Shown: positions 1 through 64,000 of the stretch, one piece after another
Layout of the letters: each line of letters begins with the position of its first letter
Numbering within the stretch: position 1 is the stretch's first letter
DNA from: Methanoplanus limicola DSM 2279
Lineage (GTDB): Archaea > Halobacteriota > Methanomicrobia > Methanomicrobiales > Methanomicrobiaceae
Direction of reading: 5' to 3'
NCBI RefSeq assembly: GCF_000243255.1
Contig: NZ_CM001436.1
Location: 2,396,020 to 2,460,019, forward strand
DNA length: 64,000 bases
Program-made: the position numbers and the translations under genes
The notes under the pieces: model-generated
Databases searched by the model: none
The model's input: the letters and a program-made list of their open reading frames with translations, nothing else
What the model was told of the DNA's origin: nothing

Positions 1-1
1 G

Positions 2-652
2 GAAATGGGACTTTCAAATAGCCATCTCTTCTTTGAGAAGTGCTTCATTATTATTGAAGGACCTACTGAATCAAATTTTATTCCTCAGGCATACAGAAAA
101 CTATATAATTCTTCTATGGCAGAAGATGGAATTACACTTATTGAACTTGGTGGAAACGGAGCCGCTCTGAATTTCTTAAAACTTCTAATGAAAAATAAGA
201 GTGACCTAATAATCCTATTCCTTGACAACGATACTAAAAGAATCAGAAGGGAGAAATTGCTCACTGATGATATGATTTCTTCTTCAGGAATGACAGAAAG
301 CGATTACAGGATGTCTGTCGATAATTTTTTTAAGGAGAGGTTAATTTATATTGGAGAGAAGGAATTTGAGGATACATTTTCCAATGAAGTAATATTAAGC
401 GTTTTAAACAGATATAGGCCAAAAAAGGATGAAAAATTGTGGATTGATGAAGATATACGGAAGATGCGAGAGAAGAACAAATTTTCAGATGAAATAATTT
501 CATGTGTAGCAAAAGAATGTAAACCAAACTATCTTAATAAACCTGAACTTGGAACTTTTCTTGCTTCTTTAATTGAAAAGGAAGATATTCCACAGACTGT
601 AAAAGATCTTTTTAGTAAAGCCAGAGATATTTCAGGTGTAGAATTTTTGTAG
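2..652 (+). CDS. OLD-family endonuclease, C-terminal TOPRIM part (5' truncated by window)
   Basis: The reading frame is open to the window edge, so only the C-terminal part is seen and the ATG at 5 is probably internal. The visible region starts with a TOPRIM-like motif (IIEGPTESNF, acidic Glu) followed about 50 residues later by FLDNDTKR, the DxD-type acidic pair. This order is typical of the nuclease domain of OLD-family ATP-dependent endonucleases. The N-terminal ABC-type ATPase would lie upstream of the window. Members act in phage defence or DNA processing. The TOPRIM reading is based on motif recognition only; the role is inferred. Confidence 0.55.
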   Translation, partial: EMGLSNSHLFFEKCFIIIEGPTESNFIPQAYRKLYNSSMAEDGITLIELGGNGAALNFLKLLMKNKSDLIILFLDNDTKRIRREKLLTDDMISSSGMTESDYRMSVDNFFKERLIYIGEKEFEDTFSNEVILSVLNRYRPKKDEKLWIDEDIRKMREKNKFSDEIISCVAKECKPNYLNKPELGTFLASLIEKEDIPQTVKDLFSKARDISGVEFL

Positions 653-658
653 AAAATT

Positions 659-979
659 ATGGATGTAACAGGCTGTTCAAATGGTTCTCCTGACATCAAA
701 ACTGGTTCAGGATATGGAATCAGAATCAAATCAAAGGATCGTGATCTATTTTTCCAGAAAGAATGGAACTCTGTTGAGGTTATAATCGATAGTGAAAAGT
801 TTATTGAAGTTTCGATCTCAAAATCTTTTTGGAATACTTGTATTGAACTAAAAAGTAAGGAGATCGGCAGGTGGATGCTTGATAATAATCATGCACCATG
901 GCCGAAATATAAGACTCCTAAATTTAAGCTGGAGCCTTCAGAAAACCGAAGATTTATACTTACAAATAATCAGAAATAG
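659..979 (+). CDS. small hypothetical protein
   Basis: A 106-residue protein that I do not recognise. The ATG lies 6 bp after the stop of the OLD-like gene, so the two are probably cotranscribed. It is mixed alpha/beta in character and rich in Lys, Trp and aromatic residues, with no signal peptide or membrane segment. It could be an accessory subunit of the upstream nuclease, but only position supports that. Confidence 0.5.
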   Translation: MDVTGCSNGSPDIKTGSGYGIRIKSKDRDLFFQKEWNSVEVIIDSEKFIEVSISKSFWNTCIELKSKEIGRWMLDNNHAPWPKYKTPKFKLEPSENRRFILTNNQK

Positions 980-982
980 ATT

Positions 983-1093
983 TTAAACTATGAAATTTAA
1001 TGATGTGTGTATTATTATGGCAAAGTCATAATTACAAATATTATTTATTACATCGAGAATATCCGCAAGAGAGAGATCGACCTCACGCGACAT
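983..1093 (-). pseudogene. truncated HEPN-domain remnant
   Basis: A 36-codon frame begins with an ATG that overlaps the stop of the MNT gene (ATGTCGCGTGA). It reads MSREVDLSLADILDVI, which resembles the first helix of HEPN toxins (L.LADILEAI). The frame then ends at a TAA, before any catalytic RX4-6H motif. MNT and HEPN genes usually form an overlapping pair, so this is read as the broken partner. The similarity is short and by eye. Confidence 0.5.
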
Positions 1094-1514
1094 AGACGAC
1101 CTCACTCATCACATCGTCACGGATATGTGGGTTTAAACCGTCATATGTGACAAGGTCAACACTTCTCTCAAAGATGGATTCAGGATAGAATTTAAGTTCC
1201 ATATAATTGTCAAAAGTCTTTTCTCCTTCCCTGAATTCAACAAATACATCAACATCACTCTTTGGGGTATCTGTTCCCCTGGCACATGAGCCGAATATGC
1301 CAATCCTTAATACCCCGAATTTTTGAAATATTTCAGCCTCATATTTTATCAGGAGGTTAATTGGTGATGTTATGTGTGACAGTGCAGATGACATGGTGTG
1401 TGGTATAGTTGTAGCATTCAGTGGGTTATCATTATTACCATTATTCTCTGATGTTTTCAGGTTATCTAATGAGCCAGTTTTTTCTGTTGATTTTGAATTA
1501 TATGATGTATTCAT
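1083..1514 (-). CDS. MNT-type nucleotidyltransferase (MntA-like)
   Basis: A minimal nucleotidyltransferase fold protein. The central motif GIFGSCARG followed by SDVDVFVEF gives the GS(x)9D(x)D metal-binding signature. MntA-type enzymes AMPylate a HEPN RNase toxin and so act as antitoxins. The first 55 residues are an unusual Asn/Ser/Thr-rich extension not typical of the family; a shorter start at Met41 (MSSALSHIT) is possible. The HEPN partner downstream is reduced to a stub, so this antitoxin appears orphaned. Confidence 0.75.
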   Translation of the reverse strand: MNTSYNSKSTEKTGSLDNLKTSENNGNNDNPLNATTIPHTMSSALSHITSPINLLIKYEAEIFQKFGVLRIGIFGSCARGTDTPKSDVDVFVEFREGEKTFDNYMELKFYPESIFERSVDLVTYDGLNPHIRDDVMSEVVYVA

Positions 1515-1618
1515 TTTCTGTACCGGACATATGTTCTTAGATAATAAATAACTGCTGCTTACCCGGGATTTTCTGCCTGTAAGAAATTACCAGGTCACCG
1601 ATCATACAGAAATCTGTC

Positions 1619-1790
1619 ATTAACTATTATCCATATCTCCGGATAATTCTGATTTAAGATTAACTAATGTCCAACAATACATACAGTGAAAATTAACTAA
1701 AATGGGACATATTATAATGCAAGTATTAACTAATAATGAACAAAAGATAATGTAAGAATTAACAAAAATTCATAAAAATATAACATACAC
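1619..1790. repeat. 33-bp spaced ATTAACTA repeat array
   Basis: The motif ATTAACTA occurs at 1619, 1659, 1692 and 1725, with ATTAACAA at 1758. The last four copies are spaced exactly 33 bp, about three helical turns, and the first by 40 bp. Flanking bases are partly shared (TAATG, AATATAA). The array ends about 35 bp before the ATPase start at 1826. It looks like a multi-site regulator-binding region, not a CRISPR, because only 8-10 bp per unit is conserved. It accounts for the gene-free stretch 1515-1825. Confidence 0.6.
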
Positions 1791-1825
1791 TAAAACATTA
1801 TATCCTGTCACGGCAATAACTAATC

Positions 1826-3139
1826 ATGCAGGAACTCACAAAACTTGAGATCCTGGAGATCCTGAATGACTGGAATTACTGGAACAGGGACTTTGAAGAA
1901 TACATCCCAAGACAGGAATACCTTGACAGGATAAAACTCTTCAGGAAATCAGGAGAAATAATTGTCCTGACCGGGATTCGGAGGAGTGGAAAATCAACTC
2001 TCCTAAAACTTGAAATGCAGTCTTTAGCAGAGGAAAAAAGCAAAAAAGAACTGCTCTATATCTATTTCGAAGACCCAAGACTATCAGACAACCTGAACAC
2101 AAAAACACTTGACCTAATCCTTGAAGTGTACAGAGAGAACATAAACCCAAAAGGTGAAATCTTCCTCTTCCTCGATGAAATCCAGAACGTTTCCGGATGG
2201 GAAAAATGGGTCAGAACTGCCTATGAATTAAAAAAAGCAAAAATCTACGTAACCGGGTCATCATCAAAACTTCTCTCAGGAGAAATTGCAACGTCAATTG
2301 GTGGCAGGTACCTGAACATTGACGTCTATCCCTTAACCTTCCGGGAATACCTCATCTTTAAGGGAATAAAATGCACAGACCTCATGGAATACACTGCGAG
2401 AAAAACTGATATAAACCGCTTCTTCACTGAATATCTTAGATACGGAGGATTCCCAAGGATTGCAACCGTAGAAGAAGACTTAAAAAAAGAGGAACTGATC
2501 TCATATTTCAATACAATACTGTTAAAAGACATAATGGCCCGATACGGGCTTAAAAACTACGACAAACTAAAAACACTTGCCGAATACATACTCTCAAACG
2601 ACACAAAACAAAACAGCATAAGCAGCATAGGAAAAGCACTAAAATACGGGTATAACACAACCGGAGATTACATTGACTACCTAAAACAGGTCTATATGCT
2701 ATTTGAAATCAGAAATTACAATTACTCCCTTAAAAAACAGATAGCATCTGATACCAAATACTATACAACAGATACGGGTTTTGTAAACACTCTTTCGTTC
2801 TCATTCTCAGGAAATATGGGCAGACTGTTTGAAAATATCGTCTTCAACGAACTAAAGCGAAGAGGTGGGGAGATATTTTTCCTGAACGCGAATGGCCATG
2901 AATGTGACTTCATTGTTAAATCCGGTGATAAAATAACAGAATGCTTTCAGGTCTGCTACAAACTTAACGAATATAACAAAAAAAGAGAGACTGAAGGACT
3001 CCTCATGGCCTGCAGGAAATTCGGGCTGAAAACGGGCTTTATCATAACCGAGAGCTATTCCGAAGCATTTTATGAAGATGAAATAAAGATAGAACTAATC
3101 CCTATAACAGCGTTTCTGTTAAAAATCCCGGTTAGCTGA
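1826..3139 (+). CDS. AAA ATPase with DUF4143 C-terminus
   Basis: A 437-residue archaeal-type AAA ATPase. The N-terminal half carries Walker A (GIRRSGKSTL, about residue 49) and Walker B with the sensor region (IFLFLDEIQNVSGW). The C-terminal half matches the DUF4143 nuclease-like region (VFNELKRRGGEIFF, then ECDFIV). Families of this kind are common in archaea and have no settled function; some are suspected of toxin-like or defence roles. It stands alone behind the 33-bp repeat array, which probably controls it. Confidence 0.85.
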   Translation: MQELTKLEILEILNDWNYWNRDFEEYIPRQEYLDRIKLFRKSGEIIVLTGIRRSGKSTLLKLEMQSLAEEKSKKELLYIYFEDPRLSDNLNTKTLDLILEVYRENINPKGEIFLFLDEIQNVSGWEKWVRTAYELKKAKIYVTGSSSKLLSGEIATSIGGRYLNIDVYPLTFREYLIFKGIKCTDLMEYTARKTDINRFFTEYLRYGGFPRIATVEEDLKKEELISYFNTILLKDIMARYGLKNYDKLKTLAEYILSNDTKQNSISSIGKALKYGYNTTGDYIDYLKQVYMLFEIRNYNYSLKKQIASDTKYYTTDTGFVNTLSFSFSGNMGRLFENIVFNELKRRGGEIFFLNANGHECDFIVKSGDKITECFQVCYKLNEYNKKRETEGLLMACRKFGLKTGFIITESYSEAFYEDEIKIELIPITAFLLKIPVS

Positions 3140-3322
3140 TAAAAATATCATATCCCTTCTGACGGGAATAATCAAATACACTTTTTTGCTGCAAAATGTA
3201 ATTATTGCTAAAAAGCTGAAAGGAAATTTCTACCGGCACTTTTCCGGCGGTCAGAAAATTCCGGCTAATGCAGTAGTATATATCTGATTCCGGGGAAATT
3301 CAGACCTTTAAAATTGTCAGAA

Positions 3323-3826
3323 TTACCTTTCCCCTTTATGACCGTGACAGACATATTTATGCTCCTCTCCGCAGTATCCGGGCACCGGATTATTACCATC
3401 ATCCCCACCGGTATTGTAACCGCTATTGCTGTCACTATTGTCAGTATTGCTGCTACCATTTATTCCGGATGAGAATGCCGTGCTCTTTGAATTCTGAACA
3501 TTTTGCCTTTCAGAGATGTACTCTGAAATTTCATTTAATTTCTCTTCGCCAAGCATCTCTCCAATAATTGCATTGTTTAGTGCGTCTACACTCTTTACAA
3601 TTGGAGAATCCGGATTTATCGAATATTCAGTAACACCACGATCATGAACATTAAGTATATTCCATTCAGCAAATTTTTTTATAACCCTGCCGGCAGTAAC
3701 CCGTGAAATTTTAGCCTCTTCAGCCAGTTCTGTAACATTGAATTTAATCTCCCTAAGCGGCAGGAGAAATTCAAGTATTCTCAGCTCACAGGTATTGCCA
3801 AATATTCCTTCAAAAGGACGATTCAT
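3323..3826 (-). CDS. winged-helix transcriptional regulator with low-complexity tail
   Basis: Residues 1-75 form a winged helix-turn-helix (LRILEFLLPL, then FNVTELAEEAKISRVTAGRVIKKF, split by the loop). The C-terminal 50 residues are Ser/Asn/Gly-rich and end in a Cys/His cluster (GYCGEEHKYVCHGHKG) that could bind metal. The start is preceded by GGTGG. Asn-rich segments also occur in the nearby MNT protein. Target genes are unknown. Confidence 0.7.
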   Translation of the reverse strand: MNRPFEGIFGNTCELRILEFLLPLREIKFNVTELAEEAKISRVTAGRVIKKFAEWNILNVHDRGVTEYSINPDSPIVKSVDALNNAIIGEMLGEEKLNEISEYISERQNVQNSKSTAFSSGINGSSNTDNSDSNSGYNTGGDDGNNPVPGYCGEEHKYVCHGHKGER

Positions 3827-3945
3827 ATTCCACCAGTATTTTTCAGATATTATTCATTTTACTTTCAGAGTTTCAGGATGATCATATATATAATCACAAG
3901 TGATAAAAATATTTTGCAGAGCCATGATATTGTAATATTAAAATA

Positions 3946-4269
3946 TTATAATTTACATTTGGGACATATGTCCTCATACTTAAGGCACTTCATAGCAATG
4001 CTTATTCCATGAGAATCAAGTGCTGAAGATACCTTTTTAATATCAATTATATAATATTTGATATCTTTTTTCTTCACCTCGCTTATATAACTCCCATTAA
4101 GCAGATAAGAGACAGCATCATCAAATTTTAAATAATCTTTACCAGGATATTTTTTTAAATACAATTTGTTCAACTTTTTAGAATTATAACCACGATCTGA
4201 TCTGAAGCACCTGCCCTTGTATAATACATTGAGAATATAAATCATCTCAGCAATTAATATACAAATCAC
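3946..4269 (-). CDS. conserved small hypothetical protein
   Basis: About 107 residues if the GTG at 4269 is used, or 99 from the ATG nine codons later; neither has a clear Shine-Dalgarno. The protein is basic and Lys/Tyr-rich and ends in CPKCKL, a possible CxxC. Short DNA-binding-like segments are present (FDDAVSYLLNGSYISEV). I do not recognise the family. Confidence 0.5.
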   Translation of the reverse strand: MICILIAEMIYILNVLYKGRCFRSDRGYNSKKLNKLYLKKYPGKDYLKFDDAVSYLLNGSYISEVKKKDIKYYIIDIKKVSSALDSHGISIAMKCLKYEDICPKCKL

Positions 4270-4357
4270 CTTTAATCATAACTTTTACAATTCCGGTCCG
4301 TTAAAGATTTCGCAGAACGATTACGAAATAACCCGGAAAAAGCAGTAACTTTTTTCG

Positions 4358-5008
4358 TCAGTCCAGGTATGGCATATGTGCTCTGGAAAATATCACCGGC
4401 GGAAATTCATATAACGGGTCCAGTTCACCTGCATTTTCATTGATAATCTCATAGACCCTCAATATACCCATATCCTCCCCGCTGCCGGATTCCTTATACC
4501 TGTAGTCAATGCCGGCAAAAACCCTCATCTTAAGGTCATATCCAAATGAGATAACAGGGCCTTTTGGGTACATCAGACCCTCCTTTTCAATCTCCGGCAG
4601 GGAACGGTCACAGATCGCCTCTGCATCCACCGTATAGGAATAGAGGCTGTTTTTATCGGAGTGCTCTTCAATGAAATACTGAATATCCCCATAATCCACA
4701 AGGCTGGCATGAAACATCATATCTTTTGTGGATGCCGGAGACTGTGATCCGTTTAAATCAGCGGCAGGTCCTGCAAACATTATCGCTGCCGGATCTCCGT
4801 TTGGCGAGAGCAGAAAATCCATCTCCTTAACCTGCCTCTCTGCATACGTCCCGGAGACAGAATTAAAACTGCATCTGTCAAAGGCTGTACAATCACTTCC
4901 GTCAGTAAATGCACAGACACCCTGCACCGGAATTCCGGTTAAAAACAGAGAGATAATAAATATTAAACCAGCTTTTCTGACACTAAAACCCCATACAGTC
5001 CCGCTCAT
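4358..5008 (-). CDS. secreted hypothetical protein
   Basis: 216 residues with an N-terminal signal peptide (RK, then a hydrophobic core LIFIISLFLTGIPV, cleavage near CAFT). The mature part has no family I recognise and no second membrane segment, so it is probably extracytoplasmic. A TATA-like TTTTTAAA at 5032-5039 lies about 25 bp before the ATG, suggesting a very short leader. It lies downstream of ars operon 1 on the same strand but has its own promoter signal. Confidence 0.6.
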   Translation of the reverse strand: MSGTVWGFSVRKAGLIFIISLFLTGIPVQGVCAFTDGSDCTAFDRCSFNSVSGTYAERQVKEMDFLLSPNGDPAAIMFAGPAADLNGSQSPASTKDMMFHASLVDYGDIQYFIEEHSDKNSLYSYTVDAEAICDRSLPEIEKEGLMYPKGPVISFGYDLKMRVFAGIDYRYKESGSGEDMGILRVYEIINENAGELDPLYEFPPVIFSRAHMPYLD

Positions 5009-5084
5009 CTCAGAGTATATGAAACTGCACCTTTAAAAAGAGATCCCGGAGGAGATATATATTTTAGGAGACCGAATAAAAAAT

Positions 5085-5426
5085 TCAAAGTCTTTTAAGA
5101 GCTTTTCTAAGCTCAGATGAGAGAATCTCAATCTCAGCAAAAGCAGGCTCATCCACACCCCTCTTCTCAATCCCAAGATCTGTTGCCGTAATATGCAGAA
5201 CAGGCAAAACACCGAGTGCATTTAATTTCTTACATGAACAGCAGTCCGGACATCCCTCAATGACAACAACCTCTGAATCTGAAGATAACCCATCAGAGAT
5301 ATCTGCTGCGGGGATATGCCTCTCAAAAACCCCGGGATGCCTCTGCATAAAAGCATTCACCGCCTGACCCGTAAGCCTGCCGGTATTTGAGATCCCGCTG
5401 CAGGTTACAACGATTAACTCACTCAT
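5085..5426 (-). CDS. DGC-domain putative zinc-binding protein (ars operon 1)
   Basis: 113 residues with the family pattern VTCSGISN near the N-terminus and EGCPDCCSCKK in the middle, both Cys-rich and likely metal or metalloid ligands. The start overlaps the arsC stop (ATGA), so the two are translationally coupled. Homologues lie at 25878, 36741 and 40266, always beside arsenic or thiol-redox genes. That context suggests a role in metalloid handling, such as a chaperone or sensor for As(III). This is inferred. Confidence 0.75.
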   Translation of the reverse strand: MSELIVVTCSGISNTGRLTGQAVNAFMQRHPGVFERHIPAADISDGLSSDSEVVVIEGCPDCCSCKKLNALGVLPVLHITATDLGIEKRGVDEPAFAEIEILSSELRKALKRL

Positions 5427-5842
5427 ATCCTGTCACCAAATTTTTCATCAATAAAACCGGTGACCTCATCCCTTATCCCCCTGAAAACCTCCATAACCTC
5501 TGCATCACTGCCGGATGCAGCGGACGGATCGGAAAAACCGGCATGAATCTTCTCCTTCGCCCAGGGAAACATAGGACAGGCACCTTTTGCACTGTCACAT
5601 ACAGTTACCAGGAGGTCCATCTCAACACCAAAAAACTCATCAAGCTTTTTGGACCACTGCCTGGAGATATCAATACCGATCTCATCCATAGCCCTTATCG
5701 CATAAGGATTAACAGACGTAACCTCAGTTCCGGCTGAAAAAGCCTCAAATATCTCCCCAAAACGGGCATTCAGATACCCTTCAGCCATCTGCGACCTTGC
5801 ACTGTTATGAGTGCACACAAACAAAACCTTCTTCTTAGCCAT
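5423..5842 (-). CDS. arsC: arsenate reductase, thioredoxin-coupled (copy 1)
   Basis: 139 residues of the low-molecular-weight phosphatase type. The P-loop is CTHNSARS with nucleophile Cys10, followed by the resolving pair in VCDSAKGAC at Cys82 and Cys89. This is exactly the Cys spacing of the Staphylococcus-type ArsC. It reduces As(V) to As(III), which ACR3 then exports; a thioredoxin must recycle it. It lies between arsG and the DGC gene. A near copy is at 26291. Confidence 0.93.
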   Translation of the reverse strand: MAKKKVLFVCTHNSARSQMAEGYLNARFGEIFEAFSAGTEVTSVNPYAIRAMDEIGIDISRQWSKKLDEFFGVEMDLLVTVCDSAKGACPMFPWAKEKIHAGFSDPSAASGSDAEVMEVFRGIRDEVTGFIDEKFGDRI

Positions 5843-5924
5843 TTAATATATATCCATTAAAAACACTCAGCAGAGAGATATAACCGACATATCCCCTCCA
5901 AAGAGAGCATAAATTCCAGAGCTG

Positions 5925-6647
5925 TCATAAAACCAGACCTTTAATCCAGATTCCGGTATAGAAAATTCCGCCGGCAATGAAGACATAAGCCGCAGCAGTC
6001 CTGATATATGAATCAGCCTTATTCACCCGGTTCATAAACCTGACAGCCCCTTTCATCCCTCCCGCAATAAGCAGAGAGACAAGAATTACAGGAAATGCCG
6101 TTGCAAGAGCAAAAGATGCCGGAATTATCAGAGGATCGGAGTTATTGGCCGCTAACGGAATTAACATCCCAAAGAAAAGTGCCGCACTGAAAGGGCAGAA
6201 TGCAACAGCAAATACAAACCCCAGCCCAAAACTTCCAAAAAGACCCCGATCAAAGAGCCACATTTTAAGCCTGCCGGAATAATCACCATTCAAAAACCCG
6301 AAAGAATCAAAAGAGATCTCCTTTAGGATAATAATTCCTATAATCAGCAAAAACGGCCCAAGAAGCATCTCACCGTAATTCCTGAGAAATGCAGATACAG
6401 GAGCAACACCAAGTTCCAGCCACAAAACAGCCGCTGCAACAAGGATATAGCCCAAAGCCCTGCCGCCCGCGTACAGAATTCCGGCTGACAAAGTCCTCAC
6501 AAATTTCTCACCCTTCCCGGAGATATATGCAATGGCCGCCATATTTGTCGCAAGCGGGCACGGACTGAATGCAGTCATCAGCCCTATAAAAAAGGCTGCA
6601 ATAACGGGAATGCCGCTCATTCCCATAGTTTCCATAAATCCGGTCAA
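5925..6647 (-). CDS. ArsG-like (CcdA/DsbD-type) membrane transporter (copy 1)
   Basis: 240 residues, about six membrane segments, with the CcdA-type paired motifs SPCPLATN in helix 1 and AFCPFSAAL in helix 4. NCBI names close relatives of this protein, next to ArsF, 'ArsG family' permeases after the arsEFG operon of Shewanella, where they export aminophenyl-arsenicals. The start overlaps the arsF stop by 4 bp. The substrate here is inferred. It could instead move electrons across the membrane as CcdA does. Confidence 0.75.
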   Translation of the reverse strand: MTGFMETMGMSGIPVIAAFFIGLMTAFSPCPLATNMAAIAYISGKGEKFVRTLSAGILYAGGRALGYILVAAAVLWLELGVAPVSAFLRNYGEMLLGPFLLIIGIIILKEISFDSFGFLNGDYSGRLKMWLFDRGLFGSFGLGFVFAVAFCPFSAALFFGMLIPLAANNSDPLIIPASFALATAFPVILVSLLIAGGMKGAVRFMNRVNKADSYIRTAAAYVFIAGGIFYTGIWIKGLVL

Positions 6648-7105
6648 GAACTACCCCCTATGAGTGGGTCTAAGATATTTTTCAGATATTCTGCAAAGGA
6701 TTCAGGATCATTTAAACGGTACAGAGCACCGACAAGGTTTTCATGGTAAAACTCTCCGTCTTTGCCGTAAACCCCTATCATCAGGGACGAACCGCCGGCC
6801 CCGTACTTCTCAGCCAGCTCCTTATTCTCCTCTTCATCAATGTTTACATGCTCAAAGATCAGTTTTCCTGATTCAAGCTGAGGCTTATAATAGGTCTGAA
6901 CCGTCTCATTAGCAAGCTCACCAAGAATAACACATGAATAGCACTGACTGTTTGTGTGGAAATGGTACAGTTCAGCCTTCAAAGCCCCGAATTTATCTGA
7001 ATTTACAGAATCCGGTATACCCTCATCTGTATTCTCTGTGCACCCCGCAATAATAAACAATGATAACAATGCAAGCACAACGCCCGCCTTTAATGCCGTT
7101 TTCAT
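6644..7105 (-). CDS. ArsF-like lipoprotein with thioredoxin-type Cys motif (copy 1)
   Basis: 153 residues. Residues 1-21 form a lipoprotein signal ending in a lipobox (IIAGC). The mature domain reads ELYHFHTNSQCYSCVILGELA, broken after the C-x2-C pair, with a thioredoxin-like SLMIGVY strand later. This pattern matches proteins called ArsF, a nitroreductase subunit of the arsEFG system. It probably works outside the membrane with the adjacent ArsG-like protein, to which it is coupled by a 4-bp overlap. Confidence 0.72.
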   Translation of the reverse strand: MKTALKAGVVLALLSLFIIAGCTENTDEGIPDSVNSDKFGALKAELYHFHTNSQCYSCVILGELANETVQTYYKPQLESGKLIFEHVNIDEEENKELAEKYGAGGSSLMIGVYGKDGEFYHENLVGALYRLNDPESFAEYLKNILDPLIGGSS

Positions 7106-7175
7106 CTCAAATCATTCCTCAAACTGTTTTTTTAAAGATACATACTCATCCGGAAAATACAGTGGATATGAATAA

Positions 7176-8273
7176 TCATCCATCGGACTCATTTCCTTTA
7201 AACATTCCCTCTGTCCCAAGACATATTTTTACAAGCATAAGCATAACCGGCACCTCAATGAGCACACCGACAACCGTTGCAAGTGCTGCTCCGGATGAAA
7301 GCCCAAAGAGAATCGCTGCTGTTGCAATGGCAACCTCAAAATGATTCGATGCCCCAATCATCCCGACAGGAGCTGCATCACGGTAAGGCAGTCTGAAGCG
7401 TCGTGCCAGGACAAAGTAGCCAAGAGTGAATATCAGCATTGTCTGAATGAAGAGCGGAACTGCAATCCAGAGTATTGTTAGCGGATTTTGAACTATTACA
7501 TCACCCTTGAAACTGAAGAGTAAAACAAGTGTTCCAAGAAGTGCGATAATGCTCACCGGAGTTAAAATATGCAGGAATTTCTCCTCAAACCAGGCCATGC
7601 CCTTCTTTGAGATTATCCATCTCCTTGTCAGATAGCCAAGGACAAGAGGAAGCCCGACATATACTGCAACCGAGAGCAAAATAGTCTGCCACGGAATCGG
7701 CATTGAATTAACCCCGAGCAGAAATCCTCCAAGTGGTGCATACAAAATGAGCATTGTAAGCGAGTTTATTGCAACCATAATCAGAGTTAAGCCGTCGTTT
7801 CCGCGTGCAAGGTAACTCCACATAAGAACCATTGCAGTGCATGGAGCAATTCCAAGAAGGATACACCCTGATACATAACTTCTCCAGAGTTCAACCTCAG
7901 TCCCGTTTGCCAGAATTTCTGTTCCGGGAATAAAGTCGACAAAGACATATCCAAGGAAGAAGTATGCAATCAGAAACATTGTAAACGGCTTAATCGCCCA
8001 GTTTATAATAAGCGTCAGCAGAACGGGCTTTGGCGTCTGTGCCGCTCTTAAAACCTCTCCAAAGTCTATCTTTACCATTATTGGATACATCATGAAAAAA
8101 AGAGCGATTGCAATTGGAATTGAGACCTCATAGACAGAATAACTATCCAGTGTAACCGCGGCCTGCGGGAAAAATCTTCCAAGAAGAATACCGCCCGCTA
8201 TACACAGAGCAACCCATATGGTAAGATATTTCTCAAATGTGTTCAGTCTTTTGATATTTTTATGGTCAGACAT
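7176..8273 (-). CDS. acr3: arsenite efflux transporter ACR3 (copy 1)
   Basis: 365 residues with ten predicted membrane helices, normal for ACR3. The conserved Cys of helix 4 is Cys145 ([10 protein letters not shown]) and the conserved Glu of helix 9 is Glu313 ([10 protein letters not shown]). It exports As(III), driven by the proton gradient. It is the first gene of ars operon 1, with two ArsR-type operators upstream. The central kilobase is almost base-identical to the copy at 28028 although the other operon genes are clearly diverged. Confidence 0.95.
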
Positions 8274-8335
8274 ATCTCAGCTCCGGTCTCATTTACACAG
8301 AGCAGCCAGTTATCTGAATGCTGATATAAATGAGT

Positions 8336-8355
8336 ATTTCAAATTTGTTTGAAAC
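8336..8355. promoter_or_regulatory. ArsR-type operator 1a
   Basis: ATTTCA-N8-TGAAAC, containing the perfect 7-bp arms TTTCAAA/TTTGAAA at 8337-8354. It lies 63 bp before the acr3 start and is one of nine such sites in the window. Operon 1 has no arsR of its own, so control is probably by the ArsR proteins at 29239 or 33025. Confidence 0.75.
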
Positions 8356-8388
8356 AATAATTGATCATAACCCCATATATATCTAATT

Positions 8389-8408
8389 GTTTCAGATTGT
8401 TTTGAAAC
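8389..8408. promoter_or_regulatory. ArsR-type operator 1b
   Basis: GTTTCA-N8-TGAAAC, exactly 53 bp from operator 1a. The same 53-bp spacing is seen at 33584/33637. Together with 1a it occupies the gene-free stretch between acr3 (ends 8273) and moaD (8577). Confidence 0.72.
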
Positions 8409-8576
8409 AGTGTGAAGAACAATAATCACGCAAAAAATACAGGCAAATGTGCCGGAAGATTACACATTCAGACTGATTTATGGCACAAATACATCTTAAA
8501 ACAAAAATAAGGGAAATGATGAGCACGATCACCATCTGTGAACCGTTATTCATGACCGGTGCACAACCGGCATACC

Positions 8577-8855
8577 CTATCCACCTGCCGCCGGAGGAAA
8601 GAGGGCAATCAGATCCCCGTCAGCCAGAGCTGTATCAAGACCTGCCAGAAATTCAATATTCCTACCATTCCTGAGGATATTGACAAATTTCCGGAGGGAA
8701 TCCGGGCCATCAAAGATGAGAACACCAAGCCCGGCATACCGTCCGGTAAGCTCGGAAAGGAGTGTTCCAACAGTTGCACCTTCCATAATATCAAGGTCCA
8801 CCTGCATATCCATCACTTCCCTTAATGTAGCAAACGCCTTCACCTTAATTTTCAT
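8577..8855 (-). CDS. MoaD/ThiS-family sulfur carrier
   Basis: 92 residues with the ubiquitin-like beta-grasp pattern and the required C-terminal Gly-Gly (LFPPAAGG). MoaD-type proteins are thiocarboxylated at that Gly and supply sulfur for the pterin cofactor of molybdenum or tungsten enzymes. The ATG at 8855 is chosen because AAGGAG lies 8-9 bp upstream. It follows the AOR gene on the same strand and probably serves its tungstopterin. A 3' remnant of a second copy lies at 30678. Confidence 0.85.
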   Translation of the reverse strand: MKIKVKAFATLREVMDMQVDLDIMEGATVGTLLSELTGRYAGLGVLIFDGPDSLRKFVNILRNGRNIEFLAGLDTALADGDLIALFPPAAGG

Positions 8856-9036
8856 ATACAAAATCTCCTTACATCCTGTTCTCCCGCAGAAGAGCCACTC
8901 GCAAAAAATTCAGACGGTTTCACAACCGGACCGCAGCCGGCACATTCATTCCCGTAAATATACGGATGCCGCCCGGATCCCGCTGTGAACCATCCCGTGC
9001 CGTAACAACGGTGTTTTTACCACCTCTTCTGCCGGA

Positions 9037-10812
9037 TTATACAAGTCCCAGTTCCTTTATCTTCTCCTCAGATGGTATCCCTTCACTGTCCCATCCCCGC
9101 AGAGTGTAATATTCATCAAGCATCTCAGAAATCCGGGCAACCTGCCCCGCTGGTGCACCCTCCTTCAGCGGTTCGTTCAGCAGCCGGTCCGGCAGATTAT
9201 CATCCCTGCGAGAAAATCCGCGTTTTATATTGTAGAGTTTCTGGAGGTTCCATATCCGTTCGCCAATCTTCATCAGTTCAGCGGCATCGATCTCCATACC
9301 GGTTGTAGCAGTGAGAAGATTCGCATAATCCTCTGCTCCCAGGGCAAATGAAGTGAAGAGACACATCCCCGAGGCATCAATGGATGCTGTCAGGTCCTGA
9401 AACGTCCTGACCCACTGCGGTTTTCCCGTGACCACGTAAGGGTCCAGTTTCTCCGGCGCACCAAGAATCTCGGGCGAGATCATGTACCCGTACACATGGT
9501 CACCGCCCCGGTTTGATGTGGCGGTTGCAAGCGCATATCCCTGAATCCCCCGGGGGTCATAGGCCGGCAGTTCCTGCTTCTTGGAGCTCATGGACAATTC
9601 GGGATAACCGTATTTCGTGGCAAACCGGAAGGAGCCCTCGGCGAGTTCATCCCCGATATCCTCGCGCTTTGCAATCTGTTCCAACAGTTTTAACATCCCT
9701 TCCGCGTCACCGAACCGGATCGGGTGCTTCACGTACCCTTTCTCTGCCATCTCCATCAGGCAGGCGATGGTTGTCGGTGTTCCGATTGCGTCGAGCCCGT
9801 ACTCGTTGCAGATGTTGTTTGCCCGGGCTATCGCCTTAAGATCGCTAATCCCGCAATCGGCTCCGAACGCCCAGTCAGGCTCATACTCCGGCCCTTCCCC
9901 GTGTTCGCCGTCGACTTCGGTGACCCGGCCGCACTGCACGATGCAGGCATAGCATCCCTTGGGTTTCTTGAGGATAGTCTTTGCCATCGTCTCGCCGGAG
10001 ATCTTCTCCGCGTCCGGGAAATGTGCGGTCTGGAAGTTTCGGGTCGGAAGGAGATAGTTCTCGTTGAGGATGTTGATGAGCACAGCGGTACCGTAATCAT
10101 GCAGCGCCTTCTCGATCCCGTTCTCCTCGATCTTCTTGCGTACGCGCTCCTTGACGATGTTGAGCTGCGCTTCATCTGCCGGCTTTATGGGCAGGTCTCC
10201 CCGTGCGGCGATCGCTTTGAGATTCTTTGAGCCCATGACAGCGCCGGCGCCCCCTCTTCCGGCAGCCCGTGCCTTTTCATTGATGATACAGGCAATGAGT
10301 GCCAGCTTTTCCCCGGCCGGTCCGATGCAGGATACACGGACGCTCTTGTCCTCGAGTTCGTCCACAATTGCATCGGTGGTCTGCCCGGTGGTTTTACCCC
10401 AGAGATGAGCGGCATCCCGGAGTACAGCCTCCCCGTTATCAAGCAGGAGGTATACGGGCTTTTTCGCTTTCCCGCTCACGACAACCGCATCAAACCCTGC
10501 TTTCTTCATCTTCCAGCCAAAGACACCGCCGCTGTTGGCACTCATCGCGGTTCCCGTGAGTGGCGAGATTGTCGAGACCTCGTACCGGCTCCCCAACGGG
10601 ATGCCGGTGCCGGTCAGCGGCCCGGCTGCAAATACGAGGACATTCTCCTCGCTCAGCGGATCGATCTTCGGATCGACCATGTCGGTCAGGAGCCGGATGC
10701 CAAACCCCCGACCGCCGATGTACTGTTGCTTGAGTTCCGGTGGCGTGGGCTTTATCGTAACCGTCCCTGCCGAGAGATCGGCATAGACCATTTTTCCTGC
10801 GTATCCGTCCAT
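9037..10812 (-). CDS. aldehyde:ferredoxin oxidoreductase (AOR family)
   Basis: 591 residues from ATG 10812 (MDGYAGKM); the frame is open further upstream but the family begins here. The [4Fe-4S] ligands are visible as CYACIVQC (C-x2-C-x3-C) and a later Cys in SGMCLFTSF. Tungstopterin-contact regions such as GGRGFGIR and EYEPDWAFG are present. The enzyme oxidises aldehydes to acids and reduces ferredoxin in the cytoplasm. It is GC-richer than flanking genes and belongs to the island. Its first 18 codons are repeated at 19092-19145. Confidence 0.93.
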   Translation of the reverse strand: MDGYAGKMVYADLSAGTVTIKPTPPELKQQYIGGRGFGIRLLTDMVDPKIDPLSEENVLVFAAGPLTGTGIPLGSRYEVSTISPLTGTAMSANSGGVFGWKMKKAGFDAVVVSGKAKKPVYLLLDNGEAVLRDAAHLWGKTTGQTTDAIVDELEDKSVRVSCIGPAGEKLALIACIINEKARAAGRGGAGAVMGSKNLKAIAARGDLPIKPADEAQLNIVKERVRKKIEENGIEKALHDYGTAVLINILNENYLLPTRNFQTAHFPDAEKISGETMAKTILKKPKGCYACIVQCGRVTEVDGEHGEGPEYEPDWAFGADCGISDLKAIARANNICNEYGLDAIGTPTTIACLMEMAEKGYVKHPIRFGDAEGMLKLLEQIAKREDIGDELAEGSFRFATKYGYPELSMSSKKQELPAYDPRGIQGYALATATSNRGGDHVYGYMISPEILGAPEKLDPYVVTGKPQWVRTFQDLTASIDASGMCLFTSFALGAEDYANLLTATTGMEIDAAELMKIGERIWNLQKLYNIKRGFSRRDDNLPDRLLNEPLKEGAPAGQVARISEMLDEYYTLRGWDSEGIPSEEKIKELGLV

Positions 10813-10868
10813 GATGATTACCAAAAGTGACTTGAGGGTCAAAGTTATTAAACCTTATTCAAAAAAAG

Positions 10869-10907
10869 TTGAAACGTTAACAGGCAGGGATTGTTAATAA
10901 ATTTCAA
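10869..10907. promoter_or_regulatory. nested inverted repeat upstream of AOR
   Basis: Outer arms TTGAAA (10869-10874) and TTTCAA (10902-10907) and inner arms TTAACA (10877-10882) and TGTTAA (10892-10897) share nearly the same centre. It lies about 60-95 bp upstream of the AOR ATG, after the HxlR gene. It is repeated at 19202-19240 in copy B. It is a likely operator for the AOR-moaD transcript; the regulator is unknown. Confidence 0.5.
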
Positions 10908-10958
10908 TGGATTCAAAAATTTGTTGCCGTATGATTATTACGAAAGATATGAGATTCT

Positions 10959-11330
10959 TCACTTTCTTTTCTTCGGTCCGCAGACGACAATCTTATCATC
11001 GTCAATCATCGGGATCTTCATATGTTCGATCGCCCAGTCGCAGAGAGCATCAAGGAGCGGGATGATCGTGTTCCCCAGCGGCGTGAGCGAATACTCGACC
11101 TTGGGCGGGACCTGGGTGTATACTTTTCTTTTGATAATCCCGTCCTGTTCCAGCTCCCGCAACTGTTTTGTCAGCATCACATCCGTAATACCGGGGATTG
11201 CCCGCCTGATTTCGCTGAACCGCAGCACGCGTTTTCGTAAGTACCAGATGATCAGCGGCTTCCATTTGCCGCCGATAACATCGAGCGTGCCTTCCACCGG
11301 GCAGAAATAACAGGAGGGATCTTTCATCAT
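10959..11330 (-). CDS. HxlR-family regulator (copy A)
   Basis: 123 residues of the HxlR/DUF24 winged-helix type: CPVEGTLDVIGGKWKPLI at the N-terminus, then the recognition region ITDVMLTKQLRELEQDG. The N-terminal CYFC includes the redox- or electrophile-sensing Cys common in this family. It is divergent from the permease at 11472 and lies beside a matching palindrome, so it probably controls that promoter and itself. The copy at 19292 differs only at the C-terminus (GPKKRK versus GTKKKK). Confidence 0.9.
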   Translation of the reverse strand: MMKDPSCYFCPVEGTLDVIGGKWKPLIIWYLRKRVLRFSEIRRAIPGITDVMLTKQLRELEQDGIIKRKVYTQVPPKVEYSLTPLGNTIIPLLDALCDWAIEHMKIPMIDDDKIVVCGPKKRK

Positions 11331-11338
11331 ACACTTTC

Positions 11339-11356
11339 ACTATGTTTTTGTATAGT
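11339..11356. promoter_or_regulatory. HxlR-type operator ACTAT-N8-ATAGT (copy A)
   Basis: Palindrome with arms ACTAT and ATAGT, 8 bp upstream of the HxlR start and in the divergent intergenic region to the permease. The form resembles operators of YodB/CatR-type HxlR regulators. It is repeated at 19672-19689. Confidence 0.55.
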
Positions 11357-11471
11357 ATATTTAATCAGAGTTAGTATCCCATATAAATTTAGTGGCTGCA
11401 GAGATCAATAGGAGATTCCACTGGCATGCATAGCGCCGGGAATCCGTATAAATCACAATAATGGTGAAACC

Positions 11472-12563
11472 GTGTTTGAAGAACAACTGACCATCGCATT
11501 CAATGAATTCGTCCACGTCGCCGTAGTGCTCGTGATCATTATCGCTGTTATCGCGATTCTCACGGGTATCGTGCGTGAATATGTTCCCCAGGAAAAGATC
11601 CAGAAACGCCTCGGGAGCGGCCTCGGGAGAAAAGGGCCGATCATCGGGGCGCTCCTTGGGATACTCACCCCGTTTTGCAGCGCATCGATGATACCGGTCT
11701 CAATGGGAATGATAGAGTCAAAAGTACCCTTCCCGACTGTGCTGGCATTTTTATTCTCTGCCCCGGTCTGCAATTTCATGGTCGTGGGAATCATCTTCGG
11801 GGTCTTCGGCTGGCAGATCGCTCTTGTATATTTTGTCGTGACCCTCGTCATGGCGATAATCGGCGGAACGTTCCTCGGCAGCACCCGGCTGAAGCATGAG
11901 GTCAAGGAAGTGGGGGTCGCAGGCGAATCATACTGCTCCGCATCTGCTCCGGCATCAGCACCCGCATGCGGCGTTCCACTGTCCAGTGCATCTCCGGCAC
12001 CGCTCGCTTCGGGATGTGGGTGTTCAGCACCGGTTACAAAACCGGTTTCGACATGCTGCTTTGAACCCGTGGTTCCATCGTCCGCGTGCTGCGGCTCGAC
12101 ATCACCCGCCGCTGAATATGAGGGTGGAAGTTTCTGGGAACGCAACCGCCCCCGTATCGTCCGAAGCATGCCGTTTGCCCGGGCACTCTTTGTAAAGATA
12201 ATTCCTTACGTGCTCGTCGGTGCAGCGATCAGCGGCATCATCGCGGCGTTCGTTCCTGCATCAATTGTCGAGACCTACGTGGGGAACTCAAACCTCCTCG
12301 CAATCCCGATCGCAGCAGTAATCGGGGTCCCGCTCTACCTGAGAATCGAGATGGCGATCCCTCTGCTCTCGGTTCTTCTTACAAAAGGTATGAGCCTCGG
12401 TGCGGCAATGGCCCTTCTCATCGGGGGGACCGGCGCGAGCCTGCCGGAGATTGCAATCCTGAGTTCTATGCTCAGACCCAAAGCCATCGCAGCATACGTC
12501 CTCTGGGTGTTCGTCACGGCAACACTGGGCGGGTTTGTTTTCTATGCATTGTTTGTCGGATGA
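11472..12563 (+). CDS. ArsP/COG0701-type permease with Cys-rich loop (copy A)
   Basis: 363 residues, about eight membrane helices in two halves. The family motif TPFCSASMIP follows helix 2, and its repeat GGTGASLPE lies in the second half. Between the halves (about residues 155-215) is an Ala/Ser/Pro-rich loop with eight Cys, including GCGC, TCC and ACC. This suggests metal or metalloid capture before export. ArsP relatives export trivalent organoarsenicals. The start is a GTG with GGTGA upstream. The nearly identical copy is at 19805. Confidence 0.85.
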   Translation: MFEEQLTIAFNEFVHVAVVLVIIIAVIAILTGIVREYVPQEKIQKRLGSGLGRKGPIIGALLGILTPFCSASMIPVSMGMIESKVPFPTVLAFLFSAPVCNFMVVGIIFGVFGWQIALVYFVVTLVMAIIGGTFLGSTRLKHEVKEVGVAGESYCSASAPASAPACGVPLSSASPAPLASGCGCSAPVTKPVSTCCFEPVVPSSACCGSTSPAAEYEGGSFWERNRPRIVRSMPFARALFVKIIPYVLVGAAISGIIAAFVPASIVETYVGNSNLLAIPIAAVIGVPLYLRIEMAIPLLSVLLTKGMSLGAAMALLIGGTGASLPEIAILSSMLRPKAIAAYVLWVFVTATLGGFVFYALFVG

Positions 12564-12589
12564 TTATGTGGTAACGGGGTGACGAGAAA

Positions 12590-13009
12590 ATGACCGGACA
12601 GAAAAAAGGGCAGGACAGATCCAATGAGCGCGGAGAGTCCCGGTGCCCGGCTTCCAGCCTTGTAACAGATGGGGGAATACGCGGATTCGCCCGTACCGCG
12701 ATCTCCTGCTGTCCCTACACGATGCTTGCGAAGAAGGTCCTGCGGTTGCTGCGGGGTGAGACCGGAACACTCCCGGATCAGCTCACGAACCGGGAGATCC
12801 ACCTGAAAAGCAATATCAGAATCGGGTACGGTATCATGCTTGTCGGGATCTTCTGCCCTATCTTCTGGTTATCCCTGCTGGCCGGTGCAAGAGGGGACGA
12901 ACTCATGTTCAATGCGATCCACTCGGTTCTTGTTTTCCTGTTCGGCCTTGGGTTCATGATCGCACACCGGATCCAGCTGGGAAGGGAATTCGGGGGTACA
13001 AACCGATGA
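12590..13009 (+). CDS. small membrane protein with CCPYTML motif
   Basis: 139 residues. The N-terminal half is soluble, with ISCCPYTML; the C-terminal half has two membrane helices with the motif GIFCPIFWLS. It follows the permease by 26 bp and overlaps the next small gene (ATGA). A related gene follows the second permease copy (20950) and a shorter paralogue is at 13199. The function is unknown; the conserved Cys pair beside a metalloid permease suggests an accessory role. Confidence 0.65.
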   Translation: MTGQKKGQDRSNERGESRCPASSLVTDGGIRGFARTAISCCPYTMLAKKVLRLLRGETGTLPDQLTNREIHLKSNIRIGYGIMLVGIFCPIFWLSLLAGARGDELMFNAIHSVLVFLFGLGFMIAHRIQLGREFGGTNR

Positions 13010-13179
13010 TGCCACCGGTCCTGAAGGTATTTGCTCCCTGTATTGCCGGGGCGGCGTTCCTCTTCATTGTCAACGCGGTCGTATCAGGTAGCGGCTGGTT
13101 GCTGCCGACTGTCGTTATCGCTGGTATCGGTTGCATCACAGCGGGAGTCATTGTCATGAACGATAAGAGAAACCGGTAA
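13006..13179 (+). CDS. 57-residue two-helix membrane protein
   Basis: A short gene starting ATGATGCCACC, overlapping the stop of the previous gene by ATGA, so it is translationally coupled. It reads as two hydrophobic helices (IAGAAFLFIVNAVV and VVIAGIGCITAGVIV) with a basic tail (NDKRNR). No family is recognised. The tight coupling is the main evidence that it is real. Confidence 0.55.
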   Translation: MMPPVLKVFAPCIAGAAFLFIVNAVVSGSGWLLPTVVIAGIGCITAGVIVMNDKRNR

Positions 13180-13198
13180 ACATTTCGTTGCGTGGCCT

Positions 13199-13465
13199 AT
13201 GGTAAAAAATCCAATACAAGAAAGCAAAATGAGATCTGACGAACGACAGGCAAAAAGCCTGATGAAGATCGGTGCCGGCCTTGCTCTTTTCGGATTGGTC
13301 TGTCCGTTCTTCTGGATAAGTCTGTTCTGGGGAAGCTCTCCCCACGAGACGTGGGTGTACGGCCTCCATTCTCTCTGCTTCATCGTTATAGGATCAATCC
13401 TCGTGGGGAAGGGATGGTATGATATCAAGCAACTCGGAGCTCCGATAAACCATCAGAGTCCCTGA
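13199..13465 (+). CDS. small membrane protein, paralogue of 12590 product
   Basis: 88 residues (a start at Met11, 13229, is also possible). Two membrane helices carry the motif GLVCPFFWISLF, matching GIFCPIFWLSLL of the 12590 product and [10 protein letters not shown] of the 20950 product. It lacks the CCPYTML region. It is probably the last gene of the permease operon; 3' of it lies a decayed gene on the other strand. Confidence 0.6.
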   Translation: MVKNPIQESKMRSDERQAKSLMKIGAGLALFGLVCPFFWISLFWGSSPHETWVYGLHSLCFIVIGSILVGKGWYDIKQLGAPINHQSP

Positions 13466-14178
13466 GGATATTTTCTTCACAATTGATCCGAAAGTTGATC
13501 CGAAAGCGCGAGGTATTTGCAGGAACCGGCAGATTTGCACTTAAGTCCATACGGTTTTTCTTCTTTTTGATCAGGAACAGCCACTTGAACTCCTCCCGTT
13601 CGTCACGCATCGATTCGGTAGTTCTTTCGCGTGTTCTAAGTTCCGGTAACAGCATCTTCTCCAGAGCATTCACCCTCCATATCAGGGTCGCGATCTCATG
13701 CATCAGCAGGAGGAGCGCCTGCATACGCACCCCGGCCATTTTAATGATCTCGTCAACCATCTCCTCGCAGGCATCGGCAGCATCGTCGATGACGCTGGAT
13801 GTGCCGAGCAAACCGTACCCCCCGTTCGTCAAGGCTCTTCGTTACCTTGACCGGATGGAATTGCGGGAGAGCAAGCCTGACAACATTCTGATATTCCACA
13901 ATAACGGACGGGTGCTCCTCAACGGAAAACGCTGCGAGCGTGACACCGGCCGTCCCTGCCATGATCAGCGCGGCCGTCAGTTCTTCCCCGGCTTACCGGT
14001 ATTGCGCCTCCATCTGGTCATAGCGGGGTTTGAGCGTTTTGACTCGTTTCACCAGTTCAAGCAGGGCATCCCGCCTGATTTTCAGCAGCCGGTGCGCCCG
14101 CTCTATAAGACTGATCTTACGCCGGACTGCGAGCAGCTCGGCACGAGTCGGAAGCACCGGCCGTCCGGATACTGTCAT
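13425..14178 (-). pseudogene. A/V-type ATP synthase subunit D, broken
   Basis: Reading from ATG 14178, LPTRAELLAVRRKISLIERA matches the subunit D N-terminus. An in-frame TAA at 13993-13995 interrupts it. The same frame continues (AGEELTAALI) to KSLDERG. A run of six G near 13830 then shifts the frame, and YGLLGTSSVIDDAADACEE continues as the conserved core, followed by RVNALEKMLLPEL. One stop and one frameshift make this a pseudogene unless both are sequence errors. No other ATP synthase genes are near it. Confidence 0.8.
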
Positions 14179-14311
14179 GTCCCTGACCTCCCAAATGACT
14201 CCCGGTACCGGAAAGAACAGGTGCGCAGAGTCCAATCAGCGGCCATCTGGTTCATAGGATGAGGTACCTCCGGATCTGTTCAGGCACCGGTAGCTTTCTA
14301 CCAGAGGGCAC

Positions 14312-14339
14312 ATATTTATATATGCAGATATACAAATAT
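14312..14339. promoter_or_regulatory. ArsR/SmtB-type operator of the island ars operon
   Basis: Inverted repeat ATATTTATATAT-GCAG-ATATACAAATAT: 12-bp arms pairing at 11 of 12 positions. It overlaps the TATA-like element of the promoter and the first possible ATG (14322), which argues for the later GTG start. It differs from the ATTTCA-N8-TGAAAT sites used outside the island. Confidence 0.7.
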
Positions 14340-14345
14340 TTTGTT

Positions 14346-14648
14346 GTGCAAGGGCGGATTAAACTGTTAAAAGCTCTCGCCGATGAGACGCGGATAAAGA
14401 TCGTACAGTGCCTGATGGATGGCGAACGATGTGCATGTGCCATCGTCCCGGCCGTTGGGAAAGCGCAGCCAACAGTGTCGCGGCACCTCAGAATTTTAGA
14501 GGAAGCTGGGGTTCTGGAGTCAAGGAGGGCAGGTGTTAACATCTGGTATAAAATCAGGTCGAAACAGACGATCCAGATTATGGAAATTCTTGGCATTCAG
14601 AAAATCGAGACAGAGGTAACCTGTGAGGAATGTGAACATGACAAGTGA
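14346..14648 (+). CDS. arsR: ArsR-family As(III)-responsive repressor (island)
   Basis: 100 residues from GTG 14346. That start is preferred because the ATG at 14322 lies inside the operator. It is a winged helix with LLKALADETRIKIVQCL and the metalloid-binding helix GERCACAIV (Cys-x-Cys), then the recognition helix AQPTVSRHLRIL. More Cys lie near the C-terminus (CEECEH). It represses the arsR-arsD-CMD-arsA operon until As(III) binds. It overlaps arsD by 11 bp. Confidence 0.9.
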   Translation: MQGRIKLLKALADETRIKIVQCLMDGERCACAIVPAVGKAQPTVSRHLRILEEAGVLESRRAGVNIWYKIRSKQTIQIMEILGIQKIETEVTCEECEHDK

Positions 14649-14955
14649 TACCGTGATAATATACGAAGGAGCACTGTGCTGCTCAACCGGGGTCTGCGGC
14701 CCCGAACCGGACAAAGAACTCATTGAATTTAATGAGACCCTGAAGAAATTAAAAAGAGATTATCCAGATCTGGAAATCATGAGGGCGAGCCTTACTTTCA
14801 ACATCGATATGTTTCTGGAGAATGATGAGATCCTCCAGTTGGTAAAGACGCATGGACCCGAGATTCTTCCCATCACCACGTTCAACGGGAAGATGGTAGC
14901 CCAGAAAAAATATCCGAACTACGAAGAGTTCCAGGATCTTATCCGCAGGGGGTGA
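14638..14955 (+). CDS. arsD: arsenical metallochaperone ArsD
   Basis: 105 residues starting MTSDTVIIYEG, with the signature ALCCSTGVCGP: Cys14, Cys15 and Cys20 correspond to the As(III)-binding triad of ArsD. The thioredoxin-like fold ends in LPITTFNGKMV. ArsD hands As(III) to the ArsA ATPase encoded downstream. It lacks the C-terminal vicinal Cys pairs of the long plasmid form, as do many chromosomal ArsD proteins. Confidence 0.93.
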   Translation: MTSDTVIIYEGALCCSTGVCGPEPDKELIEFNETLKKLKRDYPDLEIMRASLTFNIDMFLENDEILQLVKTHGPEILPITTFNGKMVAQKKYPNYEEFQDLIRRG

Positions 14956-14963
14956 AATCAAGG

Positions 14964-15326
14964 ATGACGAAAACTGAACCTGAAAAAGCAATGGACGTTG
15001 CTAATGACACCGCATCAGTGAGCCTGTTCACCGATGAAGTCAAGGAACTGGTCGCTATCGGTGCAGCAGTTGCTGGTAATTGTGAAAAGTGTTTTACATA
15101 TCATTATGAGAAGGCTAAAAAATTAGGGGTCTCCCATGAAGACATGTTACAGGCAGCAACGCTTGGAAAAACAATCAAAGAGAAGCCGTCTAAGGCGCTA
15201 TCCGATCTTGTCAGGGACCGCCTGATCGCGCATGCGGCATTGTCCATCTCCGGTCTGGCCGATAATTCACTGCTAAGTCGCGATACACCGACCGCCAATC
15301 GGGAAACAAAAAAACAGGGCGAATAA
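14964..15326 (+). CDS. carboxymuconolactone decarboxylase (AhpD-like) protein
   Basis: 120 residues of the CMD fold, with the redox motif CEKCFTYH (C-x2-C-x3-H) typical of AhpD-like proteins. The ATG at 14964 is chosen because GGGGGTG lies about 10 bp upstream. Between arsD and arsA it may act as a thiol reductant or peroxide-linked partner for As chemistry; this is inferred from context. Its stop overlaps the arsA start by one base. Confidence 0.85.
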   Translation: MTKTEPEKAMDVANDTASVSLFTDEVKELVAIGAAVAGNCEKCFTYHYEKAKKLGVSHEDMLQAATLGKTIKEKPSKALSDLVRDRLIAHAALSISGLADNSLLSRDTPTANRETKKQGE

Positions 15327-17158
15327 TGATCAGGGATTTTGTAACTCCACGGCCGGGTACTTCCCGGTTTATTTTCTTTAGTGGAAAGGGCGGTGTCGGT
15401 AAAAGTACCATGAGCTGCGCAACAGCCGTATGGCTCGCCAGGAACGGGTACAGGACGTTACTTGTCACCACAGATCCAGCGCCGAATTTATCTGATATAT
15501 TCGGTCAGAAGATCGGTCACCGGATAACGGAGATCAATGGCGTAGAAAACCTTTCGGCAATAGAGATAAATCCTGATGCCGCTTCGCAGGAGTACCGGGA
15601 CCGGATTATAGCCCCCCTCAAAGGACTACTGGACGAACAGAATGTGAAGGGCATACAGGAACAGCTCAAGAGCCCCTGTATCGAGGAAGTCGCTGCATTT
15701 GACAAGTTCATCGAATTCATGGACAAACCGGAGTACGATGTGGTCGTCTTCGATACCGCACCGACCGGGCATACCCTGCGACTGTTAGAACTTCCGAGTG
15801 GCTGGAGTAGCGAGCTTGAAAAAGGCGGTGCAACCTGCATCGGGCCCAGCGCATCGTTGCAGTCGGCGAAAGTCAAGTACGAGAAGGCGATTGCTGCTCT
15901 TCAGGATGAAGCAAAGACCTCGTTTGTCTTTGTCCTCAAGCCGGAGCGGTTGTCCATCTTCGAAACAAAACGAAGCGTTAAGGAACTCGAGCAACTGGGC
16001 ATCAAAACAAGTTTCCTTGTGATCAATGGGGTATTACCGGAAGAAGTGGTCACAGACGAATTCTTCAGGATGAGATGGGACCAGGAGCAGGAGATCGTGG
16101 AGGAGATCAACCGTGAATTTTTGATGGAAAAAATTCTGTACCCGCTCAGAAACACTGAAGTCTCCGGAATATCCCTGCTTGAAGCTGTGGGAGAGTTCCT
16201 GTACGAAGGGAAGGAAGAAGAGATCCAGACGGCCGTTATCCTGGAGGAGGCGGAGGTCACATCTCCGGTTGTGTATGACAAACCGGTGATTGATGCCCTT
16301 CTCTCCCCGAAAAAAGGTACGAGATACCTCTTCTTTACGGGAAAAGGAGGGGTAGGAAAGAGCACCATTGCCAGTGCGACGTCGGTCTATCTGGCAGAAC
16401 GGGGATACCGCACCCTGATCCTCACCACCGACCCGGCTTCACACCTGCAGGTGATCTTTGGTCAACCACTCGGCAATGAGCCTACAAAGATCAACGGTGT
16501 CGAGAACCTCTACGCAACACAGATCGACCAGAGAAATGCGTGGGAAGAGTATAAAGCGAGAATTCTTGATGCTGTAAAGGATGAGGGGGAGGAGACGAAG
16601 AAGGCAGTGGAAGAGGATCTGAACTCGCCCTGTGCGGAGGAGATGGCTGCGTTTGAAAAATTCATGAGCTATTTCGGGGTAGAGGGATTTGACGTCGTCA
16701 TCTTCGATACCGCACCGACAGGACACACGTTACGGCTGCTGGAGATGCCGTCAGACTGGAAAGGCTTCATCGACCTGGGAACACTGACCAAAAAGACATC
16801 GGACGTTACCAGAGACAAGTACGCTCATGTGATCGACACGATGAGAGACCGGGAGACCAGCACCTTTGTCTTTGTGATGTATCCTGAATACACGCCCATC
16901 ATAGAAGCCTGGAGAGCAGCTGAAGATCTGAAAAATCAGGTCGGTATTGAATTGGGCATGGTGGCAATCAACTACCTGCTCCCCGAGAATTATGGGAACA
17001 ACAGTTACTTTGCCGACAGAAGAAAGCAACAGGAAAAATATGTGCACCTGATACGCGAAAGATTCCCGGTGCCCCTGTTGGGTGTGCCTCTTTTCGTAGA
17101 GGAACTCAACGGCATCGAGTCGCTCAAAAGAATGAGCAGCGCTATCTATGGAGAGTAA
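15326..17158 (+). CDS. arsA: arsenite-transporting ATPase ArsA, two-domain
   Basis: 610 residues made of two homologous halves. P-loops GKGGVGKST are at about residues 20-28 and 339-347. Each half also has the signature DTAPTGHTLRLLE and the Asp/Asn switch residues. The length fits bacterial ArsA (about 583) with a short extension. ArsA is the ATP-driven partner that takes As(III) from ArsD to an efflux pump, here probably the ACR3 encoded at 17787. Confidence 0.95.
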   Translation: MIRDFVTPRPGTSRFIFFSGKGGVGKSTMSCATAVWLARNGYRTLLVTTDPAPNLSDIFGQKIGHRITEINGVENLSAIEINPDAASQEYRDRIIAPLKGLLDEQNVKGIQEQLKSPCIEEVAAFDKFIEFMDKPEYDVVVFDTAPTGHTLRLLELPSGWSSELEKGGATCIGPSASLQSAKVKYEKAIAALQDEAKTSFVFVLKPERLSIFETKRSVKELEQLGIKTSFLVINGVLPEEVVTDEFFRMRWDQEQEIVEEINREFLMEKILYPLRNTEVSGISLLEAVGEFLYEGKEEEIQTAVILEEAEVTSPVVYDKPVIDALLSPKKGTRYLFFTGKGGVGKSTIASATSVYLAERGYRTLILTTDPASHLQVIFGQPLGNEPTKINGVENLYATQIDQRNAWEEYKARILDAVKDEGEETKKAVEEDLNSPCAEEMAAFEKFMSYFGVEGFDVVIFDTAPTGHTLRLLEMPSDWKGFIDLGTLTKKTSDVTRDKYAHVIDTMRDRETSTFVFVMYPEYTPIIEAWRAAEDLKNQVGIELGMVAINYLLPENYGNNSYFADRRKQQEKYVHLIRERFPVPLLGVPLFVEELNGIESLKRMSSAIYGE

Positions 17159-17195
17159 ACCAGAACAGACAACCGAAGTCACCAGGAGGATGAAT

Positions 17196-17564
17196 ATGGA
17201 AAACCAATCCACAAGCCAGAATGACCTGAAGTCCCTCGTAAAAGCATTCGCTCATGCGATTCTCGAATGCGAGGAGTATCGCACCTTCATGCAATGCAAC
17301 GAAGATCTGGAGAGAAATCAGGAAGCAAAGAATCTGTTAATTCAATATCAGCGAAAACAGACCGAACTGCAATGGAGCGGATATGATGCAACCACTCTTG
17401 ATGAATTGAAAGATCTGCAGATGCGGGTAAAGAATGATGAAACGTTGACGAAGTTTTTCAGTTCGCAGGAAGCACTTGTCGACCTTCTCAAACGTTCAAA
17501 TGATCGGATAAGTGAAAAGATCGGGCAGACGTTTGCCCAGAACCGTCAGGGGGGGTGCTGTTAA
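17196..17564 (+). CDS. YlbF-family protein with C-terminal Cys pair
   Basis: 122 residues. The start at ATG 17196 is 6 bp after a perfect AGGAGG (17184-17189). The helical, Gln/Glu-rich body matches the YlbF/DUF964 family (AFAHAILECEEYRTF, then LIQYQRKQTELQ). It ends in QGGCC. YlbF relatives help control RNA processing or competence in Bacillus; here the gene sits between arsA and a Cys-tail protein. The terminal Cys pair could bind As(III). Confidence 0.75.
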   Translation: MENQSTSQNDLKSLVKAFAHAILECEEYRTFMQCNEDLERNQEAKNLLIQYQRKQTELQWSGYDATTLDELKDLQMRVKNDETLTKFFSSQEALVDLLKRSNDRISEKIGQTFAQNRQGGCC

Positions 17565-17565
17565 C

Positions 17566-17766
17566 ATGACCGTCGAAGAACACGAGGTATTGGCAAGAGC
17601 AGAGATACTTGGAGAGGCCTTGCAACAGGTAAATGATACAACGGATCCCGGCGAATTTATCCGCCTTCTGGGCGAATGCAATGCGATGATCCGGCAGATT
17701 ACCCGCATCGATTACGGGAGGGTATGCGCACCTGCCGGCGGCTGTGACTGCGGCGGTAAGTGCTGA
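17566..17766 (+). CDS. small protein with Cys-rich tail
   Basis: 66 residues from ATG 17566, with a G-rich ribosome-binding site (GGGGGTG) just upstream. The helical body ends in VCAPAGGCDCGGKC, four Cys in the last 14 residues. It is almost contiguous with the YlbF-like gene and precedes acr3. No family is recognised; a metalloid-binding adaptor is plausible. Confidence 0.6.
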   Translation: MTVEEHEVLARAEILGEALQQVNDTTDPGEFIRLLGECNAMIRQITRIDYGRVCAPAGGCDCGGKC

Positions 17767-17786
17767 TCATTACCTGGTGATCATGC

Positions 17787-18863
17787 ATGACTAATACAAA
17801 ACAACTCTCTTTTCTTGACCGGTACCTGACCCTCTGGATCTTCCTTGCCATGGCCGTCGGTATAGGCATCGGCTACTTCGCGCCATCAGTACCGTCTGTA
17901 ATCACCGGGCTCTCGGTTGGCACCACCTCGATCCCGATCGCGATCGGGCTCATCCTGATGATGTACCCGCCGCTCGCGAAGGTTAAGTATGAAGAACTCC
18001 CGAAGGTGTTCAGGAACACGAAGGTGCTCGGCCTCTCGCTTGTCCAGAACTGGATTGTCGGTCCGGTACTGATGTTCGCCCTTGCGGTTATTTTCCTGCG
18101 GGACCAGCCGCTCTTCATGTACGGGCTCATCCTCGTTGGCATTGCAAGATGCATCGCGATGGTGATCGTCTGGAACGATCTCGCTGAAGGTGACTGTGAG
18201 TACTGTGCTGCCATCGTGGGGATGAACTCGCTCTTCCAGGTATTTTTCTACTCGGTCTACGCGTGGTTCTTCATCACGTACCTGCCCCCGCTGCTCGGAC
18301 TTGGGACCGGGTCTGCCGTCTCGATCACGATAGTCCAGATTGCCGAGAGCGTCTTCATCTATCTCGGTATTCCGTTCATCGCCGGCATGATCACCCGGTA
18401 TGCCCTGCTCCGCGTGAAGTCGAAGGCCTGGTACGAGCAGGTCTTCATCCCGAAGATCTCGCCGATTACCCTCATCGCACTGCTCTTCACCATCATTGTG
18501 ATGTTCTCCCTCAAGGGCGAGTATATCGTCAACGTGCCGTTTGATGTGGTCAGGGTCGCAATCCCGTTGCTCTTCTACTTCGTCATCATGTTCTTTGTGA
18601 GTTTCTGGATGTCTCACCGTCTCGGTGTCGATTACGCAAAGTCCGCTTCGCTCTCATTCACCGCTGCATCCAACAACTTCGAGCTCGCGATTGCGGTTGC
18701 CATCGCGGTCTTTGGCATCGCATCACCGGCGGCTTTTGCCACGGTCATTGGACCGCTCGTGGAAGTGCCGGTGCTGATCGGGCTCGTGAATGTCTCGCTC
18801 TGGCTCCGGGAAAAATGGTATGGCGGGAAGAATGACGGAACGTGCAGCACGTCGTTGCGGTGA
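17787..18863 (+). CDS. acr3: arsenite efflux transporter ACR3 (island type)
   Basis: 358 residues with ten membrane helices. The helix-4 Cys is Cys122 ([12 protein letters not shown]) and the helix-9 Glu lies in [13 protein letters not shown]. It is clearly different from the two near-identical ACR3 copies at 7176 and 28028, so it came by another route. It closes the island operon arsR-arsD-CMD-arsA-ylbF-Cys tail-acr3 and probably receives As(III) from ArsA. Confidence 0.95.
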
Positions 18864-19091
18864 GCGACGGGGGGTGGTTGTTGGGAGAAGAAAATCCTTT
18901 TTTGTCTGCACCCACAACACCTCCCGCTTCCCGATGACTGAGAGATGTTTTGGTTGATGAAGCCATCCTGAAGAGAGGATGTTCAATTCCGAATATGAGG
19001 CACGTAGCCTCATCAACGACCACTAGGGGATTGCCCCCTGACGGGATCCCCGCCCGCTCATACATTCCCTCTTGTGTTCCGGAAGGATTGC

Positions 19092-19145
19092 AACCGTCCC
19101 TGCCGAGAGATCGGCATAGACCATTTTTCCTGCGTATCCGTCCAT
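19092..19145 (-). pseudogene. AOR 5' fragment
   Basis: The first 18 codons of the AOR gene (from ATG 19145, MDGYAGKM) carried along at the edge of direct-repeat copy B. Beyond 19092 the sequence is unrelated. No product is expected, although the AOR promoter region is intact and now reads into 18864-19091, which holds no gene I can support. Confidence 0.85.
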
Positions 19146-19291
19146 GATGATTACCAAAAGTGACTTGAGGGTCAAAGTTATTAAACCTTATTCAAAAAAA
19201 GTTGAAACGTTAACAGGCAGGGATTGTTAATAAATTTCAATGGATTCAAAAATTTGTTGCCGTATGATTATTACGAAAGATATGAGATTCT

Positions 19292-19663
19292 TCACTTTTT
19301 CTTCTTTGTTCCGCAGACGACAATCTTATCATCGTCAATCATCGGGATCTTCATATGTTCGATCGCCCAGTCGCAGAGAGCATCAAGGAGCGGGATGATC
19401 GTGTTCCCCAGCGGCGTGAGCGAATACTCGACCTTGGGCGGGACCTGGGTGTATACTTTTCTTTTGATAATCCCGTCCTGTTCCAGCTCCCGCAACTGTT
19501 TTGTCAGCATCACATCCGTAATACCGGGGATTGCCCGCCTGATTTCGCTGAACCGCAGCACACGTTTTCGTAAGTACCAGATGATCAGCGGCTTCCATTT
19601 GCCGCCGATAACATCGAGCGTGCCTTCCACCGGGCAGAAATAACAGGAGGGATCTTTCATCAT
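19292..19663 (-). CDS. HxlR-family regulator (copy B)
   Basis: 123 residues, identical to the product of 10959-11330 except in the C-terminal tail (GTKKKK in place of GPKKRK). It keeps the N-terminal CYFCPVEG and the helix-turn-helix. The divergent operator ACTAT-N8-ATAGT is preserved at 19672-19689, so the copy should be functional. Confidence 0.9.
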   Translation of the reverse strand: MMKDPSCYFCPVEGTLDVIGGKWKPLIIWYLRKRVLRFSEIRRAIPGITDVMLTKQLRELEQDGIIKRKVYTQVPPKVEYSLTPLGNTIIPLLDALCDWAIEHMKIPMIDDDKIVVCGTKKKK

Positions 19664-19671
19664 ACGCTTTC

Positions 19672-19689
19672 ACTATGTTTTTGTATAGT
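19672..19689. promoter_or_regulatory. HxlR-type operator (copy B)
   Basis: ACTAT-N8-ATAGT, same as 11339-11356, between the HxlR and permease copies. Confidence 0.55.
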
Positions 19690-19804
19690 ATATTTAATCA
19701 GAGTTAGTATCCCATATAAATTTAGTGGCTGCAGAGATCAATAGGAGATTCCACTGGCATGCATAGCGCCGGGAATCCTTATAAATCACAATAATGGTGA
19801 AACC

Positions 19805-20896
19805 GTGTTTGAAGAACAACTGACCATCGCATTCAATGAATTCGTCCACGTCGCCGTAGTGCTCGTGATCATTATCGCTGTTATCGCGATTCTCACGGGT
19901 ATCGTGCGTGAATATGTTCCCCAGGAAAAGATCCAGAAACGCCTCGGGAGCGGCCTCGGGAGAAAAGGGCCGATCATCGGGGCGCTCCTTGGGATACTCA
20001 CCCCGTTTTGCAGCGCATCGATGATACCGGTCTCGATGGGAATGATAGAGTCAAAAGTACCCTTCCCGACTGTGCTGGCATTTTTATTCTCTGCCCCGGT
20101 CTGCAATTTCATGGTCGTGGGAATCATCTTCGGGGTCTTCGGCTGGCAGATCGCTCTTGTATATTTTGTCGTGACCCTCGTCATGGCGATAATCGGCGGA
20201 ACGTTCCTCGGCAGCACCCGGCTGAAGCATGAGGTCAAGGAAGTGGGGGTCGCAGGCGAATCATACTGCTCCGCATCTGCTCCGGCATCAGCACCCGCAT
20301 GCGGCGTTCCACTGTCCAGTGCATCTCCGGCACCGCTCGCTTCGGGATGTGGGTGTTCAGCACCGGTTACAAAACCGGTTTCGACATGCTGCTTTGAACC
20401 CGTGGTTCCATCGTCCGCGTGCTGCGGCTCGACATCACCCGCCGCTGAATATGAGGGTGGAAGTTTCTGGGAACGCAACCGCCCCCGTATCGTCCGAAGC
20501 ATGCCGTTTGCCCGGGCACTCTTTGTAAAGATAATTCCTTACGTGCTCGTCGGTGCAGCGATCAGCGGCATCATCGCGGCGTTCGTTCCTGCATCAATTG
20601 TCGAGACCTACGTGGGGAACTCAAACCTCCTCGCAATCCCGATCGCAGCAGTAATCGGGGTCCCGCTCTACCTGAGAATCGAGATGGCGATCCCTCTGCT
20701 CTCGGTTCTTCTTACAAAAGGTATGAGCCTCGGTGCGGCAATGGCCCTTCTTATCGGGGGGACCGGCGCGAGCCTGCCGGAGATTGCAATCCTGAGTTCT
20801 ATGCTCAGACCCAAAGCCATCGCAGCATACGTCCTCTGGGTGTTCGTCACGGCAACACTGGGCGGGTTTGTTTTCTATGTTCTGTTTATCGGGTGA
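19805..20896 (+). CDS. ArsP/COG0701-type permease with Cys-rich loop (copy B)
   Basis: 363 residues, identical to the first copy except near the C-terminus (FYVLFIG in place of FYALFVG). It has the same GTG start, the same TPFCSASMIP motif and the same eight-Cys loop between the membrane halves. Such near-identity indicates recent duplication or ongoing gene conversion. Confidence 0.85.
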   Translation: MFEEQLTIAFNEFVHVAVVLVIIIAVIAILTGIVREYVPQEKIQKRLGSGLGRKGPIIGALLGILTPFCSASMIPVSMGMIESKVPFPTVLAFLFSAPVCNFMVVGIIFGVFGWQIALVYFVVTLVMAIIGGTFLGSTRLKHEVKEVGVAGESYCSASAPASAPACGVPLSSASPAPLASGCGCSAPVTKPVSTCCFEPVVPSSACCGSTSPAAEYEGGSFWERNRPRIVRSMPFARALFVKIIPYVLVGAAISGIIAAFVPASIVETYVGNSNLLAIPIAAVIGVPLYLRIEMAIPLLSVLLTKGMSLGAAMALLIGGTGASLPEIAILSSMLRPKAIAAYVLWVFVTATLGGFVFYVLFIG

Positions 20897-20949
20897 TTCG
20901 TGAGGCTTCGTGACAGATAAGATAACGTGAACAGGTAAGGATGTGAGTG

Positions 20950-21240
20950 ATGGACGAACAGCGAATTGAGGAGGATCCTGACGGGGATATTGCCGGGATC
21001 CTCTGTTCGGCCTTAAACCCGTTACCGGCACACAAACCGGGCATACGCGGTGTTGCCGGTTACCTGATCTCCTGCTGCCCCTATACCATGCTCGGGAAAA
21101 AGATTCCGGGGTTCCTGGGGGGTGAGACGCGCACACCCTACGAACCGCTCACCAACCGTGAACGCTATCTTCAGGGAAAGGTAAAAGTCGGGTATGGTAT
21201 CATGCTCATCGGTGTATTCTGCCCGATCTTCTGGTTCTCA
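20950..21240 (+). pseudogene. CCPYTML small membrane protein, 3' truncated
   Basis: A diverged relative of the 12590 product (ISCCPYTMLGKK, then [12 protein letters not shown]). Homology stops at about 21240, where sequence of the opposite-strand metX fragment begins, so the second half of the membrane region is lost. The frame runs on to 21441 but only through antisense of metX. This marks a recombination junction. Confidence 0.7.
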
Positions 21241-22400
21241 TCGATTACCGGCAAGGCTGATATGGAGTGCTCCTCCATTTTTTTTGCTGCCGACTCGATG
21301 GGTTCATCCGGCACTGTAGTGACGACATTTTTTGACATGATCTCATCAAGCCAGAGGAAATTTTTAGCAACCGCTTTTGCAATATCCCACGAAGTGACAA
21401 TACCAACGAGCTGTCCGCTTGCCGATAATACCGGCAGGTGATTGACCTCGAGGTTGATCAATCGCCGTGCCGTCACCGCTGTTGTTGCGCCCTCCTCAAT
21501 GGTCGGAACATCGTGAATCATGACATCCCCGACAACAGTTCTTGAGAGGAACTGGGAGATCAGGTAATTGATCTGGCCGGATTCCAGCAGGAATGCATCA
21601 TGCCCGTAGTTGGATCGTATCTCGCTGTACCGCACCTCGCATTCATTTGCCGTCAGTGCCTGGACGATCTCCTGTGACTGGTAAGGTGGATACAGCCAAT
21701 CGGAAGAGACCGAAATCACGAGAAATCCTGCATGCGCTCCCTCAAGTCCTTTTGCGAGCGAACCGTCTTTGGTCAGGTCGAAGTAATCAATCGCCTTTTT
21801 TATGTAGAGGTATGAGTTGGCATCGAACCGCTGGGTAAACGTATCACCCTGGTGGTGGAGATAACTCTCGACAGCAAAATCAGTCGAGAAGTCAAACCCG
21901 ATCCGGTCTTTTGCCTGAAGCGAGCGCCCGAACTTTGCATGCATCGACTCGTCCGAGAGATACGTGATGTGCCCGACCATGCGTGCAAGCGCAAGTCCCT
22001 TGACCGGACCTGGTGTGTCATACGATTTCGTATCATAGTAATTCCCGCCGTTCCATTCGGGATCCGAGATAATCGCCTTCCGACCGACTTCATTGAATGC
22101 GATCTGCTGAGGGGTCGAGTACCCCGTTGCAGCTATTACAATCGCCTTCTTCACACTATCCGGGTAGCTGACCGTCCACTGGAGTACCTGCATGCCACCC
22201 ATTGATCCACCGGCAACCGCGTAGAGCTGTTGGATGCCGAGGTAGTCAGTGAGGAGTTTCTGGGCATTGATCATGTCCCGGATCGTGATAACCGGAAACA
22301 TCGCACCAAAAGGTCTGCCGGTTGCCGGATTTTCCGATGAAGGGCCAATGGATGACACATTATGATCTTGAAGTTCCTCACCACAGACATTGGAAAACAT
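21240..22400 (-). pseudogene. metX: homoserine O-acetyltransferase with CBS domains, truncated at both ends
   Basis: The alpha/beta-hydrolase core is clear: nucleophile region GGSMGGMQ, Asp in SSDWLYPP and His in NYGHDAF. A CBS domain follows ([11 protein letters not shown]) and a second is cut after ALPVIDEN. About 100 residues of the usual N-terminus are missing: the frame starts at the FSNV region with a stop just upstream. It is read as a fragment at the island's right edge, although a shortened product from 22400 cannot be excluded. Confidence 0.8.
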
Positions 22401-22429
22401 TGTAAAAAATTAAGGGATATCAGCAATTA

Positions 22430-22440
22430 TTTAATATATC
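22430..22440 (+). promoter_or_regulatory. TATA-like promoter of the wHTH-DUF3467 pair
   Basis: TTTAATATATC about 35 bp before the ATG at 22474, followed by AGGAGATGG as ribosome-binding site. It is the first AT-rich archaeal promoter to the right of the GC-rich island. Confidence 0.45.
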
Positions 22441-22473
22441 TCTACCATATACAATAAGTGCAGGAGATGGAAG

Positions 22474-22962
22474 ATGACAAAAGAGGACTTGCCAATATTA
22501 TGTTCAGAAGAAGAGATGTACCTTGATGAGCCATACGGCGGTTTGTTTGGCGATACAGTCATTGCAAAAGTTGTTGAAGAACTTGTTGCAGACCCTACGA
22601 TGGATTATCGCCCAAAATATCTGGAGGACATTACTGGAAAATCTGAAAGATCTATCTATAATGCTCTTAAAAAATTATTACTCCTTGGCCTTATAGAGAA
22701 AAAAGGTGATGAAAAACACCCCGTGTACAGAGTCAGAGTCGAGTCCAAAAAATTTGCAGCACTCTCATTTCTGGCATATGCAATGCTGGATGATCGTGAC
22801 GGGACACACTGCATGAACATGGCAGTCAACGGTTATTACAATTCAGTGCTCAGAGAAAAATATGAACCAAAGGCAATCGCAAATGTTGAGACTTGGAAAT
22901 CCATTCCGGGAATTATGAGTGAAGATAACAATAATTTCAAGAAATTTGCAGCGAGTGCATAA
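22474..22962 (+). CDS. archaeal winged-helix regulator
   Basis: 162 residues. The central part is a winged helix (YLEDITGKSERSIYNALKKL, then LGLIEKKG). The N-terminus is acidic. It is followed after 2 bp by the DUF3467-like gene, so both are one transcript. Such pairs recur in methanogens; the target is unknown. Confidence 0.7.
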   Translation: MTKEDLPILCSEEEMYLDEPYGGLFGDTVIAKVVEELVADPTMDYRPKYLEDITGKSERSIYNALKKLLLLGLIEKKGDEKHPVYRVRVESKKFAALSFLAYAMLDDRDGTHCMNMAVNGYYNSVLREKYEPKAIANVETWKSIPGIMSEDNNNFKKFAASA

Positions 22963-22964
22963 AT

Positions 22965-23348
22965 ATGACAAAGAATACTAAAACCGCAGATACCGAATCT
23001 ATGACAATAGATGTCGGTGAAATGTACAAGTACAAAAAAGAAGATCTAATGACCGATATTTCTTCCAGTGCTTATTCTAATCTTGCATATGTACAGGCAA
23101 CTCATCGAGATCTGTATATTGATTTTCTTGAGATGCCTGGAATAAAAAGAGAGGATGGAAAGATGCACATAAAAGGTACAAGAATTTATATGTCTCATTC
23201 TGCGGCCCAAAAACTTTCTAAAGCCCTTGACGGAATATTAAAGACGGTCCATTCAGATGGTGGAATGGAATTTTATACGCCTGAGGATAAAACGGAACCT
23301 AAGATATCAACAAAAGTGCAGCAGGCAACTACCAGAAATAAACTTTAA
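22965..23348 (+). CDS. DUF3467-like protein
   Basis: 127 residues. The core resembles DUF3467 (AYVQATHRDLYIDFLE, then IYMSHSAAQKLSKAL). It is cytoplasmic, with no membrane or signal segment. It is cotranscribed with the wHTH regulator. A T-rich run at 23360-23369 probably terminates the transcript. Confidence 0.65.
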   Translation: MTKNTKTADTESMTIDVGEMYKYKKEDLMTDISSSAYSNLAYVQATHRDLYIDFLEMPGIKREDGKMHIKGTRIYMSHSAAQKLSKALDGILKTVHSDGGMEFYTPEDKTEPKISTKVQQATTRNKL

Positions 23349-23356
23349 AAATTTAT

Positions 23357-23369
23357 TCTTTTTTTTTCT
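23357..23369 (+). terminator. poly-T terminator
   Basis: ATTCTTTTTTTTTCT directly after the DUF3467 gene, the usual archaeal U-tract type of terminator. It overlaps the 3' end of the opposite-strand zinc-ribbon gene. Confidence 0.45.
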
Positions 23370-23508
23370 AAACAACCCCCTTTCCCTTATTCTCCTCCCG
23401 CATAAGCCTCCCGTAACACTTCTCACAGATCGCCAGCTTCAACCCTTCAGATCTAAACACCGCCTTCCCCTCATCACAAAGACCACATCTTCCAAGCTCA
23501 ACACTCAC
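23368..23508 (-). CDS. 46-residue zinc-ribbon protein
   Basis: From GTG 23508 the frame reads SVELGRCGLCDEGKAVF and then ICEKCYGRLM: two C-x2-C pairs spaced as in a zinc ribbon. The frame is open for about 15 more codons upstream (ICAADFEKV) without an ATG, so the true start may be lost and the gene damaged. It is not similar in detail to the Cys-rich protein at 43680. Confidence 0.5.
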   Translation of the reverse strand: MSVELGRCGLCDEGKAVFRSEGLKLAICEKCYGRLMREENKGKGVV

Positions 23509-23711
23509 CTTCTCAAAGTCCGCTGCACATATAACGCCAGGCAGCGGCAGCGTGAAGGACGGGGTTTACGGGAGGATGAGTTATGTGGAGATAAGGGGGT
23601 GATCAGGAGAGCCATATTGCAAATTAAAGCAAAAGGAATTATTGCGATTTTGAATAGTTAAAAAGATATTCTACAATTAAAAAAGTGAAAAAACAGGAAT
23701 TTAAATTTTCA

Positions 23712-24092
23712 TCAAATTCCACATGACATGGCCATTGTTCCGGAGGGGATATTGAATTCATTTATATCTGCTGCATTTATGGCTTTAGGGACACATTTGT
23801 TTCTTATTTCAATAGATAGTTCTATTTTAAGTTCTATTTTTTCATTTGAGATGAAAAGCTTAACATCAACCTGATGAAGTTTTTGCAGGGCATATTTTGA
23901 GACATTGAATTTTTTAGAGGCGTTTTGGATCTCAACTCCTTTTATGAATTCTCCTTCAGCAAAATCGATTATTATATTGTTTAAATTCAATGAATGCTTA
24001 TATGCTGCCCCTTTGACATATATAAATAAACTGTCATTTTCATAATCATAGTCTATTTTATCTGCATCCGTATGAATCAGATTTGCACCCAT
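23712..24092 (-). CDS. DUF2283-family protein
   Basis: 126 residues. The N-terminal half is the DUF2283 pattern: DYDYENDSLFIYV, then IIIDFAEGEFIKGVEI. DUF2283 genes are often next to a DUF4258-type gene, as here, and the pair is suspected to be a toxin-antitoxin module. The C-terminal half adds a beta-rich segment not always present. It has its own AT-rich upstream region. Confidence 0.7.
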   Translation of the reverse strand: MGANLIHTDADKIDYDYENDSLFIYVKGAAYKHSLNLNNIIIDFAEGEFIKGVEIQNASKKFNVSKYALQKLHQVDVKLFISNEKIELKIELSIEIRNKCVPKAINAADINEFNIPSGTMAMSCGI

Positions 24093-24140
24093 TTTATTTC
24101 ACCCTCCTGTTTATCTCTTTCTTATAACACGTAATTAAAT

Positions 24141-24407
24141 TTATATTATTTCAGGATTTGTATTCTTTACTGAAACCACCAAAGCCAGATCATAATTCTC
24201 ATTTAAATTGAATATAACTTCAAATTTATCCTCATCCTGTTTTGATGAAGCAACAGGCTCACCACAGATAAGCAATTTTTTATTACCTTTAATATCAGGC
24301 ATTGAATCATCTTTCCTTTCTTCAAAACGAGTTATAAAGTGTCCGGAACTATGAATATTCTCAGTTTTCAAATTGGAAAGTGACTGCAAAAAATTTATTA
24401 TATTCAT
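24141..24407 (-). CDS. DUF4258-like protein, partner of DUF2283
   Basis: 88 residues. SGHFITRFEERKDD resembles the HxxxRxxER helix of DUF4258/RelE-like toxins, and LLICGEPV fits the following strand. It precedes the DUF2283 gene by 48 bp on the same strand. The assignment to the toxin-like family is tentative. Confidence 0.5.
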   Translation of the reverse strand: MNIINFLQSLSNLKTENIHSSGHFITRFEERKDDSMPDIKGNKKLLICGEPVASSKQDEDKFEVIFNLNENYDLALVVSVKNTNPEII

Positions 24408-24642
24408 TTGTCATATCCTTTTTTCATATACTCGTTAATAAGTTGTTGGAACGGCTTTCATTATTTAAATTAAGAAAATAATTTTGGACTCAGATTTAAC
24501 TCATTATTTGCTTTTGAGCCCTCCATTTACTACAAAATCTTTCCATAATATATTATTCCAAAGTCTGATTTGCTATGAAAATCAGACCTGATTTTAATGA
24601 ACTTTTTCATAGAACGGTGACAGGAGTGCAGGATATCCATTC

Positions 24643-25173
24643 CTAATGCCTCAGAGAATTAACAGATGTCCGCTGCATCGGCCCGGTCTCGTTTTTAAGC
24701 CATTCAAGATCTTTTTTTGTCGGTTCAAACAAAAATTCCTTTACCTTTGAAATGCCCTTCGCAATCTGGGTGTCGCGATAAAATCCCTTTGTCTCTTTTA
24801 TAATCCTAAATGCTTCTGTCGGCGACCTGTTCGTTTTTTCGACAATAAATGCATATGTCGCACCAATCTCCAGGAGAGGAGCGTTCTTCTGGAAAAGAGC
24901 ATCGAGATTTTTTACCACCGCTTTCTCTTCATCTGATAATGAAACACCACAACTTAGGTTTTTAAACTCCTGCTGATGCTCATAATAATCCTTGGTGAAA
25001 GCCGGGGAATAAGAGCCGCGAACATACATCCCGAATGGATAATTAAATTCCATGCCCTTTAGCTGGAGAAGACATATCGTCTTTTGTGCTATTAATTTGT
25101 CCTCAAATTCATTGCAGTCTAAGGGAAATTTCATCTCATCAAATACTGCAACTGCTTTATTCCAGTCTCCCAT
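24643..25173 (-). CDS. YwgA-like protein
   Basis: 176 residues. The motif LIAQKTICLLQL, followed by YPFGMYVRGSYSPAFTKDYYEH, matches the YwgA family of uncharacterised proteins common in archaea and Bacillus. It follows the wHTH gene by 2 bp, so it is in the same operon. The role is unknown; the family is sometimes found with DNA-binding partners, as here. Confidence 0.65.
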   Translation of the reverse strand: MGDWNKAVAVFDEMKFPLDCNEFEDKLIAQKTICLLQLKGMEFNYPFGMYVRGSYSPAFTKDYYEHQQEFKNLSCGVSLSDEEKAVVKNLDALFQKNAPLLEIGATYAFIVEKTNRSPTEAFRIIKETKGFYRDTQIAKGISKVKEFLFEPTKKDLEWLKNETGPMQRTSVNSLRH

Positions 25174-25175
25174 TT

Positions 25176-25520
25176 TTATTCCTCCTCACAAATGAGCATA
25201 TTAAGCCAGTTTTTTATTTTGTTCCACTCTTCAAGTCCATCCGGAGTAATTACATATAATTCGAGATTTTCCTTTGATTCAAATTTGACCTTTTCCATCC
25301 GCAGATATCCCATTTCTACAAGTGGTTTTAAATTTGAATATGTTGAACCGTCACTTCCAATATTAAGGCCGTTTTTTATTTGCCTTGCTGTTGCTCCATC
25401 TTCACCAAGTTCTGATAAAGCCCACAGAATTTTTATCCGGTTAAGTGAAAATAACTTAGAGTTCAAATTTCCGGACTCATTAACAATTTCCAAAAATTTT
25501 TCCTTCATTTTCCCACACAT
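25176..25520 (-). CDS. winged-helix regulator
   Basis: 114 residues of ArsR/PadR-like winged helix: FSLNRIKILWALSELG, GATARQIKNGL, then LKPLVEMGYLRMEKV. It is the first gene of a two-gene operon with the YwgA-like gene. The ligand and targets are unknown. There is no Cys pair that would suggest metalloid sensing. Confidence 0.7.
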   Translation of the reverse strand: MCGKMKEKFLEIVNESGNLNSKLFSLNRIKILWALSELGEDGATARQIKNGLNIGSDGSTYSNLKPLVEMGYLRMEKVKFESKENLELYVITPDGLEEWNKIKNWLNMLICEEE

Positions 25521-25732
25521 TACTTCAGCAAATATTAGTTTGTTAGTTATAATTATGACTTGAAGTTTAAATTAATTACTGGAGACAATGTTTGATATTA
25601 TTATTGAGGCATCTTTAATAAGATGTAAAGTTCAAAAAAAAATTTTCTTTTGTTTCTTCCCTTATAAATCAAAAGTCACAAAACTTAAAAAAAATCTCTT
25701 TTTATAACGACAGAAAAATGTACTGCATCAAT

Positions 25733-25891
25733 TTATGAAAAACCCTTATCAAGCGTCATCTGGCTCTCTACATTAAGGCCGGTTACATATACTGAACTTC
25801 CTTCACGCTGATATTTATCAATAACTCTGGCAATTGCCTCAACGGCTGACTGATCCCATATATGCGAATTCTGAAAATCAATCCTGGTCAT
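25733..25891 (-). pseudogene. orphan STAS domain, SulP C-terminal remnant
   Basis: A 52-residue frame from an ATG inside the last codons of the DGC gene. It reads DFQNSHIWDQSAVEAI, then SVYVTGLNVESQ, which is the STAS domain found at the C-terminus of SulP anion transporters. The membrane part is absent. It may be a remnant of a fused or lost transporter, or a short translationally coupled product. It lies within the gap 25521-25877. Confidence 0.6.
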
Positions 25892-26234
25892 TTACCTGCC
25901 GTTTCAGTTCCCTGCTAACTACATCAATCTCTGAAAAGAACGGGTCTTCTGCTCCTCGTTTTTCAATTCCAAGTTCTGTTGCAATTATATGAATGTCCGG
26001 CTCAATACCAGCCTTTTGTATTTTTTTGCACGAACAGCAGTCAGAACAGCCATCCAGAACAACTAAAAAGGCATTGTCCTTTAGCATCTCTGATTTTTTA
26101 TCATCAATTGCAGTTGCTGATAAATGCCTCTCAAAAATACCCGGGTTTCGGAGAATAAATGAGTTTGCCGCCTGAAGAGTAAGTTTTCCCGTGCTTGAAA
26201 TACCAGAGCAGGTAACAAGAATTTTCCCGGTCAT
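25878..26234 (-). CDS. DGC-domain putative zinc-binding protein (ars operon 2)
   Basis: 118 residues from ATG 26234 (MTGKILVTCSG), preceded by AGGTG. A coupled start at 26294 overlapping the arsC stop is possible but would add 20 residues outside the family. Cys motifs VTCSGIS and DGCSDCCSCKK match those of the operon 1 copy. It is followed by the STAS remnant. Confidence 0.75.
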   Translation of the reverse strand: MTGKILVTCSGISSTGKLTLQAANSFILRNPGIFERHLSATAIDDKKSEMLKDNAFLVVLDGCSDCCSCKKIQKAGIEPDIHIIATELGIEKRGAEDPFFSEIDVVSRELKRQVNDQD

Positions 26235-26290
26235 AAAATAACACCTGAGAGTTTCCAAATTCTTAAATTTTTCATCTCTTTTCTCATCAA

Positions 26291-26707
26291 TCATTCCCGG
26301 CCAAATTTTACATCAATAAACTCTGTAATCTCATCTCTGATATTTCTGAAAAAAGACAAAATCTCTTCCTCACTGCCTTTAGCAGATGACGGGTCAATAA
26401 ATCCTGCATGAATTTTTTCCTTCGCCCAGGGAAACATCGGGCATGCTCCCTTTGCACTGTCACAGACAGTTACAAGAATATCCATCTCAACTCCAAAGAA
26501 TTCATCAATCTTTTTAGATCTGTGGCCTGAGATATCAACTCCAATCTCACCCATAACTTTGATGGCATACGGGTTTACAGACGTAACCTCGGTTCCGGCA
26601 GAAAACGCCTCATATTTATCTCCATACCGGGCATTCAGATATCCCTCTCCCATCTGTGATCTTGCACTGTTATGAGTGCATATAAACAGAACCTTCTTTT
26701 TAGTCAT
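26291..26707 (-). CDS. arsC: arsenate reductase, thioredoxin-coupled (copy 2)
   Basis: 138 residues, with Cys10 in CTHNSARS and Cys82/Cys89 in VCDSAKGAC, as in copy 1 at 5423. The two proteins differ at many positions, unlike the ACR3 pair. It reduces As(V) for export by the ACR3 of the same operon. Confidence 0.93.
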   Translation of the reverse strand: MTKKKVLFICTHNSARSQMGEGYLNARYGDKYEAFSAGTEVTSVNPYAIKVMGEIGVDISGHRSKKIDEFFGVEMDILVTVCDSAKGACPMFPWAKEKIHAGFIDPSSAKGSEEEILSFFRNIRDEITEFIDVKFGRE

Positions 26708-26794
26708 TTAATAGATCTCCGTCATACTTCCCTCAGAGGGAATAATCAAATTTTCAAATTTATTATCGAAATACTTAAATTTTCTTTCAGATCA

Positions 26795-27517
26795 TCATAA
26801 TATCATACTTTTAATCCAGATTACAATATAGTAAATTCCACCGGCAATGAAGACATAAGCCGCAGCAGTCCTGATATACGAATCAGCTTTATTCACTCTG
26901 CCCATAAACCTGGCAGCGCCTGTAATTCCTCCTCCAATAAGAAGAGAGACAAGAATTACCGGGAATGCCGTTGCAAGAGCAAATGATGCCGGAATTATCA
27001 GAGGATCGGAGTTACTGACCGCAATTGGAATAAGCATTCCAAAGAAAAGTGCCGCACTAAAAGGGCAGAATGCAAGAGCAAATACAAACCCCAGCCCGAA
27101 ACTGCCTAAAAGGCCCTGATTAAAAAGCCACATTTTAAGCCTGCCGGAATAATCACTCCTCAAAAAATTAAAAGAATCAAATGATATCTCCTTTAGGATA
27201 ATAATTCCTATAATCAGCAAAAAAGGCCCAAGAAGCATCTCACCGTAATTCCTGAGAAATGCAGAGACAGGTGCAACACCCAGTCCGAGCCACAAAACAG
27301 CCGCTGCAACAAGAATGTATCCAAAAGCCCTCCCGCCTGCATACAGAATTCCGGCTGACAAAGTCCTCACAAACTTCTCACCCTTTCCGGAGATATATGC
27401 AATTGCGGCAATATTTGTTGCAAGCGGACATGGACTAAAAGCTGTCATCAGCCCTATGAAAAACGCTGCAACTACGGGGATGCTGCTCATTCCCATGGAT
27501 TCAAGAAAGCCTGTCAA
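26795..27517 (-). CDS. ArsG-like membrane transporter (copy 2)
   Basis: 240 residues, closely similar to the 5925 copy, with the same SPCPLATN and AFCPFSAAL motifs in helices 1 and 4. It overlaps arsF by 4 bp. It is probably an efflux or electron-transfer partner of the ArsF-like lipoprotein. Confidence 0.75.
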   Translation of the reverse strand: MTGFLESMGMSSIPVVAAFFIGLMTAFSPCPLATNIAAIAYISGKGEKFVRTLSAGILYAGGRAFGYILVAAAVLWLGLGVAPVSAFLRNYGEMLLGPFLLIIGIIILKEISFDSFNFLRSDYSGRLKMWLFNQGLLGSFGLGFVFALAFCPFSAALFFGMLIPIAVSNSDPLIIPASFALATAFPVILVSLLIGGGITGAARFMGRVNKADSYIRTAAAYVFIAGGIYYIVIWIKSMIL

Positions 27518-27984
27518 ATACTGCCACCCAAAAGAGGACTAAGAATGGTCTTCATATAATCTGCAAAAGAATTTGGAGAATTTATCCGGTACAGTGCACC
27601 TGCAAGGTTTTCCTTATAAAATTCACCGTTTTTGCCGTAAACACCGATTATCAGAGACGAACCTGCCGCTTCGTATTTATTGACAACCTGAGAGTTATTT
27701 TCATCATCAATATTTATGTGGTCAAATACAAGTTTGCCTGAATCGAGAGAATCCTGATAAAAGGTATGGACGGTCTCATTTGCAAGCTCTCCAAGTAATA
27801 CACAGGAGTAGCACTGGTTATTCGTATGGAAATGATAGAGTTCTACCTTTTGAGCACCATATTTATCTTCAAATTGGGAGATTTTATCTTCATTCCCGTC
27901 TGATGATGCACCCATACATCCTGCTGACAAAATAATTCCTGTCAGGAATACAGATAAAACCAGCAATAATAATTTTTTATTCAT
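27514..27984 (-). CDS. ArsF-like lipoprotein (copy 2)
   Basis: 156 residues. A lipobox (ILSAGC) ends the signal peptide. The thioredoxin-like motif NNQCYSCVLLGEL is kept, as is SLIIGVYGKNGEFY. It differs from copy 1 mostly in the N-terminal spacer. It probably sits on the outer face of the membrane beside the ArsG-like protein. Confidence 0.72.
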   Translation of the reverse strand: MNKKLLLLVLSVFLTGIILSAGCMGASSDGNEDKISQFEDKYGAQKVELYHFHTNNQCYSCVLLGELANETVHTFYQDSLDSGKLVFDHINIDDENNSQVVNKYEAAGSSLIIGVYGKNGEFYKENLAGALYRINSPNSFADYMKTILSPLLGGSI

Positions 27985-28027
27985 AATTCACGTCCTTTCG
28001 ATTCATAAAAATTTAAATTTCGGTCAG

Positions 28028-29140
28028 TTAAGCCTCATTTTCAATGGCACTTTTCTCAAACAGATTCTGTGTCCTAAGACAAATTTTAACAAGCATCAGC
28101 ATAACCGGCACCTCAATTAATACACCGACAACCGTTGCAAGCGCAGCTCCGGATGAAAGCCCAAAGAGAATCGCAGCGGTTGCAATGGCAACCTCAAAAT
28201 GATTCGATGCCCCAATCATCCCGACAGGTGCTGCATCACGGTAAGGCAGTCTGAAGCGTCGTGCCAGGACAAAGTAGCCAAGAGTGAATATCAGCATTGT
28301 CTGAATGAAGAGCGGAACTGCAATCCAGAGTATTGTTAGCGGATTTTGAACTATTACATCACCCTTGAAACTGAAGAGTAAAACAAGTGTTCCAAGAAGT
28401 GCGATAATGCTCACCGGAGTTAAAATATGCAGGAATTTCCCCTCAAACCAGGCCATGCCCTTCTTTGAGATTATCCATCTCCTTGTCAGATAGCCAAGGA
28501 CAAGAGGAAGCCCGACATATACTGCAACCGAGAGCAGAATCGTCTGCCATGGGATCGGCATTGAATTAACCCCGAGCAGAAATCCTCCAAGTGGTGCATA
28601 CAAAATGAGCATTGTAAGCGAGTTTATTGCAACCATAATCAGAGTTAAGCCGTCGTTTCCGCGTGCAAGGTAACTCCACATAAGAACCATTGCAGTGCAT
28701 GGAGCAATTCCAAGAAGGATACACCCTGATACATAACTTCTCCAGAGTTCAACCTCAGTCCCGTTTGCCAGAATTTCTGTTCCGGGAATAAAGTCGACAA
28801 AGACATATCCAAGGAAGAAGTATGCAATCAGAAACATTGTAAACGGCTTAATCGCCCAGTTTATAATAAGCGTCAGCAGAACGGGCTTTGGCGTCTGTGC
28901 CGCTCTTAAAACCTCTCCAAAGTCTATCTTTACCATTATTGGATACATCATGAAAAAAAGAGCGATTGCAATTGGAATTGAGACCTCATAGACAGAATAA
29001 CTATCCAGTGTAACCGCGGCCTGCGGGAAAAATCTTCCAAGAAGAATACCGCCCGCTATACACAGAGCAACCCATATGGTAAGATATTTCTCAAATATTC
29101 CTAGGTCTCTTTTTTTATTTTGGATTTCCAAATTACGCAC
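28028..29140 (-). CDS. acr3: arsenite efflux transporter ACR3 (copy 2)
   Basis: 370 residues. From about 28220 to 29095 the DNA is almost identical to copy 1 (7362-8240), while the first 15 and last 30 codons differ strongly. Such a sharp identity block inside diverged operons points to gene conversion. Conserved helix-4 Cys and helix-9 Glu are present. One ArsR-type site lies just upstream. Confidence 0.95.
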
Positions 29141-29145
29141 CCCTT

Positions 29146-29165
29146 ATTTCAAATTAATTTAAAAT
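29146..29165. promoter_or_regulatory. ArsR-type operator of ars operon 2
   Basis: ATTTCA-N8-TAAAAT, one mismatch from the consensus in the right arm. It is 6 bp upstream of the acr3 copy 2 start and downstream of the arsR gene, suggesting an internal promoter. Confidence 0.55.
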
Positions 29166-29238
29166 AACTATGATGCCTTATAAGATATAATATTTTTCAC
29201 TTCTTTTCAGCAGAGATTTAAATGAATACTAAAAAAAT

Positions 29239-29628
29239 TTATTGCACGTTGTTTTTACCGGATAAAAGCCACTTTTTCCCTTTTTGTGTCAGGCTGTATG
29301 TTATCCAGGTTCCTTTCTGCTCACCGGAAATAAGCCCGGCTTTTTTTAAAATTGACAGGTGATATGAAAGGCGGGAATCGGAAATTTCAAGAATTGATTT
29401 TATTATGCAGACGCAAAGCGGCTCTATCTCAAGCATTGAGAGTATTTTGATTCTTTTTTCATCCGCAAGTGCACGAAAGATTATGCAAATATTTTTAATA
29501 TTATCTTCAGATGGAATACTGTCTGTTATTTGATCAATCTCATTAATTCCATCGCAATCACAAAGTAATTTTCCTGATTGCCCTTTTATTTCCGCATATA
29601 TTTTTTCGGTTCTGTTTTTCTCTGACAT
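29239..29628 (-). CDS. arsR: ArsR-family regulator (ars operon 2)
   Basis: 129 residues from ATG 29628. The winged helix includes LADEKRIKILSMLEIEPLCVCIIKS with a Cys-x-Cys likely to bind As(III) (segment broken at 20 residues: LADEKRIKILSML, then EPLCVCIIKS), and the recognition region DSRLSYHLSILKKAGL. It has a long acidic N-terminus. It is closely related to the ArsR at 33025 and either could bind the ATTTCA-N8-TGAAAT sites. Confidence 0.88.
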   Translation of the reverse strand: MSEKNRTEKIYAEIKGQSGKLLCDCDGINEIDQITDSIPSEDNIKNICIIFRALADEKRIKILSMLEIEPLCVCIIKSILEISDSRLSYHLSILKKAGLISGEQKGTWITYSLTQKGKKWLLSGKNNVQ

Positions 29629-29719
29629 CAGCAATTTCCGGTCTGTTTTATTTAATTATGAAGATACTTCAATTTATACTGATGCCGGATTTACTCATAG
29701 AACATACACCTGCCGCCTG

Positions 29720-30643
29720 TCATCTCTCTTTCGTTTCCCCGGATAATTGATCTGGGAGCATCTGGAAGCGTTCCACAAGAGCACAGTCTTTGCATTCTTT
29801 GTATTCAAACTCCAGCGTGGAGTGGAGAATTTTGTAATTTTTTAGCCGGGTCTTGATCTCCTGTTTCATCTGTTCAGTTTTTTCAAAATCCCGCACGGAG
29901 GAGTACACATGCGCATCGATTACGTTGATATCGGAACAGAGACTCCAGAGATGGACATGATGTACCCCTTCCACTCCTTTCACTGAAGTCATATCAGCAA
30001 CAACCATATCGAAATCCACCGATTGTGGCGTGAACTGAAGAAATATTATGAGTGTTTCACGTAGTATTCTGACAGCTGAGATCACAATCAGAACTGCTAT
30101 GAAGCCGGAGAGAATGGGATCAGCGATTACCTGCCCGGTGAAAGAAATCCACACGGCAGAAGCAATCACCGCAACCGACGAGATTGTATCTCCCATCACA
30201 TGCAGGAATGCACTCCGGACATTCAGGTTATGGCTCCCGTGGAGGAGAAACATAACTCCCAGGTTCACTGCAAGACCGATGCAGGCCACGATTAACATCA
30301 GCCCGCCCTGTACCGGGGTGGGGTTGAGAAGCCGCTGGTATGCTTCCCAGAGTATGAAGGTGCTTACAAGGAGCAAAAGGATGGAGTTGATGAACGCTGC
30401 GAGAATTTCCACCCGGTGGTAACCATAAGTTCGCTGCTTTGTGGGAAGCTGGAGAGCAAGGGTCATTGCCCCAAGAGAGAGAAGGAGCGAGAAGAGATCA
30501 CTGAACATGTGTCCCGCATCACTGATGAGTGCGAGCGACCCGGAGAGCAGCCCTCCGGCAACCTCTACGAGAAAGAAAAAAAATGTGATGAAAAGTGCAA
30601 TCTTAATCGGTTTCCGGTAGTCCCGAAAATTATCGTTTGTCAT
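29720..30643 (-). CDS. cation diffusion facilitator (CDF) family transporter
   Basis: 307 residues from ATG 30643, with GGAGACGAG upstream. Six membrane helices; metal site SDAGHMFSD in helix 2 and HVMGDTISS in helix 5; cytoplasmic C-terminal domain ending in CKDCALVERF. It most resembles ZitB/CzcD zinc exporters. It is GC-richer than its neighbours, like the island. It was probably inserted beside the arsR gene together with the moaD remnant upstream. Confidence 0.9.
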   Translation of the reverse strand: MTNDNFRDYRKPIKIALFITFFFFLVEVAGGLLSGSLALISDAGHMFSDLFSLLLSLGAMTLALQLPTKQRTYGYHRVEILAAFINSILLLLVSTFILWEAYQRLLNPTPVQGGLMLIVACIGLAVNLGVMFLLHGSHNLNVRSAFLHVMGDTISSVAVIASAVWISFTGQVIADPILSGFIAVLIVISAVRILRETLIIFLQFTPQSVDFDMVVADMTSVKGVEGVHHVHLWSLCSDINVIDAHVYSSVRDFEKTEQMKQEIKTRLKNYKILHSTLEFEYKECKDCALVERFQMLPDQLSGETKER

Positions 30644-30677
30644 CTCGTCTCCTGAATGTGCATATTGGATGTGCTTT

Positions 30678-30775
30678 CTACCCACCTGCCGCCGGAGGAA
30701 AGAGGGCAATCAGATCCCCGTCAGCCAGAAGGGTATCAAGTCCTGCTATAAATTCAATATTCCTGCTATCATATC
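30678..30775 (-). pseudogene. moaD 3' remnant
   Basis: The last 32 codons of a MoaD-type gene (RNIEFIAGLDTLLADGD, then ALFPPAAGG and stop) with no start. Base identity to 8577-8670 is high. It lies just upstream of the CDF gene. It suggests an ancestral duplication of a segment running from moaD into the ars operon. Confidence 0.8.
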
Positions 30776-30846
30776 CGGCTGTCCCGCATTTCATATATGA
30801 AAAACCACTTTTGATCATTCAAAAGAGTAAGACATGACCTGCCATG

Positions 30847-31731
30847 TCAACGAACCACCAGCACATGAGCATCAGCCCTATGAACAACGGCCTCGGCTAC
30901 TCCGCCAAGAAGAGCTTTTAAAGCGCCGGTTCTTCCTTTTGCTCCCATTACAATGATTGTAGGTTTGAAAGAATCTGCAACACCTAATATCTCATCAATA
31001 GCATTTCCGGTTACCAGTTCGGTAACGATTTGAGATATGCCATAATTATTCATTTGCTCCTTTAATTCTGCAAGACGCCTTGTGTCTTTTTCGTTGAACT
31101 CATTTATCTGTTCCTGCGTTGCAGGCCAGAGACGCCTTGTGTCCTGAACATGCAGGATCACAAGCTGATCTGGTTTTGCACTGGCCATCCACTCTATAAA
31201 CGGAATGCACCTTTTTGCCTCTTCAGAGAAATCAGTAAGATAAAGGACGCGGCGGAAGAGATCAGAATTAATAGTGCATGATTCAGGGTCTCCCTTTTTC
31301 ATAACAGATAACCTGAGGATGAGCAGGGGAACATCTGTATGGTGCAGGACATTTTCTGTCTGGCTTCCAAGCAGCATCCGGGGGATAAGCGTTTTCCCGT
31401 GCGAACCCATTACAATGAGTGAGGGAGGATTATTTTCTGCCTTTTCCAGGATCTCTATCCATGGAATGCCTTTTAAAACCTCATATTCCACTTTTGATAC
31501 GCCACAGTCTTCTATATTGCTCTTCCACCCCTTTAGGACCTGATCATCAGATTCATAGATGTCGGAGTCATCTGCCGTCTCAGGGACATTGATCACATGC
31601 ATAAGTTCAGTCTCCACATGCAAAAGTTCAGCCTCTTCAATACCAAGACGGGCAATCTCTGCAACGGCAGGGAGCATCCTGCCTGCTGTGCCGTATACTT
31701 CCAATGGGATTAAAACCGATTTCATTTTCAT
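30847..31731 (-). CDS. tandem universal stress protein (UspA family)
   Basis: 294 residues with two Usp domains. Each keeps the ATP-binding pattern G-x2-G-x9-G(S/G): VMGSHGKTLIPRMLLGSQ in the first and VMGAKGRTGALKALLGG in the second. It is cytoplasmic. The start has AGGTGA 6 bp upstream. An ArsR-type palindrome 110 bp upstream puts it in the apparent arsenic regulon. Confidence 0.9.
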   Translation of the reverse strand: MKMKSVLIPLEVYGTAGRMLPAVAEIARLGIEEAELLHVETELMHVINVPETADDSDIYESDDQVLKGWKSNIEDCGVSKVEYEVLKGIPWIEILEKAENNPPSLIVMGSHGKTLIPRMLLGSQTENVLHHTDVPLLILRLSVMKKGDPESCTINSDLFRRVLYLTDFSEEAKRCIPFIEWMASAKPDQLVILHVQDTRRLWPATQEQINEFNEKDTRRLAELKEQMNNYGISQIVTELVTGNAIDEILGVADSFKPTIIVMGAKGRTGALKALLGGVAEAVVHRADAHVLVVR

Positions 31732-31840
31732 ACAACTTCACCTATATACAATTCCGGCGTTTAGATACAGATCGAAAAAGACATCTCTTAAATTCGTTTT
31801 TAATACCTGCCTGATTCTGTGAAGTGCCGTGTGTCAGAGA

Positions 31841-31860
31841 ATTTCAAATCTGTTTGAAAT
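31841..31860. promoter_or_regulatory. ArsR-type operator upstream of Usp gene
   Basis: ATTTCAAA-TCTG-TTTGAAAT, a perfect palindrome with 8-bp arms, 110 bp before the usp start and the best copy of the ATTTCA-N8-TGAAAT motif. The rest of 31732-32013 holds nothing else I can support. Confidence 0.75.
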
Positions 31861-32013
31861 GTCCTTATGACGTTTTAGTATAAAATAGTAATTGTTTAAG
31901 GCATAATCTGTGCAGATGAAAACACACTCCTGATTATTCAGCAGTGTAGCAGCAGATCCACAAAGAGTGTGATGTATCAGAATCTGCGAAGCGCACCTGA
32001 GGTAAAAAAAGAT

Positions 32014-32844
32014 TTACAGAGGAAGCCCCAGGAATGAAAAAAATCCTGTCATCTTAAGCCCCATATAGATCATAACAGCAATGAAAACATACTTAAGCTG
32101 TTTTGCGGGCATTTTGTGTGCCACACAAACCCCGGCCCTGGCCATGATTACACCCGGCACTGCAAGAAGCACCCATTGAAGTAAATTTAAATAACCCAGT
32201 GAATATTCAGGGAGTCCGGTAACCGAAAGTCCGTTTATTATATATGCAATTGTCCCGCCAAGAGCAGTAAACGCCATCAGTGCAGTTGATGTTCCTACTG
32301 CTTCATGCATCTTAAAGTGAAGTGCAAGCACCATTATGGGGATTAGAACGACACCGCCGCCAATACCGATAATTCCGGATAGAATACCAATCGGAATACC
32401 CCATAAAAGGAAGATGATGACGTTGTTTACCGGATTTTCTTCCACTTTCGGCGGTTTGGCGGTGAGCATTCTTACGGCACTCAGGAGAATTACAACACCG
32501 AAAATAATTTTCAGGTATTCACCAGGGATTAAAGTCGCGAGGTATGCACCAATAAATGCGCCAAAAAATCCGGCAAGACCCATCGTAACAGCGGCATTCC
32601 ACATGACTGCGCCTTTTTTGTTGTGGCCATATGTTCCGGAAAGAGCAGTTGGAAGTACTACTGCAAGATTTGTACCGAATGCAACAAGAATAGATATATG
32701 AGGATCATAACCCATTGATGTTAAAACCCAGTACTGGACCGGGATCATTATGAAGCATCCGCCAACGCCCAAAAGTCCGCAACCAAAACCTACAACAATT
32801 CCGGTGAGGAGAAGTGCAAGTATGTATATTAATTCCAATTCCAT
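32014..32844 (-). CDS. TauE/SafE-family sulfite exporter
   Basis: 276 residues with eight predicted membrane helices in two repeats (GFGCGLLGVGGCFIMIP and GIIGIGGGVVLIPIM). The family exports sulfite or organosulfonates. The ArsR-type operator just upstream links it to the arsenic response; it could export a sulfur- or arsenic-containing anion. The direction and substrate are inferred. Confidence 0.88.
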   Translation of the reverse strand: MELELIYILALLLTGIVVGFGCGLLGVGGCFIMIPVQYWVLTSMGYDPHISILVAFGTNLAVVLPTALSGTYGHNKKGAVMWNAAVTMGLAGFFGAFIGAYLATLIPGEYLKIIFGVVILLSAVRMLTAKPPKVEENPVNNVIIFLLWGIPIGILSGIIGIGGGVVLIPIMVLALHFKMHEAVGTSTALMAFTALGGTIAYIINGLSVTGLPEYSLGYLNLLQWVLLAVPGVIMARAGVCVAHKMPAKQLKYVFIAVMIYMGLKMTGFFSFLGLPL

Positions 32845-32859
32845 AATTTATCTCCACGC

Positions 32860-32879
32860 ATTTCAATTTACATTGAAAT
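32860..32879. promoter_or_regulatory. ArsR-type operator of TauE gene
   Basis: ATTTCAAT-TTAC-ATTGAAAT, perfect 8-bp arms, 16 bp upstream of the start codon. Confidence 0.72.
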
Positions 32880-33024
32880 AGTACCCTTTAAACAAGCTTA
32901 AAGTTATTTAATTTACCATGAAAAAAAGTTCATGAAATCAATGTTTTATGATAGATAAATGAAAAACCAAATATTTTAATTAAATATGACCGGATGCCGT
33001 TTAATCAAATTCGCCAGAATCGGT

Positions 33025-33384
33025 TTATGGCAGCAGTGCCCTTCCCTTATCAGTCAGACTGTATATTATCCAGTTGCCCTGCTGTTCTCCAAAAATCAGA
33101 CCATTCTCCTTTAAAACCGAGAGATGATAGGACAGTTTTGAGTCGGCAATATCCAGAACTGTCCGGATTACACATACACAGAGCTGCTGCTTTGAGAGCA
33201 TCAGGAGAATTTTCATTCTGTTCTGATCGCTAAGAACATGATGCAGGGTGCAGATCTGCCCGATAGTATCTTCATCCGGCATTTTGCTTACAATTCCGTC
33301 AATCCCGCCGGATTTCTGAAGCGAACTCTCTATCTCCGGAGGCAGTCCGTAACTTTTGGCATCTCCTCTTATCTTATCTGTCAT
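33025..33384 (-). CDS. arsR: ArsR-family regulator
   Basis: 119 residues from ATG 33384 (MTDKIRGDAKS). A longer TTG frame from 33408 would run through the operator and is rejected. LSKQQLCVCVIRTVL supplies the Cys-x-Cys, and DSKLSYHLSVLKENGL the recognition helix. Its own operator lies 18-37 bp upstream, so it probably represses itself. It is divergent from the redox/permease operon at 33671, whose two operators it likely also binds. Confidence 0.9.
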   Translation of the reverse strand: MTDKIRGDAKSYGLPPEIESSLQKSGGIDGIVSKMPDEDTIGQICTLHHVLSDQNRMKILLMLSKQQLCVCVIRTVLDIADSKLSYHLSVLKENGLIFGEQQGNWIIYSLTDKGRALLP

Positions 33385-33401
33385 AATTTGGTATCCCGGA
33401 T

Positions 33402-33421
33402 ATTTCAACTAAATATGAAAT
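33402..33421. promoter_or_regulatory. ArsR-type operator (autoregulation)
   Basis: ATTTCA-N8-TGAAAT just upstream of the arsR start at 33384. Confidence 0.68.
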
Positions 33422-33583
33422 ATTTTGATATATATGAATTCCGATACTCAAAGTCGGGCTCCCAAAGACTGGATGAACCCTGTACAGATTCTCCCAATAT
33501 GAGGAGTTATGACCTGAATAAAGAACTTTATGATGTAAACTTACTGTAATTTATCAGAAACTGATATAATAACGTGCCCAACC

Positions 33584-33603
33584 ATTTCAAATTTAGTTGA
33601 AAT
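33584..33603. promoter_or_regulatory. ArsR-type operator 2a of the redox/permease operon
   Basis: ATTTCA-N8-TGAAAT, first of a pair, 68-87 bp before the first gene at 33671. Confidence 0.72.
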
Positions 33604-33636
33604 AATAAATTATAAATATGTCTGATGATAACATAT

Positions 33637-33656
33637 GATTCAAATAAATTTGAAAC
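33637..33656. promoter_or_regulatory. ArsR-type operator 2b of the redox/permease operon
   Basis: GATTCA-N8-TGAAAC, exactly 53 bp from 2a, the same spacing as the pair before acr3 copy 1. It also contains TTCAAAT-AA-ATTTGAA (33639-33654). It rules out the ATG at 33635 as a start. Confidence 0.68.
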
Positions 33657-33670
33657 AGGAATTGATGAAA

Positions 33671-33832
33671 ATGTCTGATGAAAAAGAAACTAATGAAAAG
33701 AAAGGGTTTTTCTCCAGATTTATGAAAGGAGAGGGGAACGAATGCGGCTGCGGCTGCTGCGGCGGCATTAAGATTGTGCCAAAAGAGAGCAGCACTGAAA
33801 AGGAAGACTCTGTAAAGGAAGAGGAATCCTGA
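33671..33832 (+). CDS. small Cys-rich protein
   Basis: 53 residues from ATG 33671 (an ATG at 33665 is an alternative). Between charged ends lies ECGCGCCGGIKIVPK with four Cys in six residues, a likely metal or As(III) site. It is the first gene of the operon and is followed after 4 bp by FTR. No named family is certain. Confidence 0.65.
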   Translation: MSDEKETNEKKGFFSRFMKGEGNECGCGCCGGIKIVPKESSTEKEDSVKEEES

Positions 33833-33836
33833 AAAA

Positions 33837-34130
33837 ATGACAGATTCGGATTCAGTCCTGCAAAAAGAGACTGAAGAAAAAATACTTGCCTTTGCAGAGA
33901 GGTATGCAGAAAAGAAGGGCTTCATCCTCAATCCGGACAGGAAGGAACTTGCGGATGTCATATCCGGACTTTCACGGAATAAAATAAATTCCAAAAAACA
34001 GTACTGCCCCTGCCGCCTCAGAACCGGTGACAAAAAGAAGGACAGAGAGATAATCTGCCCGTGCATCTATCACGAAGACGAGATCGAAAGAGACGGACAC
34101 TGCCACTGCATGGTCTTCTTTAAAAAGTAA
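33837..34130 (+). CDS. ferredoxin-thioredoxin reductase, catalytic subunit
   Basis: 97 residues with the full set of Cys motifs in order: CPC (in YCPCRLRTG), CPC (in ICPCIYHED) and CHC (in HCHCMVFF). These hold the [4Fe-4S] cluster and the redox disulfide in FTR. The enzyme passes electrons from ferredoxin to thioredoxin, which is encoded three genes on at 36504. No variable subunit is seen, as is usual in archaea. Confidence 0.92.
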   Translation: MTDSDSVLQKETEEKILAFAERYAEKKGFILNPDRKELADVISGLSRNKINSKKQYCPCRLRTGDKKKDREIICPCIYHEDEIERDGHCHCMVFFKK

Positions 34131-34133
34131 GGT

Positions 34134-35081
34134 GTGATTGAGACGACTTTAAATCCGGTTGCTGAAATGCTTATAACGGCAGGAGAATTCTTCGTAATAA
34201 TAACACTTGAGCTTGTGCTCCTCTTTATTGCGGTAAGTTTCCTTGTCGGGCTTCTTCATGCATACGTTCCGGAAGAAAAGATTAAAAAGACGCTTTCGGG
34301 AAAGAGAAATGTGAGCAGTACCTTTTTGGGCGGGATATTCGGAGCACTGACTCCTTTCTGCTCATGCTCAACAATTCCCATTCTTGTGGGGTTGTTGAAT
34401 GCCGGAGTTCCGTTCACTGCCTCAATGGCATTTCTGCTGGCATCGCCCCTGTTAAATCCTGTAATAATCTTCCTTCTGCTTGCACTAATAGGTCCTGCGA
34501 TGACTATCCTTTATGTTGCTGTCACCTTTGTAGCAATTATTGTTATTGCAACTATGCTTGGCAGGCTTGGATATGAGCAGTATGTAAGAGAAGTAACAGT
34601 TGAAGGGTTAAAGGCAAAGCCTGTGTGTGAATGTACAAGTGACAGTTTTTCCGGGCGGCACAAACCCCGGCTAAAACAGGCATATGACTTTGCAATATCA
34701 CTCTTCCGGCAGGTTTTCTTCTATCTAATCCTCGGTGCAGGAATCGGAGCGTTCATCTACGGGTTTATTCCGGCAGATCTGATAACAGCAGTCGCAGGTC
34801 CTGACAACCCGTTTGCAATACTGGTTGCAGCCGTAATCGGAATTCCCATGTATATCCGGGCTGAGACGATAATTCCGATAAGTGCGGTTCTGCTCTCAAA
34901 AGGAATGGGTATCGGTGCTGTTGTTGCTTTAATTATCGGAGGAGCAGGAGCAAGTATTCCGGAGATCACACTGCTTGCATCAATCTTTAAAAAGCGGCTT
35001 GTTGCAGCGTTTGTAATCTCAGTTCTTGGTGTTGCGATATCCGCCGGAATCATATTCCAGTTGCTTGCAGGAGTCGTGTGA
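34134..35081 (+). CDS. ArsP/COG0701-type permease 1
   Basis: 315 residues, about eight membrane helices. It has the family motif TPFCSCSTIPILVGLL, a second-half GGAGASIPEI, and VCECTS in the middle loop. The GTG start is 3 bp after the FTR stop. ArsP-type permeases export trivalent methyl- or aryl-arsenicals. The extra Cys in CSCS differs from the island permease (CSAS). Confidence 0.85.
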   Translation: MIETTLNPVAEMLITAGEFFVIITLELVLLFIAVSFLVGLLHAYVPEEKIKKTLSGKRNVSSTFLGGIFGALTPFCSCSTIPILVGLLNAGVPFTASMAFLLASPLLNPVIIFLLLALIGPAMTILYVAVTFVAIIVIATMLGRLGYEQYVREVTVEGLKAKPVCECTSDSFSGRHKPRLKQAYDFAISLFRQVFFYLILGAGIGAFIYGFIPADLITAVAGPDNPFAILVAAVIGIPMYIRAETIIPISAVLLSKGMGIGAVVALIIGGAGASIPEITLLASIFKKRLVAAFVISVLGVAISAGIIFQLLAGVV

Positions 35082-35144
35082 AACTTTAAATGATATCAGG
35101 ATACAAAATGAACCATTACAACCGGAAATTCAGGGTGAAACAAA

Positions 35145-36218
35145 ATGATTGATTTAATTATCGGCTCACTTGTTACAGGCTGGGATACACTTGCAGGATA
35201 TCTTGCTGAGCATGTACTGACATGCTTAATCCCTGCATTCTTCATAGCCGGAGCAATAGCCGCACTTGTAAAAAAAGACGCGATAATGAAATACTTCAGC
35301 CCGGATGCGAAGAAGAGCACTGCATACGGGCTTGCATCTGTTTCAGGAACAGTGCTTGCAGTCTGCTCATGCACAATCCTGCCGATGTTTGCCGGGCTTT
35401 TTAAGCGTGGGAGCGGAATCGGGCCTGCAACGACATTTCTCTATGCAGGACCGGCAATTAACATCTTAGCGATTGTCTACACTGCAAAAGTATTGGGCTT
35501 TGACCTTGGTGTTGCAAGGGCGGCCTTTGCAGTAGTTATGGCGATAATAATCGGGCTTATCATGGCATTTCTCTTCAGGTCACATGATGCCGATACAAAG
35601 AAGAAGAATGCCGCGATGCCGTCTACCCCTGTAGTCGGTGATGCAGAGAAACCGAAATGGGTTGTGCCTCTATTCTTTGTCTTCCTTGTCGGAATTTTAA
35701 TAGCCGGAACGGCACAGGCTGACTGGATGATAAAGTTCCCGATAATTTACCTGCTCACTTTAGGGACGGCGTTTCTGCTGATATACTACTTTGAGCGTGA
35801 CGAAGTTTCAGAGTGGGGACTTGAGACGTGGGATCTTACAAAGAAGATCTTTCCCATACTGATTATCGGAACATTTGCCCTTGGTATGCTCTCGTTCTTC
35901 CTGCCGCCGGAGGTATTCAGGCCGTTCTTTGGAACGAATTCGATAGAGTCGACATTCCTGGCGTCAATAGTCGGAACAATCCTTTATATGCCGACACTGC
36001 TTGAGGTGCCGGTTATCGGGACGACATTCGGCTACACATCAGGTGTTATGGCCGGAGGGCCTGCACTGGCACTGCTTCTTTCAGGGCCGAGCGTGAGTCT
36101 TCCGTCGCTACTTGTGATTTCAAGGATAATGGGCCCGAAAAAGACCATAGTCTATGCCGGTCTTGTGATTGTCTTTTCAGCGGTTGCGGGATTTGTGTAT
36201 GGTATGTTCTTCCTGTAA
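35145..36218 (+). CDS. COG0701-type permease 2
   Basis: 357 residues in two membrane halves separated by a charged loop. The motif AVCSCTILPMFAGLFKRG and the later LYMPTLLEVPVIG identify the DUF318/COG0701 family, but another branch than permease 1. The two may form a hetero-oligomer, or export different species. Substrate unknown. Confidence 0.85.
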   Translation: MIDLIIGSLVTGWDTLAGYLAEHVLTCLIPAFFIAGAIAALVKKDAIMKYFSPDAKKSTAYGLASVSGTVLAVCSCTILPMFAGLFKRGSGIGPATTFLYAGPAINILAIVYTAKVLGFDLGVARAAFAVVMAIIIGLIMAFLFRSHDADTKKKNAAMPSTPVVGDAEKPKWVVPLFFVFLVGILIAGTAQADWMIKFPIIYLLTLGTAFLLIYYFERDEVSEWGLETWDLTKKIFPILIIGTFALGMLSFFLPPEVFRPFFGTNSIESTFLASIVGTILYMPTLLEVPVIGTTFGYTSGVMAGGPALALLLSGPSVSLPSLLVISRIMGPKKTIVYAGLVIVFSAVAGFVYGMFFL

Positions 36219-36232
36219 GGTGAAATGAGCAG

Positions 36233-36487
36233 ATGTCAAAGAGAGATAAACCTTGCTGTGCTGCTGAGGCGATGCGGCGGATAAAAAAGGTGGATGTAGG
36301 TGGTATTGTCGTAGGGCTTGCCATGCTTGAGGACATATGCTATGATGTGCGGGATATGAATATCTCCGGCAGAGAAAAAATCGCCGATGAACTGATGAAA
36401 CAAGTTAAAATTTACAATTATATCCCGGAATCGGCATACGGCAAATACCGTGATGCAGTATTAAAGGAATATGAGATGATGAAATAA
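36233..36487 (+). CDS. small conserved protein with N-terminal CC
   Basis: 84 residues. RDKPCCAAEAMRRIKKVDVG is followed by a predicted helical body ending KIYNYIPESAYGKYRDAVL. Similar small proteins beside COG0701 permeases and thioredoxins occur in other anaerobes as I recall them, but no function is known to me. The vicinal Cys pair could bind As(III). Confidence 0.65.
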   Translation: MSKRDKPCCAAEAMRRIKKVDVGGIVVGLAMLEDICYDVRDMNISGREKIADELMKQVKIYNYIPESAYGKYRDAVLKEYEMMK

Positions 36488-36503
36488 ACGGAGAATGATT
36501 AAA

Positions 36504-36740
36504 ATGAAGATTGAAGTACTTGGAACGGGATGCTTAAAATGCAAGAGGCTCATGAAGAATGTCGAAAAAGCAGTCTCTGAATCGGGTGTTGATGCTGAGA
36601 TTGTAAAGATCGAAGATATAACTGCGATAATGGAGAGGGATGTTATGTTTACACCGGCTCTTGCAATCGACGGCGAGGTAAAAGTCTCCGGAAGGGTTGC
36701 AGACGTTTCTGAGATTAAAGAGTTAATCGGAGGTAACTAA
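36504..36740 (+). CDS. small thioredoxin-like redox protein (copy 1)
   Basis: 78 residues from ATG 36504, with CGGAGA 9 bp upstream. LGTGCLKCKRL has the C-x2-C pair at Cys10/Cys13, and VMFTPALAIDG the cis-Pro region, typical of MTH895/TM0996-type archaeal thioredoxins. It probably takes electrons from the FTR of the operon. Copy 2 at 40026 is nearly the same. Confidence 0.9.
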   Translation: MKIEVLGTGCLKCKRLMKNVEKAVSESGVDAEIVKIEDITAIMERDVMFTPALAIDGEVKVSGRVADVSEIKELIGGN

Positions 36741-37211
36741 ATGGGGGATATTCCTAAATGCACCTGTGGCGGGCCTGATGCCCCCGGCGATAAGAAGAAG
36801 ATTATCTTTTCATGCTCCGGCGCCTCAAATGTCGGTGAACTCTCAAACGCTGCGGCTGTTCTGCTGACAAAGGAGGGTTTTGGAAATAAGGCATGTACGG
36901 CATCACTTGCGATAGAAACCCCGTCTGTTATGAAAAAAGCTGAGGATGCAGATTTGATTGTTGTAATTGACGGATGCCCGGTCGGGTGCGCCAGACATAT
37001 TGCGGAAAATGCCGGTGTGAAGATAGATCAGTATCTCATCGTCACAAAACTCGGAATAAAAAAGATCGGTGATATGGACATAGTTGAGGATGACCTTGAA
37101 ACCGTTGTTTCGGCTGCCTGGGAGGGAAAATGTGTCTGCCAGGATGCTAAAGAAGAAAAAGAGTCCGACAAAAAAGCACCCGTCTGCGGCTGCGGCGGCG
37201 GATGCAGGTGA
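36741..37211 (+). CDS. DGC-domain putative zinc-binding protein (copy 3)
   Basis: 156 residues. CTCGG at the N-terminus, FSCSGASNVGEL, IDGCPVGCARHI and a tail of CGCGGGC: eleven or more Cys, more than in the operon 1 and 2 forms. It begins directly after the thioredoxin stop. It may be the thioredoxin's substrate or a metalloid chaperone; this is inferred. Confidence 0.78.
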   Translation: MGDIPKCTCGGPDAPGDKKKIIFSCSGASNVGELSNAAAVLLTKEGFGNKACTASLAIETPSVMKKAEDADLIVVIDGCPVGCARHIAENAGVKIDQYLIVTKLGIKKIGDMDIVEDDLETVVSAAWEGKCVCQDAKEEKESDKKAPVCGCGGGCR

Positions 37212-37434
37212 GAATTATTAAAACCGATTATCTTCGATAAGATATTGCTTACCAGAAAAAGATCCATGAAAAACCTCCAACATAATTTATAATCTAAAAA
37301 ATGTCGTGAAAATACCATCCACGACCACAGGAAATATCAAAATATTATTTTTTTGGAAATAAGGGCAGCGTAACCTCTTTAAGATTCGAAGAAGCTGACT
37401 GAACTATAATCATAATTAACAGGATGAATTTAAA

Positions 37435-38202
37435 ATGACAGAAATTAGTGAAATTAAAAAAGCAGGTGAAGCAATGAAGAGTATCCTCGGACTTCGCGGT
37501 TCACCTGTCGGTGTGAGACTTTTGAAAGACGATAAACCTGTAGCTGGTGCAGTTATGGCCGGAGGCAACCGTTATTGTCAGGCACTTATGTGGGCAAGAC
37601 ACGGTGAACATGTAATCGTAAACAAAGAGACGATAGCATGTCCGGCGGCTGCACGGGCTTTCGGGTTTAAACCATTGCCTGAACCATTAAAGAGCGGAAA
37701 GGGCCTTGTCGGATTTGGCATTACCTCTGAAGAGACTGTCGGAAAGATGATGTTTGAAGGCATGACAGTTTTTGAGATGGATGAGATTAAACAGATAGAG
37801 CTGTTCCCTCTTGAAAAAGCAGAATCTCTTCCTGATATAATCGTTGTCGAGGATGAGACTGAGAAACTCATGTGGATTACTCTTTCATACATGCATTCTC
37901 ATGGCGGAGAACGTGTTAAAGGTTCAACTGCTGTTCTTCAGGCAACATGTGTTGACTCAACCATTATTCCGTTCCTGGAAAAACGCTTAAACTATGGTCT
38001 TGGCTGCTATGGATGCCGCGATGCAACCGATATGGCATCCGGTGAGGCAATACTCGGATTTCCGGTGAAAGAATTGTCCGCAATTGTTGAGCATCTTACA
38101 TATCTTGATAAAAAAGCTCTGCCTCATTCACGGGGCAAACATGCATATGCATCTTTAAAGGGCGAAATGAAGACAGGGGAAGGTTCCTGTTCTGAATCTT
38201 AA
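37435..38202 (+). CDS. DUF169-family protein
   Basis: 255 residues. The family pattern is seen in LRGSPVGVRLL, RYCQALMWARHGE, and LNYGLGCYGCRD. DUF169 proteins are often next to cobalamin or redox genes in anaerobes and have no assigned reaction. A 223-bp gap without other signals separates it from the DGC gene, so it may have its own promoter. The conserved Cys suggest a redox or metal role. Confidence 0.8.
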   Translation: MTEISEIKKAGEAMKSILGLRGSPVGVRLLKDDKPVAGAVMAGGNRYCQALMWARHGEHVIVNKETIACPAAARAFGFKPLPEPLKSGKGLVGFGITSEETVGKMMFEGMTVFEMDEIKQIELFPLEKAESLPDIIVVEDETEKLMWITLSYMHSHGGERVKGSTAVLQATCVDSTIIPFLEKRLNYGLGCYGCRDATDMASGEAILGFPVKELSAIVEHLTYLDKKALPHSRGKHAYASLKGEMKTGEGSCSES

Positions 38203-38288
38203 ATCTTAATCTTTTTTATTATTGCAAACACGATTATTGTATTATATGAATTTATACGTCAAAAAATTAAAGTGAAGAGTTTATATTC

Positions 38289-39932
38289 TCACATTCCGCA
38301 GGTTGAGCGGTCACGATAATATTTTTCACAATAAGAACCAAGCAATTTAACGATTTTTTGGTTATCCAAGCTATAATTTTGTATTTTCACTGTAAGGTTT
38401 CCATCACAAATGATGGTAACTTCCCTAACTCTTCTGAACAGGAAGAATACCCACTTGAGTGTCGGTTTATTCGTTGGTTTGTCTTTCTGGTCTGGGACGG
38501 ACTCTCCAGACTCTAACAACACTTTTCGTATTCTGAATTCAGCAACAGCATATACAAATAAGCATATCGCCATTAATGCTGCCAGTGCTTCAATCCTTTC
38601 TTCTTTCTTTAGAAATACCTCAGAAACCAGGAATTGTTTGTCTTTTACAAATCTGAATCCCCTTTCGACCGTATTTTGATTTTTATAATTGCTGAGAAGT
38701 TCATCCGCTGTCAGTTCAAGGTCATTTGTTGCAAGGACAAATCTTCCTGCTCTGAGTTTTTCCCCCTTAATAATCTCAGAATCCTCGTTCGGTTTTGCTC
38801 TAATAAAGAATACCTTTTTGAGTATCTCATCAGCTCTGGGTCTCCCTTTCTTACCATTTTCCCTTTTGTTTTTGCTGATAATGGAGTATGTGGTAGATCC
38901 AAACATTGGATTTTTTACAATCCACTTTTTTATTGCTTTTTCTGCATCTTCCTGGCAACTGAATTCCTGATTCATCAGTCTGGAAATCTCATTTTTAGCC
39001 TTTATTGTCTTCTTTTCAAGTTTTTCTTCAATTTTTTTAAGATCGCTTTTTACCCTTTCTTTTGCTTCATACATCACCCATTTCTGCTCAACATTACCAT
39101 AGCCAGACATTGTTTCAAAGCAGGAATACCTTTCATCTCCACAATCAATCATTTCGACATCAGATTTTGTCAGGTTGACCACTTCACTTATTGTTCCTTT
39201 AGCTCTGGAAATCCAGAATGTAGTCTCACTTATCTGTTTTATGTTATCTTCTGAATAAAACGCAGCATCAGCGATATAATAGACTTTTTCGTCAAATATG
39301 AGTGATTTCTGGAAGTTTTGGATCATTTCAATAATGCTTTCGCTATCTTGTTTATTGCCTGAAAATGCCTCCACAAATAATGGTATTCCCACTTGATTTG
39401 TCGCAATTCCAAGCACAAAACGATTAAGATCCCACCTTCCGTCTTTTGGATAACCCTTTGTGATATTGATAGTATTGTCAGAATTCCGATTATATTTGCC
39501 ATAAACACTGAAATTGGTAGTATCAACATGGATTAGTTTGGCTGCAAATTCATCATTGATTAAAGATTGAACTACAATTTCATTGAATAATCTGGTCGCA
39601 CCATATTCATAAACTGCATCAAGAGTACGGCCAATAACGTCGTCATTTAGATGCTCAAGCCTAACACCCTCGCCAAGTAAATTTTCAACGGCAAGATCAT
39701 TGAAGAATTTAGGAAAGAGGTAAAGTCGGCGTTCTGTAAAACCAAGACCATTCAAAACCATTGCCTTAAGAACCTGTCCATGGGACAGATTATACTGGCG
39801 CTTTTTTGGGAGAGAATTGTCTGTAATTATCCCAATATGAAGAGAATCAAATATTCCTGCTACCAGGCCAAGGTGATATATTGACTCAATTGAACCATCA
39901 ACATAACTATCTAAGATTTCCATAGATGACAA
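38289..39932 (-). mobile_element. IS1634-type transposase
   Basis: 547 residues, apparently intact. The DDE residues can be placed in IHVDTTNFSVYG, YYIADAAFYS and NTVERGFRFVKD. The N-terminal DUF4277-like part (YHLGLVAGIFDSLHIG) is typical. It lies between two copies of the thioredoxin-DGC pair. I could not define terminal inverted repeats by eye. Confidence 0.88.
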
Positions 39933-40025
39933 TAGTATATTTGGATCATAATATATAGATCTTTCTATTTTATATTTTGAAATTAATCTTTACCTGCGGA
40001 TTGTAAGATATTAGGTTGAATTATC

Positions 40026-40262
40026 ATGAAGATTGAAGTACTTGGAACGGGATGCTTAAAATGCAAGAGGCTTATGAAGAATGTCGAAAAAGCAGTCTCG
40101 GAATCAGGTGTTGATGCAGAGATTGTAAAGGTCGAGGATATAGTGGAAATCATGGAGAGGGACGTCATGCTCACTCCGGCTCTGATGATTGACGGTGAAC
40201 TGAAGGTCTCCGGAAGGGTTGCGGATGTTGCCGAGATAAAAGAGCTTATCGGAGGCAACTGA
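40026..40262 (+). CDS. small thioredoxin-like redox protein (copy 2)
   Basis: 78 residues, over 85% the same as the copy at 36504, with Cys10/Cys13 in GTGCLKCKRL. AGGTTGA precedes the ATG. It differs mainly around VEDIVEIMERDVMLTP. It forms a two-gene unit with the DGC gene, cut off from the main operon by the insertion element. Confidence 0.9.
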   Translation: MKIEVLGTGCLKCKRLMKNVEKAVSESGVDAEIVKVEDIVEIMERDVMLTPALMIDGELKVSGRVADVAEIKELIGGN

Positions 40263-40265
40263 AAG

Positions 40266-40727
40266 ATGACTGATATTCCACAATGCACATGCAGCTGCGG
40301 GGATGCAGCAGGAGGGAAGAAAAAGATAATCTTCGCCTGTTCAGGAGCTTCAAATGTCGGGGAACTCTCCAATGCTGCCGCTGTAACGCTTACAAAGGAA
40401 GGCTTTGGCAACAAAGCCTGTACAGCCTCACTTGCGATTAAAACTCCTTCCGTTATGAAGAAGACAGAGGATGCTGATGAAATTGTTGTAATAGACGGAT
40501 GCCAGGTCGGGTGCGCCGGACAGATTGCAGAGAATGCAGGTGTGGATGTGGATCAGTATATCATCATCACTAAACTTGGAATTAAAAAGACAGGTGATAT
40601 GGATATTGTTGAGGATGATCTTGAGAGTGTCGTCTCTGCTGCATGGGAAGGGAAGTGTATCTGCCGGGAAAATGAGGACAATAAGAGCGATAACTCCAGA
40701 TGCGGATGCGGCGGAGGATGCAGATAA
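40266..40727 (+). CDS. DGC-domain putative zinc-binding protein (copy 4)
   Basis: 153 residues, paralogue of 36741 with the same Cys motifs (CTCSCGD, FACSGASN, DGCQVGCAGQI, CGCGGGC). It is 3 bp behind the thioredoxin gene. The pair is a tandem duplicate of 36504-37211. Confidence 0.78.
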   Translation: MTDIPQCTCSCGDAAGGKKKIIFACSGASNVGELSNAAAVTLTKEGFGNKACTASLAIKTPSVMKKTEDADEIVVIDGCQVGCAGQIAENAGVDVDQYIIITKLGIKKTGDMDIVEDDLESVVSAAWEGKCICRENEDNKSDNSRCGCGGGCR

Positions 40728-40889
40728 CTTTTCCTCCGGAACAGACCTGGATCAAAACCATATTACTCCTTCTGGTCAGACCCCGACCTCTTTATATCTT
40801 AGAAAAGATTAACCTGGCAAACAGAATACAGCCTTTCAGGATTACTTCTGAGGAAGATATTGCAAAAAAAAGCGATTTTAAATTATGAT

Positions 40890-42035
40890 TCAGAATTCCT
40901 CTATCCTCCCAAAACCACCTGTCTTTTTTGTAATTGCAGAGTATGACTCTTTTCCGTTGAACTGCTTAATAATTTCATCTGTCTTTGAGACTACATCAAT
41001 ATCTACAAAACGTTCAGGGTATAATACAGAACCAACATAATAACTGTCAGAAAGAACCAGTTCGTGATTCAGTCCGTAGCCCGGATAAGGCAGTACGCCA
41101 TATATTCTGTCATCTTTTACGGCATCAATATCATCATACAATCCACTCCTGAGTTCATCTTTAATAAGTCCGATATTAGACATATCTGCAAATATTATAG
41201 CCGGATTCCAGCCGATTATCTGTTCTTTACTGATCTCAATGGTATTTGAGGCAGATTTAACTCCGGATGCAACATTGTCTGCATTTACCCAGATAAACGG
41301 AGGGTACTTCACCTGTGTTGAGGCAAGCCCGAAAGCTCCCTGCTTTGATAATCCACCCACATAAACAGAAACTTTTTTATCTTCAGCGACATCTGATGTT
41401 CGCCCTTCTAAATCATTAACAAGGCTTTTAATATACAATTTAAGTTCTTCAGATCTCTCTTCCTCTCCAATCACAGAGGCAATCAGATCAAGTGAGGTAA
41501 ATAGATCATTGTTATCATCGGTATAATCCATAAATCCGATTCTGCCTACTCCCGGCTTTATTACAATGACCGGAATTCCGGTTTTTTCCTGGATATGATT
41601 GGCATTTTCAGTATCAATATAGGACGCAACTATAAGATCAGGAGAAACTTTTACAATCTCCTCAAAATATGGATCGCCTGCTCCGCCTGCATCAACTATT
41701 GGAAGTTTTTTAAGTTCAGGATGGGCAGCTAGATAGGGATATTTTGAAAATGATTTATTCTCAGTCTCACTGATTCCGCTGATAACATCTGTTGCACCAA
41801 GATAGGAGAATACCCTTGTTGTCCCCTGGGCGATTGGGATTACAGAATTTACAGAAGCAGGTATTTCAACCTCACGCCCGATCATATCAGTAATAATGAC
41901 TGTACTTTGGACAGTCGCCGTTTCATCATCAGTAGCGCCCGGACTGCCAGAGGCATCAGAGGTACATCCACAGATTAATGTAGCAGCAACCACACACAAA
42001 AATAAAATTGATGTCAACTTTTTAATACCCAACAT
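40890..42035 (-). CDS. ABC-type substrate-binding lipoprotein (BtuF/FecB-like)
   Basis: 381 residues. The lipobox ICGC ends the signal peptide. The mature protein is a cobalamin/siderophore-type binding protein (TDMIGREVEIP, VSPDLIVASYID, IIGWNPAIIFADMS). It delivers a chelated metal to an ABC permease, which is not encoded next to it. An ArsR-type operator 36 bp upstream suggests arsenic-linked control. Confidence 0.85.
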   Translation of the reverse strand: MLGIKKLTSILFLCVVAATLICGCTSDASGSPGATDDETATVQSTVIITDMIGREVEIPASVNSVIPIAQGTTRVFSYLGATDVISGISETENKSFSKYPYLAAHPELKKLPIVDAGGAGDPYFEEIVKVSPDLIVASYIDTENANHIQEKTGIPVIVIKPGVGRIGFMDYTDDNNDLFTSLDLIASVIGEEERSEELKLYIKSLVNDLEGRTSDVAEDKKVSVYVGGLSKQGAFGLASTQVKYPPFIWVNADNVASGVKSASNTIEISKEQIIGWNPAIIFADMSNIGLIKDELRSGLYDDIDAVKDDRIYGVLPYPGYGLNHELVLSDSYYVGSVLYPERFVDIDVVSKTDEIIKQFNGKESYSAITKKTGGFGRIEEF

Positions 42036-42070
42036 AATATTAATATTACCACAGCATATTTATGCATTCT

Positions 42071-42090
42071 GTTTCAAATAAAATTGAAAT
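42071..42090. promoter_or_regulatory. ArsR-type operator of the binding-protein gene
   Basis: GTTTCA-N8-TGAAAT, ninth copy of the motif, between 36 and 55 bp upstream of the lipoprotein start. Confidence 0.7.
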
Positions 42091-42323
42091 GAATGAGATA
42101 ATTTATTCATATTAACAAATATTCAGATAAATCCTCCGGGAGTAAAGGCTGAATAAATTGAAAAAAAGAAGAGAAAAGTCTTTAAGCTGTGATCCTGAAG
42201 ATTCGGCACAGTCGGATTTTTCAGTGATACATAAATATGAAACGATTCTTCCGGTTTAAATCAATTTGAAAGGGAACTGGTCATTATGAATGGTCAGCCA
42301 CCAATGGATTTTCAGACAGTGCC

Positions 42324-43358
42324 GTGACCGCCAAAGGGAATTATATTATGACTGTTCCACCCCCAGTAATTACTATGATACTTAAAGAGCGGGTTACTTT
42401 CAGAACCAGAGAGCAGGCGGATGAATTTGCAGACTGGCTGAAGGATGAAGGATGCAAATCCAGAGTAAGTGAAGTTTTCAGTTCCTCATTAGAAGTTCTT
42501 GCAAAAGGGACATTTGACACCATTGATAACTGGTGTGAGTATATGTCCGGGCAGGACGAAGAGAAAAAAGAGATCTATCAGTTAATAAAAGAAAATAACC
42601 AGAATTATATTGATGTCATAACAATGATCATCGAAAATAGAAATACTTACGGCCTGCTATATACTCATGATGATCTGAAAGCCTCAAGATCAAGTGTATT
42701 GGCCAGATATTATGGCCTGCCTGATATTGAAGGAAACATTCGGATTCCACAATACTCATCCGACATATTTAAACAGGAGATATTTCGGGAATTCGAACTC
42801 ACTGTAATCCATGCTATCATCGAAGATGAGGGTTATGTAAAAGAGAATGAGGAGGGTTATATTCTTGCAACAGATAAAAAACCCGGTGATATGATAACAA
42901 AGACCGGAGTTAATATGATTGCGGATAAACCAATCCCCAAATACCCGGGAATTGAGATTATACCAGGGTTCCTTCCCGAAATGCAGTATGAAGTTTCTTT
43001 CTCAATGCCGGTATATCTAAATGTAGATCCACAGATGCTTGGGGATGTCCTTTTAGAACTGGGAATTTCCCCCGATGACATCAGACAATATCTGAATAAT
43101 TACACCATTAAAAGAAATATTCTCACACTACTGCTAAAGCTGGTAGAGAAGTCCGGATCAGTCAGAAATGAAGAGCTAAAAGATACATTTGAAAATTTCT
43201 GGGAGACTCAGACTGAAGAAGACGGGTTAAAATCAAAGATAAATATAAGTGCAGTACTCCTGGATAAATTTACTGCTGAACTCAAACGTGCAGGACTTAT
43301 ATCCACAAAAAACAACAGAATGGTGCCGGCTTCAGAGAAGAGCAGCAGAAGAAGATAA
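42324..43358 (+). CDS. hypothetical protein
   Basis: 344 residues from GTG 42324, or 336 from ATG 42348, which gives MTVPPPVITMILKER. It is mostly helical and acidic, with a C-terminal winged-helix-like segment (LLKLVEKSGSVRNEEL, then AELKRAGLI). It may be a regulator with an unknown sensor part. A 13-residue frame (42286-42327) ends on the GTG (GTGA) and may couple translation. I do not recognise the family. Confidence 0.6.
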   Translation: MTAKGNYIMTVPPPVITMILKERVTFRTREQADEFADWLKDEGCKSRVSEVFSSSLEVLAKGTFDTIDNWCEYMSGQDEEKKEIYQLIKENNQNYIDVITMIIENRNTYGLLYTHDDLKASRSSVLARYYGLPDIEGNIRIPQYSSDIFKQEIFREFELTVIHAIIEDEGYVKENEEGYILATDKKPGDMITKTGVNMIADKPIPKYPGIEIIPGFLPEMQYEVSFSMPVYLNVDPQMLGDVLLELGISPDDIRQYLNNYTIKRNILTLLLKLVEKSGSVRNEELKDTFENFWETQTEEDGLKSKINISAVLLDKFTAELKRAGLISTKNNRMVPASEKSSRRR

Positions 43359-43437
43359 TAAACAGCAGTCTTTCCGATCAACAGATCTGATGGCCATACA
43401 TATTATTAATAGCTCTATGTACGGTACTGGTTAAAGC

Positions 43438-43650
43438 CGGAAATATTCCATCATCCATTTCCATACAGGAATTATCATTATTTTCCTGTTCTCATCCGGA
43501 ATTATCTCTTCTTCTGTATCCATTGTTAAAATAAGACCTGTTTTTCTGTTCATTAAGAAAAAGATCAATTACATCTGAAAAACTCAGATCAGGTTTTTAC
43601 CTTTTTTAGATAATCATAAAATGAAGTCAGATATGATTACGATTTTCATA
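43438..43650 (-). pseudogene. VapB-like antitoxin remnant
   Basis: Reading with frameshifts, MKIVIISD, then KPDLSFSDVID, resembles the intact antitoxin at 47963 (SISISDSTYDDL, then KPDMSFSDAID). Stops and frameshifts interrupt it and no toxin gene follows. It fills most of the gap 43359-43679. Confidence 0.5.
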
Positions 43651-43679
43651 TATCTCCGGTAAACACCGGGGATACCCGG

Positions 43680-43856
43680 TCAGTACCGTACATAATAACA
43701 GGCTCCCCACTCTTTTCTCTCGCCGGGTTTCATCTCTTTCAGGATCTTTTCGGCATGCTCCTCACAGACAACCTGTTTGCAGCAGCCAAGGATCTGAATC
43801 CCTATTGCATCCTTACCACAAAATTCGCATCTGGACTCATTTTCCGGAATTGTCAT
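43680..43856 (-). CDS. 58-residue Cys-rich zinc-finger protein
   Basis: It starts MTIPENESRCEFCGKDAI and continues LGCCKQVVCEEHAEKIL: C-x2-C, CC and C-x2-H, a possible two-site zinc finger. The ending WGACYYVRY is distinctive. It stands alone between remnants, but the frame is clean and the pattern is conserved-looking. Confidence 0.6.
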   Translation of the reverse strand: MTIPENESRCEFCGKDAIGIQILGCCKQVVCEEHAEKILKEMKPGERKEWGACYYVRY

Positions 43857-43997
43857 TGAAAAATATTTAGAACCGGAATTATTTAATTATTTTTCCATGA
43901 ACGGGTGCACCCTGCCTGTACACTCCACCTTTGCTCAGAGCAAAAGGGTAGATCAATGTTAAATTATCGCGATTCTGAAGGCATCAACAATATAAAA

Positions 43998-44333
43998 TCA
44001 CATATTCATCCCGGAGAAGAGGAAATACAACCCAAATCCAATCAGAAAAACTCCGCAGGCAGTCATCAGAATCCGGTATTCCCTCTGTTTAAGTAAGAAC
44101 CGGCCCCTGTGAACTCCGGTGGATACAAGGGTAAACCAGCCCAAATCCGCTGCCCAGTGTCCGGCAATAAACGCCAGAAATACAATAACCCCTCCGGAAA
44201 CTGCTGTCAGCAGAAGTGCACTTCCGACTGTAAACCACCATATCCAGAAGTAAGGGTTTGATACCGAGGTCACAATTCCGGCAGTGACCGGATTTTTTGC
44301 ATTTTTTGGGCTGCCTGAGAATGTAACAGATCT
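43998..44333 (-). pseudogene. lysE-type exporter, 3' fragment
   Basis: The C-terminal 110 codons of a LysE-family transporter (SNPYFWIWWFTVGSALL), nearly identical to the 3' half of the intact gene at 45030. Homology begins near 44333 (FSGSPKNAKNPVTAG) and the upstream half is gone. Confidence 0.85.
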
Positions 44334-44386
44334 CTGTTATTCATAATCACAAAACTTTTTTATGCTAATGTGTGTATACTGTCATT

Positions 44387-44593
44387 ATGACTACAGTAAC
44401 AGTAAACCTTTCAGAAGAAGCTTTTGAGAGATTAAATAAATGGAAAAAGACAGAAGAAGAAAGCCTTTCAAATGTGATACTGAGAGTTCTCCCAAAAAAC
44501 AGGACTGCTGAAGAGATTGATGAAATATTAAGAGAATCAGAAATATTTCTGACAGATGAAGAAGCCGATAAAATGTTAAAGGACATTGAATGA
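44387..44593 (+). CDS. vapB: VapB-type antitoxin
   Basis: 68 residues from ATG 44387. VTVNLSEEAFERLNKWK fits the DNA-binding half of DUF217-type archaeal antitoxins, with an acidic C-terminus (DEEADKMLKDIE). It overlaps the PIN toxin gene by 4 bp. Confidence 0.82.
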   Translation: MTTVTVNLSEEAFERLNKWKKTEEESLSNVILRVLPKNRTAEEIDEILRESEIFLTDEEADKMLKDIE

Positions 44594-45000
44594 TAATCTT
44601 TGACACCACTTTTCTGGTTGACCTGATGAGAAGCTACAATAATTCCGGTTACAAAAGAGCCATCTCTTATCTAAGAGAAGTTACAGACAGTGATGAAACA
44701 TTTGCAACAACTTTTGCAAATGTTTTTGAGCTATACAAGGGTGCACATAAAAGTGATAATCCTCACAGGTCAATAGAAAAGATAGATTATATTTTAAAAT
44801 TAATTCCAGTTCTTGAATTTAACAGAGATTATTATGATTCATATGGTAAGATCTCTGCTGCTCTTGAAAAAAAAGGCACTCCGATTGGCAAATTCGATGA
44901 GCTGATAGCAGCCATAGCAATATATCATAATGCAGGAGTTGTCACCAATAATACCCGTGATTTTTCAAGGGTTCCGGGTATTGAAGTAATCAACCATTAA
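44590..45000 (+). CDS. vapC: VapC-type PIN-domain toxin
   Basis: 136 residues. The acidic catalytic residues can be seen in IIFDTTFLVDLM (Asp5), FANVFELYKG (Glu) and GKFDELIAAIAI (Asp), with the last in NNTRDFSRVPG. It is an RNase toxin controlled by the overlapping antitoxin. The module sits exactly between a lysE fragment and intact lysE. Confidence 0.88.
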   Translation: MIIFDTTFLVDLMRSYNNSGYKRAISYLREVTDSDETFATTFANVFELYKGAHKSDNPHRSIEKIDYILKLIPVLEFNRDYYDSYGKISAALEKKGTPIGKFDELIAAIAIYHNAGVVTNNTRDFSRVPGIEVINH

Positions 45001-45029
45001 AATAATCCGGAACTATAACTTTTTTGAAA

Positions 45030-45653
45030 TCACAGATTCATTCCGGAAATCAGGAAATATATTCCAAAACCAATCAGAAAAATCCCGCAGGCTGTAAGCA
45101 GAATCCGGTATTCCCTTTGCTTAAGTAAGAACCGTCCCCTGTGAACTCCGGTGGATACAAGGGTAAACCAGCCCAGATCCGCTGCCCAGTGCCCGATAAT
45201 AAACGCCAGAAATACAATAACCCCTCCGGAAACTGCTGTCAGCAGAAGTGCACTTCCGACTGTAAACCACCATATCCAGAAGTAAGGGTTTGAAGCAGAG
45301 GTTACAATTCCGGCAGTGACCGGATTTTTGGCCGTTTCAGAACTGCCTGAGAGGTTAACCGATACATTTTTTGAATCCATTACAGTCAGAACACCAAAAA
45401 CAATCAGGGCAATTCCACCTGTAAGGACAATTAATAAAGAGTACTCGTCCAGAAATACATAAAGGCCGGTGAGGACAAAAACGATCATAAAGATTTCAGC
45501 TATTGCATGTCCCAGTGTGACAAGCGGCCCTGCTCTCCACCCGGATTTAAGAGTTGAATTAATAGCTGCAACAAGTGTCGGACCGGGTGCGAGTGCTCCT
45601 GTAAGGCCTATTGCAAATCCGACTATAAGCATCTCTGTAATTCCGGGTGCCAT
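45030..45653 (-). CDS. LysE-family exporter
   Basis: 207 residues, about six membrane helices. The N-terminal GLTGALAPGPTLVAAINS is the LysE/RhtB signature. It exports amino acids or similar small molecules. Its 3' half is duplicated at 43998-44333. Confidence 0.88.
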   Translation of the reverse strand: MAPGITEMLIVGFAIGLTGALAPGPTLVAAINSTLKSGWRAGPLVTLGHAIAEIFMIVFVLTGLYVFLDEYSLLIVLTGGIALIVFGVLTVMDSKNVSVNLSGSSETAKNPVTAGIVTSASNPYFWIWWFTVGSALLLTAVSGGVIVFLAFIIGHWAADLGWFTLVSTGVHRGRFLLKQREYRILLTACGIFLIGFGIYFLISGMNL

Positions 45654-46011
45654 AAAATATTACCGTAAAATTTAAAAAAATCTGATTATGAGTTTAAAGC
45701 TTCATCCGGTTAATGGTGATCTTTTTTTCATAAAAATCAAAAAACTATGGACCTGAATATATGCCATAAATCAGGCAATCAGACAAAATATTCTGAAATT
45801 TAAATTCAGTAAATACAGATATTAAGATCTGTAACTTTCCCAATTACCAAAAAATCAGAATCCCGTGTTGCAATATCTCTTCATATAAGTCACTTTTAGC
45901 GTGAAGTCATCAATATTTCATTTTTGAGTATTACTCCCCAATAATCCCACACCCCACAACAGATCGGAACCTTTATATACTTTCGCGCGCCGCTTCGCGG
46001 AACCTGGAAAT
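45654..46011. other. gene-free region upstream of transposase
   Basis: AT-rich DNA. Only the right end holds signals: a TATA-like TTTATATA at 45972-45979 and a hairpin CCGC-TTC-GCGG at 45990-46000 just before the transposase start, which may limit its translation. The remainder shows no gene. It probably includes the left end of the insertion element, which I could not place. Confidence 0.4.
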
Positions 46012-47357
46012 ATGAATCATCAGCAAAAAGATGATAACAATTCCCTGAGGAATTGGCAGGAGAAATTACTCCCTCCTGAAGTTATTATGGAAAAGGCACG
46101 CAGTAATGGATTTATTAAGAGAATGAGGAAATTAGATCCGACATATCTCTTATACGTCCTTATTTTTGGAATCAGTAGTCACTGTAAACCTACACTTGAA
46201 GAAATTCATCGTGACTATCAAGACCTGGGTGGGAAATCTGCAGGGACAAAAGAGATTAGATATCAGAGTTTTCACAATCGTTTTGACAGTAATATGGCTC
46301 TTTTCTTACGAGCGATGCTGGATCACTATATCAATATAACCTTTGCAGATTCACCTGCAAGATTAAAGGGTCCGGTTGGGATCCTGAAAGATATCTTGAT
46401 ACAGGACAGCAGCATCGTTCGATTGAGCAAAAAACTTGCAGAGGAATTTCCACCGGCAAGATCACGTAGTGAAGCTGCGGGATTGAAAATTCATGCAGTA
46501 TATAGTGCTGTATCACATTCACTTAAATCATTTGAAATTACTGATGAAAAAACGCATGACTACAAGAAAATCAGGATTGATGGGAACATAAAAGACGTTC
46601 TTTTCCTTTTTGATTTAGGCTATTATTCGCATTATGTTTTGGCAAACATCAATGAAAGAGGAGGATTTTTTGTTAGTCGGGTCAAGAATTCAGCCAAACC
46701 AAAATTAAAAGAAATTGTATCAGAATCTAAGATTTTTGATAGTATTTTTGAAAAAGGAATGAATTTAGGAGACTTTCTTGAGAAAGTTCCAAAAAGCGAT
46801 GAAATTGAGCTAATATGCACCTTTACTGGAAGAGATAAAGAAAAACCATGGGGCAAAAAAAGATTAATGCAGATTTCAGAGTCGTCTGTTTCTGGGATGA
46901 AAATGACAAGATTTGGCATAATTATGTAACAAACTTACCTGGTGATGCTTACAAAAAGGACGAGATTTATCAGCTATATCGGTATCGATGGATAATTGAG
47001 CTGTTATTCAAGGAGATGAAAAGTGACTATGATCTTGGGAAATTTCTTTTAGCCAGGGAACCGCTTGCTCTGATCCATGTCTATTCTATGTTAATAAGGC
47101 TTGTTTTGAGCAGAAATCTGTACAAAAAAATGGTAGCATCACTTGATGAAGATGAAAAACCTCGTTATGGTCCATTGTTATGGTCTAAAGTTTTTGCAGA
47201 GAAAGCTCACGAGTTCCTGAGTATCATTGATCAGAGTATCTTTGGAAAAGAGAGTGTTGGTGAAAGATGGAAAAAATTGGAAGATTCATTGCGGCGACTT
47301 GCATGTAGCCGACATAAAGGATACGACCGAATTTCACTCAAATATGTTGGCTTTTAA
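46012..47357 (+). mobile_element. IS4-type transposase, frameshifted at A7
   Basis: The first frame (46012-46929) holds the N-terminal part and the first catalytic Asp (ILIQDSS); the second (to 47357) holds the IS4 signature Y-x2-R-x3-E-x6-K in YRYRWIIELLFKEMK. The frames join at seven A (46855-46861), where a -1 slip gives PWGKKKINADF. It is either a mutation or slippage that makes the full protein of about 448 residues. Terminal repeats were not found. Confidence 0.85.
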
Positions 47358-47594
47358 AGAGTAGAAGTCAATCCAACAATATTTGAGTCGTTAGCCTTAG
47401 CGATAGCTGTATTCAAAAATTCTAAAAATACGTTTAATATGCCATTATTTTACATTTGACATAATACAGCTTAGAAAATGGCTTGAGATAGCAACATTTT
47501 ACCTCTTATTTCCTAATCTGCGCGAAGTATCTTCTTTTAGAATTTCTAAATCCTGTTAATTTAATCGGAAAATATTACTAATTAATACGTACAC

Positions 47595-47966
47595 TCAAAA
47601 ATGTATGCAATTTTTCAGTCCAGATCCCTTAAACTGACTTATATGAATATCTCTTATACCCTCTGATATAGCTGTTCCGGCAATTAGTATATCCAAAGCA
47701 TTTACAGGTTTACCTAAAGCTGCAAGGCTCGCTGAGACAGAACTTGATTCTTCAGCTGCTTCAATAGTATATTCAAGAACAATTACTTCTTTAAAAAAGT
47801 CCCTGAAGAATTCTTCTTCCCTTTTAGCTTTTGTTCTCTTTACTCCTGCAAGTATCTCATGGCAGGAAATTGCTGTAACTGCATAACTTCTTCCTTTGAT
47901 GCAGGAATATGCTTCCGGACTACCACGGAAAAAATCAATAAGACAGGATGTATCCAGTAATATCAT
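47595..47966 (-). CDS. vapC: VapC-type PIN-domain toxin
   Basis: 123 residues. LLDTSCLIDFFRG (first Asp), AISCHEILAGV (Glu) and VNALDILIAGTAI (Asp) are present. The usual fourth motif (TRNxxDF) is replaced by RDIHISQFKGSGLK, so the active site may be incomplete. It overlaps the antitoxin by 4 bp. Confidence 0.8.
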   Translation of the reverse strand: MILLDTSCLIDFFRGSPEAYSCIKGRSYAVTAISCHEILAGVKRTKAKREEEFFRDFFKEVIVLEYTIEAAEESSSVSASLAALGKPVNALDILIAGTAISEGIRDIHISQFKGSGLKNCIHF

Positions 47967-48175
47967 ATACGAAATTTTGCATTGTGCCGGTTTTCCTCAG
48001 TTAATTTCTGGATCTCATCAAGTACCGGACTCCCGGCAAGCACTCCAAAAAACCGATCTGTTCCTGTCTTCTGTTTTTCAAGGAGAATATCAATTGCATC
48101 TGAAAAACTCATATCCGGTTTCTTCAGCTTTTTGAGATCATCATAAGTGGAATCAGATATGCTTATGCTTCTCAT
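47963..48175 (-). CDS. vapB: VapB-type antitoxin
   Basis: 70 residues from ATG 48175 (MRSISISDSTYDDL), with a C-terminal half LTEENRHN that would cover the toxin. The DUF217-type DNA-binding region DMSFSDAIDILL is shared with the remnant at 43438. Confidence 0.8.
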   Translation of the reverse strand: MRSISISDSTYDDLKKLKKPDMSFSDAIDILLEKQKTGTDRFFGVLAGSPVLDEIQKLTEENRHNAKFRI

Positions 48176-48229
48176 GTACCTGTTTATGTACATATAATCT
48201 GATAAATATTTCTGTGCCGGAAGATTTGG

Positions 48230-48525
48230 CTATTTCATACAGGCATTACCCCCACCAATAACCCTCAGAAGAATGGCAGCAAAGCTGCCTGCACCGGCCG
48301 CGATTCCGGCTGAGATCTGCCTCTCCTTCTCATCCATGCCGGTAGTTTCCGACCGGAAAGTCTCAGGTTTTCTAAGCCTCTTCTCAAAATCTTCATCCTT
48401 CCTCTCCATCCGGCGAAGAGCCTCACATATCCACTTCACATCACCTGAAGTCTAATAAAGGACCTCAACTGCTCTTTCGTTAAAATTCCGGTTACCACCT
48501 GTACTTCTGCTGTCCGGTCTGAAAA
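48230..48525 (-). pseudogene. phage-like small membrane protein, broken copy
   Basis: It is homologous to the intact gene at 49445: NRNFNERAVEVLY, an in-frame TAG, then TSGDVKWICEALRRMERKDE and the C-terminal SFAAILLRVIGGG. The internal stop lies where the intact copy has Glu. The 69-residue frame after the stop could still be made. Confidence 0.7.
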
Positions 48526-48530
48526 AAAAA

Positions 48531-49250
48531 TTATAAAATAAATCCAAACAGACCTTTATCCGAGAGTTCCTGCCCGGCAGTCGCGTTCAGTCTGGCATTC
48601 TCTTCGTTAAGGATTCTTACCTGTTGACTGAGCATTGTCTTTGTATCCTCGCTGCAGTTGCATGACGATATTTCGCCCTCAAGCTGTTCTATCCGTACCC
48701 TGTTCTCCTCAACCTGCCGGTTTATAGCTTCAGCGGCCGTTTTATCGCCACCAAATAGGAACCTGACAAGCTGATTTCTGTTCCTGATCTTCTCTTCGGC
48801 CATATATGCAGCATTTACAGAATTGTTGAATCCGGATGCTACCTCAGATATCTGACTGCCGATTCCGCCTGATACATTACCATATGCGAGAAGGTTATGA
48901 ACTGCGGCCCTGACAGTATACTCATTCCTCTCGCGATTTTCAGCTTTCAGAGCCGGGGCGTTCACTGCATTGGACTTCCCGGCGGAATTATTCACCTGTT
49001 TACCGGCACCCGGTGCTTCAGAAGGTCTGCTCACATTGCCCGGAGTATCGTATTTTCCGGAGCTGCTTTCCGGATCAAATCCGGTTTCAGACGGTTTTGG
49101 TCCTTTGGAATTATCAGAGCCTGTATCATCTGCACCTGCTTTGAACTTCTCCGGACTGCCGCCTTTGCCGTCCGGCTGTGCACATGCAGGACATACCGTG
49201 ATCATCAGAGCCATAATTAGCGCAATAAATACAAACCACTTCATTTCCAT
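48531..49250 (-). CDS. secreted protein with coiled coil
   Basis: 239 residues with a signal peptide (VFIALIMALMITVCPACA). A Pro/Ser/Gly-rich, low-complexity first half is followed by a helical region (RQVEENRVRIEQLEGEI and QQVRILNEENARL) likely to form a coiled coil. It has Asn-x-Ser/Thr sites suited to archaeal glycosylation. No family recognised. It lies between two copies of the holin-like gene. Confidence 0.6.
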   Translation of the reverse strand: MEMKWFVFIALIMALMITVCPACAQPDGKGGSPEKFKAGADDTGSDNSKGPKPSETGFDPESSSGKYDTPGNVSRPSEAPGAGKQVNNSAGKSNAVNAPALKAENRERNEYTVRAAVHNLLAYGNVSGGIGSQISEVASGFNNSVNAAYMAEEKIRNRNQLVRFLFGGDKTAAEAINRQVEENRVRIEQLEGEISSCNCSEDTKTMLSQQVRILNEENARLNATAGQELSDKGLFGFIL

Positions 49251-49444
49251 TCTGTTACTGTCTCCTTATTCTGTATAATCAGGGATGACAGTATATATAC
49301 CTGATCAGAAACAGCATTGAGAGAATTAAACCGCAAAAAAAGGCAGGATATGAGACTTATTCATTTCCGGAAAACAGGATTTCACAAGAAGGGAGTGGGC
49401 ACCCGTTCCGTTTCAGCCTGAGAAAAAAGGCACTGCCGGCAGAG

Positions 49445-49777
49445 TCAACCCCCGCCTATAACCTTCAGAAGAACTGCCGCAAGACTGCCTGCACCGGCCC
49501 CGATTCCGGCGGAAATCTGCCTATCCTTCTTATCCATCCCGGCATTTTCCGACTTAAAGCTCTCAAGCCTCCGGAGCCTCTTCTCAAAATCCTCATCCCT
49601 CCTCTCCATCCGGCGCAGTGCCTCACATATCCACTTGACATCACGTGAAGTTTCATAAAGGGTCTCAGCGGCATTTCCATTAAAATTCCGGTTATCATCT
49701 CTGCTTCTGCTCTCCGGAAATCTCTCATTATATCTCATTTCAGTCACAATCCTGCCGGTTCTCATTGATTTACTCAT
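49445..49777 (-). CDS. phage-like small membrane protein
   Basis: 110 residues: a charged helical part (CEALRRMERRDEDFEKRLRR) and one C-terminal membrane helix (GIGAGAGSLAAVLLKVIGG). The layout, with a coiled coil before a membrane anchor, recalls XhlA/holin-like phage proteins, but this is only a structural likeness. A broken copy is at 48230. Confidence 0.55.
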   Translation of the reverse strand: MSKSMRTGRIVTEMRYNERFPESRSRDDNRNFNGNAAETLYETSRDVKWICEALRRMERRDEDFEKRLRRLESFKSENAGMDKKDRQISAGIGAGAGSLAAVLLKVIGGG

Positions 49778-49824
49778 ATATTACAGAACAGCCTGTTTAG
49801 TATTGTATAGCCGGGGAGTGATAT

Positions 49825-50034
49825 ATGCTTAGCTTTACAGCCGGAAATCTCGACGGAAAGCGGCTCCATTACAGAATTCCGGCTGTAAACATAAGACCTG
49901 AACACTTTCTCCGGGCCGCACAGGTCTGTGCAGATTACCATGCAAAAAGGCGCCACCCTGAACTTTCACGCCCGGAATTATATAGCTGTTACCTAACACC
50001 ACACCGGCATATCCAGCGCATTTTCGGAAAATAA
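49825..50034 (+). CDS. small hypothetical protein
   Basis: 69 residues, basic, rich in His and Arg (YHAKRRHPEL, YLTPHRHIQRIFG). GGGGAGTG is suitably placed as ribosome-binding site. There are no hydrophobic segments. Not recognised; it may be a phage or conjugative remnant. Confidence 0.45.
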   Translation: MLSFTAGNLDGKRLHYRIPAVNIRPEHFLRAAQVCADYHAKRRHPELSRPELYSCYLTPHRHIQRIFGK

Positions 50035-50237
50035 CCCCAAAGTAAAGCCAGATTTATCAGTGCATAAGTGCCACAATGTATTGTCTGTAAGATGTCCGGA
50101 CAGATCAGGCACAGACCTGCAAAGGTCTCTGCCGGCACTAAAACCCGGGCTGATTGTAAGCCGGCCTGATCACCGGTTAAATTCAGCGGGCGGGTTTTGG
50201 TGCTTTTGCAGGCGATAAAGTCAGGAGAATCAGACAA

Positions 50238-50741
50238 ATGGCAGATTTTATCGAGACAAGCAACACAAAGGCATCGACAAGAGAATTCACAGACAGTATA
50301 AATGATCTCACGGTCTTTCAGTCTGTAATAACAAGCCTCATCGCTGACAACCCCTTTGAGTGCACCAGTTATTACCAGTCCGGTGTGGAAACTGACGGCA
50401 TTGAAAAATCAAAGGAGTATTACAATGCGAAATTCATCTTTGAGGACAATGACGCAAAGACGGTCGGCACATTATCAGTAAAGTGCCCGACAGTTGCAGC
50501 ATACAACGCTGCCGTGACAGCAGTACTTGCCGACACCGACCTTGCAGCAGCCATCGGAGGCGACTGCATCCACAGCTCTGAAAAGGACACATTCTCATGC
50601 ACACTTAAGTGCCATGACCCGAATTCAGAGATCTACTACCTCACACTCACAAAGGATAAGGCAAGGCTGACATCATACCAGGACGAAGCCATCAGGACAA
50701 AGGTTGAGACATGGGCAGACGGCGTAACCGCCCTTCTGTGA
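50238..50741 (+). CDS. hypothetical protein, possibly phage-derived
   Basis: 167 residues with AGGAG upstream. Beta-rich and acidic with a few Cys, no signal peptide. The sequence (NAKFIFEDNDAKTVG, YYLTLTKDKARLTSYQDEA) has the look of a structural or accessory virion protein, but I cannot name a family. Codon use is more GC-rich than the flanks. Confidence 0.55.
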   Translation: MADFIETSNTKASTREFTDSINDLTVFQSVITSLIADNPFECTSYYQSGVETDGIEKSKEYYNAKFIFEDNDAKTVGTLSVKCPTVAAYNAAVTAVLADTDLAAAIGGDCIHSSEKDTFSCTLKCHDPNSEIYYLTLTKDKARLTSYQDEAIRTKVETWADGVTALL

Positions 50742-50918
50742 TAGGAATATTCCATTTAAGCCGAGGCATACCTCCTATAACCGGATTACTCCGGTTATCA
50801 TACTTTTTTTCCGGCAGGCTATATTTTAAAATCCTGGGGGAACTGCGGAAACACAATAATGTTAATCCTAAAATATATGTAAAATCATATAGAACAAAAA
50901 TCTGAATTTACCAATTAC

Positions 50919-51093
50919 TTATTACCGGATTCATTACGCTTTTTAATAATCCCTTCGACAACTTTAACAAAATCTGTTTCAAGCCATTTTTCCGGTCCCT
51001 GGTATAATCACCACTTCCGTGGGAGTAACTCTGGATGAATCTTATTTCACCTGCCGGTCCCCACACAGTAAATAAAATATAATAATTATTCAT
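50919..51093 (-). pseudogene. frameshifted small gene
   Basis: From ATG 51093 the frame reads NNYYILFTVWGPAGEIRF. After SGDYTR a -1 shift at GACCGGAAAAA gives GPEKWLETDFVKVVEGIIKK to a natural stop at 50919, which looks more protein-like than the unshifted frame. Probably a decayed or mis-sequenced gene of about 58 residues. Confidence 0.35.
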
Positions 51094-51111
51094 AATTTTA
51101 AGATACACCAC

Positions 51112-51528
51112 AATTATATATGCACAACCAGTAATACAAATTTCAAAAAATTTATTAAATAGTTTGACTAAACCATATTAAATGAAGAAGATCAGGATTA
51201 TTGTTACTTATGCCAATTAGATTTCATACTGATATAAAATATTCCGGTTAAGGTTCCGGGACTATGTTCAGCCGGCATAAAATATTACAACACATATAGA
51301 TCACATCATATGATCTTTAACAATTATAATTCCGGGCATGACATTCAGGTACAACCTGAATCAATGATTCTAAAGGAAGAACGACAGGAGAGAGCAAAAA
51401 TTATAGCAAAATCAGGTGAAACTGAATTATGCCTCTCCTTTTCTTAATTTCATTAAATAACATGGTCATTGATAGAAATTGTACCATAAATTTAAGAAAA
51501 TTAAGGCTGAGATAAAAGAGTTGCTGAA
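51112..51528. other. gene-free region before the pilus operon
   Basis: AT-rich, with no frame I can support. It holds the perfect palindrome ATTCAGGT-ACA-ACCTGAAT (51343-51361), about 170 bp before the first pilus gene, and AGATCA...TGATCT around 51299-51317. These are possible operator sites. Confidence 0.4.
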
Positions 51529-52308
51529 ATGAGTTTAAAGGATAATAATTTAGATATTGACAGGATAACAGCCATAATAGCTGTAGCAATCATAGCCACA
51601 CTGGTTATTTCAATTGTACTCGGTGCTTTTGCATTAATAAAAATAATCTCGCCTGAGAATGACAGTCAGGAGATATATGCCGGAGATATGCCTGTTCAAA
51701 CCCGGTATTCCGGACAGCAGATAGCAGCAGATGCTAATTCTCCGGATGATAACACCATTAACGCGTACCAGTCATCAAATCCGGTTTCTGAAGGTATGGA
51801 GGATACGGCTTTTTTAATTCCTCAGTTCATACCCGATGACCCCTATTATTCCCACACATCAGTAAACAGTTCAAAGCCCCCCGAACCTGAAGCCGGTAAT
51901 GATGCATTACAGACCCTTTATTCCGGCAGTATCGATATGGTCTATACTCCTCTGAGCCTTCGGGCAAATGTCGGAAAAGGGCCACTAATAGTTGAATATA
52001 ATACCGAGAGCACACTTGAAGAACTTGATCCCTACAATTCTTTTTTGGAAATTACTGTCTCAGATTACGAAACCGGTGATATTCTGGAAAAAAGCGGATT
52101 TGGGAGGCAGTACTCCACCGCTGAAAACCAGACTCTGAAAGTACTGCAGACCGGAGATTTCAGAATTGATCTCTATGGAAACGGAGTAAATGTTGACCTG
52201 AATGTAAAATCAGGGATCACATCTCTTGGCTATTCCCAGAAATATCCTGAAGAGCAGTATACCAGTTATAATGAATACGAAGATGATGATTTCTTACCGT
52301 GGTGGTGA
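51529..52308 (+). CDS. membrane-anchored exported protein of the pilus operon
   Basis: 259 residues. One N-terminal membrane helix (ITAIIAVAIIATLVISIVLG) is followed by an extracytoplasmic domain with a Pro/Ser-rich linker and a beta-rich end (SGSIDMVYTPLSLRANVG). The helix is class III-like but lacks the pilin cleavage motif. It precedes the secretion ATPase, so it may be a minor pilin or assembly factor. Confidence 0.55.
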   Translation: MSLKDNNLDIDRITAIIAVAIIATLVISIVLGAFALIKIISPENDSQEIYAGDMPVQTRYSGQQIAADANSPDDNTINAYQSSNPVSEGMEDTAFLIPQFIPDDPYYSHTSVNSSKPPEPEAGNDALQTLYSGSIDMVYTPLSLRANVGKGPLIVEYNTESTLEELDPYNSFLEITVSDYETGDILEKSGFGRQYSTAENQTLKVLQTGDFRIDLYGNGVNVDLNVKSGITSLGYSQKYPEEQYTSYNEYEDDDFLPWW

Positions 52309-52316
52309 TAACGAAC

Positions 52317-54029
52317 ATGTCGGACCTAGTATGCAAAATTAAAAGTAAATCCTCCTTTTTTAAAAAAGGTGATTCTGAAGAGAATGAATGCATGGACAAT
52401 GCCACTGTGGAGAACAGTTTACCGGAACCGGATACAGAATATGCCGGAAATAAAAACCGGTTTTCACAGAGACTGAAATTATATAACAGATTTACGGGAA
52501 AGAAGTCAGATAAATCAGTTTTAGACCCGCTGAACTATTATGAAAATGAGTACCCGGAGATCCCGTCAGGAAATGATGAATCCTTCCTTTGTGATTATGA
52601 GGAACTGGAAAGGTACTGGCTAAAACCCCCTTTTTCCTATGCAGTAATAATACGTGATGAAGACAGGAATTTCAGTTACCGGGTATGTGAACCTAAAATA
52701 TCAAATAAAGAGCAGCTTCTTCTGGAAGAGGCCGATTCAGAGTTAAGATCCGTCCTGATTTATGACACACAGGCAAAGAGGGATGAAATCAGAATTGATC
52801 ACGACACTGTGCATAAAATCGTAAAAAATTTTGACAGGCAGATTGATGACGACAGGGTGGGTATTATCTGTTATTATCTGGACTGCAATTTTCACGGTTA
52901 CGGAAAACTCGACGCCCTGATGCATGACGAAAATATCGAGGATATCACATGCAACGGCCCCGGTTCTCCGGTATTCATCTACCACAGGAAATATTCCAAC
53001 CTTCCCGTAAACCTTTCCTTCGCCGGGGAAGAACTGAATAAATTTGTCCTTAAAGTCGCCCAGAAGGCCGATAAGCAGTTGTCCCTGACAACACCGCTTG
53101 TCGATGCCACTCTTCCGGACGGTGCAAGGGCACAGATCACCTACTCTGATGTGGTCTCAACGAAAGGCAGTTCATTTACAATCCGTAAGTTCAAAACCGA
53201 GCCGATAACGCCGGTAGATCTCATTGATTACCGGACATACGACCCTGAAATTCTGGCATTTATATGGCTGTGTGTTGAAAGCAGAAAAAGTGCACTGGTT
53301 GTAGGCGGAACGGCAAGCGGCAAAACTTCAACAATGAACGCCCTTTCACTGTTTATCCCGCAGTTCTCAAAGATTGTATCGATTGAGGATACAAGAGAGA
53401 TCCAGATGCCGCATAAAAACTGGCTGGCAATGAAAACAAGGGAGACGGTTACCGAATCACGCAAAGGCAGTGTTGATATGTTCTCTCTATTAAAGACTGC
53501 CCTTAGACAGCGGCCTGAGTACATCATTGTCGGTGAAGTCAGGGGTTCGGAAGCACAGACACTTTTCCAGGCTATGAATACAGGACACACTACTTATTCA
53601 ACCCTGCATGCAGGCGGTGTTGATCAGGCAATAAACCGGCTTACAACAGATCCTATTAATGTGGCAACAGCCATGTTTGAGGCTCTTGACCTGATAATCA
53701 TTCAGCAGCTTGTGTATATAGGCGGAAGAATGGTGAGGAAGTGTATCTCGTTAAATGAGATTACCATAAACAGGGGTGTTATAGAGCATAATACCCTTTA
53801 CAGGTGGAGTCCGGCGGATGACAGTTTTCAGAGAATTTTCAGTGAATCCAACATTCTAAAGGAGATTGCATACAGCCACGGATGGTCACAGGATGACCTG
53901 GAGCAGGAGATTCAGATGAGAAAAGAGATCCTTGAAAGTCTTCTTTTAAGGAACATTCGTAAATCTGATGAGATTACATCCGAATTTTATGAATATTCCA
54001 AGAAGGGCAGATATGAATTTAAGGAATAA
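52317..54029 (+). CDS. type II/IV secretion system ATPase (GspE/VirB11-like)
   Basis: 570 residues from ATG 52317, with GGTGGTGATAACG upstream. Walker A VGGTASGKTSTMN is at about residues 328-340. The Asp box (KIVSIEDTREIQMPHKNW) and Walker B/His box (RPEYIIVGEVRG, then GHTTYSTLHAGG) follow in order. The N-terminal 150 residues are charged and specific to this protein. It powers assembly of the pilus with the membrane protein encoded next. Confidence 0.93.
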   Translation: MSDLVCKIKSKSSFFKKGDSEENECMDNATVENSLPEPDTEYAGNKNRFSQRLKLYNRFTGKKSDKSVLDPLNYYENEYPEIPSGNDESFLCDYEELERYWLKPPFSYAVIIRDEDRNFSYRVCEPKISNKEQLLLEEADSELRSVLIYDTQAKRDEIRIDHDTVHKIVKNFDRQIDDDRVGIICYYLDCNFHGYGKLDALMHDENIEDITCNGPGSPVFIYHRKYSNLPVNLSFAGEELNKFVLKVAQKADKQLSLTTPLVDATLPDGARAQITYSDVVSTKGSSFTIRKFKTEPITPVDLIDYRTYDPEILAFIWLCVESRKSALVVGGTASGKTSTMNALSLFIPQFSKIVSIEDTREIQMPHKNWLAMKTRETVTESRKGSVDMFSLLKTALRQRPEYIIVGEVRGSEAQTLFQAMNTGHTTYSTLHAGGVDQAINRLTTDPINVATAMFEALDLIIIQQLVYIGGRMVRKCISLNEITINRGVIEHNTLYRWSPADDSFQRIFSESNILKEIAYSHGWSQDDLEQEIQMRKEILESLLLRNIRKSDEITSEFYEYSKKGRYEFKE

Positions 54030-55818
54030 TTTTCTGATTTCTTCACTTAATACGGAAGATTTTAAGAGGTCACTTCGGGCTTCGCATATACCTGTAAGCA
54101 GTGAGAATTATCTCCTGCTGCTTATAGCTGCAAGCCTGCTGATAGCAATAAATTATATCATACTTGTCAATTTTTTTATCCTGTATGATATTGAGATAAA
54201 TCCTGCCTCACTATTCTCACCACAGGTTGCAGCCTTAATTCTTTTTGTGCTTATAGTAGGTGGATTTTTTATTTTCGGGTATATATACCCGGAACTCGTT
54301 GCCAGAGGAAGAAAAACCAGGATTGAACTTGATCTGCCTTATGCTGTAACCTATATGCAGGCACTTTCGACGACTATGACACTTCTCTCCATTTTCAGGA
54401 ATGTATCTGAAAATGAGGACCTTTACGGAGAGGTATCAAAAGAGTGCGGTATGATTGTCAGGGATGTGGAATATTTTGGTGATGATCTCGCATCAGCCAT
54501 GAGAACGGTCCAGAATTTCACACCGTCTCCGGGTTTTAGTGATCTATTAAATGACCTGGCAATGGTATTCAGGACCGGCGGAGGTATGACTGAATTCTTT
54601 GCTGCAAAGTCCATCCATTACCGTGAGACCGCAGTTCAGGAACTGGATAATACATTAAAGACGATGGAGATAATGGCCGAGATCTATGTTACGGCCTTTG
54701 TTGCCGGACCGATTGCCATTATGATTATGATAGTTGCGCAGAACCTGAGCGGACAGGCTACAGTTGATATGCTTGAACCTTTGATGTATATCTGCCTGCC
54801 CATAGGTGCAACTGTTATGATATACCTCCTGTATATCCTGATGCCGCCTGACGGACTTAAGGTCAGCACAAAAGGGGTTTTGCAGTCCGAATATACGGAC
54901 TCGGTTGTTACTGACGAAGATTCGGAACTGGTTGACGAGAAGTTCCTGAAAAACCTGAAATCAAAGAAACAGATGCTCAGGATAAAATCAATAATGAAAA
55001 ATCCGCTGAAGTTTTATGTCTCGGATTATCAGTATGGTCTTATCCTCGGGCTTCTCTCGGCAGCGGCGGTTGCACTTGCATATATGAACGGAAATGTAGC
55101 GGAAATATTTCCGGATTACACATTTGAAATTTTTATATGCCTTTTGATCTCCGCAGTTATGGTCCCGGTTGCACTGGCATATGAACTGAGAAACTGGTAC
55201 CTGAAACAGTTTGAAGCACAGCTGCCGGGATTTTTAAGGGAACTGTCAGATATGAAGGATATGGGAATGACACTTCAGAGTGCCATCCATATTATTTCGA
55301 CAAGCAAGATCGGAGTGTTAACTTCGGAGGTAAAGATTGCATCTGAAGAGATTAAGATGGGAAAGACCGTATCTTATGCATTATATAACCTTGAAGAGAG
55401 GATAGGGCTTGTATCTGTAAAAAGGGCAATCTCGCTTGTTATGAAGGCAAGTGAAGTCACGGATCATTTACGGGAGATATTAATTATTGCCATTGGTGAT
55501 CTCGAACACTACCTTAAGATGAAAAAACAGAGATTCGGGGTGTCGTTCATATACGTGGCGATCATTTATCTCTCATACGGAATTTTCCTATATTCATCCT
55601 ATCAGCTGAATGTATCCTTCATTGATAGTTTTTCAGGGTTTGACATGAACCTGGACATCAGTTCAAATGTCGTAAATATGTTTCATATTTCAATGATTCT
55701 CGGACTGTTTTCAGGAATTATGGCAGGTCAGCTCAGTTCAAACAATATAATGGCCGGATTTAAGCACAGTGTCCTCTTTCTGGCCGCTTCGGTTGTTTTG
55801 TTTACGGTGATAATTTAA
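54013..55818 (+). CDS. type II secretion F (TadC/ArlJ-like) membrane assembly protein
   Basis: 601 residues from ATG 54013, overlapping the ATPase gene. Two T2SSF-type repeats each have helical cytoplasmic parts (YAVTYMQALSTTM; LPGFLRELSDMKDMGMTL) and paired membrane helices, giving about eight to nine helices in all. The double-repeat form is usual in archaeal pilus systems. It forms the platform on which the ATPase works. Confidence 0.9.
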   Translation: MNLRNNFLISSLNTEDFKRSLRASHIPVSSENYLLLLIAASLLIAINYIILVNFFILYDIEINPASLFSPQVAALILFVLIVGGFFIFGYIYPELVARGRKTRIELDLPYAVTYMQALSTTMTLLSIFRNVSENEDLYGEVSKECGMIVRDVEYFGDDLASAMRTVQNFTPSPGFSDLLNDLAMVFRTGGGMTEFFAAKSIHYRETAVQELDNTLKTMEIMAEIYVTAFVAGPIAIMIMIVAQNLSGQATVDMLEPLMYICLPIGATVMIYLLYILMPPDGLKVSTKGVLQSEYTDSVVTDEDSELVDEKFLKNLKSKKQMLRIKSIMKNPLKFYVSDYQYGLILGLLSAAAVALAYMNGNVAEIFPDYTFEIFICLLISAVMVPVALAYELRNWYLKQFEAQLPGFLRELSDMKDMGMTLQSAIHIISTSKIGVLTSEVKIASEEIKMGKTVSYALYNLEERIGLVSVKRAISLVMKASEVTDHLREILIIAIGDLEHYLKMKKQRFGVSFIYVAIIYLSYGIFLYSSYQLNVSFIDSFSGFDMNLDISSNVVNMFHISMILGLFSGIMAGQLSSNNIMAGFKHSVLFLAASVVLFTVII

Positions 55819-55829
55819 AAGAGGATGTT

Positions 55830-56252
55830 ATGAATATGGACAATAATAACGAAAGCGGTGTTTCGTCTGTTGTGGGCGAAATGCTGATGATAAGCATTGT
55901 ATTAATTATTGTTGCAATTTTTGCAGCGTCAGCCTCACAGTTTGCACCGCAGGAGAGGGAGCCATCAGCCACCATTATGGTGGGATCGACAGGTGACTCC
56001 GGACATAATGTCACTCTCTGGCATAAAGGCGGCGATACTCTTGTAAAGGGAAGTCTTCAGGTCATTTTAACGGGAAACAACAGCAGGCTTGTTCTGTATA
56101 ATCAGGATTTAGTTGTTAACAATGATTCGGAACTGAGGGCATTTATGCCCGGAGATTACATGGTTGTTGTAACGGATGAAGATGTAAGCGGATGGGACAT
56201 CCAGGTTGTAAGCTCAAGATCGGTTCTTCTATTCGGGAGGGTTGAGGATTGA
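55830..56252 (+). CDS. type IV pilin
   Basis: 140 residues. NESGVSSVVGEMLMISIVLII is the archaeal class III signal and pilin helix (shown in part: SSVVGEMLMI); cleavage would be after a Gly near residue 9. The beta domain is short. It is processed by an archaeal prepilin peptidase not encoded here. Confidence 0.85.
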   Translation: MNMDNNNESGVSSVVGEMLMISIVLIIVAIFAASASQFAPQEREPSATIMVGSTGDSGHNVTLWHKGGDTLVKGSLQVILTGNNSRLVLYNQDLVVNNDSELRAFMPGDYMVVVTDEDVSGWDIQVVSSRSVLLFGRVED

Positions 56253-57196
56253 AGAATGATGAAGGAATAGCACCGGTAATTGCAATGCTCCTGATTCTTG
56301 CTGTGGCCATCACTCTTATGGCTCTCTATTACAGCACATATGTTCCGTCCCTTAAAGAGCAGGCTGAGATAAACCATCTCGGAGAGATAGAAGATGAGTT
56401 TCTATCTTTCTCATCCGACATAGAGTCTGCTGTATGGAGAAAGGCAGAAGGAAAATCCAGCAGGAACTTTGAACTGGGAGGAGGTGAGATCTTTCTGTCA
56501 GGTCTGAAATCCGGAGGTATTCTAAGGGTGGATTCAGATGATACACTATTTGGCATCGTTAATTCATCCGGAGGGGTGCAGAATTCATCCCTTGTATCTG
56601 TATCTTATACACCGCTGAATAATTTCTGGCAGGACCAGGGGTATTCATGGCAGTACGGCTATGTCAACCTCACGACAGAATACGGGGAGAATACTCCGCT
56701 GCAGTATACCGATATGTCCAGGGTGGAAGATGATATTAAGAGCAGTTCCGGATTTTTTTCGTCCTTTGTGGATATCGATTACGATACTTCGGTTGAATTC
56801 GAAAAGGATCTCCTGGGAAACCTGACAGGCAGAGTGTACCAGAACTGTTCAGGACTGGAATTTACAATTGTAAATATGGTTGAAGGTGACGATGATTACA
56901 CAAGCGGAAACGGAATGGCAAAACTGACTCTTGAGTCCGAGGTGATATCGTCCAATTTCACTGACAGTTATGCAGAATTCAGAATTTATGATAATATTTC
57001 AGGGGCAGATGATCCGGTCTGGCTTAATATTAATTCGGAACTGATGGAGATAGAATCCAAAGGGTTTGACAATATCTGCAATCTGTCATGCTATTCTAAT
57101 GCCGACGGAGGGGATCTCGGCAAACTGTCAATAGAGCTGGATGAACCTGTGAGAATGGAATATAACATATTCAATATTGCCGTTTCAGTCAACTGA
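56249..57196 (+). CDS. pilin-like protein with large exported domain
   Basis: 315 residues. The TTG start overlaps the previous stop (ATTGA), with GGGAGGGT 8 bp upstream. NDEGIAPVIAMLLILAVAIT is the pilin-like N-terminus. The long Asn-rich domain has many Asn-x-Ser/Thr sites. It resembles DUF7289-type archaeal proteins, probably a minor or tip pilin. Confidence 0.75.
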   Translation: MKNDEGIAPVIAMLLILAVAITLMALYYSTYVPSLKEQAEINHLGEIEDEFLSFSSDIESAVWRKAEGKSSRNFELGGGEIFLSGLKSGGILRVDSDDTLFGIVNSSGGVQNSSLVSVSYTPLNNFWQDQGYSWQYGYVNLTTEYGENTPLQYTDMSRVEDDIKSSSGFFSSFVDIDYDTSVEFEKDLLGNLTGRVYQNCSGLEFTIVNMVEGDDDYTSGNGMAKLTLESEVISSNFTDSYAEFRIYDNISGADDPVWLNINSELMEIESKGFDNICNLSCYSNADGGDLGKLSIELDEPVRMEYNIFNIAVSVN

Positions 57197-57302
57197 CTGA
57201 AATATCTATCCTCTATTCAGATTGAATGGTTTAATTCCACCATTTACACCATTATACAAAATTTTAATTTTTAACACGGCGGTGACAGCGCCCAGATTGT
57301 AA

Positions 57303-57365
57303 TTAACACTAAAAAAAGTTTAAAATATCACAAATTAACCAATTGTGATGTTCCATTAGTGTTAA
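57303..57365. promoter_or_regulatory. nested inverted repeats before the second pilin operon
   Basis: TTAACACTAA (57303-57312) pairs with TTAGTGTTAA (57356-57365), a perfect 10-bp inverted repeat. Inside lie ATCACAA (57327-57333) and TTGTGAT (57343-57349). ATTAACTAA follows near 57370 and matches the array motif at 1619-1765. It is in the 320-bp gap 57197-57516, probably the control region for the pilins that follow. Confidence 0.55.
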
Positions 57366-57531
57366 CCATATTAACTAATTTTAAAAATGATAATACAAAA
57401 CAATGAATTATTAATACTATTGATCTTAAAATATTATGATAAGTCATAAACATGTTACTAAATCTAAAGTAACACGCGGGCTTTTGCTCTGAGATGATGA
57501 AAAATTCACATGTGCATTGAGGAGAATTGTT

Positions 57532-58236
57532 ATGAAAGAGAAAAATAAGGATTTTGAGGAGGCTGTATCACCCGTTGTTGGTGTAATGCTGATGCTTGTT
57601 GTAACTATCATTATAGCAGCTGTTGTCAGCGGTTTTGCTACAGGATTAGGTGCAGGAGAGAAAAATGCTCCTCAGATGACCGCTGAGACAAAGATAATTA
57701 ATACCGGTTACTATTATGGGAGCTACTTCTCACTTGTCGTAACCGGAGTAAGTGAGCCTATTCCAAGCAGTGACCTTAAGATTGTAACTTCATGGAAAGC
57801 AAACGGTACTATGAATACTACAAATATCATCCCCGGGGTAGAAAATTTTGAATATTCATCTACTCAACACGGCGTAGCTCCGTGGGCAACAGGTACAGGG
57901 ATTGAATTTGGGATGAACAATATCAAGAATCCAGAGCAGTGGTTTGGAAACTATTCTATCTCACCCGGAACTTCAATGAGGGCGTACCCGTGCGGAGCGT
58001 GGGGTCCCAACGTAGACCCTGCAATATATGGCGGATACGGGCCGGGTCCTGATGCCACATATGTGTACACAGATGGCACCGGCTATACAATCGGTGATTG
58101 TATCGATCCTATGCAGGCAGTTTTGGGATATAACTGGAATAATCTGAGAAACGGAGATATCGTCACTGTGAAGATTCTCCACACCCCGTCCGGGAAAGTG
58201 ATATATGATGACAATGTTGCAGTTCAGGGGGGATGA
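57532..58236 (+). CDS. type IV pilin
   Basis: 234 residues from ATG 57532, with GAGGAG upstream. EEAVSPVVGVMLMLVVTIII is the DUF1628-type pilin N-terminus (class III signal before AVSPVVG). A long beta domain follows. It overlaps or abuts the next pilin gene. Confidence 0.88.
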   Translation: MKEKNKDFEEAVSPVVGVMLMLVVTIIIAAVVSGFATGLGAGEKNAPQMTAETKIINTGYYYGSYFSLVVTGVSEPIPSSDLKIVTSWKANGTMNTTNIIPGVENFEYSSTQHGVAPWATGTGIEFGMNNIKNPEQWFGNYSISPGTSMRAYPCGAWGPNVDPAIYGGYGPGPDATYVYTDGTGYTIGDCIDPMQAVLGYNWNNLRNGDIVTVKILHTPSGKVIYDDNVAVQGG

Positions 58237-58238
58237 AT

Positions 58239-58811
58239 ATGAAAGAATACGGTTATAAAAATGAAGAGGCAGTATCTCCGGTTGTCGGGGTAATGCTGAT
58301 GCTTGTTGTAACGATTATCATCGCTGCCGTTGTCAGTGCATATGCCGGAGGAATCGGATCAACACAGCAGATGGCTCCACAGGCTGCAATTGCTGTGGAA
58401 TACAGTGTTGCAGACGGTATGACAATGTACCACAACGGCGGGGACACCCTCACAGTCGGAGAGTTCAGGATTCTTCTGACACCTTCAAGCAATTACGGCA
58501 GTATAGAATCACAGTCCTATGTAACTGAGATAAGCCCTCTGCTTATCACTGACGGAGAAGGTAATGAATGGTATGATTACAAAGGTGGAAGAGAAATAGG
58601 TAGATTTGCTCCGGGGGATATTGCACTTATCAGTACGGAAAACTGCTATACCCATGAGCTTACTCCAAATATGGTATATATTGACCGTAAAGGCTCCACT
58701 ACAAATAGTGGTATTAACCAGACAAAATGTATAGGATCTACCTTCTTCCTTGACTTTGTCACAAAGGAAGGGCAGAAGATTGCCAGGGTTGAAGTACCTA
58801 TAGAACCCTGA
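58239..58811 (+). CDS. type IV pilin
   Basis: 190 residues from ATG 58239, with a GGGGGG run 7 bp upstream; an ATG at 58233 overlapping the previous stop is also possible. EEAVSPVVGVMLMLVVT matches the preceding pilin almost exactly; the beta domains differ. The two are probably the major subunits. Confidence 0.88.
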   Translation: MKEYGYKNEEAVSPVVGVMLMLVVTIIIAAVVSAYAGGIGSTQQMAPQAAIAVEYSVADGMTMYHNGGDTLTVGEFRILLTPSSNYGSIESQSYVTEISPLLITDGEGNEWYDYKGGREIGRFAPGDIALISTENCYTHELTPNMVYIDRKGSTTNSGINQTKCIGSTFFLDFVTKEGQKIARVEVPIEP

Positions 58812-59018
58812 AAATATCATTTTTGGGATGTAAATCCCTTTACAACTTTCAAATTCATTCAGAGATACTTATCCGGACACATTTGTTTAAACAGGCCCTC
58901 TCTATTTTAGCCAGATTCATTCATTCCTGTAGTGAATGAAAGCCTATCTGAAGTATATTCTTCTTCTGTTCATCTTCAGGTGGAAGAATAATTAAAAATG
59001 GAGAACTCTTATCTGACA

Positions 59019-59027
59019 AAAAAAATT
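59019..59027 (-). terminator. U-tract terminator of the methyltransferase gene
   Basis: Eight A on the plus strand (T-run on the minus strand) 14 bp downstream of the methyltransferase stop; no stem-loop is evident, as is common in archaea. Confidence 0.35.
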
Positions 59028-59040
59028 AAAATTAAGATCT

Positions 59041-59775
59041 TTATTTCCGGGCGTAAAACTGATACAGACACATATTCCCGGCAGATCTCCTCCTCATATC
59101 CGGCATCTCCTCAGTAATTATTCTGATGCCGGAAAAGCCGGCTTTGGAAAATGCGTCATAAAGTTCAGAAGATCTCATCAGCCTCGGAGGACCCTGTCCG
59201 TTTCTCTTATCAGCAAATTCCTCAAGTCCGAGTGTTGAACCGAAAAATATCCCGTCTTTTTTTAGAGCATTACAGGCATTATTCAGGTATTGCCTGAACT
59301 CATCCTCATCCCTTATAACATGCACAACACTTCCTGAATAGACAAGATCATAAACCTCAGATGTTTCCGGGAACTCAGGTGCAACAGTAGTAAGCTTCCG
59401 GATAAACTCCTCATCAAGGTAAATATCAGCCCCAAGGCTGATGCTCCCGTCATTTACATCAAATCCGTGAACCTTCTCAGACGGATAGCCGTCACGGATA
59501 AGCTGGCGGATTGCATCCCCTGTTCCGCATCCGTAATCGAGAAAATTCCCTCTGATTTTATGCGCATTTCCATAGAAGAAATGCTTCATAATCCGTGGAA
59601 TTCCGATATGCCTCACAATATACGGGTAAGGGACATTATCGGTACTGTACTTCCGGGCCATATCCTCATAATAGCCCTCCGGATAATTTACACCAAGTTT
59701 CTCAGCTCTTCTCATCGCACCTGCCAGCTCATCAGGGAAATTCATATCATATCCGGGCCGTCTTTCCATTGCCAT
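59041..59775 (-). CDS. class I SAM-dependent methyltransferase
   Basis: 244 residues. Motif I is FLDYGCGTGDAIR (about residue 78), and the acidic end of strand 2 is VHGFDVND. Motif IV-like YDLVYSGSVVHV follows. The start has AAGGAG 10 bp upstream. The substrate is unknown. It is divergent from cobN and not necessarily related to corrinoid synthesis. Confidence 0.85.
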   Translation of the reverse strand: MAMERRPGYDMNFPDELAGAMRRAEKLGVNYPEGYYEDMARKYSTDNVPYPYIVRHIGIPRIMKHFFYGNAHKIRGNFLDYGCGTGDAIRQLIRDGYPSEKVHGFDVNDGSISLGADIYLDEEFIRKLTTVAPEFPETSEVYDLVYSGSVVHVIRDEDEFRQYLNNACNALKKDGIFFGSTLGLEEFADKRNGQGPPRLMRSSELYDAFSKAGFSGIRIITEEMPDMRRRSAGNMCLYQFYARK

Positions 59776-59897
59776 AATCTTTTTTCTCCTTATTTCTGCG
59801 AATATTCAGTAAACCGGAACCGTAAAACTCCAGATTTTCGGGACTCCCGGTTGCCTGAATCATAATTATAATTTTTCAGACGTTACAATCATTAAAA

Positions 59898-59916
59898 ATC
59901 ACAATAATACTGTGAT
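59898..59916. promoter_or_regulatory. inverted repeat before cobN
   Basis: ATCACA-N7-TGTGAT, 42 bp upstream of the cobN start. It resembles the inner palindrome before the pilin operon (ATCACAA...TTGTGAT). It may be an operator. Confidence 0.45.
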
Positions 59917-59957
59917 AAATAGTATTTGTTGCTACATATTAATATGGATGTGTCACC

Positions 59958-62900
59958 ATGATAAAAATTACATGCATCTCAACTGTATCATCACCTTCGA
60001 TCATTGAGGCTGCACATAAAATCCGGAAAAATTTCGGGATTGATATCGATTTCCGGCTGTATTACCCGCACCAGATACAGAACGAAAACATAGATGAGGA
60101 GACTGTAATCAGGCATCTCCAATCTTCAGACTGCGTTCTGCTTGATATAAGAGGCGTGGGCAGGGCAAATGAACTTGCCATAAAGGCTCTCAGAGATAAA
60201 AACTCAGTCTGCCTTAACATGATGGGACCGTGGAGCAATCTCTTTGAAATCACACGCCTCGGGGCGATGTCGGGGAAGGAAATTCTTGCAAAATCACGGG
60301 CAAACAAGGAAAAATCAGAGCCAACGGTTTTTAAAGACGATACAGCCCGTCCTCCAGAAAAAGAGAAAGATGAGAATGCACCGCCGGAGGACAGGCGGAA
60401 GATAATGAAGGATATGCTCTCCGAAAGTTCAGGCTCACTGAACCGTGAGGATATTGCAAATTATCTGCAGTGTATCCAGTACTGGCGCGAGGGAGGACTG
60501 GAGAATTACTCGCAGATGTTTATACTTCTGCTCAGGAGATACCTCGGGCAGACCGGCCTTCCTGCACCAAACCCCCCTCTTCACCATCCGGATTACGCAA
60601 TATTTCACCCCGACCTGGGATATTACACAGAACGGGACGAATACTTTGCTGCATCGGGATACAACCCGGAAAAGCCGACACTTGGCATAATATTTCACGG
60701 CGGAATGCACCTTGACCAGAATATCCCGTCAATAAAAGGGCTCATCGGAGCACTTCCCGAATGCAATATAATACCTGTATATGCAAACCCGGAGAACAAC
60801 ATCCATTCCATTGAGAAATACTTTATGGACGGTGAAAAACCGCTCGTTGACGGAATCATTAACCTGAAATGGTTCAGGATCAACGGCGGCCCACTTGGCG
60901 GAAACCCGGAAATAACACAGATCCTTCTAAAAAAACTCAATGTCCCGGTATTTGCGCCGGTATCACTCTTCGGCCAGGATGTTTCCGAATGGGAGGATTC
61001 GATCGCCGGAATTTCACCTGTTGCCTCTATAATGTCGGTTATCTGGCCTGAACTTGACGGTTGTATAGAGCCAATTCCAATATGCGGTCTTATGCCAGTC
61101 GAGATTGAAGGTGAAGAATGCAGTGAAATACAGGTTATTCCGGAAAGGATTGAAAAGATCTCCGGAAGGATACTCAAATGGCTCAGACTTAAAAGGCTGA
61201 TGAACAGTGAAAAAAAGGTAGCCATAATTATATACAGCTATCCTCCGGGTGAAGGCAACACAGGAGGTGCCTCCTATCTTGACACTTTCGTCAGTGTAAA
61301 GCGTATGCTTGAAAAGCTGAAGGATAACGGATATAATGTCGATATACCTGAAGGAAAACTTCATGAGATCTTTGAGGAGAACTGCATTGTCAATTCCGGC
61401 TCATGGTTCGACATATCAAAAACAGCAGAGAACAGTTTTTCATGGGATTTATCATCTTACCTGGAATATTTCAACTCTTTCCCGCCAGATGTCCGGGATG
61501 ACGTCAATGAGGCATGGGGAACTGCTCCCGGTAATGTCATGACCCTTAATGACAGGTTTATCCTTCCCGGAATGCAGTATGGAAATGTCCTTGTTGCTAT
61601 TCAGCCTGCACGCCCTCCCCTGACCGAAGATGATGTAGCAAAGGCTGCACATGACAAGACAAAACCGCCGCATCACCAGTACATAGCATTCTACCGCTGG
61701 CTTGAGACAGTATGGGGGGCAGATCTTGTATTCCATGTCGGAACCCACGGGCTTGCCGAATTTACAAAAGGAAAAGAGATCGGAATGAGCAGTAAATGCT
61801 TCCCGGACATTCTCATAGGCAATATGCCGCACCTTTACATATATTCGGTGACAAACACCTCCGAGGCTACAATTGCCAAAAGGAGGCTTTACGGCACAAT
61901 GCTCAGCTACAATTCTCCGCCGTTTACAACATCCGATCTCTATGAGAAGTATATAGAACTGGAAGATTTAATCGCAGAGCATGAAGAGGCAGAAAGGCTC
62001 TCACAGGAAGTCAGGGTAAAAAGAACGGAAGAGAAGATCTTTGAGATTGCAGAAGAGCTTCATTTTGACCTGGACAGCATACATGCAATTCATGAACAGG
62101 TCTATGAGATGAAGAGGTCAATAATTCCCCAGGGCCTTCATACTCTCGGTGAAATGTACAAACCTGAGGCATATAAGCATTATATTGAATTTACAATCCG
62201 GTATGACAGGGACGGAGCAAAATCCCTCAACAGGATAATTGCAGAATCACAAAAAATCCCCTATGATGAGGCAATAAGGGATAAAGGAAATTATGCAACT
62301 GTTCTTGACAGCATTGACAAAAAATGCTCTGAAATTGTCAGTGTTCTGGTTGAACAGGGCATTGATGAAGCTGTTGTCTTCTCAGGAACAGGCGAAGAGC
62401 TCCATGACGACCTGAGAAATACCCTTAATCTCGGCCTTACACTTGCAGGCGACTATGCCGACAACGGCCTTGAGCTTGAAAACTGCATCAGGGGGCTGAA
62501 TACGGAGTTTATCGCACCGAGGGTCGGGGGCGATGTTATACGCAAACCGGAAGTGCTCCCGACCGGAGGCAACCTTCTTCAGTTTGATCCGACAAAAATC
62601 CCTACACAGACAGCTTTTGAACGGGGACAGGAGATTGCAGAGAATACGATTCAGAAATACCTTAATGAAGAAGGAAAGTACCCGGAGAGAGTAGGAACAG
62701 TCCTGTGGGGTTTTGAGACAAGCAACAGCGGAGGGGAGACAGTCGGGCAGATCCTCTCTTATATGGGTGTCAGGGTTACAAGAAAAGCCGGCTCATGGTC
62801 ACCCGAACTAAAGGTTGTTCCGATGGAAGAGCTTGGCAGGCCAAGGATTGACTGCCATGTGAGCATATGCGGCTTTTTCCGTGACATGTTCCCAAACATC

Positions 62901-63776
62901 ATGCAGATGATCAATAAGGCTGTTGCCCTTGTTTCAGCACTTGATGAATCTGATGAGATGAATTATGTAAAGAAGCATTCCACCGAAAATATGCAAAGCC
63001 TTACAGAACAGCTGACTGAAGGCCTGCTTGATGAAAAGACCGCAAAGAAATTGTCAACCGCAAGGATCTACGGCCCTCACGGGGGTGAATACGGAACACG
63101 GATACTGGGTCTTATGGAAGATTCTGTCTGGAAGAGTGAAGAGGACCTCGCTGAGGTTTACATGTCTTCCATGTCACACATATATACCGATAATATTCAC
63201 GGTCAGAGCCAGAGGGCACTGTATGAGAATAATGTAAAATCGGTTGAGATAGTATCCCAGATCCGCGACAGGCATGACCGCGAGATAGTTGATCTTGACC
63301 ACTATTTTGAATATTTCGGCGGGCTTAACAAGGCCGTTGAGACAGTATCCGGCAAAACACCGATGCTCATGATCTCTGATACAACAAAGGAGGCTGTCTA
63401 TACAGAGGATGTTAAGGATGTCATCAAACGCGGTACCCGCACCAGGCTTTTAAACCCGAAATGGATAGATGAGATGCTTAAGCATGATTACCACGGGGCT
63501 CAGCAGATTGAGGAGAGGGTCTATATAACCCTCGGATTTGCAGCGACTACCCATGCGGTTGAAAACTGGATCTGGTCGTCTATTGCGGAAAGATTTGTGT
63601 ATGATGAGGAGATGCGTAAGAGGCTTATGGAAAATAACCGGTTTGCAGCCCTTGGGCTGACTGAACGCCTGATGGAAGCGGAGCAGAGGGGTTACTGGGA
63701 AGCAACAGAGGAGGAACTTGAAAAACTCCGCCAGGCCTATATGGAGATGGAAGGTGATATTGAGGAGAGATTATAA
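59958..63776 (+). CDS. cobN: cobaltochelatase subunit CobN
   Basis: 1272 residues, normal for the CobN/ChlH family. Visible regions include GVGRANELAIKAL, the long central HGTHGLAEF-type motif (FHVGTHGLAEFTKGKE) and the C-terminal ATTHAVENWIW. It inserts cobalt into the corrin ring during cobalamin or related corrinoid synthesis, with ATPase partners CobS/CobT or ChlI/ChlD not in this window. It is followed by 224 bp of AT-rich DNA without a gene. Confidence 0.93.
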   Translation: MIKITCISTVSSPSIIEAAHKIRKNFGIDIDFRLYYPHQIQNENIDEETVIRHLQSSDCVLLDIRGVGRANELAIKALRDKNSVCLNMMGPWSNLFEITRLGAMSGKEILAKSRANKEKSEPTVFKDDTARPPEKEKDENAPPEDRRKIMKDMLSESSGSLNREDIANYLQCIQYWREGGLENYSQMFILLLRRYLGQTGLPAPNPPLHHPDYAIFHPDLGYYTERDEYFAASGYNPEKPTLGIIFHGGMHLDQNIPSIKGLIGALPECNIIPVYANPENNIHSIEKYFMDGEKPLVDGIINLKWFRINGGPLGGNPEITQILLKKLNVPVFAPVSLFGQDVSEWEDSIAGISPVASIMSVIWPELDGCIEPIPICGLMPVEIEGEECSEIQVIPERIEKISGRILKWLRLKRLMNSEKKVAIIIYSYPPGEGNTGGASYLDTFVSVKRMLEKLKDNGYNVDIPEGKLHEIFEENCIVNSGSWFDISKTAENSFSWDLSSYLEYFNSFPPDVRDDVNEAWGTAPGNVMTLNDRFILPGMQYGNVLVAIQPARPPLTEDDVAKAAHDKTKPPHHQYIAFYRWLETVWGADLVFHVGTHGLAEFTKGKEIGMSSKCFPDILIGNMPHLYIYSVTNTSEATIAKRRLYGTMLSYNSPPFTTSDLYEKYIELEDLIAEHEEAERLSQEVRVKRTEEKIFEIAEELHFDLDSIHAIHEQVYEMKRSIIPQGLHTLGEMYKPEAYKHYIEFTIRYDRDGAKSLNRIIAESQKIPYDEAIRDKGNYATVLDSIDKKCSEIVSVLVEQGIDEAVVFSGTGEELHDDLRNTLNLGLTLAGDYADNGLELENCIRGLNTEFIAPRVGGDVIRKPEVLPTGGNLLQFDPTKIPTQTAFERGQEIAENTIQKYLNEEGKYPERVGTVLWGFETSNSGGETVGQILSYMGVRVTRKAGSWSPELKVVPMEELGRPRIDCHVSICGFFRDMFPNIMQMINKAVALVSALDESDEMNYVKKHSTENMQSLTEQLTEGLLDEKTAKKLSTARIYGPHGGEYGTRILGLMEDSVWKSEEDLAEVYMSSMSHIYTDNIHGQSQRALYENNVKSVEIVSQIRDRHDREIVDLDHYFEYFGGLNKAVETVSGKTPMLMISDTTKEAVYTEDVKDVIKRGTRTRLLNPKWIDEMLKHDYHGAQQIEERVYITLGFAATTHAVENWIWSSIAERFVYDEEMRKRLMENNRFAALGLTERLMEAEQRGYWEATEEELEKLRQAYMEMEGDIEERL

Positions 63777-64000
63777 GCGAAAAAATAAGATGGAAAAAAT
63801 CCGGGAGAAAAATACCCGGTCAATCATATTAAAACAATACCAGCAATATATCAGACAAATTCACACTTAATTCAACAAAATTATTTTTTTAAAATAAAAT
63901 AGTTCATTATTCAAATATAGTATTGACAAACATCATAATTTGTAACAATAGTTAATACAAAAAGACACATTTTTAAAAAATGCAGTGACATAATAATACA

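Follow-up and report, generated by a model that had tools for sequence, protein, structure and literature searches.

An operon of Methanoplanus limicola DSM 2279, located in a 64,000-nt stretch of DNA (the window) from a single contig of 3.20 Mb, is likely to be a metalloid-resistance operon, judging from its gene content and control sequences. We hold with moderate confidence that its genes are repressed by ArsR and serve to expel a thiophilic metalloid, with a trivalent arsenical or antimonial as the likeliest candidate, by means of a relay of cysteines; control shared with an ACR3 gene, together with the company the genes keep, makes an arsenical the probable substrate. The original prediction, which proposed metalloid efflux coupled to redox proteins, stood insofar as an ArsR-controlled permease operon with thiol-redox partners recurs in anaerobes and carries an ACR3-type operator, but its placing of FTR in the core did not.

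Gene content and conserved cysteines

Gene calls gave seven genes from 33671 to 37211 with gaps of 4, 3, 63, 14, 7, and 0 bp, bearing out the tight packing first described, and the DUF169 gene begins 223 bp past 37211, where it had been placed (Table 1). The families proposed for FTR, both ArsP_1 permeases, the thioredoxin, the DGC protein, and the DUF169 protein all hold at the Pfam gathering score. P1 has an in-frame alternative ATG at 33635; since operator O3 sits just behind that codon, 33671 is the better start.

Table 1. Features of the operon and of its surroundings in the window
Feature	Positions	Strand	Remarks
Operator pair 5′ of the ACR3 gene (7176-8273, -)	8338-8406		Same type; sites at 8338/8391, spacing 53 bp
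ArsR/SmtB repressor	33025-33408	-	Divergent from operon; CxC pair C77, C79; PF01022 3e-11, NF033788
Operator O1, at ArsR start	33404-33419		TTCAACTAAATATGAA, close variant of palindrome
Operator O2	33586-33601		TTCAAATTTAGTTGAA, TTCAA-N6-TTGAA
Operator O3	33639-33654		TTCAAATAAATTTGAA, TTCAA-N6-TTGAA; 53 bp from O2
P1	33671-33832	+	53-aa Cys-rich peptide (CGCGCC...KIVPKE); no family
FTR catalytic-type protein	33837-34130	+	CPC / CPC / CHC cysteines; PF02943 1e-22; PDB 7pwe, 4tpu, 1dj7
Permease A	34134-35081	+	COG0701/ArsP_1 type with CSCS; PF03773 9e-57
Permease B	35145-36218	+	Separate ArsP_1 branch, core gene; PF03773 2e-72
P5	36233-36487	+	84-aa protein, N-terminal PCC motif, system marker; no family match; AF2 model
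Small thioredoxin	36495-36740	+	MTH895/ArsE family; PF13192 Thioredoxin_3, TIGR00412; PDB 1ilo
DGC-domain protein	36741-37211	+	Cys-rich tails; PF08859 4e-32
DUF169 protein	37435-38202	+	Occasional accessory; PF02596 3e-49
Second, intact thioredoxin-DGC pair	40026-40727	+	Past IS element; ~80% DNA identity to 36498-37144

In alignments, a conserved pair or set of thiols was found in almost all proteins of the operon, a pattern that would fit a relay for thiophilic species. The FTR protein scored 80 bits with PF02943 (cut-off 22) and its six cysteines were kept in 28-29 of 29 rows. Both permeases passed the ArsP_1 cut-off of 32.3 bits (PF03773), permease A with 193 and permease B with 245; the latter scored low with the permease A profile and was assigned to a separate branch. 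Residues H23, C27, C74, and C76 of permease B are conserved in 98-99 of 100 rows, and C76 and C78 of permease A in 43 of 44. The genome has four ArsP_1 permeases, and the window contains every one of them. The thioredoxin, with 107 bits, passed the TIGR00412 (MTH895/ArsE) cut-off of 62, and its CxxC was present in every one of 133 rows. In the DGC protein, C25 and C79 are invariant (110/110), with C83 kept in 109 and C52 in 106 of the 110 rows. P1, for which no Pfam or NCBIfam family was found, keeps C27, C29, and C30 in 22-24 of 24 rows, and P5 retains C8 and C9 in 94-95%.

P5 had no match in Pfam, NCBIfam, or PDB. Its AF2 model (pLDDT 89) consists of two strands and four helices, and a known fold was rejected when Foldseek returned nothing at E<=0.001 and the top VIA-align hit (Z 4.7) was a designed protein. 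The DGC model, with a core pLDDT over 90, showed an alpha/beta arrangement with flavodoxin-like, unspecific neighbors, and Foldseek again returned no match at E<=0.001. Its alignment to pI258 ArsC (Z 6.4, rmsd 3.3, 95 aligned) was tied with those to flavodoxins and quinone reductases, which shows a common alpha/beta arrangement only and does not single out an ArsC-like (LMW phosphatase) fold. Permease B and the DGC and DUF169 proteins had no significant relatives among solved structures. An anti-phage role was also rejected, as PADLOC gave no match for the eight operon proteins.

Paired operators in front of the operon and an ACR3 gene

The double ArsR-type operator noticed at the outset is real as far as the DNA can tell, consisting of two TTCAA-N6-TTGAA palindromes at 33586 and 33639 that lie 53 bp apart. 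With up to three mismatches allowed, nine matches to the palindrome were found in the window against 0.25 expected, and an operator scan of the window returned ten sites against 1.6 expected. These sites lie 5′ of single genes for ACR3, aldehyde ferredoxin oxidoreductase, Usp, TauE, ArsR, and a periplasmic binding protein, as well as of the operon; one further site, at 19191, has no listed gene start nearby, and the CDF-like transporter gene of the window has no shared operator. Seven exact WTTCAANNNNATWTGAAA sites occur in the 3.2-Mb genome, six of them within the window, and with up to one mismatch the genome contains 51 sites compared with 10 for a reversed control. Just two close pairs were observed in the window, at the ACR3 gene (8338/8391) and at the operon (33586/33639), and both are spaced by 53 bp. 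Of the evidence that ties the operon to an arsenic-type response, this is the strongest.

The arrangement is also found in other genomes. Among 81 distinct ArsR/operon intergenic regions, 73 had at least one site and 50 had two or more, and 48 contained a pair spaced by 48-53 bp (7 at 48, 8 at 51, 23 at 52, and 10 at 53 bp); dinucleotide shuffles used as control gave the site-level result in 0.8% and no spaced pairs. A spacing near 52 bp corresponds to about five helical turns. The repressor itself scored 72 bits with NF033788 (cut-off 55), as an ArsR/SmtB protein with CxC, and C77, C79, and H95 were invariant in 101 of 101 family rows. Because CxC motifs of ArsR/SmtB proteins also serve Cd/Pb sensors, ArsR does not fix the metal.

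Recurrence of the core gene set

The original prediction was made dependent on the gene set recurring elsewhere, and a neighborhood search of relatives found a core throughout the order, with a recurrence well beyond what chance would give. In 60 sampled relatives, a P5 orthologue (54 bits or more) was present in 40, about two thirds, one truncated copy included; a weaker P5 paralogue was more widespread than the orthologue in the same 60. A collection of named genomes contributed the 80 loci that we retained, almost all of them carrying the label Methanomicrobiales or Euryarchaeota, and these were annotated with profiles made from the window proteins. Counts were taken over 78 named P5 loci and over 40 with 5 kb on either side, and include the relatedness of the genomes uncorrected.

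Profile annotation of these loci showed a core in which permease B, P5, thioredoxin, and DGC follow one another in a nearly invariant order, with a divergent ArsR gene. The closest annotated same-strand gene 5′ of P5 was permease B in 54 of 78 loci and permease A in 11; on the 3′ side, the closest annotated gene was thioredoxin in 68. Within 5 kb of P5, thioredoxin was found in all 40 loci, permease B in 38, DGC in 36, and ArsR in 32, followed by a second DGC type (28), ACR3 (26), FTR and permease A (15 each), ArsC (11), P1 (10), DUF169 (8), and TauE (3). Thus, of the gene set first proposed, permease B, P5, thioredoxin, and DGC belong to the core, whereas FTR, permease A, P1, and DUF169, which most relatives lack, fall outside it; ACR3, ArsC, FTR, the second permease, and DUF169 are common extras. 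Nine of the 40 loci keep permease and thioredoxin without ACR3 or ArsC within 5 kb.

Beyond Methanomicrobiales, locus L191 has permease B, P5, thioredoxin, DGC, a thioredoxin-like gene, and CcdA in succession, and L190 has the core or most of it. In one further family (L193, L194), permease B, thioredoxin, and DGC occur together and a P5-like gene adjoins permease A and ArsR; a P5-like gene also adjoins permease A in L195. A search of bacterial plasmids found no P5. Two fusions joined proteins that are usual neighbors in other genomes, namely P5 and thioredoxin in a 166-aa open frame of Methanogenium marinum and thioredoxin and DGC in a 219-aa frame of one metagenome-assembled genome (MAG); each is known from one genome and may reflect loss of a stop codon or a sequence error. 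P5 may be dispensable, since it is truncated in L072, a near-identical locus of another genus, and frame-shifted in L049, from a MAG, while permease B and thioredoxin are kept in both.

FTR genes were present in all 60 relatives, with one to three per genome, and the genome of the window has three, one of them in the operon. An FTR gene lies within 5 kb of P5, in varied positions, in 15 of 40 loci against ~1% expected, an estimate that assumes two or three FTR genes in a genome of some 2.3 Mb. A single clade of dedicated operon FTRs was rejected, with about 9 label changes needed on a tree built from few columns, a number inflated by "background" rows (L205, L209, L229) that are themselves operon genes. 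As operon FTRs come from several branches, the link to P5 appears to have arisen repeatedly or through local transfer, and because genomes without an operon FTR have one elsewhere, a ferredoxin link may be possible for all.

Proposed function and relation to known systems

In the mechanism that we propose, a metalloid bound at the CxC site of ArsR would make repressor dimers let go of a pair of operators spaced by about five helical turns, an architecture that is observed, and derepression would turn on the operon, the ACR3 pump, and further genes of the island. Export of a metalloid species would fall to permease B, in which a histidine and three cysteines are conserved, and to permease A, which has a CSC motif; in both, the family is established and the substrate is proposed. 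P5 could be a small docking or chaperone protein whose vicinal Cys pair passes thiol-bound species to permease B, as their fixed adjacency suggests; because P5 has no fold match, this role is drawn from its position. The thioredoxin would either hold the relay cysteines reduced or free the metalloid from them, FTR, where present, may supply it with ferredoxin electrons, and the DGC protein and P1 might act as thiol buffers. In a more ambitious version, which we regard as possible but rather doubtful, permease B, P5, thioredoxin, and DGC would work as a single machine for reductive export: electrons from ferredoxin, passed on by FTR and thioredoxin, would reduce bound metalloid or protein thiols at the interface of P5 and the permease and so drive release and export, and P5 would found a new family of metallochaperones. 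No ArsM over the cut-off was found in the genome of the window, so methylated arsenicals would need an outside source; with ArsM in 13 of 60 relatives, arsenite methylation was rejected as a required partner.

An alternative is that thioredoxin and FTR re-reduce an ArsC of the LMW-phosphatase type for arsenate reduction, while the permeases of the cluster serve another purpose. Such ArsC proteins depend on thioredoxin (review PMC6205960), and the 11 of 40 loci with ArsC near P5 are consistent with this. However, the window operon contains no ArsC; in the island, ArsC genes are found at other places, next to a further DGC gene and to genes for one thioredoxin-like and one CcdA-like protein. The nine loci that retain permease and thioredoxin with neither ACR3 nor ArsC within 5 kb, and the position of thioredoxin, fixed beside P5 and the permease and once fused to P5, make this explanation unlikely. 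Efflux of soft metals (Cu, Zn, Cd, Pb) in the manner of the SO_0444 Cu/Zn exporters would draw on the resemblance of permease A to that family and on the CxC of ArsR, which might be that of a Cd/Pb sensor. The scores (118 bits for permease A and 85 for permease B) are well under the NCBIfam equivalog cut-off of 300, though, and the operators are common to ACR3, a gene that 26 of 40 loci have no farther than 5 kb from P5, and are missing from the CDF-like transporter gene of the window, so we consider soft-metal efflux improbable.

Two further readings appear very improbable, and to about the same degree. One is an organomercury system akin to the selenocysteine-assisted organometal (SAO) system, which likewise joins an ArsP-like permease to thioredoxin-like and Cys-pair proteins (review PMC13188914). 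The permeases scored 115 and 94 bits with SaoE against an equivalog cut-off of 325, and the operon has cysteine in place of selenocysteine at conserved sites. Moreover, HgcA is missing from the genome of the window and over its cut-off in just 12 of 60 relatives, counts on which mercury methylation was also rejected as a required partner. The other is a thiol or sulfur-stress operon, exporting persulfide or sulfite under a BigR-like sensor, with the ars neighbors incidental. An operator at the adjoining TauE/SafE gene and the redox-sensitive cysteines of the DGC protein AnvM (PMC6650552) speak for it, as does the similarity of ArsR to BigR, which is weak (32 bits, cut-off 155); against it, TauE lies near P5 in 3 of 40 loci only and ACR3 is common.

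Metalloid efflux, the reading that we prefer, also has precedents. The combination had first been viewed as isolated, but modules of a permease and an MTH895-type thioredoxin are known from bacterial ars islands, and Castillo and Saier (2010) listed thioredoxin, redox-active disulfide protein 2, and CcdA among ars-operon genes (PMC2963123). On bacterial plasmids, for example those of Acinetobacter (L156), Sulfuricella (L157), and Rhodobacter (L161), we found ArsR, permease, and thioredoxin in a row, or a permease near a thioredoxin, beside ArsC, ACR3, ArsH, or arsenite methyltransferase. Like the operon, the bacterial modules that we inspected combine ArsR with a permease of the ArsP type and a small thioredoxin of the same family, next to ACR3/ArsC; unlike it, they are without P5, DGC, and FTR, and their permeases are of the permease A type, save one relative of permease B in Leptolinea. 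ArsEFG (Chen, Zhang and Rosen, 2019) is reported to act on aromatic organoarsenicals, with ArsG as the efflux transporter and ArsE/ArsF giving resistance to organic arsenicals (cited in PMC9144182). By that description, it resembles the operon in placing an efflux transporter and a thioredoxin of the MTH895/ArsE type, as NCBIfam names it, in one ars operon, and differs in being a three-gene set without P5, DGC, and FTR. Both operon permeases exceed the Pfam cut-off of the family of ArsP, the methylarsenite/roxarsone permease, but permease B stands on a separate branch and its substrate is a proposal. The SAO system (Haft and Gwadz, 2023) shares the idea of a permease with a thiol/selenol relay, whereas the operon is without selenocysteine and its permeases fall below the SaoE cut-off.

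No publication on this gene set was found in the open-access literature, a scope outside which most subscription journals lie. To the known type of ars module the operon adds P5, DGC, FTR, another type of permease, and a spaced pair of operators; what is new is the P5 family, DGC and FTR as partners, and the operator pair, the permease-thioredoxin module being known already. Arsenic resistance has been little studied in methanogens, despite habitats with mobilized arsenic such as flooded soils, wetlands, and digesters. With the operon come a recurrent, well-delimited gene set marked by the P5 family and a proposed link from ferredoxin to metalloid export that can be tested; the paired operators could both supply the promoter of an archaeal metalloid sensor and lead to more members of the regulon. 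It would also place DGC proteins in a cellular context; the one studied member that a literature search turned up, AnvM of Pseudomonas, is redox-sensitive and has 11 cysteines, one of them very sensitive to oxidation, and a predicted zinc site (PMC6650552).

Metalloid island and its duplicated segments

The operon was found to lie inside a large metalloid island, the relevant features of which are compiled in the table below. Segments 10759-12565 and 19092-20898 are copies with 99% identity, and two of the ACR3 (arsenite pump) genes are 98% identical. An intact second thioredoxin-DGC pair (40026-40727) shares ~80% DNA identity with that of the operon. ArsR-type operators (of the TTCAA-N6-TTGAA palindrome type) also precede four other window genes (see table), and this sequence pattern suggests a regulon wider than the operon.

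Features of the metalloid island and additional operators (window coordinates)
Feature	Position	Strand	Context
Metalloid island	5085-42035		contains operon
ACR3-like genes (three)	within 5085-42035
arsR-arsD-CMD-arsA set	within 5085-42035
SO_0444-like (Cu/Zn exporter family) permeases (two)	within 5085-42035
LMW-type ArsC genes	within 5085-42035		DGC partners alongside
ArsR-type operator	10858-10873		upstream of aldehyde ferredoxin oxidoreductase gene
ArsR-type operator	31843-31858		upstream of Usp gene
ArsR-type operator	32862-32877		upstream of TauE gene
ArsR-type operator	42073-42088		upstream of periplasmic binding protein gene
DDE transposase gene	38289-39932	-	between operon's and second thioredoxin-DGC pairs

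Near-identical loci in other genera

Two loci from genera other than that of the window, L072 and L049 (the latter in a MAG), are near-identical relatives of the window locus, with 97.7% identity across TauE-ArsR and 89.7% across the permeases. Both lack FTR and carry a P5 (the 84-aa PCC-motif protein) that is truncated (L072) or frame-shifted (L049); recent horizontal transfer and decay is the probable explanation.

P5-like genes outside the operon

A P5-like paralogue in which CxxC replaces CC (G000:C1:893480-893683; loci L074 and L197) is present in most relatives, distant from ars genes. At locus L192, in a genome from another family of the same phylum (G184), a putative arsenite methyltransferase gene (9011-9826), judged by eye, lies ~1 kb from a P5-like gene.

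Follow-up and report, generated by a model that had tools for sequence, protein, structure and literature searches.

The reverse-strand gene at 40890-42035 of the Methanoplanus limicola window (the whole 64-kb stretch of DNA that was analysed) encodes an orphan substrate-binding lipoprotein of 381 amino acids, identified by its reading frame and its match to PF01497, with a candidate ArsR-type operator at its promoter. On balance, we favor the view that this protein is repressed by ArsR, is derepressed by arsenic, and feeds an importer of the FecCD type whose genes lie at another locus.

We infer ArsR binding, induction by arsenic, and docking onto a distant permease in the following scheme. 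An ArsR of the ars island would sit on the operator and block transcription of the lipoprotein gene; binding of As(III) or a related metalloid would release ArsR, and the gene would be derepressed at the same time as ACR3, ArsP, and the other genes under such operators. The lipoprotein, anchored outside the membrane, would then capture a metal chelate or a small metal oxyanion and, once loaded, might dock via E125 and E271 on an importer of the FecCD/BtuC type.

An orphan substrate-binding lipoprotein

The sole Pfam match of the protein is PF01497, which scores 61.4 bits (cut-off, 27.5). Its N terminus (...LFLCVVAATLICGC) carries a motif that we take to be a lipoprotein signal, and its only cysteines, at positions 14, 22, and 24, all fall within this signal region. 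The gene stands alone. The convergent downstream gene (40266-40727, forward strand) encodes, according to Pfam and the locus comparison, a second DGC protein, and the divergent upstream gene (42324-43358, forward strand) encodes a hypothetical protein without a Pfam match that is syntenic with the ars locus of G024, a genome of the same genus. These two genes form the left and right flanks of a block that is missing from G024.

A cognate FecCD permease and an ATPase encoded alongside are usual, if not strictly required, for PF01497 proteins of type II importers. Here the PF01497 profile and, in the model, the matching two-lobed fold are present, whereas no FecCD permease adjoins the gene. No FecCD permease is found in the 64-kb window, where the best hit of a permease query has an E value of 0.69, and no permease of the queried type is found within 15 to 16 kb around two orthologs of the gene. 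The genome, which comprises 3,200,946 bases in the type strain (PMC4149034), has 7 FecCD matches (6 of them full-length), all outside the window, and 8 places matching PF01497. The initial annotation, which described a lipoprotein of a chelate-binding family without neighboring ABC permease genes, is thus borne out.

The AlphaFold model of the lipoprotein has a mean pLDDT of 83.6. The nearest solved relative is TM0189 from Thermotoga maritima (2etv_A; E value, 7.1e-75; Z score, 42.7; rmsd, 1.6 over 329 residues), which shares the fold over its whole length at 37 to 38% identity. The PDB title of TM0189 calls it no more than a putative Fe(III) ABC transporter protein, and a literature search on it found no paper. 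The next structural matches are 4hn9, MolA, 4ovk, YiuA, and Helicobacter CeuE.

Residues E125 and E271 align with the ERIVALKPD and REQVLARSP segments of Escherichia coli BtuF, which presumably contain the glutamates that dock onto the permease. This alignment covers 150 columns at 19% identity, with an hhalign probability of 92.6%. The two proteins thus have the superfamily and the docking-glutamate segments in common, but B12 binding by the lipoprotein is not indicated. BtuF is not among the 50 structural matches listed, which excludes nothing.

A paralog in the same genome, SBP7 (G000:C1:1370602-1371666), belongs to the same family and shares 37% identity with the lipoprotein. It has its own permease and ATPase, and an LCVC-type arsR follows closely downstream in each of the two genomes of the genus; unlike the lipoprotein gene, it is not preceded by an operator (best score, 5.7 bits).

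The ars-type operator in the window and in the genome

The candidate operator of the lipoprotein gene, TTTCAAATAAAATTGAAA at 42072-42089, is a perfect TTTCAA-N6-TTGAAA palindrome that precedes the ATG at 42035 by 36 bp; the previously noted segment 42071-42090 is this site with one extra base on each side. Scored with a matrix derived from arsR and ArsP sites of related genomes, it reaches 25.25 bits and ranks fourth in the window. This score is attained in none of 60 random 64-kb sequences and, among composition-matched 150-bp promoters, in 2 of 20,000 (first-order) and 0 of 20,000 (second-order). A putative TATA-like element (GAATAAATTATC, 42097-42108, reverse strand) lies 8 bp upstream of the operator, and the resulting order of TATA-like element, a gap of about 8 bp, operator, and start codon resembles that of the arsR promoter. 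The lipoprotein promoter has a single site, in contrast to the doublets at the main ars promoters. The proposal that the gene carries the same operator as the ars genes, which is the regulatory part of the original reading, therefore appears well supported at the sequence level.

In related genomes, 39 of 41 ArsP2 stretches have a site that deviates from the palindrome at no more than one position and lies no farther than 450 bp from arsR, ArsP, or FTR, and 23 of the 41 have a doublet spaced by 50 to 54 bp. Forty of these stretches were fetched by ArsP2 position (out of 119 ArsP2 places in 117 genomes). The remaining one, L101, is a biased member of the set because it was drawn from the search for related SBPs. 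A site with no more than one mismatch is missing only from L101 and L147, and the former carries a variant doublet scoring 16.4 and 16.0 bits. The training set of the matrix comprises 108 sites (103 of them distinct) taken from the same 450-bp neighborhoods with up to two mismatches allowed, so that chance sites may be included. The set contains no sequence from the genome of the window and includes those of the same-genus G024 and of a G018 ars locus nearly identical to that of the window. The window sites at 33403 and 32861 occur letter for letter in the G018 locus, whereas the lipoprotein site does not, and the 22-mer of the latter is absent from the relatives' sequences in the matrix set. 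At the level of titles and abstracts, no description of an archaeal TTTCAA-N6-TTGAAA operator was found.

The window contains five perfect palindromes (starting at 8337, 31842, 32861, 33585, and 42072) and, with up to two mismatches, 21 sites, compared to a mean of 8.96 in 100 shuffled sequences (standard deviation, 2.97; largest value, 16). One-mismatch sites at 8390, 29147, 33403, and 33638 lie beside ACR3, arsR, and ArsP genes, and all nine best-scoring sites of the window adjoin the genes for ACR3, ArsR, ArsP, TauE, the stress protein, or the lipoprotein. Pattern and matrix together define a doublet (8337-8354, perfect, and 8390-8407, one mismatch) before the ACR3 gene at 7176-8273, a one-mismatch site (29147-29164) before the second ACR3 gene at 28028-29140, a one-mismatch site (33403-33420) at the arsR promoter, and a doublet of sites 53 bp apart (33585-33602 and 33638-33655) at the ArsP operon. 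Two more perfect sites precede the universal stress protein gene at 30847-31731 by 111 bp (31842-31859) and the TauE/SafE gene at 32014-32844 by 17 bp (32861-32878). A candidate regulator is the ArsR/SmtB-family repressor recognized by Pfam at 33025-33408 (reverse strand), which likely starts at the ATG at 33384 and contains an LCVC motif, presumably part of its metal site; a second candidate ArsR is encoded at 29239-29634. On the forward strand, 34134-37211 encodes the core of the ars operon, identified from Pfam matches and conserved on the maps of relatives: ArsP1, ArsP2, a small protein, an MTH895/ArsE thioredoxin-like protein, and a DGC protein.

Several other features of the window accompany these genes. 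A small Cys-rich frame of 53 amino acids (...NECGCGCCGG...; 33671-33832) directly follows the ArsP operator doublet. Two identical operator-like sites with one mismatch (10857-10874 and 19190-19207; 20.9 bits) are located beside a repeated HxlR/ArsP-like segment, one of them directly before a gene for aldehyde:ferredoxin oxidoreductase. By eye, 5085-8273 and 25878-29140 are parallel blocks of DGC-like, ArsC, CcdA-like, thioredoxin-lipoprotein, and ACR3 genes. A DUF4277/DDE transposase gene (38289-39932) lies within the ars island and adjoins the duplicated DGC gene.

Genome-wide, the perfect palindrome is found 11 times and its reversed control pattern not at all. Eight of the 11 sites are intergenic, stand before a start codon, and score between 19.6 and 27.4 with the matrix; the other three are inside reading frames (7.8, 18.7, and 16.0). 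With one mismatch allowed, there are 71 sites versus 18 for the reversed control, and single near-matches are therefore weak evidence. Elsewhere in the genome, an operator doublet with one mismatched site (G000:C1:86019-86089, L009) lies between an LCVC-type arsR and a transporter gene that is YedE-like by eye; G024 has a site between these genes as well, and G007 has a doublet there.

Orthologs and the conservation of control

At an E value of 1e-85 or below, three of the 232 genomes compared for the class encode the lipoprotein, counting the present one. Its orthologs are 71% identical in G016 and 75 to 80% identical in Methanogenium cariaci (G008). The three proteins form a clade of their own (SH-aLRT of 100 with a quick tree method), the deeper placement of which is unsure because long branches meet. 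A scan of genome contigs yields 15 relatives, only one of which, that of M. cariaci, is an ortholog.

The status of the ars-type operator differs among the three copies: it is strong here, weak in G016, and absent in M. cariaci. The G016 ortholog, flanked by what appear by eye to be cupin-like and formate dehydrogenase-like genes, is located about 1.3 Mb from the ArsP2 gene of that genome. It has a site of 17.1 bits with two mismatches, 21 bp before the start codon, a score reached by 20 and 24 of 20,000 simulated promoters (P of about 0.001). In 52.9 kb of G016 sequence, only its two ars operators are equally strong. A relaxed pattern matches 17 sites in the whole G016 genome (forward, 10; reverse, 16; reversed control, 1 and 3), five of which score at least 17 bits. 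The best score before the M. cariaci ortholog is -0.2 bits, which indicates no operator; this copy is frame-broken in a draft assembly, and the broken frame may reflect either decay or an assembly error.

Gene neighborhoods differ among the orthologs, and a search at an E value of 0.1 found no noncoding DNA common to the gene and its two orthologs. G024 retains the flanking genes and is without the block 40679-42337, its best protein match having at most 38% identity; the block was therefore gained here or lost there. These differences, together with the lack of a site in M. cariaci and the location of 3 of the 11 perfect genome sites inside reading frames, fit an incidental match, in which the gene landed in the ars island and the palindrome plays no regulatory role on it. 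This is unlikely, given that the site is perfect, scores highly, and precedes the start codon by 36 bp, and given the arsR-like position of the TATA-like element, the rarity of such scores in simulated promoters, and the weaker site that also precedes the G016 ortholog.

None of 18 related SBP genes (18 of 21 stretches) has an operator upstream (best score, 6.2 bits), so the control is peculiar to the small clade and there is no family-wide link. Nor does arsR accompany related SBPs as a general rule: an LCVC-type arsR is found in only 3 of the 21 stretches (L073, L093, and L101). In the 41 ArsP2 stretches, the only related SBP close to arsR is that of L101 (genome G025), about 0.43 kb after arsR on a 5.2-kb contig, and it has no operator (0.2 bits). 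L152 contains a weakly related SBP (28% identity) about 4 kb from ArsP2. A general link of the SBP family to ars genes was rejected on these numbers, and the two cases serve as a lead only.

A further reading, which we consider rather improbable though not negligible, is that of a dedicated arsenic-response binding protein. This small clade of orphan lipoproteins, present in three genomes, would have kept its ArsR control, if weakened, far from the ars locus, and would supply a specific metal compound (e.g., of Ni, Fe, Mo, or W) that runs short in methanogens under arsenic.

Influence of ArsR on such genes has a precedent in the arsenic stimulon of Agrobacterium, where deletions of arsR reportedly alter transcripts beyond the ars operon, among them those for iron-type ABC binding proteins (PMC7965956). 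That system is bacterial and its reported transcript changes are partly indirect, whereas here the candidate operator stands directly at the promoter.

Candidate ligands

Among the structural matches, MolA of Haemophilus influenzae (3psa; Z score, 26.9; E value, 1.7e-21) is the highest one with a ligand confirmed in a paper: this PF01497-type protein takes a small oxyanion and is reported to bind molybdate and tungstate (PMC4031551). The lipoprotein could likewise be a MolA-like binder of molybdate- or tungstate-type oxyanions, perhaps offsetting the interference of arsenic or thioanions with Mo/W enzymes. In line with this option, 9 of the 21 stretches that surround related SBPs contain genes for FmdE-like proteins, versus 1 of 11 bacterial loci scanned. 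However, no FmdE-like gene is found in the window, and MolA, which has the same fold, is only 23% identical to the lipoprotein and works with its own MolBC, whereas no permease is nearby here. YiuA (Z score, 25.9) is tied with MolA within 1 unit, and Helicobacter CeuE (HpCeuE, 22.5) comes next; the PDB titles describe YiuA with iron and siderophore-type ligands and CeuE as a Ni-His complex. In addition, on a haloarchaeal plasmid (NZ_CP024046.1, L205), a relative of the lipoprotein is encoded with a permease and an ATPase directly upstream of [NiFe] hydrogenase genes, although a second such plasmid has no [NiFe] hydrogenase genes beside its SBP cluster. We regard a specificity for Mo or W oxyanions as improbable.

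The apparent coregulation with ACR3 and ArsP and the negative outcome of permease queries around all three copies would also suit a protein that binds an arsenical (arsenite, thioarsenate, or a methylarsenical) directly and acts as a surface scavenger or sensor and not in uptake. This function is very unlikely indeed: the three cysteines all lie in the signal region, the docking segments are kept, and we know of no PF01497 protein that binds arsenic.

The initial annotation had suggested that the protein takes up cobalamin needed for arsenic methylation. ArsM, the enzyme for such methylation, uses S-adenosylmethionine and not cobalamin, and no ArsM match in the genome passes the curated cut-off (best score, 53 versus 263 bits). 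The lipoprotein does share a superfamily with BtuF, and a gene elsewhere in the genome that is CbiM-like by eye (Co/Ni transport) has a perfect site of 22.3 bits 48 to 49 bp before it (G000:C1:1726869-1726886, L011). However, BtuF is a distant relative, and the nearest structural relatives with known ligands are not B12 binders. The CbiM site does not recur before CbiM in 19 relatives (of 24 other genomes with a match), where the best score is 16.2 bits and the other 18 are at most 7.0, a warning that a good site may be confined to a single genome. Repression of cobalamin synthesis genes by ArsR2 has been reported in Agrobacterium (PMC7965956), and methanogens are said, in work cited in PMC6205960, to be able to methylate metalloids through methylcobalamin and MtaA. 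Taken together, uptake of cobalamin or another corrinoid for arsenic methylation seems quite doubtful, less credible than an oxyanion ligand, and vitamin B12 is not an especially likely ligand.

The nearby DUF169 and cobN genes had also been read as a hint of corrinoids. Both are present. CobN (59958-63776) is encoded about 18 kb away, with a weak operator match (11.0 bits) inside its coding region and no promoter site (best score, 2.7 bits in 400 bp). The DUF169 gene (37435-38202) is a member of the ars cluster: DUF169 recurs in 8 of the 41 ars stretches of related methanogens, suggesting an arsenic-linked role for this uncharacterized family. The other initial suggestion, that the lipoprotein scavenges a metal displaced by arsenic, is possible.

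If the favored reading of an ArsR-controlled lipoprotein serving a distant importer is true, the capture of a metal compound would be tied to arsenic sensing in a methanogen, through an operator that is defined by sequence and directly testable. The TTTCAA-N6-TTGAAA operator also provides a way into the arsenic regulon of this group of methanogens; its candidate members here are ACR3, the ArsP operon, arsR, TauE, the universal stress protein, the transporter that looks YedE-like by eye, and the lipoprotein.
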